64,000 nucleotides of DNA from Gerris lacustris (Eukaryota; Arthropoda; Insecta; Hemiptera; Gerridae): the NCBI GenBank assembly GCA_951217055.1, contig OX578277.1, positions 9,110,329 to 9,174,328 of the forward strand. The letters run 5' to 3'. The position numbers and the translations under genes were made by a program. A model generated the notes under the pieces. It was not told where the DNA came from and did no database searches. It was given only the letters and a program-made list of their open reading frames with translations. Position 1 is the first letter of the stretch; every line of letters begins with the position of its first letter. This document shows positions 1 through 64,000 of this stretch, piece after piece.

Positions 1-86
1 GTTTTTGGCTACCTGCTGATCGTGTTTTCGAACCTAACGATTTCTACGAGATAGCTCGGGAAACTGGAGGTCCACTTGTGGAACAG
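1..86 (+). CDS. FARS2: Mitochondrial phenylalanyl-tRNA synthetase, penultimate exon (5' part outside window)
   Basis: This exon encodes part of the enzyme that charges mitochondrial tRNA-Phe in the matrix. Reading from base 3, it gives 28 residues beginning FWLPADRVFEPNDFYEIARE and ending in GGPLVEQ, with no stop, followed directly by a GTATTT donor. FWLP...NDFYE...GG.LVE is the start of the ferredoxin-fold anticodon-binding (FDX-ACB) domain that closes monomeric mitochondrial PheRS. The exon ends in phase 0. The exon at 2988 continues the domain in the same phase and completes the family's C-terminus. Everything N-terminal, including the catalytic domain, is outside the window. The two exons together leave little doubt about the identity. 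Confidence 0.92.
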
Positions 87-375
87 GTATTTATGTTTAA
101 CATTTTATTTGTTGCAACAGTTGTCATTTCTTAATCTAATAGAGACTATGTAAGTGATGTTTATGACTGTTCTATTATCTACGGCAGGGATAAGAGAAAC
201 TGTTTAACCAGCGGAAGGTAAATTTCAATTTCAAAGATAGTAATCATCTCCTTTGGATTATTCAAGCAATTCTGGATACCGATGTAAATCTTATTTGAGA
301 TATTCTCTTATTGAAACACAAAAGTTTATGTAAATTATATGTAAAATTATGGTAACTTTATTACTTTTACTTATA

Positions 376-784
376 CAGTAGATCCTCGATATGAAGTGTC
401 TCAAGGGGATTAGGGAAACAGTCTTGTTATCGAGGTGCACTTTTTGTTGAGGGTCGTGTTATCAAGGTTATTTTTGCTATCAGTCCTGTTGTCGAGGTTC
501 GAGGGCAGGGTTTTCAAGTCTAGACTTGTTCAAGGTCAACCCATTCCTGTATAGAGTCGCGTTATCAAGGTTGACTTCTCAAAACGACTTGCTTGTTATA
601 AAAGTTCTGAGTTAAGTTGTGAATTGGAAAAAATCCGTGTTATTGAGGTTGTTTGGATAATAATAGCCGCGTTATAGAGGTTAATTTAACATTATGTGTT
701 ATGGCAATCTCAAGGGGATTTGAAAATTGCACTTGTAATTGAGGTTGTTGTGTTATTGAGGGTCGTGTAAGCGAGGTTCTACTG
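376..784. mobile_element. MITE with CAGTAGA...TCTACTG ends and TA target duplication
   Basis: The left end reads CAGTAGATCCTCGAT and the right end is its imperfect inverted copy, GCGAGGTTCTACTG. Both are flanked by TA. Inside, short phrases like 'tgttatcgaggtt' recur many times in degenerate form. The CAGTAGA terminus with a TA duplication fits non-autonomous Tc1/mariner (pogo/Tigger-like) elements. It has no coding capacity. Confidence 0.7.
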
Positions 785-1665
785 TATATAGATTAAATCC
801 TCATATACATAGTTAATAAGATAAGGAGTAATTCCTTCATATTATATAGTTTATATGGAGAATAGTTCCTCAAACTTAACTTATTTTCTCTGATCCCTAG
901 TAGTCCAGGAGATAGCATACAAAAAAGTGTCTGACTAACATCAAGCTAGAATTTTGTGTATAAGTAAATCTTTTGGTGCCTCTTAAGAATATGTGGTTGG
1001 CCAAGTTCGTCGGTGGGACATAACTTGGCTATAGGCAATTGAAAAAAAGAAAAAACTGGTAGGAAGCCGCCATGTCCCGCCAATTATAGTGGACAAGTGA
1101 TTTTCATGATCCTGAGTACCAAGTTAGTAGACTGAAAATTAAGTTGATGTGAGTTGGTCACTTGTTAGGTGACCATTTTGATTTGCATTTATATTTGTAA
1201 AACTAACCTATCAAGTGACAAACTAACATCAACTACTCAATTACTAATTTTGTACTCAATAAATAATAAAAACAGATACTTTAGATTTTTGACTTAATCT
1301 ACAAATTTAACCATATAAACCTAAACACATCCTAGACCTTAATAATAGACAACTGAATGAATTAAAAATTACAAGGAACAATTTACTAATTATATCAAAA
1401 TTTATAATGATTGGGGTTCCTCAACCAGCAAAGTAGAGTTATTTTTACTGTTTTTTTTTTTTTTTAAGTTTCTTTATTGTCTTAACTTCAACTACATACA
1501 TTATGTAACAAGAAGTCTTGATAATGAATTACAATTTATATTAACATTATGGTATTGACTTGATTCGGGTGGTCACCCAGTGGTGGCACTCCGTAACATG
1601 TTTTATTATATTCATGCATATTTTTTATTTATTATTACATATATATTTACATATAGACTTAAATG

Positions 1666-2172
1666 TTAGGTTACAATGTTTAGAAGGTCCCTAGGCCATT
1701 CTCTTTTTAGTCTCCGGCGAGGAGCGGTTGGGATAGTAAGTGAGGAAAGGGATTGGACATTTGGATTTGGGTGCAAGGCTAATTTGGTGTGAAAGTTTTT
1801 ATATCGTTCTATGGCCAGTTTTCTAATAAAAGGAACATTAAGATCTTTTTGAATTACTATATTTGGTACGTAGAATGGTAGATGAGAAAGTTTCCTGAGA
1901 ATTTTTGACTGTAGAGATTGTAAGCGACGGATGTTCGATGGTTTGGTGGAGCCCCAGAGTTCTATTCCATAGGCCCAGAAGGGTTTTAGAATTGTGTTGT
2001 ATATTTGTAATCTGTGGTGGAGAGGAAGTTTTGAGCAAGTGTCTAGCAGTCGTAGAAGGAGTTTGTAGCATCTGTTGACTTCCATCCTTTTTAGGCGTGT
2101 GTGTGGGTTCCATGTAAGTCTTTTGTCTAAGACTGTAAATTTGGAAGAAAACTTAATCTCTCTCGGTACTTG
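1666..2172 (-). mobile_element. Jockey-like non-LTR retrotransposon, C-terminal reverse transcriptase remnant
   Basis: The minus strand encodes a stop-free stretch from about 2172 down to a stop at 1666. It includes VLDKRLTWNPH, then a tract with LRPL-like and LHHRLQIYNTILKPFWAYGIELWG motifs. This is the characteristic C-terminus of jockey-type ORF2 polymerases ('LGV.LD..LTWNPH', 'K..IY...LKP...YG..LWG'). The catalytic YxDD part is missing. The 5' side stops at the GTTACTCCCC-ended element that begins at 2173, so the copy is 5'-truncated or was cut by that element. It is dead and antisense to FARS2. Confidence 0.85.
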
Positions 2173-2304
2173 TTTAAATTGTTACTCCCCTACGTTGTGT
2201 TAGAAAAAATGACTTTGACTAAATAACGATTAAGTAAAGTCCAATGTACTTTGTGACAATGGAATATCCCCCTTATGTTTTGATAAGGGGAGTAACAGTT
2301 TAAA
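2173..2304. mobile_element. Short palindromic MITE with TTTAAA-nTGTTACTCCCC ends
   Basis: The left end TTTAAATTGTTACTCCCC is matched in inverse at 2287-2304 (GGGGAGTAACAGTTTAAA). It is about 132 bp and non-coding. TTAA occurs at both outer edges, which could be a TTAA target duplication or simply part of the inverted repeat. Confidence 0.5.
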
Positions 2305-2326
2305 GAAGAACATGTCGTAAACCTTC

Positions 2327-2801
2327 TTTAGATTGTTACTCCCTTTGTTTTTTATAGGGGAGTATTTATTTTTTTTTTTTTTCTGGGGGCTTTTACACCC
2401 GAAGACGCAGGCCACTTAGATGGGCCCATAGAACAAACCCGGGTTAGGAACCGAAATCTTCACACACTCGTGTAAAGATATGGTCGTTAACCATGACTCC
2501 CCTCCTAGTTAGTAGTATTACAACCAGGAGTCCCCTCCCCCCTAGTAGTAGTATTACAACCAGGAGTGTCATTATCATGGTTTCCAGGCCGAAACCTGGT
2601 GGCACTACTCTTTCGAGGAGCTTCCCATTTGTTTAAACAATACTGGGTGGACATTGAGTGGGGGGCCTGGTCCGGGAATCGAATCCAGAGCTGCGGTCAC
2701 CTTCTGACCCAGCTCGAAGCTGCTTAACTTGCCTTATCGCAAGGCGAGCGCTCTAGCCTCCAAGCCACCCAGGCCCGCTTATAGGGGAGTAACAATCTAA
2801 A
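2327..2801. mobile_element. Second GTTACTCCCC palindromic element, split by a SINE
   Basis: TTTAGATTGTTACTCCC at 2327 is answered by GGGGAGTAACAATCTAAA ending near 2801. Removing the SINE and one copy of its target duplication leaves a hairpin of about 48 bp. This is the same family as the element at 2173-2304. Confidence 0.5.
2365..2778 (-). mobile_element. tRNA-derived SINE with 13-bp target duplication
   Basis: On the minus strand the element starts with a tRNA-like head (an A box-like TGGCTTGGAGG followed by GCGCTCGC, then a B box-like GGATTCGATTCCC). It runs about 410 bp and ends in a poly-A tract, seen as the T run at 2366-2382. TTATAGGGGAGTA flanks it on both sides (2352-2364 and 2779-2791), a perfect 13-bp target-site duplication typical of LINE-mediated insertion. 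The body also holds a short direct repeat (taatactactac...aggagt). Confidence 0.8.
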
Positions 2802-2987
2802 AAAGTGCCCCTCTCTCTCTTTCTCCTACCCTCGCTCTCTCTCTCTCTCTCTATCTGTCTTTCGGTAATCTAAGAATATCAATTTTAATTTTCTTTTACC
2901 TAGATACTCAAGAATTAAAGCTGCAATCACAATTATTGATTTTAGTACTAAAATATTATATTCATTATTATTATTTTTTTTTTCCAG

Positions 2988-3155
2988 ATAAAATTAAAAG
3001 ATGAGTTTGTTCATCCTAAAACAGGAAAAGCGAGCAAATGCTATTCTATAATCTACAGACATTTAGAACGAACTCTAAAACAAGAAGAAGTCAACGAAGT
3101 TCATACGAAAATATGTGATAGAATTACAAAGTCTCTCGGAGTTACCATACGATAA
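2988..3155 (+). CDS. FARS2: Mitochondrial phenylalanyl-tRNA synthetase, last exon
   Basis: The exon follows a T-rich tract ending in CAG and encodes 55 residues plus a TAA stop. It begins IKLKDEFVHPKTGKASKCYS, contains IIYRHLERTLKQEEVN and ends SLGVTIR. This matches the second half of the FDX-ACB domain of animal mitochondrial PheRS, where '(D/E)xFVHPKT...CY.I.YR.MERTL...EV' is the family signature. The domain binds the anticodon stem of tRNA-Phe. The stop is at the family's usual end, so the C-terminus is complete. AATAAA-like hexamers follow within 40 bp and could serve polyadenylation. Confidence 0.94.
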   Translation: MKLKDEFVHPKTGKASKCYSIIYRHLERTLKQEEVNEVHTKICDRITKSLGVTIR

Positions 3156-3258
3156 ATATAAATTTAGTTGTAATTTAAAAATAAAAAATACTTTTTCATT
3201 GGAATTTATATTAAATATGTGTTATTTACAATGTATATTTCAATACATCACATCATTA

Positions 3259-3508
3259 CAGTATGAGTGATATGAGTTGTTACTTTTGACACTCAGTTTG
3301 GCCAACCTATGTAAGGGGAAAAATAAAGCAACTAGGAAAGTTTTCCTACGTCTCATGCCCCTTTACCAGTGACATTTCTGTTTGTTTAGTTGACCCGACC
3401 TTCTAGAATTGAAAATGCTAACCTCTTATTGACTCCCCACCCCTATTTCCTATTTTTTTTTTATTTGCCCCACACTTTTAAATGTGGCAACTGATAACGT
3501 GCATACTG
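3259..3508. mobile_element. MITE, family A (CAGTATG ends, TA target duplication)
   Basis: It begins CAGTATGAGTGATATGAGTT and ends in the inverse (...AACGTGCATACTG), flanked by TA (3257-3258, 3509-3510). Its interior is the inverse of the copies at 9288-9516 and 63646-63860: 'gactccccacccc', 'ttgacccgacctt' and a weak T-rich tract. It lies just 3' of FARS2 and has no coding capacity. Confidence 0.75.
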
Positions 3509-3733
3509 TAGGTAACATAACATCTAAAGAATAGATTATCAGCAGATAAAGAATTTCTACTTTAGTTGTACAATAGATGAGTTGTGTTGAATGAACATTT
3601 TAATATGTTTCATCATCAGTTAAGATAGAAACTAAATACTTCAAAATGATAACCTATTGTACATAAGTCACTTCAGGACCACTTTTAACTTTTTTATTAC
3701 CTAATGATAATAGTTGTTCAGATGTAAGCACAC

Positions 3734-4160
3734 TAGAACCCCGTTAATACGGACACACAGTAATTCTGAACCTTTGGTAATCCTCCATGGAGAATGCAAG
3801 CCCTCAATAATAATAATTATATCGTAAATCACTTACAATCATTCTCACTGAGCCTGTGCAAAATGATAACTTGAAAAGTGTAAATTTAATAATGTCTTTA
3901 GTATAGCTAAGTGTTGGAAACTGAAAGGGAAAGGAATGTACATATGTATGTTCATTCTTGTACATATGTAATTACCTATTTCGTTCATGCTGTAAATTTA
4001 ATTTATCCATTCCCAATGTTAATACAAATACAGTATCTATACATATATTTTTTTATAAAAGGGTTTTGTGTTATTTTTTTTAAAAAAACTTGTTTTTCCA
4101 GAAATCCTCTTAATCCAGACGACCCCTCTGCCTGAATTCATCTGGATTAACAGGGTCCTG
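3734..4160. mobile_element. MITE with TAGAACCCCGTTAATAC-type ends
   Basis: The left end TAGAACCCCGTTAATACGGA pairs with the inverse of the right end (CAGGACCCTGTTAATCCAGA). A second copy of the motif, 'cttaatccagacga', lies just inside the right end. The 'ACCCCGTTAAT' ends resemble pogo/Tigger-type MITEs. No clear target duplication is visible. The interior is AT-rich and non-coding. Confidence 0.5.
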
Positions 4161-4187
4161 AACCACGTTTCTACAATCTGTGCCAAA

Positions 4188-4400
4188 ATAGAGTTAGTCT
4201 GTTGACAGCGAGGGAAAAACTAGCAAATGGGGTGGGGAGTCAATAAGAGCTCGAGATTTTCCCGGATAAAAGGGCGGGCCAACTAGGCAACGATAAATGT
4301 CTCTAGTGGAGGGGAGAGGCCCTCTAACCACAGACCTACATAGTGGCTCTATTTTTCCCCTCAGAGAGGTTGGCCAATAATAATTTTGGTAAAATGGTGC
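4188..4400. mobile_element. Diverged MITE of family A
   Basis: The interior matches the 9288-9516 copy in the same orientation: 'ggggtggggagtcaataagag', then 'gggcgggccaactaggcaa', then 'agaggttggccaata'. The terminal CAGTATGC repeats are eroded beyond clear recognition. Confidence 0.5.
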
Positions 4401-4669
4401 CCCAAAAATGTTGAGAAATTTTTGGAGCAATGAGAGATTGTTGGCCAAAATTCACAGGTCATTTGGAAATTATTAAAAGGAAGCAAATGCTCAAAATTAG
4501 CCCGAAACCACAAAGTGCGGACCTTTGCCCCCACCAACTCTATATATATTTTATAAAAAAAGGATCTTGTTAATAGAGGAGTTTTATGGCTAAACTGTAT
4601 CAATATAATTTGGAAATTATTCATTAAGACTGATTACACTTTGAAAACCGAATTACAAATTTTGTAAAT

Positions 4670-4860
4670 TTGGGAGTTCTGAGGGTTTGGGAGCTGGGGG
4701 GCCCCTGGTGGCAGAGGGCCCCCAAATCCAAAACAAAAAATAATCAACATGAAATTACAATCTTTGTACCAATTTCAATGAGCCTAATCAAATCTAACTT
4801 GGAATCAACATTTTTTTTTTCTTTGGCGAGGGGCCTCCAATGCCCTAGCTACGCCACTGG
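4670..4860. mobile_element. Truncated hAT-like MITE (ends ...TAGCTACGCCACTG)
   Basis: G/C-rich islands ('tggggggcccctggtggcaga', 'gcgaggggcctccaatgccc') lead to the terminus CTAGCTACGCCACTG at 4846-4860. That is the same kind of end as the intact 22821-23006 element (CAGTGGCGTATCCAG). No matching left end is visible. Confidence 0.45.
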
Positions 4861-6071
4861 TTTAGAGTTTAGATGAGTTACTCTAATTGATCATATGAGC
4901 CCATCAGCTATATTCAGTGGGCATCCTTGACTGACAATGCTGACTGAACATTCTACTAGGGTTCTCTAACCAGATAGTCCAGACTCACTGCTTGGAAAAG
5001 AAGATTAGCAACAACTGGGGACATTTCTTTTTTGGTTCCCAGGGAAATGAGACATGTTCCACACTAATGGTAAAATTGACTTTTGTTAAAATGAAAAAAA
5101 GGATAACTGACCCTGCTCGTAAGAAGAAGGAAAAGTAATAATTCAATCGTAAGCCAATTTTAAATAATTTATTACAAAAAAATGGTATACACATATTGTA
5201 AATTATACATAGGGATGAAAACAAAATAAAATTTACCAAAAAATAACACAGTTATTTAATAATAATTAAATAATTTAATTTATTTTATTTCCTCCTTTTT
5301 AATTAGTTGCAAATCAAAATTCTTATATTAAATGTGAAGAAAACAAATTTATTAAAATTAATAAAAGAAAATCAATCAGTTAAATAATAAATAAAGAAAA
5401 AAACAATAGTCAATGTTAACTATAGAATGGTTCCAACTACCTTACTTATTTGGTTTATCAACTGATATTTTAATTTAATTTAAATATATTGTATATAATT
5501 TGTGAAGGGTAACATCAACACGAGAGGAGACCACAAAGAGGACTGTAATTAGTAAGACAATCAAATTTGGGTCAGACATAACATAAGCAAATTTAAAGTT
5601 TATTTAAGTTGTAAAAAAATCATCATCATTTAATTTATGAAATGGGTAAAGTCGCTACTTTTTGGCACCCTTAAAAGCAAATTTCACCAATTAATATAAT
5701 TTTGTTCTATTTAACTATAAACATAACATTAATAAAGGAAAAACATTAGCATAAGATTATTTTAAAAGAAAATTCCTTGCACCAGTTGATGGCACCCTAC
5801 AGTTCAATACAGTTTAAACTAAAAATATCTTTGTTTAATGCATGCAAGTAAGGTGGGAGGAGGTAGTTACAGCTATATTTAGCAATAATGTGCCGATTGC
5901 AGGCCCCTTGTTAATATCTCTTCAAGTGCACTCTATCCTTAGACAACTTTAACAAGCTTATCAAGCATTGATAAAACTCCAATAACTTTCTTTGTGTTCT
6001 TATTATAATAAAAAGTGCACTAGGGTGCCGACAACTGTCTAGTTTACCCTATTTATCAATTAACCGAATCT
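4861..6071. other. AT-rich intergenic DNA 3' of YJU2
   Basis: No gene is recognised. Very AT-rich between about 5060 and 5500. Holds one copy of a dispersed repeat (5625-5740). The last stretch before 6072 must contain the YJU2 3' untranslated region because that gene runs leftwards. Confidence 0.6.
5625..5740. repeat. Dispersed repeat ('ctttttggcacccttaaaagca'), copy 1
   Basis: About 115 bp matching 21580-21695 in the same orientation. The core 'actttttggcacccttaaaa' is identical, followed by a shared 'aattaatataattt...ttctatt' tract. Family and function unknown. Confidence 0.55.
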
Positions 6072-7082
6072 CTAAGAAGAGTCGTTACTTTCATCTGAAT
6101 CGGAGTAGGATGTGAGCAAAGAAAGAGCTGATTTTTTAGTATAATTTGTAGCTGTTGGTATTTGACTGTTTACCGTGACATTTTTAGCCGAATCTTCTAT
6201 CTTACCTTTATCGCTTTGTACCGTTTCTTTTTCATTATCAATCTTACTTTTAATTTTTACAAGCGAATTGAACTTGTTACGATTTGATAGAACTCCGATA
6301 CTTTTGGTAACGGACGGAGTAGTAGAACTGGAAGATATTGTCGAACTAGTTGAAGGTTTTTCTTCGTTGACAGTTATGCTGTCTGATTGAGTGGGTTCTT
6401 GGTTGTGGTATTTTTTAGATTTCTTACGTTTCGAGTCATCGTCTTCGGTTATTATTTCTTCGACGACACGCTTCTCCGAGAAGATAGATTTGACAAGACG
6501 TTCGTCCTCTTCTTCTTGTAGCTTTAACAATCTCTCTTTTGCTTCTCTTGAACTGACTTGTGATAACAACTCGTTATAATCGATAGCTTGTTGTCTCCTG
6601 TTCAAATCTTTAAGTTCTTCTAAAGATTCGAGTAATTCCAATTCGTGTTTCGATTGTTTCGTACGATTCTCTAAAACTTTCATAGGATTCGAAGCCTCTT
6701 CTTCTTTCCTTTCCGCTTCTTCTCTTTCGGCTTGCTCCTCTGCTAATTTCAAAGCCATGAAATTCCTCGTAGCACCGGCTTCGATCTCGTAATCCGTATT
6801 CTGAGGATCCGTTTTAAAACTGATTTCTTGAAGACATCTTGTACATTTGATATAAAATCTAAATATTCTAATACCAAGGTAATCTTCACCTTCTACGTCT
6901 TCTTTTCTCGCGTTAAATTTCTTACCTTTATAAATGTATTCGCCACACGTCTTACATCGCATGTTGAAAGGTGCCATGAGACGTACGGTAAATTGACGAT
7001 TTTTAGGACATTTTACGCGAGGTATTTTAGACGGATCGAAATCCGGAGGATAGTACTTGTTAAGAACTTTTCTTTCAGACAT
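6072..7082 (-). CDS. YJU2: Splicing factor YJU2 (CCDC94/CWC16 family)
   Basis: YJU2 is a nuclear spliceosome component that joins at the first catalytic step, next to the NineTeen/Prp19 complex and the branch helix. This is a single uninterrupted 336-residue frame, close to the about 320 residues usual in animals. The N-terminus [20 protein letters not shown] is nearly invariant in the family. It is followed by [20 protein letters not shown] and [10 protein letters not shown], giving four zinc-binding cysteines (C43, C46, C80, C83). '[18 protein letters not shown]' and '[11 protein letters not shown]' are further signatures. Residues about 110-235 are acidic, Glu/Arg-rich and probably coiled coil. 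The tail is low-complexity Ser/Thr/Lys and ends [10 protein letters not shown], like the vertebrate SDDSNGSN end. The first Met is fixed by family alignment. The gene is intronless here and divergent from mL54. Confidence 0.97.
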
Positions 7083-7965
7083 TTTTTAAATGAAAAATTT
7101 AAAATCCACACAATAAAAGAAAAATAAAGCTTTTTACTTCCTAAATAAACTGAAATAATCAACAACAGATTAACCAAGATTCAAGATAAACAGAAACAGA
7201 TGTTATTATTATTTTTTTATTTACATCTTAAATAAAACAGTGTTGAATATAAGCAGCTACATTTTGTAGATATATAACTCTTAACAAAAAAATCTAAATC
7301 TAGACTTAACCCCTAATATAATTATACACAAAAAGATAATCTTATCATTTCACTTATAAAAAAATGCTATAAATTTGCTATGAATTCGTCATTATGTTAA
7401 ATGAAAAATTTAACTGTAAATTATCTAATAGTTTATTTATAATGACCAAATTAAGTTTGCAAAAATTATGGGCATAATAAACCGGTTTTTTTTTACAATT
7501 GTTAAATCACACACTAATTTCAGCAATAGTTTTAGACGATAGTCACGCATGCATATCGGACTATTTTAGACACTGAGAAAAGGCCAATAAAGAATAAAAA
7601 AACTGAATTGTACTAAATTTGCTCTAATAGTTAGACACTACAATGTTGTGTACTTGTGTTCACTAATGGTTAGACACTAATTGTAGTTTGTGATATTTTG
7701 TTAAATCAAGAGCAATCTTTAGATAAATTAAGTGTAATCATTAGATAAATCAAGGGTAGTTCTTTGGATAAATTTAGTAGTTGCTTGTCCTTTACAACTC
7801 TGAGCTTGACAAGATAATTGTCCCACATTTTCAATTCTCAACTTTATATCAAGGAAGGTTTCAATGTTGAAGGTTAAAAACAAAGGTGCCTCCTTGCTTT
7901 ATTTTTTACCGTTTTGTACTTTGATAATTCTTTTTATATTCGTTTAATATCTCTAGGGAGAAATA
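7083..7965. promoter_or_regulatory. Shared upstream region of the divergent YJU2 and mL54 genes
   Basis: 883 bp separate the two start codons, which point away from each other, so both promoters must lie here or overlap it. The sequence is AT-rich with no motif I can name. Just before the mL54 start a pyrimidine-rich tract ends in 'tatctctag', a plausible 3' splice site, so mL54 may have a 5' untranslated exon within this stretch. 'tagataaattaagtg'-like phrases recur three times at 7718-7770. Confidence 0.5.
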
Positions 7966-8349
7966 ATGTCTTCATACAAATTACTATGTATAAATGCTTT
8001 AAAGCTTTACCGCTTTGATATCAAGAGAAATATGGCTGTGGGTATTGCTTTGGGAAAGAAAAAAAAACTCGGTAAGTTAGGACCCGTACTCGAGAAAAAA
8101 GTACTCCCGGTTGAAACTGACGCTAATAAATTAGTTAAATTTGTGTGCGGAAGTAATCTGTTGAAAGAAGGTGGTCAAGATGTTGAACTTAAAGAGGACA
8201 AAGAGTATCCCGATTGGCTGTGGACACTTCACACAGGAAGACCAAAGAAGCTCGAGGAAATGGATCCGGAAACACCCGAATATTGGCTTAAAGTTCGTAA
8301 GATGGCTAGAGTTAAAAATAATCTTATGACGAAATTAAAGAAGTTTTAG
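7966..8349 (+). CDS. mRpL54: Mitochondrial ribosomal protein mL54 (MRPL54)
   Basis: A 127-residue protein of the mitochondrial large ribosomal subunit. The C-terminal half carries the family signature: 'CGSNLLKEGGQDVELKEDKE', then 'YPDWLWTL', 'PKKLEEMDPETPEYWLKVRK' and a basic tail ending LKKF. Human mL54 is 138 residues with the corresponding 'YPEWLF...PKTLEELDPES.EYW'. The first about 35 residues are rich in Lys, Arg and Leu with no acid until D18, compatible with a mitochondrial targeting peptide. An in-frame Met at residue 23 is an alternative start, but it would remove the presequence. A pyrimidine tract ending in AG about 11 bp before the ATG may be the acceptor of a 5'-UTR intron. Head to head with YJU2. 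Confidence 0.9.
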   Translation: MSSYKLLCINALKLYRFDIKRNMAVGIALGKKKKLGKLGPVLEKKVLPVETDANKLVKFVCGSNLLKEGGQDVELKEDKEYPDWLWTLHTGRPKKLEEMDPETPEYWLKVRKMARVKNNLMTKLKKF

Positions 8350-9287
8350 TGACGATTGGACCTCAAATAATAATCTTCTGTATATAAGAGATAAATGTAA
8401 AGTATTGGTTAGTGGAATTATCATATTCAGAAGGTTTGATTTGAAAAGAAAGTTCATGTTTTCAAAGATAAGCTTTATCTTTCCAAAGCCTTGCTCAGAG
8501 AGCCTTAAGGGAACCTTATCAGTGATTGTGATAATATAAACCATATTGTAAATTCATAACATTTATCGTTTCTCATTACTCCTCCAGTTCTAGACATAAT
8601 GAGCTACGTACATATAGATAAAGTTTCTACATTTACGTTAGGATAGGTTTCTTTACCTAGGACAGTGCCAACATAGCCCAAGGTAGAAACTCCTAATTAG
8701 TTTACTCTTTGAGTGTTTATTCACTGTGAGTAAGTTCTACATAAATCACAATAGAAAGAAGAGAAGTAACTTAGAGTGTGTTTTCAGATTATTGTTTTCT
8801 CGAATTTACTTATTGTTGTAGTGTAATTATGTAGTATTTCTGGGATAGTACCTAATGTGTTCCCCTTTTTATATTAAATAAAATAATTTGGCTCATTCAA
8901 TCAAACTTACTATGGGTTTGTCGCAATAAAATCTCTTTAGGTCATATGTCGTATTTGTGATTATGGATACTTTACTGATATAATATTTGATCAAATATAT
9001 CACATTATTAATTCATTATAATAAAAGCAGTGGCACCTTAAGAGGGACAGCTGTCTCCGGGCAGCAATTGGTGTATGTACGGTTAACAACATTCATTGGC
9101 TGCGGCATGAAAACTGACTACGTATATCGGAGCTGTAAACCCTAGCTATCCCTCTGTGTACAGTTAAATTATATTTGCAGTGTATTATGTATATTTACTA
9201 TTGCTGTTAACCAACATAAGCCAATAACTTCTACATTTTAGCGATCCTTGCAATAAGATCTAGATATTCTTTAAAAAAAATCATCTA
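8350..9287. other. mL54 3' region and intergenic DNA
   Basis: It holds the mL54 3' untranslated region, with AATAAA near 8876-8881 as one possible polyadenylation signal, and one monomer of the 70-bp repeat (8690-8750). No gene is recognised. Confidence 0.5.
8690..8750 (-). repeat. Isolated monomer of the 70-bp tandem repeat found at 47270-47720
   Basis: 'tttactctttgagtgttta' followed by 'ttcactgtgagtaagttct' is the inverse of the 47.3 kb tandem unit ('agaacttactcatagtgaa', 'taaacactcaaagagtaaa'). Confidence 0.6.
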
Positions 9288-9516
9288 CAGTTTGCACGTT
9301 ACGAGTTGTGACTTTTAAAAGTGTGGGAAAATCAGAAAAATTGGGGTGGGGAGCCAATGAGAATTCAGGATTTTGAATTCCAGAAGGGTGGGCCAACTAT
9401 GCAAACAAACATTTCACTGTCCCTACCCCTCCCACAGGCCTAGGGGCTTTACTTTTTTCCTTATTTAGGTTGGCTAATCTGAGTGTCAAAATTCACAACT
9501 TGTAACGCGCATACTG
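9288..9516. mobile_element. MITE, family A, best preserved ends
   Basis: The left end is CAGTTTGCACGTTACGAGTT and the right end is its inverse (...ACTTGTAACGCGCATACTG), giving an inverted repeat of about 28 bp. TA precedes it; the base pair after it is CA, probably a mutated TA. The interior contains 'ggggtggggagccaatgaga' and 'gggtgggccaactatgcaaa', shared with the copies at 3259, 4188 and 63646. Confidence 0.75.
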
Positions 9517-11229
9517 CAAAATCTTTTTTTAATATTTTTGTCCACCTATCCATTTCATTAATATAAATACATTTGTAAATAATATAAATATATTATTGTT
9601 ATTAAATCTTGTTTTTTAATTTCCTTCTAATTTATAAATTTTTACTACAAGATGTTTTGAGGCTATTGAGGGGGTGAAACAAAATGTTCTACAAAAATTG
9701 AAATTAACTCTCGGGTGAGCGTGGTCTAATACAGACACGAGGAGGCGCGGAACCCTGATAGCACTTAATCTGTTTTATATGCCCACACAACAGGTAAAAT
9801 AAATATAAACTTGAAATAATTTTAGCATAATATTATAAAACATATTTAAATTGGTTTTATTATTTTTTTAATTTATGAAATACCGTTTTTTAGTCTCATA
9901 GTTTATAAGCACAAAATTAGTCAGTCTCAATTATAATTTTTAAATTTTTAATTTTTTCTGTATATTTTTATTATTTTATTTTTAAATTCAGGTACCATAT
10001 TAATTTATTTTGTATTATATGTTTAAATTTCACTAAAATTAGCGTAATACTAAAATTTAAGTGAAAGTGGCGCGGGTCCCCTGTCTGGACAATATGGGCA
10101 CAGAATTGAAGTATAATCACGTACGATGCCAAACAGTAACTGATTCTCTTGATAAAAGCAAGAAATGTAGCTAGAAAAATCCCTAGCTTCCAATCGCACC
10201 TACGTCTATCTCAATTTCATAGTTATATCTCAAATTTAGGCCTCCCAGTTCCCGAGGGTTAAGTATGAAGATAGGGTTTTAGTGCTAAAATGTATGAAAA
10301 TATTATAAGATATAAATCTCCTTCTCGGTCAATGTGTAAGATATGGGTTTTGGCTTAGACCACAGGTTTATATAAATTAAATAAAATAGTCAAATTTTCA
10401 TATAAAAGCATGTATTTTATATTTTTAACTGAAGGGCACCTTTTACTTTATAATATGATAATAATATATTGGGCATTTGTCTTCCTCCTGTTGTCTACAT
10501 CTTCCCTAGACTTGTTTTTAATCCCTTGTTAATAAATGACATTGGATGGTTCGAGGTTGTAAACTTTCATCATTTATGTTGAATGTAGGGCAAAAATTCA
10601 TTTCTCGACTTCGCCTCAAGGTATTAAGGTTTTTACATGTACACCAAATTTGGTACTTTTTTTACTTTAGCACCCCCCTACATCCCTTTGTGTTAATAGT
10701 TATTTAGATGAGGGAAACCATACAGAGTAGCATATATTCCTTAGTCCAAATTACTATTAAGATGAAAGGATATTTATTCCAATGTACCTTGGGACAAAGG
10801 AATATCACACTTGTGTATATAATTGTGATCATATCCCTTAGTTTAATCAACTATTAAGATACAGGAATATTAAATATAAAACTGCCCCAGGAGTCTCAAT
10901 GTCTTGGGGAGACAAACACACAAACCTTTGAGACTTTTGTAGGGCAGACTAACGTTTAGAACCAAGGGGGATGCTAAAGTAAAAAAGTGCCCCAAAAGGA
11001 AACAAAATGGGTATATTAGATTTCAGCTGGGACAAAGTTATCTTAATAAATTTAAATACAAATTCAACCGTATAAATAGTTTTGCATTTAGTTTTACAGA
11101 TTTCAATTCAACTTCTTGAGCGCTTATTTCAAGACTCATTAAAAAGAAAGAAATCAGTATCTCGGATTTTTTTTTTTTTTTTTTCAGCAATACTATTTAT
11201 TGTATATTATATTATATATACTATTTCAG
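9517..11229. other. AT-rich DNA with repeat fragments
   Basis: No gene is recognised. 10590-10680 is a fragment of the same phrase-type repeat as 39660-39725 ('aaaattcatttctcgacttcgcct', then 'acatgtacaccaaatttgg'). 10740-10870 repeats a motif around 'taaggaatatca'/'attaagatgaaaggatat' with its own internal near-copies. The remainder is unremarkable. Confidence 0.5.
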
Positions 11230-14200
11230 GAAGGATTTTTTTTCCCTGGGGGTGGTGGGGGGGCGATAGGGGGGGGGTCACCCTCGGTCCGGTCCCGACA
11301 ATGGGGAAAATCGGTCCCGCCGTCCTAGGATTAGCGGTTTTCGAGATATTCCCGTCGGGAATGCCCGATTTCCCGGTGGGTCCTGGGGGGCGCGGGTGAG
11401 GGAAAAAAAATATTCCGACCCCCGGGCGTCGTGGGGCCCCCCGGGGGGAACACTTTTTGTAGGAAACTTTTTCCCCCCCGAAGCACGGGGGGGGCGCTAA
11501 AAATCGAAAACACCCGATTTTGGGGCCTTTTTCGGACGCGTGTATCTTTTTCCCTGTTCACTTTAAAAAAAAAACAAAAAACTATTTTTTCCTAAATCGA
11601 GTGCTCTACAAAAAAGATCCCTTGGGTCGGACCGCTGCGGTCCGCCGTTTTCGAGTTATGCGGAAAAAACCGTTTTTTGGGGGGAAAAAAAAATTTCGAA
11701 AAATCGCGGCGCGGCAACCGCGCGTGCTGAATTTTTTTCCACCTGATACATTTTAGGGGGGAGTCCCACGAGTGAGAAAATACCACCCGCGGATTTTCCC
11801 TACTTTCCGTTTGGCGTCGGGAACTCCCCCCGTTTTACCGCAAAACGGAAAATGCGAAAAAAAAATTTTCGTCATTTTTTTTCTCAGCGAGTATGTGTAG
11901 GGGAAATACCGTTTGAAGGGCGTCCGGTAGGTTTCCCCGGTAGCTTTAAGGAAAAAAATACCGAGGGGCGGTCGGAGGCGGGGGGCGGCGGCGGGGGCGG
12001 ACCGCGTACCGCCGACGGGCCGATTTACGTGTTTTTAGCGCCGACCCAGCGAACTTCAAACTCTGCACCCCCCTCTTCAACTTGAGAATTTCCCGACGGG
12101 ACTCGCAGGGTAGTTTCAGGGCGTAGTGGACTACGAGAAACCGTCTTTCTTTTTTCTTAGCTATCGACATTTTTCCCGTGGGGGGGCGAAAACCGATATT
12201 TCGGGAAATTTCGGTCGAAAAACCGACCTTGCCGACTTCAAACTCTGCACCCCCCTCTTTAACTTGAGAATTTCCCGACGGGACTCGCAGGGTAGTTTCA
12301 TCGCATAGTTGTCTACGAGAACCGGTTTTTTTGTTTTCTTGACTCCGACGGTTCTCCTCCTGGAGGGGGAAATGTAAAAAAAATCGGAATTTCGTACTTT
12401 TTTTTTTTTCACTTCGGGGCCCCCGTAGCCCCCCTTAAAATGCGATGAGGCAAACGAAACTTATGGGGCGTCTGACCCCATCAGTCCTCTACACGAAACC
12501 TCTTTCGGTTTTTTTTCGCCGGTTTCCGGGCGCCGTGGGGAGGGGGACGAATCGTTTTTCGCCCAAAACCGGATGTGGTAATTTTCGCGTAAATGTTGTA
12601 TCTCCTCCTAGGGTTTTAAAAGTGGTGAATTGGGACCAATTGCACCTTTTCAGGTTAGGTCCCGGATTTCTGACCGAGCCCTTCGTTTTTTGAAATTTCG
12701 ATTTCCGGGCCCCCCCCGAATTTTTGAAATTTTCGTCTGCCCATTAAATTTCCCCTATTTATTTTATGGGGCCCTTGATTTTTTTAAATATAGACATCTG
12801 TAAGGAATAACGCTATACAAAAAATTAGGGTCCTACGACTTATAGTTTTCGAGAAAAAAAATGTCGAAATTTCGAAAATTACGTATTTTTCGACGCTAGC
12901 TTCTATACCGCATTTTTCGACTTTAAACCGCCGTAGCTCCCTCTATAATGCGAATATCGGGTTGAATTTCGGTGGGCGTCTTTAATTCACGGTGCTTTAC
13001 CGAAACCTTCTTCAATTTTATTTTCACCGGTGCTTGGGCGCAGTGGGGGGGCCCGAATATCTTTATAAGGGCTTTTTCGAAATTCTACAAATCGGAATAA
13101 CATTTTCCCTGTATCCCGTGGAGAAAAACTCTAATTGCCTTTTTTGTAGCCCGCAAATAGGCCTTTAAGTCCATATAAGACACAACGCGGTCGGACCTAA
13201 ATTACGCCCACTACGAGAAATTAAAATTGAATTACGTACTAAAAACCCAATTTTCACCCGTTCTTAGCCCCTTAAATTTCCCCAAATTGCTTTTTAAGGG
13301 TAAAATTATAGTTTTTCTTAATCGCCTTGCCAAAACCTTTAAAATGATATATATGTCGACCCGATCGGGCGACTTTCGATTTTTGCTAAAATAATCACGG
13401 GTCCTAGCCTAGCTTCATTTTGGGGGGAAAAATATATTTTTTTTTTTGGTCGACGACCCCACATGTGTTATACATGGTTGGAAAGCTAATTTTTTTTTAA
13501 TAGGGGAGACACTCTTCATCTTTTTTCTTCGCGACCAATATTTTCCGAGAAAAGCCCGAAAAACATGGTTTCCCGCCAAAAAGTTCAAATGTTTGAACGC
13601 CATTATCTCGGAAAGTATTGGTCGGGGAAAAAAATTTTCAAGAGTAGGACCCCCCCCTGAAAAAAAAAGATCTTTCCAACCATGTATAACACGTATATGG
13701 TTGTCGACCAAAAAATTTCCCGAAATCGAGAACGGCAAAATCAGGGAAATTTCGACAAATTTTTGGAAGGTGGTCCGATTTTCACCAAATTCGGTATACA
13801 CCCGTTGTTTGACACCACAAAAAGGATTATGAAAGAATTTTCCGGAAAAAAAATTTTCCGGGCCCCCCCCCCATAATTTTGAAATTTGTATATGCCCGTA
13901 AAATTCGTTTGGACGCCTTTACGGGGTTCTTAATTTTTGGTCATGTAGAAAGCCGAAATAAATGACGCTATGCCAAAAATTAGGGTTCCAAGGCTAAAAC
14001 TTTTTGGGGAAAAAAATGTTGAATAATTTGGGGTTCAGTCTAAAATTAATAAATCCGCCTTTTTCCGCTCTTCCAAGTGGCCTACCTTTTTCCCCGTATC
14101 CCCTGGAGAAAAACGCTACGGGACTTTTTTGTAGCCCGCAAATAGACCTTTAAGCCCGTATATGACACGCGGCGGTCGGACCTCAAGTACGCCCGCTACG

Positions 14201-14400
14201 GGAGATTGAAATTGAACTGCGCACTAAAAACCCGACTTTCACCCGTTTTCAGCCTTCAAAATTTCCCCAAACGGCTTTATCCGGGTAAAACTACGGTTCT
14301 TCTCGACCGCCGTGCCGAAACCTTTGAAACGATATGTATATCGACCCGATCGGGCGACTTTCGATTTTCACCGAACCCGACCTGTCGAGCGCCGACTCCG

Positions 14401-14599
14401 TACGGGCGCCGACACTATACCGGCGCCGACACTATACCGGCGCCGACACTACACCGGCGCCAACACTGTACCGGCGCCAACACTGTACCGGCGCCAACAC
14501 TGTACCGGCGCCGACACTATACCGGCGCCAACACTATACCGGCGCCAACACTATACCGGCGCCAACACTATACGGGCGCCAACACTATACCGGCGCTGA
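14401..14599 (+). repeat. 17-bp minisatellite, about 12 copies
   Basis: The unit is CGGCGCCAACACTATAC with small variants ('gccgac', 'ctgtac', 'ctacac'). It lies directly before the terminal palindrome of unit 1. A matching array with the same unit and almost the same copy number lies at 19740-19939. Confidence 0.95.
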
Positions 14600-14602
14600 C
14601 CG

Positions 14603-14652
14603 CTAGCTGCGTCCCGTTGGCCGCCGCTTGCGGCGGCCACGGGACCAGCTAG
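14603..14652 (+). other. 50-bp near-perfect palindrome ending in CTAG (Helitron-like 3' end)
   Basis: The core stem GGCCGCCGC-TT-GCGGCGGCC is perfect. It is extended outwards by GTCCCG/CGGGAC and CTAGCTG/CAGCTAG with one or two unpaired bases. CTAG (14649-14652) is followed by T. A GC-rich hairpin about 10 nt before a terminal CTRR placed against a T is the hallmark of Helitron 3' ends. Confidence 0.6.
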
Positions 14653-17600
14653 TTGATAATACTATTTCCCCAAGCTTATACGCCCCCCCGGTGGAGGTAG
14701 GAGAGCGGTTTTCGGGGGCCGGGTGTGTTCCGGTCCCAAACGGTCGGGGACCGCGTGAAAACCGCCTCCGGTGACCCGTTTCCCGGTTACGGGCGACGGT
14801 ATCGCCCGTTTTCCCGGCGGGCTCCGGGGACCGCGGGCACCCGAAAAAAAATATTCCGACCCCGCGGCGTCGTGGGGCGCATTAGGGGCGACGACTTTTA
14901 GAGGAAACTTTTTTCCCCCCGGCGTACGGGGGGGGCGCTAAAATTCGAAAACACCCGATTTCGGGGCCTTTTTCGGACGCGTGTATCTTTTTCCCCGTTC
15001 ACTTTAAAAAAAAAACAAAAAACTATTTTTTCCTAAATTTAGAGGCCTACAAAAAAGGTCCTTTGGGTCGGACCGCTGCGGTCGACCGTATCCGAGTTAT
15101 GCGGAAAAAACCGTTTTTTAAGGGGGAAGAAAAATTTCAAAAAATCGCGGCGCGGCGACCGCGAGCGCTGAATTTTTTTCCACCTGATACATTTTAGGGG
15201 GGAGTCTCACGAGTGAGAAAATACCGCCCGCGGATTTTCCCTACTTTCCGTTTGGCGTCGGGAACTCCCCCCGTTTTACCGCAAAACGGAAAATGCGAAA
15301 AAAAAAATTTCGTCATTTTTTTTCTCCTCGACTATACGTAGTGGAAATACCGTTTGAGGGGCGATCGATAGGCGAAAGTGATTTCTTTAAAGAAAAAAAT
15401 ACCGAGGGGCGGTTGGAGGCGAAGGGCGGCGGCGGGGGTGGTGCGCGTCCCGCAGACGGGCCGATTTTCGCGTTTTTTCGGCCGACCCCGCCGACTTGGG
15501 GGCGGTACATGGAGCCTTAAACTCGAGAGTTTCCCGACGGGACTCCCAGGGTACTTTTGGCACATAGTGGCCTAAGAGAAAATGTTTTCCATTTTTCTTA
15601 GCTAAAGACATTTTTCCCGTGGGGGGGCGAAAACCCCCATTTTTGGTCGATTTTGGCCGAAAAACACGACTTTGCCGACTTCGAGGTGGTAACTGGCCCC
15701 TTAAACTCGAGAGTTTCCCGACGAGACTTATAGTGTATTTCCGGGGTACGGTCCCCTCAAAGGAACCGGTGGATTTATAATTTCACTGCACACGGTTCTC
15801 TTCCGGGGGCGGAAAATGTCAAAAAAATTTGGAATTTTTTTCCCCGTTTTCCGCCAATTATGTCCACTTGGAGGCCCATGTAGCCCCCCTTAAATTGCGT
15901 CTAGACAAACGAAACTTATGGGGCGTCTGACCCCGACTGTCCTCTACACGAAACCTCTTTCGGTTTTTTTGCGCCGGTGTCCGGGCGCCGTACGGGGGGG
16001 ATCATATATGAAAAAAGTGAAATTTCAGTTAACGAGTTGCAAAAAAGTATTTGTATCTCCTCCTAGGGTTTTAAAAGTGGGAAATTGGGACCAATTGCAC
16101 CTTTTCAGGTTAGGTGTCGGACACACCAACAAACCCTTCGTTTTTCAAAATTTCGATTTTGGGGCCCCCCACGAATTTTTGAAATTTTTGTCTGTATATA
16201 TTTCCCCCCGCTTTTGTTAACTTCGGGGCCCCCGTAGCCCCCCTTTAAATGCGTTTAGACAAACGAAACTTATTGGGCGTCTGACCCGTACAGTCCTGTA
16301 CACGTAAACCCTTTCGGTTTTTTTTCGCCGGTTTCCGGGCGCCGTACGGGGGGGATCAAAACCGAAAAAAGTGAAATTTCAGTTAACGAGTTACAAAAAA
16401 GTATTTGTATCTCCTCCTAGGGTTTTAAAAGTGGAGATTTGGGACCAATTGCATCTTTTAGGGTTAGGTGTCGGACACACCAACAAACCCTTCGTTTTTC
16501 GAAATTTCGATTTTTGGGCCCCCCCCGTTTTTTTGAAATTTTCGTCTGCCCATAAAATTTTCCCTATTTATTTTATGGTACCCTTGATTTTTTTACGTGT
16601 AGACATATATAAGGAATAACGCTATACAAAAAATCAGTTCTCTACCACTTATAGTGTTCGGGAAAAAAAATGTCAAAGTTTCGAAAATTTCGTCTTTTTC
16701 GACCCTTTTTCTTACACCGCTTTTTTCGACTTTAAACCGTCGTAGCTCCCTCTAAAATGCGAATATCGAGTTGATTTTCGGTGGGCGTCTTCACCCCACG
16801 GTGGTTTCCCGAAACCTTCTTCGATTTTTTTTTCACCGGTGCCCGGGCGCCGTGCCGGGGGGCGAAAACCCCCATTCTTGGTCGATTTTGGCCAAAAAAA
16901 CACGACTTTGCCCACTTCGAGGTGGTAAACGGCCCCTTAAACTTGAGAGTTTCCCGACGGGGCTCCCAGGGTACTTTTGGCACATACTGGCCTACGAGAA
17001 ATCGTTTTTCTTTTTTCTTAGCTAACGACATTTTTCCCATGGGGGGGTGAAAACCCCGATATTTGGTCGATTTTGGCCAAAAAACACGACTTTGCTGACT
17101 TCGAGGTGGTAACTGGCCCCTTAAACTCGAGAGTTTCCCGACGGGACTTATAGGGTATTTCCGGGGTACGGTCCCCTCAAAGGACTCGGTCGATTTATAA
17201 TTTCAATGCACACGGTTCTCTTCCAGGGGCGAAAATGTCAAAAGAATTGGGAATTTTCCCCCGTTTTCCGCCACTTACTTCGCTTTAAGTCGCTTTTTCG
17301 ACTTTAAATCCCCGTAGCTCCCTCTTAAATGCGAATATCGGGCAGATTTTTTGTGGGCGTCTCTATCTCACGGTTTTTGACCGAAAACTCATTCGATTTT
17401 TTTTTTACCGTTACCTTAGCGCCTTGGGGGCCTCAATATCCGTTTAAGGGGTTTTTCGAATTTCTTTAAACTGGCATAGCGATTTCCCGGTAGCCTGTGG
17501 AGAAAAACGATTCAAGGCTTTTTTGTAGTCGACGAGTAGGACTTTATTCCCATATAAGACACGAGGCTGTCAGATCTAAAGTACGCCGACTATGAGAGAT

Positions 17601-19739
17601 TAAAATTGAATTATGAACTAGAAACTCAAATTTTACCGGGTTTTAGCCTCTAAAATTTTCCCTAATAGCTTTATCTAGATAAAACTATAGTTTTTCTTTA
17701 TCGCCTTGCCGAATCCTTTAAAATGATATATATGTCGATCTGATCGGGCGACTTTCGATTTTCACTAAAATAATCACAGGTCCCTAGCCTTGCTTTTTTT
17801 TTAGTAAAAAAAAAAAAAACTTTTTTTGGTCGACGACCCCACATGTTTTATACATGGTTGGAAAGCTAATTTTTTTTAATAGGGGAGACACTCTTGAACT
17901 TTTTTCTTCCCGATCAATATTTTCCAAGAAAAGCCCAAAAAACATCGAAATTCCCAAATTTCACTCAATCTTTGGACGCCATTATCTCGGAAAATATTGG
18001 TCAGGGAAAAAAAGTTTTGTGAGTATGACCCCCAGTGAAAAAAAAAAATCTTTCCAACCATATATAACACGTATGGGGTCGTCGACCAAAAAATTTCCCC
18101 AAATCGAGAACGGCAAAATCTGGGAAATTTCGACAAATTTTTGCAAGGTGCTCCGAATTTCCCCAAATTTGGTATGCACCCGGTGTTTGACACCACAAAA
18201 AGGATTATGAAAGAATTGTCCGGAAAAAAAATTTTTCCGGGTCCCCCCCATAATTTTGAAATTTTTATATGCCCATAAAATTTGTTTGAACGCATTTACG
18301 GGGTTCTTAAATTTTTTACGTATAGAAAGCCGTAATAAATGACGCTATACAAAAAATTAGGGTTCTAAGGCTAAAGCTTTTTGAGGAAAAAAATGTTGAA
18401 TAATTTGGGGTCAGTCTAAAATTAATAAATCCCCACTTTTTCGAGGTTCGAAGTGGCTCAACTTTTTCTTTGTATCCCGTGGAGAAAAATCTATTTGTCT
18501 TTTTTGTAGCCCGCAAATAGACCTTTAAGTCCATATAAGACACAACGCGGTCGGACCTAAAGTACGCCCACTTCGAGAGATTGAAATTGAATTACGTACT
18601 AAAAACCCAATTTTCACCCGTTCTTAGCCTCTAAAATTTCCCCAAATGGCTTTTTCCCGGAAAAGCGATAGTTTTTCTTGATCGCCTTGCCAAAACCTTT
18701 AAAATGATATATATATATCGACCCGATCGGGCGACTTTCGATTTTCAAGAAAATAATCACAGGTAAGTAGGCTGGATTTTTTTTAGGGAAAAAAAAAATT
18801 TATTTTTTGGTCGATGACCCCACATGTTTTTCACATGGTTGAAAAGCTATTTTTTTTTTAATAGGGGAGACACTCTTGAATTTTTTTCTTCCCGATCAAT
18901 ATTTTCCAAGAAAAGCCCACAAAACATGGTTTCCCGCCAAAAAGTCCCAATTTTTGATCGCCATTATCTCGGAAAATATTGGTCAGGTAAAAAAAAATTT
19001 ATGGGTATGACCCCAAGTGAAATAAAAAGACCTTTCCAACCATGTATAACACATATATGGTTGTCAACCAAAAATTTCCCCGAAATCGAGAACGGCAAAA
19101 TCTGGGAAATTTCGACAAATTTTTGCATGGTGCTCTGATTTTGACCAAATTCGATATACACCCGTTGTTTGACACCACAAAAAGGATTATGAAAGTATTT
19201 TCCGAAAAAAAAAAAATTTCCGGGCCCCCCCCCCATAATTTTGAAATTTTTATATGCCCATAAAATTTGTTTGAACGCATTCACGGGGTTAAAGCGTTAA
19301 GGTACGTGTAGAAAGCCGTAATAAATGACGCTATGCAAAAAATTAGGGTTCTAAGGCTAAAACGTTTTTGGGAAAAAATAGTTGAATAATTAGGGGTTCA
19401 CTCTAAAATTAATAAATCCACCTTTTTCCGCTCTTCGAAATGGCATATCAGTTCCCCGCATGCCGTGGAGAAAAACGCTACGGAGCTTTTTTGTAGCCCG
19501 CAAATAGACCTTTATGGCCATATAAGACACGATGCGGTCGGACCTAAAGTAGGCCCACTACGAGAGATTGAAATTGAATTACGCACTAGAAACAAAAACG
19601 TCACCCGTTTATGCCTCTAAAATTTCCCCAAATGGCTTTATAAGGGTAAAACTATAGTTTTTCTTGATCGCCTTGCCAAAACCTTTAAAGTGATATGTAT
19701 GTCGACCCGATCGGGTGACTTTCGATTTTCACGAATTTT

Positions 19740-19939
19740 ATACGGGCGCCAACCCTATACCGCCAACCCTATACCGGCGCCAACACTATGCGCGCGCCAA
19801 CACTATACCAGCGCCAACACTATACTGGCGCCAACACTATACCGGCGCCAACACTATACCGGCGCCAACACTATACGTACGCCAACACTATACCGGCGCC
19901 AACACTATACCGGCGCCAACACTATACCAGCGCCAACAG
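19740..19939 (+). repeat. 17-bp minisatellite, about 12 copies, unit 2
   Basis: Same CGGCGCCAACACTATAC unit as at 14401-14599, here nearly always with 'CCAAC' rather than 'CCGAC', plus a few decayed units at the left end. Confidence 0.95.
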
Positions 19940-19989
19940 CTGGCTGAGTTCCGCTGGCCGCCGCTTGCGGCGGCCACGGGACCAGCTAG
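19940..19989 (+). other. 50-bp palindrome ending in CTAG, unit 2
   Basis: Same length and core stem (GGCCGCCGC-TT-GCGGCGGCC) as the palindrome at 14603-14652, with CTGGCTG instead of CTAGCTG on the left arm. CTAG (19986-19989) is followed by T, after which the sequence returns at once to AT-rich DNA. This marks a sharp element boundary. Confidence 0.6.
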
Positions 19990-21579
19990 TTTGACCTAAT
20001 TCGTATTTAAATTGACTAAATTTGAGATTTTTTATTTAACGTGTAAATCTATCAAAGTAAAATTTTTTCGTTGTCACAAAACCTTTTTATTACTATGTAT
20101 TGAATTCTTGTATTCTACATACATGAAAATGCAAAAATAAATGGTACAAATAAAAATATACGTAAAAATTACAATCATAATGGGCAAGAGACACAAAAAA
20201 ATCTAAAATAAGGGTAAAAAATGGTAAATCAAGAGAGCTCTTTGAACAAAAGTATTATAAAATGGGATGACCTGACGTATTATTACTGCGTTCTATGTTA
20301 AGATCTCTCTTTAGTAAACTAGTGAAATTTTACTAAGGACATCACTCCGGCTGGTAACACTGCGCTACCTCAGACAAAGAACAGGTTTTTTTTACTATCC
20401 CCTCACCCCAGATCCAGAATCCAGATCCTTCCAAGAGAACTTTTTTAGTATGCGAACGACTCTCGTCTGGAGTAGATCGCGCGTTACGGCTTTCCAATGG
20501 ATTTCAACACATTTTGATCATTTTAAAAATTTAATATTTAAAATCAATTTACGCATTTATAATGTTTTAAGTATAAACTAAATAGTCAATAACATTAAAA
20601 AAAAGTGCAACTCTTAAAACAAGAATATAGTTTGCTTTTTAAAAAAATACGTCATATATATATTTAAAATATACAATTGGACAAATATTTTTTTTAAAAA
20701 ATCGTGGCGTAGATCAATTCCTGACATATAAACGAACATAACGATGCTGTGATTTTATTTTATTTATTTGTTAAGTTTTATATTTTTCAAACTTTTTATT
20801 TTATAAAAGTGCGTAATTTAACCTAATTAATTTTAAGAGTTTTTGTTATTTCTTTGCAATAACATTCTAAATATTGTATGATATTTTCGCTTCGCTAAAA
20901 AATATTTGTCTCTAGTTTTTTTAAAATTATTAATTGAGCCTGAGGAAAGAAATGTACGAAAAAATGAAGACTATGAGGAATTATTGTTATTTTTTTCTCA
21001 TCCTCGTTTTATATGTAAGTAAATATTTATTTTTATTAGATTTTGATTTAAATAATATAATATTCTTATAATTTATATGATGACAATACGTTGAAGTTAT
21101 TGCCAATTCAGTAAAGGTTAAATTATCCGAAATTTTATTGAACACATATTATAAGTTTTCAGTTTTTATGTTGTTTCTTTTACGTGTTGATCAACACATG
21201 ATATGGATATTACAGGAAATTCGCTCACTTTACACATCTGTTCGAGATAATAAAACAGAGAAAATTTTGGTTCCCTTATCTGCCTTTCTGACTGTCCGTT
21301 TAACATTTTTGAGCCGATATATATTAAAAACGATTTATCCGATTTTAATTAAATTTAGATTGTACACCCATAACACTGTTATGCAAAATTTAATGAACTT
21401 TCAGGCTCCAAGGAAATTTTATCTGACTTTTATGTTTTTGAGGTTGCTGAATCCGAATCTGAAGTCAAAATTTATCCTCTACGTACAGTTTTCCCGGAAA
21501 ATGCGCCTAACGTTCGGAAAAATTGTGTTTTTGGGGGTTTTCGACCCAATTGTCCTTTGTTGTAAAACAAAAAATGAGA
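19990..21579. other. AT-rich DNA without a recognised gene
   Basis: A possible short signal-peptide-like exon at 20952-21014 is described under findings. The open frame from 21138 runs into a phrase-type repeat and is not credited. Confidence 0.4.
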
Positions 21580-22300
21580 AATAATATAATTTATGAAAAG
21601 GGTGAACTCTCCACTTTTTGGCACCCTTAAAAGCAATTTAAAATGGTTCTAATTAATATAATTTATTTCTATTAATCTATAGGCATTACAGTAATAATCG
21701 AAAATCGTTCGAATTTAAATGGTAGGTTATAATTAGCTCATTTTTGGTCCCATATTAATTTTAATCTTCTATACGTCTTCTAGGAATTCGTTCTCTTCTG
21801 CATGCGTACAAACTTTGTTTTTAATTATTATTAATACCTTTATTAATTTTTAAAATACATTAATACATGATTAATACATTACAAAGCTATTTGATCTTTC
21901 TGAAGAACGAAAATATGTTTATGTCTCCGATTTAAAAAATTCCTAGCCAGAAATCCGTTTCAGATATCAGGGAACATTTTTGGTTCCGTGTCTGTCTGTC
22001 GGTCTGTCGCTAAATCTTTGTGAACCAACATATCTTAAAAACTAATCGTCTGCGATTTTATTGAAATTTGGATGTTAGGCCATCCAAATGTTAGTCCATT
22101 TATTGGTCCCATATAATAGTTTCAACCTTCTGCGCGCATTTGTTTCTCTTCCACATGCGCAAACACATTTATACACTTATAGCTTCAAAAGTACTTATCT
22201 GATTTCTATATGAACATTTTATATAGTTTATCGAAAGTTACCCGCAGATATAGCCCCAGATTAATTTGAACCTTCTGCGTTCTTTAACTTTTGCTACATT
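21240..22300. repeat. Phrase-type interspersed repeats ('...ttatccgattttaattaaattt', 'ctgtctgtcggtctgtc')
   Basis: Two similar passages occur: around 21275-21370 ('ctgactgtccgtttaacat', then 'taaaaacgatttatccgatt') and around 21990-22075 ('ctgtctgtcggtctgtcgct', then 'taaaaactaatcgtctgcga'). Each is followed by a 'aaatttggat/aaatttagat' phrase. They resemble the modules at 30.2, 39.7 and 60.6 kb. Non-coding. Confidence 0.45.
21580..21695. repeat. Dispersed repeat ('ctttttggcacccttaaaagca'), copy 2
   Basis: Matches 5625-5740 in the same orientation. 'atttatgaaa.gggt' precedes and 'aattaatataattt' follows the identical core. Confidence 0.55.
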
Positions 22301-22394
22301 AATACTTTGATTCATGTAAAAAATCAAAACAATTGATTAAAAATCGGGGGAAACAATTAAACAAATTTGACAAAAAGCACATACTCAATAAAGT

Positions 22395-22440
22395 ACGTGA
22401 TAGGATGCGAGGAAGCTATGTGCCACACCAATCGACAGTC
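22395..22440 (+). repeat. Left member of a 46-bp inverted pair
   Basis: A 46-bp segment containing 'gataggatgcgaggaagcta' and 'tgtgccacac'. It is the inverse of 27609-27654, with about four mismatches. Confidence 0.75.
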
Positions 22441-22820
22441 TAGTTATTTAACTATTTATAGAATATGCGCATAATTCAGTTAACGTTCCATTCAAATATC
22501 CATTTATGTCGGACAAGTAGTTTTTAAACTGTCCAAATTTAATTAAAATCAGATTATTATTTATTTATTTATTGTTTTATTATATAGGGTGTCCGACAAC
22601 TAGGTCATATGATACACCCAATACAAGGCATCAATTAATTTAGGAATTAGAACGATAAAACTAAAAATAAAAAAATAAAATAAATAATTAGTTAAATAAT
22701 AAATATTAAGTAAATAAGTAAAAATAAAGTATAAAAATAAATTATCAAATAATTAAAAATTATTAGATACAAGAAATAATAGGTGAACATTTCAAGGATT
22801 AGTATAGATAAAATAGGTTC

Positions 22821-23006
22821 CAGTGGCGTATCCAGGGGGGGGGGGGCACAGGGGGCACGTGCCCCCCCCCCCCCCAGACGGGCTGCTTTGATGAATAAGT
22901 ACTTCCCTTTTCTTGTTTCCACTACGAATTCCCCCCCCCCCCCCCCCCCATTCTAAACCGACTTAGATTGTGCCCCCTCCAGACCTAGCCGCTGGATACG
23001 CCACTG
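22821..23006. mobile_element. hAT-type MITE with perfect 8-bp target duplication
   Basis: The ends CAGTGGCGTATCCAG and CTGGATACGCCACTG form an inverted repeat. ATAGGTTC flanks both sides (22813-22820, 23007-23014), and 8 bp is the hAT target duplication length. The interior has long G and C runs. 186 bp, non-coding. The remnant at 4846-4860 has a related end. Confidence 0.85.
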
Positions 23007-23339
23007 ATAGGTTCATTAGGTAAACAGATAGCTGAGATAGTTGCATATTATATTATTAGCGTTTAATTATAAATCAGATTATGTACTTATTTAAAGATTT
23101 AGGTGTTAGTAAAAAAAAATAAATAAAATAAAATGCCCGAATGCAAGAAAGGACTATCCGTTTTTGATATAATATAGTAGTTCGCACAAATTTCGGACTG
23201 AAAAACCGAAAGATAGACAGGAGACCGGAAATGTTGCCCGATGTCTAAAACGCATTTCCGTCTCGGAAATTTTTAATTTGCGGAATTATAAAAAATTTCA
23301 GTTCTTCAGAATCTTCTTAATGCTTTTGTTACAGGGAAA

Positions 23340-24180
23340 CAAAATAATAACACTCGTGATAGTTCGTTCAACTTTCCAAAGGAGAGACTTAAACGCCGTG
23401 ACAAGAAGGATAACGGTTGAATTTGTTAAGAAAACACATTCAAAGTTAGTCATTGAAAACTCTTTAAAAATTAGTCATGAAAACATTTATTAAGATTAAT
23501 CAACAAAACCTATTAAAATTAAACACGAAAATGGTCACAATTAGTCACAAAATATATCAAGATAAATCTCTAATACAGTCACGAAAGCTGTCCAAAGTAC
23601 CAAACTGTTAAAAATAAGTCATGAAAACACATCAAGAAAACCTATAAATAATTAAACATGAAACAAGTTTAAGTTAGTCACAATACTAATTAAGAAATAT
23701 CGTTTACAGCCACGAAAGTTGTCAAAAGTATTGTCATAAAAACCGTTATAATTAAGCCTATATAGCAATCATACATGAAACAAGTAAAAAATAAATAAAT
23801 AAAAAAGAATATAAACATTAAGTCAAGAAGCCTGTCAGAAGTAGTCATTAAAATTGCCACAATTTTATAAAAATCATCAAAATTAATTTTGAAAACCCTT
23901 CAAAATGAGTCATGATCAAGCCTTGTCCAGACTGCCGAACCGAACAGAGAAACGAGCCCAGCAATGGTCTCTGCGCATGCCCAGTCTGAGATGCGCAGGC
24001 GCACTTTAGACAGAGCATGCGCAGAGACCTATGCTCGGCTCGTTTCCCGTTTCCTCAGTTCGGTTCGGCAATCTAAACGAGGCTTAAATCACAAAAACAC
24101 GTCACAATATGTCAGAAAAACTTATTCGTATTTTATAGTCATGAATTCCGTGTTAGAATTAGTTATTGAAACGTGCCCAT
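23340..24180. repeat. Degenerate short tandem repeat of 'aattagtcatgaaaac'-like phrases
   Basis: Phrases such as 'ttagtcatgaaaaca', 'ttagtcacaaaatatatcaag', 'cagtcacgaaagctgtc' and 'aagtcatgaaaacacatcaag' recur every 30-50 bp. The array is interrupted by the MITE at 23918-24085. Non-coding. Confidence 0.5.
23918..24085. mobile_element. Palindromic MITE with about 65-bp terminal inverted repeats
   Basis: The left arm begins AAGCCTTGTCCAGACTGCCG and continues through 'aaccgaac', 'gaaacgagcc' and 'tggtctctgcgcatgc'. The right arm is its inverse, apart from a 7-bp indel and a few substitutions. At 168 bp it is almost entirely inverted repeat and could fold into one hairpin. No clear target duplication. 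Confidence 0.7.
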
Positions 24181-25439
24181 AAATTATTCATGAAGCTACC
24201 TAAGAATTGAAACGTAGTTGCTAATATGGTACCTATTTCTATTTCCACCTGGGTCACCTTTATTTTTATTTTATTCTTCGGAAACTGGTGTTTACTGGAA
24301 TAGCGAACTTTATGATTTCTCTAAATATGTTATTATATTTTATGTTGTATATAAGGAAGTTAACATGCTTAATTGCATAATGCGAATTTTTCCGCAGATA
24401 TTTTTTGTGGGTTTGTAATCTTTTGAGGTGTTAAAGTATTACTGTTTAAAAACAAACTAAATTTGTATTTAAGTATCATCTCCCAAGTGCGCGCACTAAT
24501 TTTAAATCCCGGAATTCGTTTTTGCGGTTCCGAAATCCCGGGATCGAAAAATTTCGTCCGGGATTGGATTCCCTAGTTAAAGGTATTTATATCTCAATAT
24601 AGGTTATAAATAAATATAAAAAATACGTGTAGTGTCGCGGGACACCCGGTAGGAACCAAGTTCCTTACATTTTTCTGATTTTTCATTAAATATAAATTAT
24701 AAAATCACACTGCTAAGTACGTATTCATTGCTAACTTCTTATACTATACATGGCGGAGTTAGAAAAGAGACAAAATTAAAAGTAACGAACTTTTTGTACC
24801 TGGCAGAGTTAAGGCAAAATTAAAAGAAAATCATTATTTGTATAATTAAAGCAAGCGTCTTACTATAAATATTTATTGAATATAAGAAAAAAGTTGATCA
24901 TAATGAGTTTATAGTGAAAAGAGTATGTTTGTTAAAGGAGTTTGGATTGAAATAGGACTGTTTTCTACCTACCCGGCCAATTAATTTAAAACATTATAAA
25001 ATATATCTCATCCCTACTCTACAGCTTCTGCTTGTATCAGGGTGAAATTTTACATGATTATATTTTATTTATTTACAAAACAAAGTGATATTTTTGACAT
25101 ATATATAACATAATTTCAAGGTAAAAAGAACTTTTTATATACTACGTTTTTAAATTTTCTGTTGAATCGTATGAAATGTTGATAATATAATTGTTATTGT
25201 TAGGTATATAATATATAATGTTAGTGAAAAAAAAATTGTTCGAATTTATTTACTTCACATAAATGACAACCATCTAGAGAGCTGATCTTAAACCTATAAA
25301 AGGACAAGTCTTTCTACAACGGATCTCCCTAACACCAAATCTAAAGCGTGCCATCAATAAATTTGAAATACTATAAATAATATAATCGATAAATAATATA
25401 ATCGATATTTCCTGTTTTGCTGTCATTCAATGTTTATCT
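24181..25439. other. AT-rich DNA, no gene recognised
   Basis: Contains a short fragment with repeated 'aatcccggga'-like motifs at 24505-24575, probably a transposon remnant. Otherwise nothing I can identify. Confidence 0.4.
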
Positions 25440-25725
25440 ATCACAAATTTGAGACCCGTCAAAATGAAGATTGCGTAAATATGGGACATATCAAAACAAA
25501 TAAAATAACTTGCGGATTTTTTCCGAACTAACTTTCCGTACAGCAAAATTTGCTGAAACCCAATTAAATTCTGCTGTAAGATGGCTAAAAGTATTAAAAT
25601 AATGCATTGTCATCGTGTTCTGAGCTATGCTAAAAGTTTCAAATATCTAGCTATTCGGGAAGTTAGTTAGAAATCGATTGCCAGATTTGTACCGGACAAA
25701 CAAACAAACAAACAAACAAACAAGA
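25440..25725. repeat. Phrase-type repeat ending in an (AAAC)n tract
   Basis: Non-coding sequence with 'gctattcgggaagttagtta' leading to 'tttgtaccgg' and six AAAC units (25699-25722). This layout is the same as other repeats here that end in GACAGAC-like runs. Confidence 0.4.
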
Positions 25726-25794
25726 AAGCAAGCTAATAAAAACGTATTAAAAAATAAGTCAAGTAACAGGCTTCCTTAATAACACTTTTTCCCG

Positions 25795-26036
25795 TCTTTT
25801 GAAGCTTACATTTACGCGAGCGTTGCGCGTGAACGCTTGGGCGGATAACGTTTTCCGACGAACTGAGCCTGGGCATTGGTAAAATGAACATGTGTACCAA
25901 ATTTCATCTAACTCGGTGATCTTTTACTCAAGTTATCGTCATCTGCAGATTTAGTGACGGTGATTTTGGTCGCTTTTTTCGGATTCACTCCCGGGCTCCA
26001 GAATGTGCCATAAGGAACTTCGTTCCATTAAAAGGT
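25795..26036 (-). repeat. Interspersed repeat, copy 1 ('ttacgcgagcgttgcgc')
   Basis: Inverse of 58203-58440. Shared blocks are 'tttacgcgagcgttgcgc', 'gaacgcttgggc', 'gcattggtaaaatgaacatg' and 'actcaagttatcgtcat'. Non-coding; family unknown. Confidence 0.7.
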
Positions 26037-26334
26037 TACAACCCTATTACTAATTTGTGAAAAAAACAAAAAAAAAACCAAAATGTTTGCGTGTTTTCCA
26101 CCAATACCACGATGATACATCTTCCTCGTAATATTCGTTTAAAAATAATTAAAGGAAATCTAATTGCTAATTGCTAACTTTCCCTTGTTGTCGTTTTCGA
26201 TTTCATTTGCTGTGGAAACCGTTTTGTTATCACTTATCACTCTGCGTCTCCTTATCACTTCGTCATTATGTAGCTTTTATAACTTGCTTGTTTTCACTAC
26301 CCATATATCCTTGTTATCAAATAGAAAGTAAAAC

Positions 26335-27025
26335 TTATATATTAATATCTATCGATATTTCACTTTCATGTGTTGGTAGTATTTTAAGAGTCAAATGTAT
26401 TGTTATGGTACTGCGTAATGGCATATCATATTAATATCTATCGATATTTAATTTTTTACTTTCTTGTGTTCGAAGATTTTTAAGTCAAAAGAATTGTTAT
26501 AGTGCTGCATAATGGCATACTGATATAATTAATCTATCCATCTATAATTTTTTACTTTCTTATGTTGGAAGTATTTAAATAGTTAAAAGTATTGTTATGG
26601 TGCTGCGTAATGGCATACTGATATATATTAATATCTATCCATCTATAATTTTTTACTTTCTTGTGTTGGAAGTATTTAAAGAGTTAAAAGTATTGTTATA
26701 GTGCTGCGTAATGGCATACTGATATATATTAATATCTATCCATCTATAATTTTTTACTTTCTTATGTTGGAAGTATTTAAATAGTTAAAAGTATTGTTAT
26801 GGTGCTGCGTAATGGCATACTGATATATATTAATATCTATCCATCTATAATTATTTACTTTCTTGTGTTGGAAGTACTTAAAGAGTCAAAAGTATTGTTA
26901 TAGTGCTGCGTAATGGCATACCGATGTATATTAATATCTATCCATCTATAATTTTTTACTTTCTTGTGTTCAAAGTATTTAAAGATTCAAAAGTATTGTC
27001 ATGGTTCTGCGTAATGGCATACCTG
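26335..27025 (+). repeat. Tandem repeat, about 7 units of about 100 bp
   Basis: 'gctgcgtaatggcatac' recurs near 26415, 26509, 26608, 26708, 26809, 26909 and 27009, and 'ttaatatctatccatctata' and 'tttactttcttgtgttggaa' recur in step with it. The first two units are the most diverged. Not coding: frames are broken in every unit. Confidence 0.9.
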
Positions 27026-27129
27026 ACTACCAGGTCTGCATATATTAAAGTTGTCAATACTCAATAATAATTTGACTCATTTTATATATTTTTTACTGAA
27101 CACAGTCGGTTTGGCGTGAACCAAGAAAA

Positions 27130-27600
27130 TCCATAGCAACTATGAGTATATTATAAAAAATACCAAATTAAAATTGAACAAAGTAATTTATCACATTCAC
27201 AAGTAATAAGTTTAGGTTATCCCAGTTGGTTTCATTATAGAGTTTAGGCTATATTAAAACTTGACAAAATCACTTTCATTCTAAAGAAAAGGTTATTAAA
27301 TTGAATACAATAATTTATCTTCGAAAGTTTAGGTTATAATTTAATAAAATTCATTTTTGAGGTTAGGTTGTCTAAACCTTTTGTTTTATCCCTATCTAAA
27401 TTTAATAAAATAATTTATCGTCTGAAGTTTTGGTAATTATCTAATATATTTCATTTTAGAGGTTAGGTTGTCTAAACCTTTTGTTTATCCCTATCTAAAT
27501 TTAATAAAATAATTTATCGTCTGAAGTTAAGGTTATAATCTGACAAAATTCATTTTAGAGGTTTGGTTGTATCCAAATCTGAGAAAATCACTTACATTTT
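27130..27600 (+). repeat. Degenerate tandem repeat with 'gaggttaggttgtctaaacc', arm 1
   Basis: Units of about 96-103 bp, clearest at 27359, 27462 and 27558, built of 'tttaggttat', 'aaaattcattttagaggtta' and 'taaaataatttatcgtctga'. Related sequence in the opposite orientation lies at 28940-29600. Confidence 0.65.
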
Positions 27601-27608
27601 TTAGGATG

Positions 27609-27654
27609 GACTGCCAATTAGTGTGGCACATAGCTTCCTCGCATCCTATCATGT
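27609..27654 (-). repeat. Right member of the 46-bp inverted pair
   Basis: Inverse of 22395-22440; the longest identical run is about 29 bp. The two members enclose 5.2 kb. Confidence 0.75.
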
Positions 27655-28939
27655 AATTAATTGTTATATTGTTTATTGTGTAAAAACTATTCATAGTTTT
27701 AGCGATCTTTAACACTTCATAGCGGTGTCGCTGTTTGTTTGACTAGAAAATTTTAAATATCATGCTAGGAAGTTAGAATTTAACAGGAGGTCTTTAGGTT
27801 TTTATCTATAGTACAATATTTTGACGATAGGTGGGCCAAAGTTTCAATAAACAATAAACAACAGCAAAATGTAACGCTCTTAAATATCATGCCAGGAAGT
27901 TAGATTATAATAGGAGGTAGTTTGATTTTCACTTGTATCTTGTATTCATTTTAGTACTATATTTCGCCGATAGAAGAACTAAATTTTATATAAAATGATA
28001 TCAGAGCTCCTAGCGGACCAAATGGCAATTAAAATGGATTAATGTTTCATAATTTCACAGCTTATAAGATCCAAGATCCATCTACTAATATTAATTAGTA
28101 TTGATTTTCTATTTTCTCCACTGCATGGAAAAACGTTGAAATAGGGATTTAATGCCTTTTATTTATTTATTTTCTTATAAATAAGTCCTCTTACTAAATT
28201 TGATTCCCTAACCCAATAAATATTCAAATAAATAGATATTATATTATATTGCCTTGTAGCTCGAATTATAACTATTACGATAAAATCACAGTCTTATTTG
28301 AGTTTTTTTAAACTAAATTAAGACTAAAAAAATAACATTTTTCACAAAAAAAAGAGAAATTAACCAAAAAAATAGTGAATAAAATAAATGTTAAATAAAA
28401 TTATTAAATCACGTAAACTTTCACTCTTCCCTCGTCAATTTTTTTTTTTTTTTTTGTTATTCATTCATAATTTTTTTTTTAGATTTATTTTTATCTAAAA
28501 TGGATAATAAAATAATTATTAACAAAAAAAAACCTTGTTACGGTTTGATGGACAACAGTTGAAGAGAGGTGAAGGAAAAGAAGCAAGGCCTTGATGGGTT
28601 ATGGAATATAAGAGTGAAAAACATAACTATTATATAGTATTAACGGTACAGAGACAGAGGTATGGACCAGGTAGAGCTGTGTTTTTATCCATCTCAGGTG
28701 GTCTGGTCAGCGGACCGTAACGTTGCGCTGTACCCCACTATAATTACATACCAACAATAGCTATGAGGAAAACTCCATTAATTGTAATACGCTATTTTTA
28801 AACGTGAATGTCTATGTAATTCTCTATATACATACATATTATGTAAAAATTGAACATTGCTTTATAAAGTGTGAAAAACAAATCATGCCTGGACATGTTA
28901 AAACTTGTTATCAGTTTTGTTGCAGTTTGGATAAAAGTA
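27655..28939. other. AT-rich DNA, no gene recognised
   Basis: 'atatcatgc.aggaagttaga' occurs twice (27757, 27881), suggesting a decayed duplication of about 124 bp. A/T homopolymers are frequent. No coding evidence. Confidence 0.4.
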
Positions 28940-29600
28940 ATTTTGCTAAATTTGGATGTAACCTAACCTTTAAAATGAAAGTCATTGGGATAACCTAAAC
29001 TTCAGCTACAAAGGCTAACTTAGTTATTAATTTTCTTATGAAGATCGACTTGGGGAACCCGTGGTCTTATATTCTAACGAGCCCTTAGGCACGTAGCCAT
29101 GGGCTTCATTTTATATTTAGAAAAGAAAAGTAAAATAATTTAGATAAGTTATTATATCTATTTGAAGACCAACAAATCTAAACAAACATTACTTTTTATT
29201 GGAATAAATGTGATTGTCTCAGCTCGGCAATAACAAATCATTACGAGGTGCTTAATCGGGACACTATACTCGATTATTATAAATAATTATTTTGTACTTC
29301 TTACATATATTATGAATTAAATAAATGAATTCAGAACGAAACAATTTTTTTAAATTTAAATTTAGAGAACATTATTTTTAGAATAAAAGTAATTTTATCA
29401 AGTTTGAATAATCTAACTTCTAAAATGAAAGTTATTGGGATAACTTTAACTTCAGAAGGAAACAATTAGTTTATTAAAATTTAGAAAACTTTATTTTTAT
29501 AATGAATAAGTAATTATGTCAACATTTTAAAACCTAACCTTTTAAAATGAAAGTCAAAACCTACACCTCAGAAGATAAATTAATTTAGTAAATTAAATTA
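28940..29600 (-). repeat. Degenerate repeat with 'aacctaacctttaaaatgaa', arm 2
   Basis: Copies near 28955, 29410 and 29530 are the inverse of the 27.1-27.6 kb units ('ctaacctttaaaatgaaagt', 'ataacctaaacttcag'), so the two tracts face each other around 28.2 kb. Confidence 0.55.
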
Positions 29601-29662
29601 TTCTGAAGAATAATTACAATTAAAAATAAAAAGGTCAAGTGTGTGCTAGTCAGCACACAGCG

Positions 29663-30345
29663 AGGGTCCGTAGGCCACACTGTTTAGTGTTTTGACTGTA
29701 AAGTGTATAAACAGTGTTTTTTTAAAATGCTAAAAAGCTTACTTTGAACAATTCTAAGGGTCTGATATTCTCAAAACACACTCTAATAAAGTATTTTTTT
29801 GCCACTGAACCGGACTACAACCATATAAATACATCGAAAAGGCAATAATTATAAAAAAAACTTATTTTGTCAATAAAAAATAAAATCATATTTTTTTCGA
29901 AATTTCCAAAAAGTGGTATCTTTACTTTTGGTCAGAGAATGTTCAGGAATTTTTTCAGATTTTTCGTACTTCACATAAGCGAGATAGAGGGGGAAGGGGG
30001 GACACGTTTCACACCCGCTTCAAACTTGCCTGCGCTCGCCCTATCAAAGTTATATCCAAAGAATTATATATTTTTGTAATCAGCTCGACGTACCCATTCA
30101 TATGATACCACTCACGGTGTCGAAAAAAAAAAAATTTAACCCTTAAGTTTTTTTACCCTAATTTTTTTGAGAAATATTTTTTTTAAGTCGCTATATTTTT
30201 AAAATATGTGGGCAGGTACAAGACACATATATGCCAAATTTTAAAGTGATCGGACGAAAGGTGTAGCTGTGAGAGCACGCGAGAGGACGGACGGACAGAC
30301 ACACGCAGGAAAATATAAGGGTCCTTGATTTTGCCTACGGACCCT
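29663..30345. mobile_element. 683-bp non-autonomous element with AGGGTCCGTAGGC ends
   Basis: AGGGTCCGTAGGC (29663-29675) and GCCTACGGACCCT (30333-30345) are perfect 13-bp inverted ends. No target duplication is obvious. The interior is non-coding and carries a 'tatgccaaattttaaagtgatcgga' phrase followed by 'gacggacggacagacaca'. Just outside the left end is a small hairpin, gtgtgct-agtc-agcacac (29640-29657). Confidence 0.6.
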
Positions 30346-31204
30346 AAAAACTAATCGTCTGGTATATGAAGCTACAAAATAGGGATTGCCACGATAAAAA
30401 ATTTGTATTTGAGAATGTTATTCTGCGTTGCATCGCACCGTTTTTGTTAATTTTTCTTCGTTATTATTTTTAGTAGGTTATTGGTTCAATATCAAGTTGA
30501 ACCTCTTGAATTAACCAGACAAGCGTGATAAAAAGAAACCGTTGATAATCAGACAAGCAAAAGATACAACAGATGGTGACTTAAACCACAGGTGCAGTAT
30601 GTTTACCAACACACCTGTATGTCTTCACGTATTAGGTTCAAACAAGCTAGCTGTTGTATAATGTTCCATCTCTTAGCCTTCTATTCTGGTTGATAATGTC
30701 ACACCTTTCATGTACTAATACGTCGTGTAAAGATTGCGTCTCAGTTCTCGAGGTAATGCCGTAATTGATGCGTTACAAAGCTGGCCAGTCCTAAAAGTAA
30801 ATATAAAACATTCTTAAGCTCGGTATGTGAGAGTAAAATTTAATTGTAAATGGCTACACTGTTTGCTTCTGTGTCTGCGCATGTGCACATTTAGACTTCT
30901 TCTCCTCGCTGTAAATAACATAAATGTGTAATATAGTAATACCTTATTTAAAATCATATTGTTCTGTAGTTCTGTGTTAATGAAGCTAATTAATAAAAAA
31001 CTGAGATTATTTTTTTTCGTGTTATGTAATTAAAGCTATCTGTGATTTTGATATTGACTAGTCGATTAATCATTACATTAAAGTTTATATATACAAAGAA
31101 TAATAAATATTATGCAGTAAAGGTTAGAATACTCAATATTCTTATGAGCCAATCAGTAATTTTAGGTTATAAATAAAAACATGTATTATCTATATTGTGT
31201 TTAG
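30346..31204. other. Intergenic DNA, nothing recognised
   Basis: AT-rich, no long frames, no recognised repeat ends. Confidence 0.4.
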
Positions 31205-31271
31205 CAGGGCCGCCGAAATGGGTGGGGGGGTGTGGGGGGTGTCCGTATCCAGGGGGGGGGGACGGCTCTGG
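31205..31271. mobile_element. Very short hAT-like MITE remnant (CAGGGCCGCC ends)
   Basis: CAGGGCCGCC at the left and GACGGCTCTG at the right are imperfect inverted ends around G-rich filler. Flanks 'gtgtttag' and 'gttatag' are similar but not identical. CAGGGCCGCC-type termini are common in animal hAT MITEs. Confidence 0.45.
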
Positions 31272-32518
31272 TTATAGCCTAACTTAAAAGATATTTAAAT
31301 TTAATAATTACATCAAATTCTTACACGACCCACTATCAGTATATTTTAAATTTAATTTTTAACCATAAAAGAGCTGTGCGGAATCTAGTGCAATTAAATG
31401 ATTGCGTTTAAAATACTATACAACAATACTAAATAAAGACCTGAGATTCATGCTGTTTCTTGTTGGGTCTCGAAGTTATAACAGCTCAAGGGACATCGTC
31501 AAGCCTTCTTTTAGCGAATTTTCGAAGAAAATTTAGGTATTGCAATGGCTTTAAAATTTTTGTAATGCGAATTTTTCAAAATTTTCTCCATGGAAATCCG
31601 TTTTAGACCATTCTGAATCGATTCCTAATATTTAACTCTTTTTCATGTATATATTTATATATATGTGTGTTACTCCAGACGATATCTCCTCTTAGGATGC
31701 ACTTAAAAATTTCAAACAAATTATTAAAATGTCAATATCAAAAGAAAGGATGTGTTCGTAAGCCAGAATTTTTGGAGTCCATTTAGGGGTCAAATTTTGA
31801 TCATTTAGGGTCAAAAATAGCATAAAAACGTGTTTCTTCCATTTTACCCCCCTCTTATTTGAAAATATGACAAAAGTGTACGTAACAACAAGTACTGTAC
31901 TCTTAAAGAGCTTTCCAACGACGCATGCATCTTGAAGGGTTTATACTATTTTGACTTTTGTACCCCGTACCCTTGTGTCCACATTTTTTTTTTTCACCCA
32001 TCTAAATTCTAAACAAAAATTTTCCTCTATTATCATATGGTTATAATACGCAGATTTCTTTGAAAATTCGTTCATTAAGTCATGGGGCATGACTGGACTT
32101 TTTTTTTAAATAAATTAATGCACCAAAAGTATTAGTTTTTTTTTTACTAGAGTTCCAACTTTATTAAATGATGGATATTTCTAAATTTGACACGGCACTC
32201 GAGTTAAGTTTATTTTATTTTTTTTACAAATTTTGACACCGAGGTCAAAAGGTTTGTTATCACTATGGCAGAGGATACTAGATTTTGGACTACTAATGAA
32301 GCGTATTGCTGATATAGGGGCAGTACTTTGACTCCCAATAGCTATAGAGTCCGGTATGCTACTTTTATAGACGACACGTATTAACCTCAGGATGCTGTGT
32401 ACCACCGCGTACACGTTGGATTCTTTGGAATTCTACTCTTCTAATTGAGTGTTACACCATTGTCATAATGTCCTACCCAGACATTGATTGTTGTTGCGTA
32501 CTTAGTAGTGAATTAGGG
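31272..32518. other. Intergenic DNA with a phrase-type repeat at about 31440-32060
   Basis: No gene. 31500-32060 has the style of the other non-coding interspersed repeats ('agagctttccaacgacgcat', 'ttgacttttgtacccc'), but no second copy of it is visible in the window. Long T runs at 31987, 32101 and 32215. Confidence 0.4.
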
Positions 32519-32960
32519 AGCAAGGGTAGCCGAGTGTCTTAAGGCGCTCGCTCAGCTATCAATAGTCGAGGCAACTTGAGGTCGTGGTTTCGATCCCGTG
32601 CCATGATACTCTGAATTGCATCAATGAATCACGGATGATGCAGGGAAACCCTTTATGGGGGACTCTCCCCCCACTCTTTGATGTGGGTCCGATCCGTGTC
32701 ATGATGATGTAATTTGTATCTATGGTTCGAGGATGGAGCAGGGCGAGGGACACCTATTATGGGGACGCACGCTTATATAGCTTACTAATGACCACACCAT
32801 ATACTCGCTTCGGCGGTACAATGTACAAATGTATGATGTGTGAAGTAGCTGGAACTCTCCACCACGGGCGTAAAAGGGCCTAAGTGATGGCCTAATTGCA
32901 AGATTCGAACAAGTGGTTCGACCTACCCGTTCTAGCAGGAAGTACTAGACTACTACTACT
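32519..32960 (+). mobile_element. tRNA-Leu-like SINE
   Basis: The head reads GGGTAGCCGAGTGTCTTAAG-GCGC, an A box in the tRNA-Leu style, and about 60 bp later GTGGTTTCGATCCCGTGCC, a B box. The body is about 440 bp and ends in an (ACT)n tract (32948-32964) rather than poly-A. The tRNA head resembles, but is not the same as, that of the SINE at 2365-2778. No firm target duplication. Confidence 0.65.
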
Positions 32961-33441
32961 ACTAGTGTGAATTTATGTACATAATGTACATTATTATTGT
33001 TCTAATTGTTGTTTTCTATAACCATTCATTGTTCTGTGCACGTGCCAACACATGTTCGTACACAAGTATTACTCATATGTCCGTTCTTTTTTATTTTATC
33101 TTTTAATCGGATATTGCGAAGGCTGACTGCGTTCACTTTCCCTTGCATGATCGTCGAACCGTGGCCACTTCTGTTCTTGCGTGTTCCTCTTCAAAATTGA
33201 CCCCTTGCATCCTCCCAACTCCGCAGTGAACGGCTGTTCATATCGTACTCTCGCTAAACGTGGACACTAACAACAGTAAATTAAATACATAATTAATTAG
33301 TATTTTTTATCAGATAATTGCGATGATATAATTAGTTCTTTATATGATATAAGACAAAGACGATAAGATCATATACATTATAATCATTAAATATTATACA
33401 CAGGATGTCTCTGTAATATTTCTTTAAGGTCTTCTTCTATA
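32961..33441. other. Left flank of the giant foldback element
   Basis: Unremarkable AT-rich DNA; short frames only. Confidence 0.4.
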
Positions 33442-33450
33442 GGTCATACA
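33442..33450 (+). repeat. 9-bp target-site duplication, left copy (ggtcataca)
   Basis: Identical to 47210-47218, immediately outside the inverted termini of the 33451-47209 element. Nine bp is the length produced by foldback and Mutator-like transposases. Confidence 0.8.
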
Positions 33451-36400
33451 ATGGCCGTTAACTTGGAGTGCACCATCGGCCAAATTGACCCAAACAGGTC
33501 CCAAAGTTTTGCACTAGTTTTGCGACGTTTTGCGACGTCGAGTTTGAGTTTTGCGACGGCTTCCTTATCGCGATTAATCGCAAGTCAAAAGTGCACTCCA
33601 AGTTAACGCTGGAGTGCACCATCGGTCGATTTCAACCAAAAAGGTCTCAAAGTTTTGCACTAGTTTTGCGACGTTTTGCGACGTTGAGTTTGAGTTTTGC
33701 GACGGTTCACAAACGTCGCAAATTCCATATTTCATTAAAAAATTTAAGGTGCACTCTAAGTTAACGCTGGAGTGCACCATCGGCCGAATTGACCCAAACC
33801 GGTCCCAAAGTTTTGCACTAGTTTTGCGACGTTTTGCGACGTCGAGTTTGAGTTTTGCGACGGCTTCCTAATCGCGATTAATCACAAGTCAAATAAGTAA
33901 ACCACGTTAACTCTGGAGTGCACCATCCGAATTAACCCAAACCGATCCCAAAGTTTTGTAATAATTTTGCGACGTTTTGCGACGTTAAGTTTGAGTTTTG
34001 CGACGGTTCACAAACGTCGCAAATTCCATATTTCATTAAAAAATTTAAGGTGCACTCTAAGTTAACGCTGGAGTGCACCATCGGCCGAATTGACCCAAAC
34101 CGGTCCCAAAGTTTTGCACTAGTTTTGCGACGTCGAGTTTGAGTTTTGCGACGGCTTCCTAATCGCGATTAATCACAAGTCAAATAAGTAAACCACGTTA
34201 ACTCTGGAGTGCACCATCCGAATTGACCCAAACCGGTCCCAAAGTTTTGCACTAGTTTTGCGACGTCGAGTTTGAGTTTTGCGACGGCTTCCTAATCGCG
34301 ATTAATCACAAGTCAAATAAGTAAACCACGTTAACTCTGGAGTGCACCATCCGAATTGACCCAAACCGGTCCCAAAGTTTTGCACTAGTTTTGCGACGTT
34401 GTGCGACGTCGAGTTTGAGTTTTGCGACGGCTTCCTTATCGCGATTAATCACAAGTCAAATAAGTAAACCACGTTATCTCTGGAGTGCACCATCCGAATT
34501 GACCCAAACCGGTCCCAAAGTTTTGCACTAGTTTTGCGACGTTTTGCGACGTCGAGTTTGAGTTTTGCGACGGCTTCCTAATCGCGATTAATCATAAGTC
34601 AAATAAGTAAACCACGTTAACTCTGGAGTGCACCATCCGAATTGACCCAAACCGGTCCCAAAGTTTTGCACTAGTTTTGCGACGTTTTGCGACGTCGAGT
34701 TTGAGTTTTGCGACGGCTTCCTTATCGCGATTAATCGCAAGTCAAAAGTGCACTCCAAGTTAACGCTGGAGTGCACCATCGGTCGATTTCAACCAAAAAG
34801 GTCTCAAAGTTTTGCACTAGTTTTGCGACGTTTTGCGACGTTGAGTTTGAGTTTTGCGACAGTTCACAAACGTCGCAAATTCCATATTTCATTAAAAAAT
34901 TTAAGGTGCACTCTAAGTTAACGCTGGAGTGCACCATCGGCCGAATTGACCCAAACCGGTCCCAAAGTTTTGCACTAGTTTTGCGACGTTTTGCGACGTC
35001 GAGTTTGAGTTTTGCGACGGCTTCCTAATCGCGATTAATCACAAGTCAAATAAGTAAACCACGTTAACTCTGGAGTGCACCATCCGAATTGACCCAAACC
35101 GGTCCCAAAGTTTTGCACTAGTTTTGCAACGTTTTGCGACGTCGAGTTTGAGTTTTGCGACGGCTTCCTTATCGCGATTAATCATAAGTCAAATAAGTAA
35201 ACCACGTTAACTCTGGAGTGCACCATCCGAATTGACCCAAATAGGTCCCAAAGTTTTGCAAAAGATTTGCGACGTTTTGCGACGTCGAGTTTGAGTTTTG
35301 CGACGGTTTCCTTATCGCGATTAATCACAAGTCAAATAAGTAAACCACGTTAACTCTGGAGTGCACCATCCGAATTAACCCAAACCGATCCCAAAGTTTT
35401 GTAATAATTTTGCGACGTTTTGCGACGTTAAGTTTGAGTTTTGCGACGGTTCACAAACGTCGCAAATTCCATATTTCATTAAAAAATTTAAGGTGCACTC
35501 TAAGTTAACGCTGGAGTGCACCATCGGCCGAATTGACCCAAACCGGTCCCAAAGTTTTGCACTAGTTTTGCGACGTCGAGTTTGAGTTTTGCGACGGCTT
35601 CCTAATCGCGATTAATCACAAGTCAAATAAGTAAACCACGTTAACTCTGGAGTGCACCATCCGAATTGACCCAAACCGGTCCCAAAGTTTTGCACTAGTT
35701 TTGCGACGTCGAGTTTGAGTTTTGCGACGGCTTCCTAATCGCGATTAATCACAAGTCAAATAAGTAAACCACGTTAACTCTGGAGTGCACCATCCGAATT
35801 GACCCAAACCGGTCCCAAAGTTTTGCACTAGTTTTGCGACGTTGTGCGACGTCGAGTTTGAGTTTTGCGACGGCTTCCTTATCGCGATTAATCACAAGTC
35901 AAATAAGTAAACCACGTTATCTCTGGAGTGCACCATCCGAATTGACCCAAACCGGTCCCAAAGTTTTGCACTAGTTTTGCGACGTTTTGCGACGTCGAGT
36001 TTGAGTTTTGCGACGGCTTCCTAATCGCGATTAATCACAAGTCAAATAAGTAAACCACGTTAACTCTGGAGTGCACCATCCGAATTGACCCAAACCGGTC
36101 CCAAAGTTTTGCACTAGTTTTGCGACGTTTTGCGACGTCGAGTTTGAGTTTTGCGACGGCTTCCTTATCGCGATTAATCGCAAGTCAAAAGTGCACTCCA
36201 AGTTAACGCTGGAGTGCACCATCGGTCGATTTCAACCAAAAAGGTCTCAAAGTTTTGCACTAGTTTTGCGACGTTTTGCGACGTTGAGTTTGAGTTTTGC
36301 GACAGTTCACAAACGTCGCAAATTCCATATTTCATTAAAAAATTTAAGGTGCACTCTAAGTTAACGCTGGAGTGCACCATCGGCCGAATTGACCCAAACC

Positions 36401-38906
36401 GGTCCCAAAGTTTTGCACTAGTTTTGCGACGTTTTGCGACGTCGAGTTTGAGTTTTGCGACGGCTTCCTAATCGCGATTAATCACAAGTCAAATAAGTAA
36501 ACCACGTTAACTCTGGAGTGCACCATCCGAATTGACCCAAACCGGTCCCAAAGTTTTGCACTAGTTTTGCAACGTTTTGCGACGTCGAGTTTGAGTTTTG
36601 CGACGGCTTCCTTATCGCGATTAATCATAAGTCAAATAAGTAAACCACGTTAACTCTGGAGTGCACCATCCGAATTGACCCAAATAGGTCCCAAAGTTTT
36701 GCAAAAGATTTGCGACGTTTTGCGACGTCGAGTTTGAGTTTTGCGACGGTTTCCTTATCGCGATTAATCACAAGTCAAATAAGTAAACCACGTTATCTCT
36801 GGAGTGCACCATCCGAATTGACCCAAACCGGTCCCAAAGTTTTGCACTAGTTTTGCGACGTTTAGCGACGTCGAGTTTGAGTTTTGCGACGGCTTCCTTA
36901 TCGCGATTAATCACAAGCCAAATAAGTAAACCACGTTAGCTCTGGAGTGCACCATCCGAATTTACCCAAACCGGTCCCAAAGTTTTGCACTAGTTTTGCA
37001 ACGTTTTGCGACGTCGAGTTTGAGTTTTGCGACGGCTTCCTTATCGCGATTAATCACAAGTCAAATAAGTAAACCAAGTTAACTCTGGAGTGCACCATCT
37101 GATTTGACCCAAAAAGAGCCCAAAGTTCTGCACTAGTTTCGCAACGTAATGCGACGTCGAGTTTGAGTTTTGCGACGGCTTCCCTATCGCGATTAATCAC
37201 AAGTCAAATAAGTAAACCGAGTTAACTCTGGAGTGCACCATCGGCCAAATTGACCCAAACAGGACCCAAAGTTTTGCACTAGTTTTGCGACGTCGAGTTT
37301 GAGTTTTACGACGGCTTCCTTATCGCGATTAATCGCAAGTCAAAAGTGCACTCCAAGTTAACGCTGGAGTGCACCATCGGTCGATTTCAACCAAAAAGGT
37401 CTCAAAGTTTTGCACTAGTTTTGCGACGTTTTGCGACGTTGAGTTTGAGTTTTGCGACGGTTCACAAACGTCGCAAATTCCATATTTCATTAAAAAATTG
37501 TAAGGTGCACTCTAAGTTAACGCTGGAGTGCACCATCGGCCGAATTGACCCAAACAGGTCCCAAAGTTTTGCACTAGTTTTGCGACGTTTTGCGACGTCG
37601 AGTTTGAGTTTTGCGACGGCTTCCTTATTGCGATTAATCACAAGTCAAATAACTAAACCAAGTTAACTCTGGAGTGCACCATCCGATTTGACCCAAACAG
37701 GTCCCAAAGTTTTGCACTAGTTTTGCAACGTAATGCGACGTCGAGTTTGAGTTTTGCGACGGCTCCCTTATTGCGATTAATCACAAGTCAAATAACTAAA
37801 CCAAGTTAACTTTGGAGTGCACCATCTGATTTGACCCAAAAAGGTCCCAAAGTTCTGCACTAGTTTCGCAACGTAATGCGACGTCGAGTTTGAGTTTTGC
37901 GACGGCTTCCTTATCGCGATTAATCACAAGTCAAATAAGTAAACCATGTTAACTCTGGAGTGCACCATCTGATTTGACCCAAAAAGGTCCCAAAGTTCTG
38001 CACTAGTTTTGCAACGTAATGCGACGTCGAGTTTGAGTTTTGCGACGGCTTCCTTATCGCGATTAATCACAAGTCAAATAAGTAAACCGAGTTAACTCTG
38101 GAGTTCACCATCCGATTTGACCCAAACAGGTCCCAAAGTTTTGCACTAGTTTTGCAACGTAATGCGACGTCGAGTTTGAGTTTTGCGACGGCTTCCTTAT
38201 TGCGATTAATCACAAGTCAAATAACTAAACCAAGTTAACTCTGGAGTGCACCATCTGATTTGACCCAAAAAGGTCCCAAAGTTCTGCACTAGTTTAGCAA
38301 CGTAATGCGACGTCGAGTTTGAGTTTTGCGACGGCTTCCTTATTGCGATTAATCACAAGTCAAATAACTAAACCAAGTTAACTCTGGAGTGCACCATCTG
38401 GTTTGACCCAAAAAGGTCCCAAAGTTCTGCACTAGTTTCGCAACGTAATGTGACGTCGAGTTTGAGTTTTGCGACGGCTTCCTTATCGCGATTAATCACA
38501 AGTCAAATAAGTAAACCAAGTTAACTCTGGAGTGCACCATCTGATTTGACCCAAAAAGGTCCCAAAGTTCTGCACTAGTTTTGCAACGTAATGCGACGTC
38601 GAGTTTGAGTTTTGCGACGGCTTCCTTATCGCGATTAATCACAAGTCAAATAAGTAAACCGAGTTAACTCTGGAGTGCACCATCCGATTTGACCCAAACA
38701 GGTCCCAAAGTTTTGCACTAGTTTTGCAACGTAATGCGACGTCGAGTTTGAGTTTTGCGACGGCTTCCTTATCGCGATTAATTACAAGTCAAATAAGTAA
38801 ACCGAGTTAACTCTGGAGTGCACCATCCGATTTGACCCAAACAGGTCCCAAAGTTTTGCACTAGAGTTGCGACATTGAGTTTGATTGACGGCTCACAAAC
38901 GTTCCA
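33451..38906 (+). repeat. Left arm: satellite array, 143-bp monomers
   Basis: The monomer runs from 'ggagtgcaccatccgaattg' through 'cccaaagttttgcactag', two or three 'ttttgcgacg' decamers, 'tatcgcgattaatcacaagt' and 'aaccacgttaactct'. Loss of one decamer gives 133-bp units. A second monomer type of about 158 bp (e.g. from 33611) replaces the end with 'tcacaaacgtcgcaaattcc' and 'tttcattaaaaaatttaagg', and carries an inner inverted pair ggtgcactc/gagtgcacc. Units after about 37080 share 'cgcaacgtaatgcgacg' variants. All open frames here are satellite artefacts. Confidence 0.95.
33900..36785 (+). repeat. Higher-order duplication of 1,443 bp within the left arm
   Basis: About 33900-35342 and 35343-36785 are tandem, near-identical blocks of ten monomers. 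Unusual monomers recur exactly 1,443 bp apart ('ttttgtaataattttgcgac' at about 33954 and 35397; the 158-bp type at 34771 and 36214). Confidence 0.85.
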
Positions 38907-39298
38907 TTTTAAATGTTTATGTTTAAAAATGCCATTTTAAACACGATATTGCAAAACTGGACAACACTCAAATGCTTTAAAGAATTTGAGCAAATTGTTT
39001 GCTTTAATTTAAATTATTTTCATAAATTGCAATTTGGCTTGGCTAGTTTTGCGACGACAAGTATGAATTTTGCGAGTCACATATACTATATGCTTATTAA
39101 CAGCCTTTTGTCAAATAATATATTTATATTTATATAAATATACAAGATATATATAATTGAGAAGCCGGCTCTCTCGGCTTTACCTCAGAAATCAAATAAA
39201 TAAATGTTCTCCACTCAGCATACAAACACTTACTTTTTTCCCCTTGGACTATTACTTTTTTCTTTATTTAGTAGCATAAAAAGACTTGAAACATCCTT

Positions 39299-39914
39299 AA
39301 AAAAATCGGTCCGAGACAACTCAGACAGACATTCTCATATTCGAGTTTATAATTACTTAGCCCAGTGTTTCCATTTATTAGTTTTCAAATGTACATTTAA
39401 GTATTATTTATTATTTTATCAAAATTCATCAAAAATAAATTCTCCTTGGCGGGGAATCGAACCCGGGCTCTCTCCGTCCGTGTTTAAAGCTAATATCTCA
39501 GGAACTAGATTTTTCCCGGGAAAACGGCGTATATCGTTTGTCCGTATTTAAATGGATTACATTTTAGAATTTTTTAATCAAAATCGTCGGAACCGTTTTC
39601 GAGAAATATTTTTTTCACGTTTTTTCGGAGTTTTTGGGGGGTAGCGCCCCCAAATTTGGTGCTAAAATTCATTTATCGATTTCGCCTCGGGGTATGATTT
39701 TTCTGAACATGTATGCCAAATTTCGTCAAAATCAGCCCAGTAGTTAAGGCTCCAGGCGTCTGCACAGACGACAGACGACAGTCGACGGACAGACATATTT
39801 TAAAAACCACATTTTTGGACTCAGGGGACCTCAAAACGTGTAAATCCATCAAAATCTCAAAATCGAATTTTCTCGCCATCACAATACTTTCCCTTTATAT
39901 GAGAAAGTAAAAAA
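39299..39914 (-). repeat. Interspersed repeat carrying the empty site of the CACTA element
   Basis: Read on the minus strand it begins with a hairpin-like start (ACTTTCTC...GAAAGT) and continues through 'gatggatttacacgttttga', which is the uninterrupted target. It then passes through 'acatgtatgccaaatttcgt' in inverse and ends near a tRNA B-box-like GGTTCGATTCCCCGCC. It matches 48056-48135 joined to 59782-60330, and its start matches 63945-64000. Confidence 0.8.
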
Positions 39915-40399
39915 ACTGTATGAGCTCTATTTCAATAATTCTATAAAATGCTTAAAAAATCTTAAATATCAATATCTCAAGAATTATTGAGAATAGGACC
40001 CATGTTTACATGACATTTTCTCTTGCAAATGACCCATAGAATACGTCAGATTTTTTATGACTATTATTCCTTATTTTGGGTGGCCCTGTTTTTTTTTTTT
40101 TTTTTGTTTTTTTCTTGGCTCGCTTCATTAGTCAATTAATAGTAATCAAACTTAAAAACACTTTTCACAGTATAATAGTATATTTGTAATAAATATTGTA
40201 TAATAAACAGTAACAGCAAAGTATACTGTACAATTTATAAAGGTAAATATTACTTTTTGCTTACTTAAGGCAAACGATCTTAAATTAACAATATGTGTAT
40301 ATTATATTGTTATCAAATATTTTATCTATTATCTAATATTCGAAGTCTAATAATCTTGCTTTCTAATAGCTAATTTATTTCTTCAAACTGATAAGGGGC

Positions 40400-41050
40400 A
40401 AGTCTAAGAACAGTGTGTTACACCGTGGTTCTTAGAAGACATCGGCCGCTTTCATCCCTTCTGCTCCCTTTTTCTACCTCCCCACTTATTAAATCTATCA
40501 TATTTATGGCGAATTTTTTTTTGCGTTTTGTTTTACTTTTGTGGGGGGTTAAATGGCCACTATTTTGGACACTCGATATTATTTGTGAACCAAATATCAA
40601 TATTTTTAAAATGATACCCAACTTCGAATTTTCTAATTTTGGGGCTCCATAGTTACGGCCCCCTAAAATTTCTAAAATTTGACTTTTTATAGATCAACTC
40701 CCGGAAATTATATTGGACCACAGAGATAGATATATATTTTACATTTTGGAAACGCGATACATATTTGTAATCTACATTTCAATACCTTTGAAATGATAGC
40801 CAACTTGAAAATTACAAAAAATATAAAATATTGTGATCTATTCGCAATTGATCGCAGATCGCAGAAATTTGGAGTGTTCAAGTCCGCAAGAGTTTTTCTG
40901 TTTTTGGGAAAAAAAGTATAACTTGTATATCAAAGTTCAAGTCTATAGCTTCCGTAGATCGAGAGATACACTCCAAGATAAGACGGACGAACGAACTACC
41001 AAAAGCATAAGAGTTTATATTTCTAGGGCGACCTCGAAACCCTAAAAATG
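40400..41050. repeat. Phrase-type repeat in the foldback core
   Basis: Begins with a hairpin (gtctaagaac...gttcttagaagac, about 40399-40440). It includes two similar halves ('gaaccaaatatcaatattttta' and 'atctacatttcaataccttt', each followed by 'aaatgata.ccaactt') and ends with 'aagacggacgaacgaac'. Non-coding. Confidence 0.45.
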
Positions 41051-41173
41051 AGATGGTTTAAAATGAATTCACTCTATTGTTAACTAAACAAGATAAATAC
41101 GCTTTGGGCATTATAATACGCAATTAATACAACACTATTAAGATTTAAATGATATGATTGAGATGATGAAATA

Positions 41174-44100
41174 AGTCAAATCGGATGGTGCTCTCCAGAG
41201 TTAACTCGGTTTACTTATTTAACTTGTGATTAATCGCAATAAGGAAGCCGTCGCAAAACTCAAACTCGACGTCGCAAAACGTTGAAAAACAAGTGCAAAA
41301 CTTTGGGACCTCTTTGGGTCAAATCGCATGGTGCACTCCAGAGTTAACTCGGTTTATTTATTTGACTTGTGATTAATCGCGATAAGGAAGCCGTCGCAAA
41401 ACTTAAACTCGACGTCGCATTACGTTGTAAAACTAATGTAAAACTTTGGGACCTGTTTGGGTCAATTCGGCCAATGGTGCACTCCAGCGTTAACTTAGAG
41501 TGCACCTTTAATTTTTTTAATGAAATATGGAATTTGCGACGTTTGTGAACCGTCGCAAAACTCAAACTCAACGTCGCAAAACGTCGCAAAACTAGTGCAA
41601 AACTTTGAAACCTATTTGGGTCAATTCGGGTGGTGCACTTCAGAGATAACGTGGTTTACTTATTTGACTTGTGATTAATCGCGATAAGGAAGCCGTCGCA
41701 AAACTCAAACTCGACGTCGCAAAACGTTGAAAAACAAGTGCAAAACTTTGGGACCGGTTTGGGTAAATTCGGATGGTGCACTCCAGAGTTAACGTGGTTT
41801 ACTTATTTGACTTGTGATTAATCGCGATAAGGAAGCCGTCGCAAAACTCAAACTCGACGTCGCAAAATGTCGCAAAACTAGTGCAAAACTTTGGGACCGG
41901 TTTGGGTAAATTCTGATGGTGCACTCCAGAGTTAACGTGGTTTACTTATTTGACTTGTGATTAATCGCGATAAGTAAGCCGTCGCAAAACTCAAACTTGA
42001 CGTCTCAATTCGACGCTAAACTAGTGCAAAACTTTGTGACCTATTTGGGTCAATTAGGATGGTGCACTCCAGAGATAACGTGGTTTACTTATTTGACTTG
42101 TGATTAATCGCGATAAGGAAGCCGTCGCAAAACTCAAACTCGAAATCGCAAAACGTCGCAAAACTAGTGCAAAACTTTGGGACCAGTTTGGGTAAATTCG
42201 GATGGTGCACTCCAGAGATAACGTAGTTTACTTATTTGACTTGTGATTAATCGCGATAAGGAAGCCGTCGCAAAACTCAAACTCGACGTCACAAAACGTC
42301 GCAAAACTAGTGCAAAACTTTGGAACCGGTTTGGGTCAATTCGGCCGATGGTGCACTCCAGCGTTAACTTAGAGTGCACCTTTAATTTTTTAATGAAATA
42401 TGGAATTTGCGACGTTTGTGAACCGTCGCAAAACTCAAACTCAACGTCGCAAAACGTCGCAAAACTAGTGCAAAACTTTGGGACCGGTTTGGGTCAATTC
42501 GGATAGTGCACTCCAGAGTTAACGTGGTTTACATATTTGACTTGTGATTAATCGCGATAAGTAAGCCGTCGCAAAACTTAAACTTGACGTCTCAATTCGA
42601 CGCTAAACTAGTGCAAAACTTTGTGACCTATTTGGGTCAATTAGGATGGTGCACTCCAGAGATAACGTGGTTTACTTATTTGACTTGTGATTAATCGCGA
42701 TAAGGAAGCCGTCGCAAAACTAAAACTCGACGTCTCAATTCGACGCAAAACTAGTGCAAAACTTTGGGACCAGTTTGGGTAAATTCGGATGGTGCACTCC
42801 AGAGATAACGTGGTTTACTTATTTGACTTGTGATTAATCGCGATAAGAAAGCCGTCGCAAAACTCAAACTCAACGTCGCAATATTTCGCAAAACTAGTGC
42901 AAAGCTTTGGGACCTATTTGGGTAAATTCGGATGGTGCACTCCAGAGTTAACGTGGTTTACCTATTTGACTTGTGATTAATCGCGATAAGGAAGCCATCG
43001 CAAAACTAAAACTCGACGTCGCAAAACTAGTGCAAAACTTTGGAACCGGTTTGGGTAAATTCGGATGGTGCACTCCAGAGATAACGTGGTTTACTTATTT
43101 GACTTGTGATTAATCGCGATAAGGAAGCCGTCGCAAAACTCAAACTCGACGTCGCAAAACTAGTGCAAAACTTTGGGACCGGTGTGGGTCAATTCGGATG
43201 GTGCACTCCAGAGTTAACGTGGTTTACTTAATTGACTTATGATTAATCGCGATAAGGAAGCCGTCGCAAAACTAAAACTCGACGTCTCAATTCGACGCAA
43301 AACTAGTGCAAAACTTTGGGACCAGTTTGGGTATATTCGGATGGTGCACTTCAGAGATAACGTGGTTTACTTATTTGACTTGTGATTAATCGCGATAAGA
43401 AAGCCGTCGCAAAACTCAAACTCGACGTCGCAAAATGTCGCAAAACTAGTGCTAAACTTTGGGACCGGTTTGGGTAAATTCGGATGGTGCACTCCAGAGA
43501 TAACGTGGTTTACTTATTTGACTTGTGATTAATCGCGATAAGGAAGCCGTCGCAAAACTCAAACTCGACGTCGCAAAACTAGTGCAAAACTTTGGGACCG
43601 GTGTGGGTCAATTCGGATGGTGCACTCCAGAGTTAACGTGGTTTACTTAATTGACTTATGATTAATCGCGATAAGGAAGCCGTCGCAAAACTAAAACTCG
43701 ACGTCTCAATTCGACGCAAAACTAGTGCAAAACTTTGGGACCAGTTTGGGTAAATTCGGATGGTGCACTTCAGAGATAACGTGGTTTACTTAATTGACTT
43801 ACGATTAATCGCGATAAGGAAGCCGTCGCAAAACTAAAACTCGACGTCTCAATTCGACACAAAACTAGTGCAAAATTTTGGGACCGGTTTGGGTCAATTC
43901 GGATGGTGCACTCCAGAGTTAACGTGGTTTACTTATTTGACTTGTGATTAATCGCGATTAGGAAGCCGTCGCAAAACTCAAACTCACCGTCGCAAAACGT
44001 CGCAAAACTATTGCAAAGCTTTGGGACCTATTTGGGTAAATTCGGATGGTGCACTCCAGAGTTAACGTGGTTTACCTATTTGACTTGTGATTAATCGCGA

Positions 44101-47100
44101 TAAGAAAGCCGTCACAAAACTAAAACTCGACGTCTCAATTCGACGCAAAACTAGTGCAAAACTTTGGGACCAGTTTGGGTAAATTCGGATGGTGCACTCC
44201 AGAGATAACGTGGTTTACTTATTTGACTTGTGATTAATCGCGATAAGGAAGCTGTCGCAAAACTCAAACTCGACGTCGCAAAACTAGTGCAAAACTTTGG
44301 GACCGGTGTGGGTCAATTCGGATGGTGCACTCCAGAGTTAACGTGGTTTACTTAATTGACTTATGATTAATCGCGATAAGGAAGCCATCGCAAAACTAAA
44401 ACTCGACGTCTCAATTCGACGCAAAACTAGTGCAAAACTCTGGGACCAGTTTGGGTAAATTCGGATGGTGCACTCCAGAGATAACGTGGTTTACTTATTT
44501 GACTTGTGATTAATCGCGATAAGGAAGCCGTCGCAAAACTAAAACTCGACGTCTCAATTCGACGCAAAACTAGTGCAAAACTTTGGGACCAGTTTGGGTA
44601 AATTCGGATGGTGCACTCCAGAGATAACGTGGTTTACTTATTTGACTTGTGATTAATCGCGATAAGAAAGCCGTCGCAAAACTCAAACTCGACGTCACAA
44701 AACGTCGCAAAACTAGTGCAAAACTTTGGGACCGGTGTGGGTCAATTCGGATGGTGCACTCCAGAGTTAACGTGGTTTACTTAATTGACTTACGATTAAT
44801 CGCGATAAGGAAGCCGTCGCAAAACTAAAACTCGACGTCTCAATTCGACGCAAAACTAGTGCAAAACTTTGGGACCAGTTTGGGTCAATTCGGATGGTGC
44901 ACTCCAGAGTTAACGTGGTTTACTTAATTGACTTACGATTAATCGCGATAAGGAAGCCGTCGCAAAACTAAAACTCGACGTCTCAATTCGACGCAAAACT
45001 AGTGCAAAATTTTGGGACCGGTTTGGGTCAATTCGGATGGTGCACTCCAGAGTTAACGTGGTTTACTTATTTGACTTGTGATTAATCGCGATTAGGAAGC
45101 CGTCGCAAAACTCAAACTCACCGTCGCAAAACGTCGCAAAACTAGTGCAAAACTTTGGGACCAGTTTGGGTAAATTCGGATGGTGCACTCCAGAGATAAC
45201 GTGGTTTACTTATTTGACTTGTGACTAATCGCGATAAGGAAGCCATCGCAAAACTAAAACTCGACGTCGCAATATTTCGCAAAACTAGTGCAAAGCTTTG
45301 GGACCTATTTGGGTAAATTTGGATGGTGCACTCCAGAGTTAACGTGGTTTACTTATTTGTCTTGTGATTAATCGCGATAAGGAAGCCGTCGCAAAACTCA
45401 AACTCGACGTCGCAAAACTAGTGCAAAACTTTGAAACCGGTTTGGGTAAATTCGGATGGTGCACTCCAGAGATAACGTGGTTTACTTATTTGACTTGTGA
45501 TTAATCGCGATAAGGAAGCTGTCGCAAAACTCAAACTCGACGTCGCAAAACTAGTGCAAAACTTTGGGACCGGTGTGGGTCAATTCGGATGGTGCACTCC
45601 AGAGTTAACGTGGTTTACTTAATTGACTTATGATTAATCGCGATAAGGAAGCCATCGCAAAACTAAAACTCGACGTCACAAAACGTCGCAAAACTAGTGC
45701 AAAACTTTGGGACCGGTGTGGGTCAATTCGGATGGTGCACTCCAGAGTTAACGTGGTTTACTTAATTGACTTACGATTAATCGCGATAAGGAAGCCGTCG
45801 CAAAACTAAAACTCGACGTCTCAATTCGACGCAAAACTAGTGCAAAACTTTGGGACCGGTTTGGGTCAATTCGGATGGTGCACTGCAGAGTTAACGTGGT
45901 TTACTTAATTGACTTACGATTAATCGCGATAAGGAAGCCGTCGCAAAACTAAAACTCGACGTCTCAATTCGACGCAAAACTAGTGCAAAACTTTGGGACC
46001 GGTTTGGGTCAATTCGGATGGTGCACTCCAGAGTTAACGTGGTTTACTTAATTGACTTACGATTAATCGCGATAAGGAAGCCGTCGCAAAACTAAGACTC
46101 GACGTCTCAATTCGACGCAAAACTAGTGCAAAACTTTGGGACCGGTTTGGGTCAATTCGGATGGTGCACTCCAGAGTTAACGTGGTTTACTTATTTGACT
46201 TGTGATTAATCGCGATTAGGAAGCCGTCGCAAAACTCAAACTCGACGTCGCAAAACGTCGCAAAACTATTGCAAAACTTTGGGACCGGTTTGGGTCAAAT
46301 CGGATGGTGCACTCCAGAGATAACTTGGTTTCGTTATTTGACTTGTGATTAATCGCAATAAGGAAGCCGTCGCAAAACTCAAACTCAACGTCGCAATATT
46401 TCGCAAAACTAGTGCAAAGCTTTGGGACCTATTTGGGTAAATTCGGATGGTGCACTCCAGAGATAACGTGGTTTACCTATTTGACTTGTGATTAATCGCG
46501 ATAATTAAGCCGTCGCAAAACTAAAACTCGACGTCTCAATTCGACGCAAAACTAGTGCAAAACTTTGGGACCGGTTTGGGTCAATTCGGATGGTGCACTC
46601 CAGAGTTAACGTGGTTTACTTATTTGACTTGTGATTAATCGCGATTAGGAAGCCGTCGCAAAACTCAAACTCGACGTCGCAAAACGTCGCAAAACTATTG
46701 CAAAACTTTGGGACCGGTTTGGGTCAAATCGGATGGTGCACTCCAGAGATAACTTGGTTTCGTTATTTGACTTGTGATTAATCGCAATAAGGAAGCCGTC
46801 GCAAAACTCAAACTCGACGTCGCAAAACGTCGCAAAACTAGTGCAAAACTTTGGGACCTGTTTGGGTCAATTCGGCCGATGGTGCACTCCAGCGTTAACT
46901 TAGAGTGCACCTTACAATTTTTTAATGAAATATGGAATTTGCGACGTTTGTGAACCGTCGCAAAACTCAAACTCAACGTCGCAAAACGTCGCAAAACTAG
47001 TGCAAAACTTTGGGACCTTTTTGGTTGAAATCGACCGATGGTGCACTCCAGCGTTAACTTGGAGTGCACTTTTGACTTGCGATTAATCGCGATAAGGAAG

Positions 47101-47209
47101 CCGTCGCAAAACTCAAACTCGACGTCGCAAAACGTCGCAAAACTAGTGCAAAACTTTGGGACCGGTTTGGGTCAATTTGGCCGATGGTGCACTCCAAGTT
47201 AACGGCCAT
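41174..47209 (-). repeat. Right arm: inverted satellite array, 143-bp monomers
   Basis: The same monomers as the left arm on the opposite strand. 158-bp-type monomers occur near 41480, 42350 and 46880-47060. A variant specific to this arm, with 'gacgtctcaattcgacgc' in place of the decamer pair, is spread through about 42000-46560, so the two arms have diverged and homogenised separately. The last about 370 bp mirror the first part of the left arm most closely. Confidence 0.95.
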
Positions 47210-47218
47210 GGTCATACA
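47210..47218 (+). repeat. 9-bp target-site duplication, right copy (ggtcataca)
   Basis: Perfect copy of 33442-33450, in direct orientation, directly after the GGCCAT terminus. Confidence 0.8.
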
Positions 47219-47269
47219 TATATAGAAAACCTTTGAGGAAGGTTATATCTATTCAGGAATGAAGTCAGT

Positions 47270-47720
47270 TGATTGTTTTTACTAAGCTTTTGTTAGAACT
47301 TATACTCATAGTGAATAAACACTCAAAGAGTAAACTAAGTTAGTTGTTTCTACTGAGATTTTGTAGAACTTACTCATAGTGAATAAACACTCAAAGAGTA
47401 AAGTAAGTTTGTTGTTTCTACTGAGATTTAGTTAGAACTTACTCATAGTGAATAAACACTCAAAGAGTAAACTAAGTTAGTTGTTTCTCCTGAGACTTTG
47501 TTAGAACTTACTCATAGTGAATAAACACTCAAAGAGTAAACTAAGTTAGTTGTTTCTACTGAGATTTTGTTAGAACTTACTCATAGTGAATAAACACTCA
47601 AAGAGTAAACTAAGTTAGTTGTTTCTCCTGAGATTTTGTTAGAACTTACTCATAGTGAATAAACACTCAAAGATTAAACTAAGTTAGTTGTTTTAACCGA
47701 GATTTATGTAGAACGTACAG
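47270..47720 (+). repeat. Tandem repeat, about 6.5 units of about 70 bp
   Basis: 'agaacttactcatagtgaat' + 'aaacactcaaagagtaaact' + 'aagttagttgtttct' repeats with few changes; the edge units are decayed. An isolated inverse monomer lies at 8690-8750. It lies just outside the foldback element. Confidence 0.95.
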
Positions 47721-48055
47721 TGAATTAATACCAAGATCGTCATTAGCTCGACACTTTATTATTAGACATCGGTGAACTTTAGTCTCATAAATGTTCCGTT
47801 CTTTTATAACTAACTTGTTTTCATTAACTCTATTCCTTACTGTATATTTGAAGATGTCTTTAAAGGAAAATATCATCGCTTGTTAAATAATATAAAGGCT
47901 GATTTTCGGTACCTCGGAACTTTTCCTCACATAGGAGGTCACAATATAGTTGACTATTTGAATTTTGACGGATGTAAACAAACAACAAACTTAAGTATCG
48001 CACTAATTAACAATTATGTTCGCTTATAACTTTTAAACTAATAAATGGAATTTCA

Positions 48056-48135
48056 TCGGTTTTTTACTTTCTCATATAAAGAGAAAGTATTGTGATGACG
48101 CGAAAATTCGATTTTGAGATTTTGATGGATTTACA
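48056..48135 (+). repeat. Left part of the repeat split by the CACTA element
   Basis: 'tttttactttctcatataaa' + 'gagaaagtattgtgatgac' and onward to 'gatggatttaca' matches the inverse of 39836-39914. It is cut at CA (48134-48135) by the element and resumes at 59782 with CACGTTTTGAGG. Confidence 0.85.
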
Positions 48136-48163
48136 CACTGAGAGAAAAAAAGGACTTTTTTCG

Positions 48164-48510
48164 ACTTATACGCAGTCGAAATGATGCTGCGTGTAAATAA
48201 GGTTGAACGTAGGAGGTCTTCCAGTCGAAGTCTATACTGCGGCCATTATACTGTGACTCAGCTGAGTGTATATATCGAACATTTCGATATATCGATACTT
48301 TTTATGCTGAAACTTAGTGTAACGCTATACTGCGAGGCAACCGAATAGAGTAGGTGAATGTGACACATTCACGTTCATTTTTGACTGTGTAGCAGTCGAA
48401 TGGAGCAGTCGAAAGACATATTCACGTTCATTTTCAACTGTGACGCAGTCCAATGGTGCAGTCCAAGCGTCACGTTCACGTTCATTTTGAACTGTGAATC
48501 AGTCAAACAA
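48164..48510. promoter_or_regulatory. Left subterminal ACTG-N5-CAGT palindrome array
   Basis: Exact ACTG-N5-CAGT sites at 48384-48396, 48437-48449 and 48491-48503, and a near-match at 48164-48176 (acttatacgcagt), 28 bp from the tip. They are usually embedded in 'cagtcgaa' or 'ttcaactg' context. Further half-sites (gcagtcgaa) lie between. Probable transposase or accessory-protein binding sites. Confidence 0.65.
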
Positions 48511-48516
48511 GTAAAT

Positions 48517-49010
48517 TTCTACCGCTATGCAGCGTAATATTTTATTTATTGTACCAGCCTACAGCAGTATTGTACTTCTAGTCAGTTGAATTTCAACTGC
48601 CTCCCTCAATTTTCTACCGCTATGCAGCGTAATATTTTATTTATTGTACCAGCCTACAGCAGTATTGTACTTCTAGTCAGTTGAATTTCAACTGCCTCCC
48701 TCAATTTTCTACCGCTATGCAGCGTAATATTCTATTTATTATACCAGCCCACAGCAGTATTGTACTGCTAGTCAGTTTAATTGCAACTGTTATGCAGCGT
48801 AATATATTATTTCTTATACTAGACCACAGTAGTATTGTACTGCTTGTCAGTTTAATTGCTACTGCTATGCAGCGTAATATATTATTTCTTATACTAGACC
48901 ACAGTAGTATTGTACTGCTTGTCAGTTTAATTGCAACTGCTATGCAGCGTAATATATTACTTCTTACTATTACTTACTAGGCCACAGTAGTATTATACTT
49001 CTTGGCAGTT
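48517..49010 (+). repeat. Tandem repeat in the left subterminal region, about 6 units
   Basis: Three units of 94-95 bp (48517, 48611, 48706) carry 'tttctaccgctatgcagcgt', 'agcagtattgtact' and 'gtcagttgaatttcaactgc'. They are followed by three shorter units of about 80 bp ('actgctatgcagcgtaatat'). The repeat creates a 99-residue open frame on the plus strand that is not a gene. Confidence 0.9.
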
Positions 49011-49516
49011 GTACTTCAACTGCTACACAGCAGTTGTGTCGACTGAAGTTTGGTTGGAAAGGGGAATACTTTCAGCTGCAGCCCAGATGAAATATAAGGT
49101 GGTATGCTGTCGAGAGAGTAAGCTTTAGCTTCTGCTTAACTGCTCCAAATTTGGGAACACAACTGCTCCAAATTTGGGAACAGTAGAGCAGGCGTTACGC
49201 CAATGCTTACCCCCGACTGCATACAACCTTTATTTTCATCTAAGCTGCTGCTGTATTATTAAAATATTACTTAATTCTTAAGTCCTAAAATTAGGACTTT
49301 AAAAATAATTGTAATATTTTAAATTAGAAGAAAAACATGTAAGAGGCAGATTTGATTTTACATAAAAAATTTTATTATTATTATTTTTATGAATACAAAT
49401 TTACAATTATATATTACGTCCAACATAAGTATAAAATAAAATTTAATTAAAATCCAATATATATATATATATATATATGCATTCATGTAAGTTAAATAAT
49501 AGAGGTATAAATTTCA

Positions 49517-50400
<884 letters not shown>

Positions 50401-50671
50401 CAAACATCTGTTGATTTTACTTTGTAATAGTCTTACAATAATTAACATATTTATCATTTGTGGTGCAAAATTATATTTTTATTCATTCTAATAATTGAAT
50501 AGTTTGATCACAATTACTATTCATTGTAATTCTTGTGACCTTATCTTTTCTTATTTAAAGATAAAAATATTATTCATAACCATTTTGTTAATTTTGTTAT
50601 ACATTTGAAATATTAGGTTACATTGCTCTTAATAATTATGTACACTAAGAAGACACTTAATGTATCAATTA

Positions 50672-53155
50672 CTAATCTATGGAATTTCTAAAAACCACAT
50701 ATATTTTCCCATTGGGCAATGAACACATTAGATTTGGGAAGATGAAGCATGTATCCTGAAGTCTATAGGACATGTCGAGTCTCCCTTCCTCGACTTCATA
50801 GGCAAAGAAGTGATCATCAAAGTCAATCGTAAACATTTCTTTTCCGGTTAAAAAAATATTTTGGGTCTTACTATCTATGTAAATATGTTCAATATAAAAG
50901 AATTTGGGCAAATTAAATCGTTCTTCATCCAAGCCAATGCAAATAAGTTGGTTTGGTCGGTACACTATACCTTCCAACTCCACACTAACGACACCATATA
51001 GGGTGTTACAGGATGGCAATTTAAATTTTGTTTTTAGGGCGCACAACAGAGAGGGACATAATTTGTGATATTTGGCCGGTTTAAATGTATCAGGGAGTGT
51101 ATTAGCCAGGAGCATGTCGTTTAACTGCAATTGATGACGCACGCTAATGGTTTTTGTTATATTTATCCTATTGCCTGTGGCTCGAGCAGCCACTTTAAGT
51201 ATTCTATGTTTTGCCTCAAACCTCATAGACCACAAAGGTCTCAAAGGGCCAAATTTTTTTAACATTGAAGGATAATGTATCAAGTTGTGAAATTTCGGTT
51301 GTAACCTATCACGACAAGATAATTTCAAGTACAGTTTATTGAAATCACTTACATATTGAGCCAGGTTCTCAGGAAAGTAGGGAGACACGGCATCCGTCAT
51401 ACAAGTGGACATTATTCGCCTCAAAAGCAAAAACAAAGCCCAATATTTATTGCCCAATGGGATTTTTGTTCCTACAAATAGTGAGAAATACCTAAGGAAT
51501 GTCAAGCATTCTGCTGATGACATTCTCCATTTTATTCCACCAGATTGCCAGACCAAAGGTTGAGGCTTTGAGCCTGAATCTGGGCCATAATCAAACAAAA
51601 CGATGTGATCGTTCAAGTAATTCAAAGAGAATAGTTTATCTCTTATTAAAGAATTTATCACAAGGGTCATAACATATTGACAAACACCTTCCAATAAATC
51701 ATGCATAATATCTACAGCTACATGTTGAAATAACTTAAAACCTTTGACTTTTAACCAGACACACCTTTCCTTAATGCCCGTAGCTGAAACGTTATCACTT
51801 TGCAAGTCCTCATTGTAATTTTCCATATTTCTAAGAAAATCTGATTTCTCACGCGTAAGCTTAGCTAGCTTACGTTTGCCTCCTTTACATATCCGGCAGT
51901 AATGAGAGGCGCTAAAACTTTCGGTAAAGCCCAGGATCGAGTTTAATCCCAAATTATCTCCGGTTATACAAGCTAATCTGAATTTAACAGTGCCAGTGAA
52001 ACTGTCAACAGCAATTTCTACTCCAGTATTAGCTAAATAATTTAGCTCGTCTATTACACTTGCAAATATTTTCTCGTTACCTTTGGAAACAGCCCTATCC
52101 GAGGAATGAAACAGAAGACCCAAGAATATATAGTTAAGCTTGGAAGCATATTTTGGCGGAATGCAAGGCATGGATACGTACACTGCTCCCAACTTGTGAA
52201 TGGATGAGTGACTACCAAGGGGATTTGATGTTTCAAAATCGTCAAAATAAAGTGTAAGAGGGTATAACTTCTCATTTGCATTTAAATGATGGTTTGAGTA
52301 CGTTTTCTGCCATGCACTACCTTGAATTATATTCATCGGGAAAGGGAAGTTTTGGCAAAAATTTATGTAACTATCAATTTCTTTTAAAAGACCAGGAATT
52401 GATAAAACCTTTTTAAAAACATTTCTCAATGGAACAAAGGAAGCAAAACAAGGCCCAAGTTTAGTTGTACCACCTCGTCCGGCCACTGGACGATTCATTA
52501 TAAATTTCTGTTTTGGGGGAATGTAAGTTCCAATATTAGTGTAAAAATTAAGTCGGAGGTGTTGACTGCGGAAAGTTTCATTGCACTGTGTTATGGATCC
52601 TAATAAAGTTTCAGTGAATGGCCCTAAGTGATTACAAGTGCCATCTCTAGCACTGTCTTCTGCAAATCGATTTAACACAAAACAAAACGAGTCTTTCATA
52701 TATTCTTCATACCTATTATAAAATAACTGAATGTAATTAAGGGGTATTTGTGGGTTGGCCTGTAGCTTGCTAAACATCTTAGCAGCTGTATCTAAAAATA
52801 TTTTTTTTAAATTTTCGGGCGAAAAATCAAAGCGTAAGTTTTCCCCATTAACCGTCTCATCTTGTGAGATATTTATTTCTGAGTCTTTAATACCTTCTCC
52901 TACCTCGTTCCCATTCCTTTCACAGACCACGTTGTTTAAAGAGGGCGCGACACCACTTGGAGAAGTGGCACAATGTTCAGACTTTAAATGATAACGCAAG
53001 GTATACAAGCTGCCACATACTCTGTAGCAGCCTGGCTCGCCACAGCGCAACGAAAGATTGTCCCCTGGTGAAAAGTCAAGGTGCATACGTTTGATATGAA
53101 CTATAAGATCGCTTACAGATTTGAATCTATGTTTACAATCGTGGCACGATAGCAT
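50672..53155 (-). CDS. CACTA/CMC-like DDE transposase with two C2H2 zinc fingers
   Basis: A single open frame of 827 residues, likely the enzyme that cuts and joins the element ends in the nucleus. Two C2H2 fingers open it (residues 4-25, CxxC-x12-HxxxxH, and 38-61, Cx4C-x12-HxxxxH), probably for DNA binding. The catalytic part shows YFDDFETSNPLG (303-314), ITGDNLG (397-403), a CxxC knuckle (420-423), IMHDLLEGV (483-491) and KFHNLIHYP...LWSMRFEAKH (621-650). These are the blocks of CMC-type transposases ('DDFE.NPLG', 'GD', 'MHD..EG', 'RFE..H'). D305 or D306, D400 and E647 are my candidates for the DDE triad; that assignment is inference. The start Met directly precedes the first finger. It lies 34 bp after the stop of the upstream second gene, on the same strand. 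Confidence 0.88.
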   Translation of the reverse strand: MLSCHDCKHRFKSVSDLIVHIKRMHLDFSPGDNLSLRCGEPGCYRVCGSLYTLRYHLKSEHCATSPSGVAPSLNNVVCERNGNEVGEGIKDSEINISQDETVNGENLRFDFSPENLKKIFLDTAAKMFSKLQANPQIPLNYIQLFYNRYEEYMKDSFCFVLNRFAEDSARDGTCNHLGPFTETLLGSITQCNETFRSQHLRLNFYTNIGTYIPPKQKFIMNRPVAGRGGTTKLGPCFASFVPLRNVFKKVLSIPGLLKEIDSYINFCQNFPFPMNIIQGSAWQKTYSNHHLNANEKLYPLTLYFDDFETSNPLGSHSSIHKLGAVYVSMPCIPPKYASKLNYIFLGLLFHSSDRAVSKGNEKIFASVIDELNYLANTGVEIAVDSFTGTVKFRLACITGDNLGLNSILGFTESFSASHYCRICKGGKRKLAKLTREKSDFLRNMENYNEDLQSDNVSATGIKERCVWLKVKGFKLFQHVAVDIMHDLLEGVCQYVMTLVINSLIRDKLFSLNYLNDHIVLFDYGPDSGSKPQPLVWQSGGIKWRMSSAECLTFLRYFSLFVGTKIPLGNKYWALFLLLRRIMSTCMTDAVSPYFPENLAQYVSDFNKLYLKLSCRDRLQPKFHNLIHYPSMLKKFGPLRPLWSMRFEAKHRILKVAARATGNRINITKTISVRHQLQLNDMLLANTLPDTFKPAKYHKLCPSLLCALKTKFKLPSCNTLYGVVSVELEGIVYRPNQLICIGLDEERFNLPKFFYIEHIYIDSKTQNIFLTGKEMFTIDFDDHFFAYEVEEGRLDMSYRLQDTCFIFPNLMCSLPNGKIYVVFRNSID

Positions 53156-53189
53156 GATGACAGTTGTTACAATGTTGTTTCCTTACGCA

Positions 53190-57859
<4,670 letters not shown>

Positions 57860-59781
57860 ATATAGACAATATGTAAAGATTAAAATGATATAGAAGTGTA
57901 AAGAACTCTAAAGCAATGATCTGTAATGTAGGAAGCACAACTGAAGAATGACTTCCGTTCAGCTGGGGTAACCTTTATATAGGGTTCCCCCCACCTACCA
58001 CCGGCCCTTCAGCTCGGAGGCAGTCGAAGACGTATTTTGTTCAACTGATACACAGTTAAGACAAAGTACTTATACTTGGTCGCAGTTGACTTGAAATGCA
58101 CCTGCCTTATCTTCAACTGAGTCACAGTTGATGATCTTTTTTATTAGTGACTCATTTTACGTAGTATTTTTTTAACGCATTCTAAGTAATAAATGCATTT
58201 TCATAAATCACGAGTTTAATTGAAGCGAACATAGCGAGCTTCCTAAATTTTATTCAACAAAATATGCTACGTATTTGACGGTGTGTCTGAAACATAATAT
58301 GACGATAACTTGAGTACAAGTTGACCGATTTTGATGAAATTTTGTGCACATGTTCATTTTACCAATGCTCAGAACGAGTTTGCCGGACAACGTTGTCTGC
58401 CCAAGCGTTCGTGCGCAACGCTCGCGTAAACGTGCCCTTTAAAATTAAAATTTGAATTTTAGGATAGGAAAAAATTCTAATTTTATCTATTCGACGAGAC
58501 AAACCTTTTTTTTCATTAACAGAGTTATGCACATTGTTCCGAACGACAAAATAAACCACGTGTAGGATTGATTTTTCAATACCTATATACTATAATCATG
58601 TTTTTATACGCAAATACAAATCTATTCTCTTTTATTCTATTTCATAGCTAGAACGTAGGGGAGAATCGTTTATTTAGGTGGATACTACAGTTTTCACACA
58701 GTCTATATTAACTTAGTTCTTATAGACGATGAAGATTATCATGTGTATATACTTTCTAAGTTTAAATATAGTCTCTAATGCTCACTTATAATCAATAATA
58801 ATATTGTCAATAGTTATTTTTGCTGTCTGACAATATTCTCTTCAAACTTTAGCAGTTCCAAAATTTATTTGTAATTTTTTGGATGGTCTAAAAGATTAGT
58901 AAGCTTCATAACGGCCCAAGAGGGGTTGACGCATACTTTCTATATATACAAAATTACTTCCCAAATACTATGCCAGTTCCAGTGTTCAATTCAGGTAAAT
59001 TTTAACCTTACTGAGGGTTTGAATAACCGTTAAAATTTATCTTTCATAAGCATAAGTATAATGGTTTTTTCTGATTCTCCTAAAAAGGTCTAATCCTCTT
59101 AAGTCAAAGGGTATTTTTTTAAACTTTTAATACCTATATAACCTCTGAATCGTAACGGTTCTTATACACATTACTATTCAAGTAAAGAAAAATAAAACCA
59201 ATAAACACACCATATAGATTAGATTAGGTTACCCAAGAAAAAATCTGTACTAAATAAATGTACCCCTAAAACACTGTTAAATTATTTCAAAACTACCTCC
59301 AGAACATTTATATATATGTAATAATAATAATAATATGTAACGTACCGTAGTTAACTATTTGTTTTATTAACTATTTCATTAAAAATAGTAATAAATGTAC
59401 TTATGAGGTATGCTGAATTCCAGTTGAAACTAAATATTTTCAACTGCCTTTATGCTTTATTAATTAATTTTTTCGGCTGCCACGATTCTGGAAACAACAA
59501 TACTGCGACCGAGCCGAGTCAAACTATACTGCATTGCAGTATAGGGGTGTTTTAAACTGCGAAACAGTTTAGTGGTTATGCTGCACAGGAGTTGAATGAT
59601 ATGTTCGACTTGACTCCAGTATACCATCAACTGCTACGCAGTCTGAAAACGTCTATGCTGGGTCGCAGAATAGGCCTATACTGCACCTCAGTATGGGAAT
59701 GAATTTTTTCGACTAGTACGCGGTTGAAAAATGGTGGCAGAATAAGTTATACTGACTATTTAGCATAATTTTCTCTCCGTG
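57860..59781. promoter_or_regulatory. 5' flank of the second gene and right subterminal palindrome array
   Basis: ACTG-N5-CAGT occurs at 58044-58056, 58116-58128, 59528-59540, 59556-59568, 59630-59642 and 59680-59692, with a variant at 59712-59724 (actagtacgcggt). The element's promoter must lie between 57860 and about 58150, next to the inner group of sites. That would let a protein bound there also regulate transcription, as TnpA does in plants (inference). The middle holds a nested repeat (58203-58440) and AT-rich filler. Confidence 0.6.
58203..58440 (+). repeat. Interspersed repeat, copy 2, nested in the CACTA element
   Basis: Inverse of 25795-26036 ('cgataacttgagtacaagtt', 'atgttcattttaccaatgc', 'gcgcaacgctcgcgtaaa'). 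Confidence 0.7.
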
Positions 59782-60330
59782 CACGTTTTGAGGTCCCCTG
59801 AGTCCAAAAAAGTGGTTTTTAAAAAATTTCTGTCTGTCTGTCGTCTGTCGTCTGTGCAGACGCCTGGAGCCTAAACTACTGGGCCGATTTTGACGAAATT
59901 TGGCATACATGTTCAGAAAAATCATACCCCGAGGCGAAATCGAGAAATGAATTTTAGCTTTAATTTTGGGGGCGCTGCCCCCCAAAAACTCTGAAAAAAC
60001 CTGAAAAAAAATTATTTCTCGAAAACAGTTCCGACGATTTTGATTAAAAAATTCTAAAATGTAGTCCATTTGAATACGAATCCAACGATATAAGCCGTTT
60101 TCCCGGGAAAAATCTAGTTCCTGAGAAATTAGCTTAAAACGCGGATGGAGAGAGCCCGGTTTCGATTCCCCGCCGAGGAGAAGTTATTTTTATGATAAAT
60201 TTTGATGAAATGTTCAATAATATTTAAATGTACATTTGAAAACTAATAAATGGATAACACTGGGCTAAGTAATTATGAACTCGTATATGAGAAAGTTTGT
60301 CTGAGTTGTCTCGGACCGATTTTTTATATT
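59782..60330 (+). repeat. Right part of the repeat split by the CACTA element
   Basis: Starts CACGTTTTGAGGTCCCCTGA and matches the inverse of 39299-39836 as far as 'gttgtctcggaccgattttt'. It includes 'gtctgtctgtcgtctgtcg', 'gaaatttggcatacatgttc', 'taccccgaggcgaaatcg' and a B-box-like 'ggtttcgattccccgcc'. Confidence 0.85.
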
Positions 60331-60840
60331 TGTTCCTTATTTTTTACCGGTTCCAACGATATGCTATGTGTCAAAAACGTATTTATATATTTGTTATTAT
60401 TAACCGTCAAAGTTCAAAATGGCGGCCATTATCAAAATGAAATTTGGTGGATTTGTTTGACATACAGAGTGGTACATTCGGACCAAATTTCAACTCGATC
60501 AGACCACTTTTCGATTTTTTACTTTTTTTAAAAAAATTTTTGCAGACTCAGCAAACTGGGTTTAAGATGGTGGAAAATGTTTATTTTCCGGGCAGCACAA
60601 CTACGTGTAAGGACTGATTTTGTACCAAGTTTCAACTCTCTAGCTTAATAGCTATGGGAGTTATGCGTGACACAGACAGACTGACAGACACACAGACAGA
60701 CTGACATCCAGCTAAAACCACTCTAATCGTCTTAAAAACACCCAAAACGGATAATTCCGTTGAAATCTAGGTTTCGGATGTTTTTGGTGAAAACAGCACT
60801 TTTCCTTTATACCTTCAGAGAAGGTGAGGAAAAGTAAAAA
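60331..60840. repeat. Phrase-type repeat with CAGACAGACTGACAGAC tract
   Basis: 'gtaccaagtttcaactctct' precedes a run of GACAGAC units (60670-60706). It ends with a hairpin around 60799-60837 (cttttccttta...tgaggaaaag). Non-coding. Confidence 0.5.
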
Positions 60841-63645
60841 CAATTAGGATTGATTTTTAAATCTTAGATTATATTTAATTTTTTCCTTAATTTGACGGTT
60901 TTGTTAGACAGACGTAAATCTTTGTTTAACTTTTTATTCCTGTATTTAACTTCAAAGTGAAAGTTTTTTTTTAAACTTTTTCTCTTGGTTTAATAATAGC
61001 TGGAGGGAGATGGAATAATTATACATGCTACAAATAAAAAAAAAAAAAAGAAGTAATTTTTATAGCAAGGAAACAAACAACGGAATTCTCCCACTACGAC
61101 AGCGCAGTCTTAATTAATCACACCAAGGATTAATAAAACAACAGAGAATAAGGTGTAAACAATAGGGGTAAGGTTTCTTTCTTGTTATCTTTTTTTTTTG
61201 GTTGTTACTATTTCATTCAGACGGAAATAAAATATATTATAAAAAAGAAATAACAATGAAAGCAAAAAAAAAGTATTAACAAAGATATCTTTATGTAAAT
61301 TACACTTTTATGTATATAATGTTATTTACGTTTCTCCTCGTTTACGTATAATACTTATTAATCGTTGAAAGTGTTTTTTTTTTTAAATAAAATTGAGTCG
61401 AATCTAAACGAAGATTAAGATATTCGGAAGTAAAAGAGACATTTCATATAAAAAAGACAGTGGCGCTTTGTAGTGTTGAATTCTTTTAACATCTAACGTC
61501 TTAAAAAAACAATAAGAAAGTAATGTTTATACGTTAGGAATATAACATAAGATCAGATACTATTAAGGAAAAGCGGTGTTATTCTGCATTAGTTAATAGA
61601 ATGACAATGAGGGGAATTCTAGAAACATTTGTGACGTCATCAGGAACAATTAGAAAGTAATTTAATACGCGAGGAAATCTAAATAAAGATAAGATATTCT
61701 TGAGGAGAGGCAGTTTTTTTGTTTGTTAGAAGCAGTCTATGTAGCAAGTATTGTAGTGTCTTCCGTGAGTCAAAAAGATGTCACTGTCCACTGTCCACTA
61801 CCTGCATTCTTCGCGAATGGATACGAATATGAGAACCTCCTTTTCACTCTTTGATACGTCCGTCACTAGAACTTTGTCTTTTTTGGCAACATGTCCTTAT
61901 GACGATGCCTAAAGGAACCTAGAGCGAGTCAGTCTAGCGAGAGCAATGTCCAAAATGTGGCTAGACCAGTCTCCCTGAGTAGTCTCGGAGTGTGACCTTG
62001 AATAAAGTTGCTGGATCAGTGTCCGGACTGTCCACGCACACGGTCGCGTTTGTCTAATCTAAATCACTTAATGATTGAATCATGTGCTGCCTTGTTCGGA
62101 GTTACCATTTTAGTCAATTTTATTATGTTTATCTAATGTTTTAGTTTTAGTATAACTACAGTAAATGGGGCTCCCACTAGATTTAGATATAGCAAGTCAT
62201 TACTATCGATTAAAGTTAGGAATTATTATATCTTTGATTTAAAGCAAGTTATAATTATCAATAACTACGGGAGACATATAGAGAAAAATAGACCCCCGCA
62301 CCGGGACTTGAACCACGGGTCCTCCTATTAATCCGTTGTGGTTGTAGACATTCTTCTCTAGCTAAAAAGTTTCACCTAGTTGAAACTGGCCCAGACCGAT
62401 TGCTAGAGCAAACTGATAGACACCGATAAAAGCGCCTAGCTAAAGCGGGGTTGTCTATTGCCTAGCGCCCGCTCTAGGCAGAGTCTCCACTGTAATACTC
62501 GATCTAGCAACTAGTGTCCCATGTAAACCGGCCTTTAGAATGCTAACTTCATATCTTGTCTTGATCAATCAATGATATGGATGTCTTAAATAGAATTCAT
62601 AAATATAAATTTATATTGAAAACATTTTTTCTAATTTAAAAAAAAAAAATGAATCAGTGAAATAAAGAATTAGAAATACCTTTTTTATGTGATTCCCACG
62701 TAAATTCTCAAAAGTGTGTTTATTTTTTTTTCTCTAAAAAAACAGATGTTCATTACCATACAATAACACATGGCAGTGTTACTGTTATGGGAACTATAAA
62801 AGAAATCGAATGCGAAGTTGTGTGTTTTATTTGGGCGGGAGAATGTCTGTGTTGTTTTATTTTCCCGCGCAAGAGTTTCATTCACTATTTTTTATCAGCT
62901 GATTTTGTTTTTGTTTTTTCTTAATACTTTTTTTTTTTGTTGACCTAATTCGGAGTCTTTTGATCTTTATCTGTTAGTTAAGTATTGCTTAGATTAGTTC
63001 CAAGATCTTAGAAAGGACTGAAGGAAAATAGCGAAAAAAACAGCATGGGCAGGTGGCGCTTCCAAGCGGCAAAAAGTAATTAAAATATTGCATTATCAAT
63101 AATATGTGATTTGTAAACTGATAGCTTATCACTGCGTTCATAATGAATCTCCATTATTAATTGATTTTATTTAGTAATAAATAAAATTACCATAGTTTTA
63201 TGGTCGATAGTATATTTGTAATCATTTTATCTTATAAATCGTCTGTAATATTATGTGTATATAGTTATAGTACCTGCATTCAACTTGACTTTTCGTCATT
63301 TTCATATATTGCTATTTTACGAAGCAAGGTAGGGTACTTACTTATCTTGCGTTTCATGCGTCTATTTACTGTTAAAATTATGCGTATCGCGTTTACCTAT
63401 TACTATAAACAATTTTATAGAGTGACTTATTTACCTTGAAGTTGTTAATTGCACTTTCTCTTGTTTGCCGTTTCATTTGCTTACAAATTATTTTGTTATC
63501 ATTTTTTGTGTTTCCTTATCACCATGTTTGTGATGAATCTAGCTATTCAACGAGGTAGTTTTAATTTTCCTCAGCCTTATGGAAAAGAAAGTAAAAAGTA
63601 ATCATAATTGTTAACTAATTATTTGTTACTGTGTTATTCTATTTA
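60841..63645. other. AT-rich DNA, no gene recognised
   Basis: No coding frame of interest. One tRNA-like segment at 62285-62370. G/C-richer stretches at 61740-62060 and 62310-62540 have no recognisable exon structure. Confidence 0.4.
62285..62370 (-). mobile_element. tRNA-like segment, probably a SINE head
   Basis: On the minus strand 'ttagctagagaagaatg' (weak A box) is followed 40 bp on by CCCGTGGTTCAAGTCCCGGTGCGGG, a good T-arm/B-box pair. The acceptor stem does not close, so it is not a functional tRNA gene. No SINE tail is recognised. Confidence 0.4.
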
Positions 63646-63860
63646 AAGTATACGCTTTGTGAGTTGTGACTTAAAAATTATAAAATTGGGGGGGGGGGGG
63701 CAATAATGCCAATTAATGAGAGGTCAGAATTCTAGTAGTTCGGGCTTACTAGGCAAACAGAAATGTCACCGGTAGTGAGGTGTTGGTCTTAAGATAACCG
63801 CTTTGTGGCTTTATTTTTTCCTTTTGCATAGATTGGCTGGTAAAATTCATTTCTGGTAAG
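63646..63860. mobile_element. MITE, family A, decayed copy
   Basis: 'agtatacgctttgtgagttg' begins it. The interior 'gccaattaatgagaggtcag', 'cgggcttactaggcaaacag' and 'catagattggctggtaaaat' follows the 9288-9516 copy. The right terminus is lost. Confidence 0.6.
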
Positions 63861-63873
63861 AAACATTGTGACA

Positions 63874-63902
63874 CCTGGTTCGATCCCCCTGATCGAACCA
63901 GG
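63874..63902. other. Perfect 12-bp hairpin containing a B-box-like sequence
   Basis: CCTGGTTCGATC and GATCGAACCAGG pair perfectly around a 5-nt loop. GGTTCGATCCCC resembles a tRNA B box. Confidence 0.6.
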
Positions 63903-63944
63903 GACCCTTTAATTTTTTTGGGCCTTCCGCCTGAATTTGTTTAT

Positions 63945-64000
63945 GTTTTTACTTTCTCAAATAAAGAGAATGTTGTGATAACTCGAAAATTCTATTTTGA
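63945..64000 (+). repeat. Start of another copy of the 39.3-39.9 kb repeat, cut by window end
   Basis: 'tttttactttctcaaataaa' + 'gagaatgttgtgataactcg' + 'aaaattctattttga' matches 48056-48120. Confidence 0.7.

What the first reader, a model, noticed from the sequence alone, without database searches (positions are those of the whole stretch)
33442..47218. A 13.8 kb foldback/Mutator-like element whose inverted arms are satellite DNA
Two opposite satellite arrays would normally be filed as heterochromatin. Here the outermost about 60 bp of the two arms are inverted copies with one difference, and a perfect 9-bp direct repeat (ggtcataca) touches both ends, so the whole was apparently inserted as one unit. 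Known foldback elements have arms of a few hundred bp to a few kb; arms of 5.5 and 6.0 kb with 143-bp monomers are unusually large. It suggests a route by which a transposon spreads, or gives birth to, a satellite.
Basis: partly seen in the sequence, partly recalled or inferred. Interest (0 to 1): 0.88.

Follow-up and report, generated by a model that had tools for sequence, protein, structure and literature searches.

The report
Giant foldback transposons with satellite arms
A 13.8-kb stretch of an insect chromosome, built mostly of two mirror-image arrays of a 143-base repeat, is a mobile element that jumped in as one piece, and relatives between 5 and 82 kb long sit at dozens of other places in the same genome.

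Summary
The element is window 33451-47209 (13,759 bp), flanked by a perfect 9-bp duplication; its outermost 294 bp are inverted copies with 2 differences. A second copy on another contig has the same 20-bp ends, its own 9-bp duplication and a 98%-identical core. A sister family shares 19 bp of the end and has 146-bp monomers, about 75-79% identical to the window's. Of 32 facing outer end pairs in both families, 26 have exact 9-bp duplications and 3 more match at 8 of 9; sizes are 5.4-81.9 kb. One sister insertion has a paralogous empty site. Samples from the 71- and 82-kb copies all match smaller copies, mostly their tandem repeats (20 of 20). I read these as non-autonomous foldback-type DNA transposons. 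'Mutator-like' rests on the 9-bp duplication and long arms: no transposase was seen in the sequence examined, and none of 35 MULE matches lies within 0.5 Mb of a listed end. Satellite-armed foldbacks are known (Tetris, Rehavkus-1_TC); the scale, internal ends and giant tandem-repeat interiors are the new part. Birth of a free satellite is not shown.

The parts
33442..33450 (+). left copy of the 9-bp target site duplication ggtcataca
33451..38876 (+). left arm: 37 complete monomer intervals of 133-159 bp (consensus 143), starting ATGGCCGTTAACTTGGAGTGCACC
33451..33744 (+). left terminal 294 bp, inverted copy of 46916-47209 with 2 differences
33902..35344 (+). ten-monomer block (monomers 4-13), nearly identical to the next block
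   Evidence: monomer list; best-match spacing of 10
35345..36788 (+). second copy of the ten-monomer block (monomers 14-23): internal tandem duplication of about 1.44 kb
37217..37352 (+). monomer 27, which carries CGGCCAAATTGACC as the outermost monomer does and groups with the terminal monomers in the tree: a possible former end buried by array growth outside it (inference)
38877..41174 (.). core, about 2.3 kb, 98% identical to the core of the C8 copy; longest frame 115 aa; 10 of 14 frames of 50 aa or more scanned, no Pfam match above cut-off
39300..39914 (.). dispersed repeat inside the core; relatives at 60325-59782 (91.6%) and 48060-48136 (96%)
41175..47209 (-). right arm: 42 complete monomer intervals in the opposite orientation
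46916..47209 (-). right terminal 294 bp
47210..47218 (+). right copy of the 9-bp target site duplication

Best explanation
The feature is a non-autonomous DNA transposon of the foldback type. Its two inverted arms are tandem arrays of a 143-bp monomer around a 2.3-kb core without recognisable genes. A transposase supplied from elsewhere recognises the end ATGGCCGTTAACTTGGAGT and inserts the whole with a 9-bp staggered cut (inferred from the duplications; enzyme not found). Every monomer segmented begins with a degenerate copy of that end, so the arms are multimerised ends that could bind transposase along their length (inferred). Arms grow and shrink by tandem duplication and exchange between repeats (outcome shown, mechanism inferred). 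In the sister family the same end design carries interiors that are largely short tandem repeats, and some copies contain extra internal ends like a composite transposon. Because six copies of one end class, 28-71 kb long, sit at six different target sites, I infer that units of tens of kb moved as such and that some arrays changed length afterwards.
For: Perfect duplication and 294-bp inverted ends. Second copy of the same type at another site with duplication TTGGTGAGA and a 98%-identical core. 26 of 32 outer pairs exact at 9 bp, 3 at 8 of 9; with right ends re-dealt 2000 times among the 31 pairs, no wrong pair reached 8 of 9. Paralogous empty site with a single target copy, one base different. 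119 of 119 monomers hold the 23-bp end sequence within 5 edits; 200 shuffles of one 45-bp flanking stretch never came closer than 8. Block duplication in the left arm. 30 and 5 monomer anchors in the two arms of one sister copy. 20 of 20 400-base samples from the 71- and 82-kb copies match the five sister copies fetched: 18 tandem-repeat interior, 1 arm, 1 core.
Against: No transposase domain found: 10 core frames and 10 frames from four sister copies' loci were scanned with Pfam; only reverse-transcriptase fragments and one FP-domain frame appeared. Not every frame of the fetched copies was scanned, and most of the 32 interiors were not read. The nearest of 35 PF10551 matches is 541 kb from any of 95 listed ends. 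3 of 32 pairs share no clear duplication: C1:18073126 (7 of 9), C11:60276355 (6 of 9, counted by eye), C5:39180814 (5 of 9). 11 of the 95 ends have no partner listed. The C8 copy needs two later insertions (a LINE and a hAT-like element) to explain its form. Matches among short-period repeats are easier to obtain than matches of unique DNA.
Confidence: 0.88

Rival explanations
1. Ordinary satellite array split by an inversion, or heterochromatin, with the 9-bp match a coincidence.
For: Monomers are satellite-like.
Against: 26 of 32 outer pairs with exact 9-bp duplications and no wrong pair at 8 of 9 on re-dealing; the same ends at unrelated sites; empty site.
Confidence: 0.01
2. The elements transposed while small, and the 28-82-kb size is array growth at each site after insertion.
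For: Arrays change length: ten-monomer duplication; the samples of the 71-kb copy run in roughly inverse order to the 35-kb copy, with one repeat block much longer.
Against: Six copies of one end class (C2:45.70M, C3:47.53M, C4:38.32M, C5:34.39M, C5:44.76M, C10:24.18M) measure 28-71 kb with six different duplications, four of them 33-41 kb. Independent growth to a similar size is unlikely. Of the six interiors only C2:45.70M was read whole and C3:47.53M sampled.
Confidence: 0.25
3. Assembly artefact: a tandem array wrongly mirrored.
For: Long arrays are error-prone; no reads were available.
Against: Most monomers of each arm are closest to others of the same arm (32 of 37 left, 28 of 42 right), a non-repeated core lies between the arms, and many loci show the same design with different duplications.
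Confidence: 0.02
4. A Rehavkus-type element proper: mobilised by a PHD-finger transposase of that group present in this genome.
For: 9-bp duplications and tandem repeats near or in the inverted termini are reported for Rehavkus.
Against: No Rehavkus transposase was identified. 7 of the 35 MULE-domain frames were scanned and none showed a PHD finger. No Rehavkus sequence was at hand for comparison.
Confidence: 0.25

Closest known systems
Tetris (Drosophila virilis foldback transposon; PMC4079207, parts 1-2 of 6 of the text read)
   Same: Foldback form, arms with tandem repeats (about 220 bp), 8-10-bp duplications, no apparent coding capacity, arm repeats also found in longer arrays.
   Different: Arms up to 1,735 bp there, against 5.4-6.0 kb here. 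Three structurally complete copies reported there. Here the outer end is itself a monomer, and sister copies reach 71-82 kb with tandem-repeat interiors.
Rehavkus-1_TC with satellite TCsat23 (Tribolium castaneum; PMC10218199, passages; Rehavkus features PMC6446971, passages)
   Same: [quoted passage not shown] Rehavkus has 9-bp duplications.
   Different: The cited table gives Rehavkus one ORF with a PHD finger; no transposase was found here. Fewer monomers per arm than in the window element.
Tm1 (root-knot nematodes; PMC3169594, abstract and passages)
   Same: Composite inverted repeats of variable repeat number; 45 of 53 complete elements there have 8-10-bp, most often 9-bp, duplications; likened to foldback elements by its authors.
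   Different: 13-15-bp repeats; the elements whose length I saw are 1.1 and 2.6 kb; members encoding a transposase are known.
Drosophila FB elements and Ising's composite TE (PMC6431247, passages; FB details recalled)
   Same: Large segments moved between two foldback elements; FB arms made of tandem repeats (recalled).
   Different: FB repeats are short (recalled). Here some copies have internal ends with constant flanks and tandem-repeat interiors.
Arthropod MULEs with a transposase (PMC13359780, passages)
   Same: Insect MULEs, some with long terminal inverted repeats.
   Different: TIRs there 13-1193 bp by the text (one table row gives up to 1527 bp for Hemiptera) and complete elements up to about 10 kb.
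MULEs with multiple long TIRs in plants (PMC3310237, search listing only)
   Same: More than two terminal-repeat units per element, by the title.
   Different: Not compared in detail.

Membership tests
Foldback (FB-like) transposon | long inverted arms built largely of tandem repeats of variable number | tested here: met
Foldback (FB-like) transposon | target site duplication flanking many independent copies | tested here: met
   26 of 32 exact, 3 at 8 of 9
Mutator-like (MULE) superfamily | 8-11-bp duplications | tested here: met
   range from PMC6446971
Mutator-like (MULE) superfamily | MULE-type DDE transposase carried by, or acting on, these ends | tested here: inconclusive
   35 PF10551 matches, nearest 541 kb from any of 95 listed ends; none seen in the frames scanned; an enzyme acting in trans cannot be excluded
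Rehavkus | PHD-finger transposase | tested here: inconclusive
   not found in 7 of 35 MULE frames scanned; no Rehavkus reference sequence at hand
Rehavkus | 9-bp duplication and tandem repeats in or beside the terminal repeats | tested here: met
   against PMC6446971 and PMC10218199
Satellite DNA | long free arrays outside the transposon | tested here: inconclusive
   247 matches, 40 of 138 candidates scored, part of the matches listed; besides facing pairs, one-sided arrays appear (e.g. C1:10415064-10417120, C10:29401492-29402448; sister type C1:117606827-117614669)

The most novel reading that the evidence does not exclude
Satellite arrays can travel as whole cut-and-paste transposons of 30-80 kb. 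In this genome the transposase end itself has been multimerised into satellite monomers, so array and transposon are the same thing, and the elements enlarge between jumps until most of their length is tandem repeat.
Probability: 0.4. Interest if true: 0.85.

Novelty: new variant of a known kind. Interest (0 to 1): 0.7.

Why it matters
How satellite DNA disperses between chromosomes, and whether transposons seed it, is a long-standing question. Here one genome holds 29 insertions marked by 9-bp duplications (26 exact, 3 at 8 of 9), from compact (5.4 kb) to giant (71-82 kb), so array growth, loss and movement can be compared copy by copy. The giant copies also bear on how large a DNA transposon can be: a review notes that DNA transposition becomes markedly less effective above 6 kb of cargo (PMC6431247, passage).

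Tried and rejected
Chance match of the 9-bp repeat: rejected. Split satellite or inversion: rejected. Coding core: of 14 core frames of 50 aa or more, 10 were scanned; 3 gave weak Pfam hits (E 0.014-0.061), all below cut-off. Coding sister copies: 10 frames scanned, giving two reverse-transcriptase fragments and one Baculo_FP_2nd frame, no transposase. MULE genes near the ends: none of 35 within 0.5 Mb. Monomer motif in viral contigs: 0. Rfam and tRNA scans of the window: 0.

Rows dropped from the pair census: of the 95 ends used, 17 are internal-type, 3 are outer ends whose partner is not listed or is of the internal type (C3:20856645, C3:55971582, C9:35577687) and 11 are unpaired; 5 of the 6 two-mismatch places listed were not followed.

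Full report
Where it is. The window is C2:9110329-9174328 of a 937-Mb assembly in 69 contigs. The host is probably a true bug (Hemiptera, Heteroptera). The best hit of the splicing factor YJU2 encoded at 6081-7082 is an unnamed protein (75%); the best named relatives are Lygus (61%), Nezara (63%), Halyomorpha (62%) and Ranatra (87% over 61% of the length).

The observation. Two arrays of a 143-bp unit lie in opposite orientation at 33758-38873 and 41175-47204. GGTCATACA occurs twice in the window, touching positions 33451 and 47209 from outside. Two random 9-mers of the flanking DNA agree with probability 6e-5.

Anatomy. The left arm has 37 complete monomer intervals and the right arm 42. All 119 monomers segmented from both arms here and from the C8 copy contain the 23-bp end sequence within 5 edits; 200 shuffles of one 45-bp flanking stretch never came closer than 8. 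At 24 of 115 neighbouring junctions a 17-bp piece of the end also occurs in reverse within 1 edit, forming a dyad. Inside the left arm a ten-monomer block of about 1.44 kb is repeated (monomers 4-13 and 14-23). Each of the 17 monomers segmented from the C8 right arm has its best left-arm match among monomers 28-37, 15 of the 17 at 96% or more. Monomer 27, just outside that stretch, carries a sequence typical of the outermost monomer and groups with the terminal monomers in the tree, with weak support of 0.76. This looks like an older end buried under later growth (inference).

A second copy of the same type. The exact 20-bp end occurs four times in the genome: twice in the window and at C8:6148254(+) and C8:6163223(-). 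The C8 element is 14,970 bp and flanked by TTGGTGAGA on both sides. Its core matches the window core at 98.0% over 2,253 columns plus 98.2% over 110. Between these two matches the C8 copy holds a 2.3-kb insertion with ends CAGGGCCGG and CCGGCCCTG and an 8-bp repeat TCTTGTTT, which is hAT-like (label from memory). Its right terminal monomer is split by a LINE with a 26-base poly-A tail and a 927-aa frame with a reverse-transcriptase look (the label is from memory, not from a family search).

A large sister family. Allowing 3 mismatches gave 82 forward and 82 reverse hits, against 35 and 28 for the control pattern; the 100 places listed are 4 exact, 90 with one and 6 with two mismatches. The one-mismatch form ATGGCCGTTAACTTGGAGTA belongs to elements with 146-bp monomers. 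The 20 best window or C8 monomers are 77-79% identical to them over 106-138 bp, and one search gives about 75%. I used 95 of the 100 ends: 64 form 32 facing outer pairs, 17 are internal-type, 3 are outer ends of incomplete elements and 11 are unpaired. Of the 32 pairs, 26 have identical 9-bp duplications, 3 match at 8 of 9, and 3 do not clearly match. With right ends re-dealt among the 31 pairs, no wrong pair reached 8 of 9. Sizes of those 31 are 5,409-81,852 bp, median 21.8 kb, 702 kb in all.

Empty site. The 10.7-kb copy at C1:9229595 sits in DNA that is also present, without the element, inside the 35-kb copy at C2:45698387. Joined flanks with one target copy align through the site (756 of 852 columns, 89%), and the empty site holds a single ATAAGGAAT against the duplicated ATAAGAAAT. 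This supports insertion with a 9-bp duplication.

Giant and composite copies. By TRF 78% of the 36.2 kb fetched for the 35-kb copy is tandem repeat, chiefly 6-, 9-, 12- and 16-bp units between short 146-bp arms; for the 27-kb copy it is 50% of 28.5 kb. Twenty 400-base samples across the 71-kb (C3:47.53M, exact duplication) and 82-kb (C4:57.18M, 8 of 9) copies all match the five sister copies fetched: 18 tandem-repeat interior, 1 arm, 1 core. The matches of the 71-kb copy run in roughly inverse order to the 35-kb copy, with one repeat block much longer. Six copies of one end class (one end ACAACATCG, the other ACATCATCG; C2:45.70M, C3:47.53M, C4:38.32M, C5:34.39M, C5:44.76M, C10:24.18M) measure 28-71 kb at six sites with six different duplications. 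I infer that units of tens of kb moved as such. The 17 internal ends have one of two flanks...GAAGAAGTGG (10) or ...GGTTTCATC (7), with small changes, so these copies probably descend from one composite ancestor in which extra ends became internal.

What moves them. Frames were listed for the window core, both C8 loci and the loci of five sister copies, for two of these loci only the stretch outside the arms. Apart from frames made of tandem repeats and the LINE in C8, the longest in a sister copy is 259 aa. Pfam scans of 10 core frames and 10 frames from sister loci found reverse-transcriptase fragments in the 27-kb copy and a Baculo_FP_2nd domain in the 10.7-kb copy, but no transposase. The genome has 35 PF10551 (MULE) matches, several with long open frames, but the nearest is 541 kb from any of the 95 listed ends. 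Seven of those 35 were scanned: all have the MULE domain, some weak C2H2 or FAR1 matches, none PHD. The enzyme is therefore unknown; MULE or Rehavkus type is the best guess from the 9-bp duplications.

Comparison. Tetris, Rehavkus-1_TC with TCsat23, Tm1 and Ising's FB-flanked TE already show foldback arms with tandem repeats, satellites in inverted termini and large composite units. In a survey of arthropod MULEs the terminal repeats are far shorter (passages). Eight paper searches (some listed only part of their hits, and timed out) showed no title or abstract start describing satellite-armed foldback elements of this size. Subscription papers and Repbase are not covered. I rate the family a new variant of a known kind.

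Limits. Further window-type arrays were not tested for duplications. Copy counts are lower bounds. Free satellite arrays were not demonstrated.

Noticed in passing
window 6072-7085 (-): Uninterrupted reading frame for the splicing factor YJU2 (PF04502, E 3.4e-108); used to place the host among true bugs.
   Followed up: yes
window 50672-53182, 53190-53705 and 54660-55484 (-): Long open frames (836, 171 and 274 aa) of a probable other transposon; only a sub-threshold Transposase_21 match in the first.
   Followed up: partly
window 11363-19991: Several blocks of 0.3-1.6 kb duplicated at roughly 70-90% identity, with a 17-bp minisatellite (TACCGGCGCCAACACTA) at 14401 and again at 19739.
   Followed up: no
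window 47273-47718 and 8664-8760: A 69-bp tandem repeat starts about 55 bp right of the element's right duplication; an inverted relative of the unit lies at 8664-8760.
   Followed up: no
window 1666-2181 (-): A frame that by eye resembles the end of the LINE frame inserted in the C8 copy; no Pfam match at E 0.001.
   Followed up: no
C1:32250297 / C1:32256910 and C2:70003996 / C2:70007509: Two pairs of long MULE-transposase frames (about 850 and 790 aa) in opposite orientation 6.6 and 3.5 kb apart, as if in palindromic elements.
   Followed up: partly
L033 (C2:24781001-24791000), 8354-8725 (-): A 123-aa frame containing MSGKKKPSGMFYRKCKAE inside the 27-kb copy might be a captured gene fragment; no Pfam match at E 0.1.
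   Followed up: partly
L040 (C1:9229001-9239000), 6294-7073 (+): A 259-aa frame with a Baculo_FP_2nd domain (E 1.7e-10) inside the 10.7-kb sister copy; probably part of another inserted element.
   Followed up: partly
window 39440-39475: The core holds a stretch (cttggcggggaatcgaacccggg) that reads by eye like the B box of a tRNA-derived SINE on the minus strand; ARAGORN finds no tRNA in the window.
   Followed up: no
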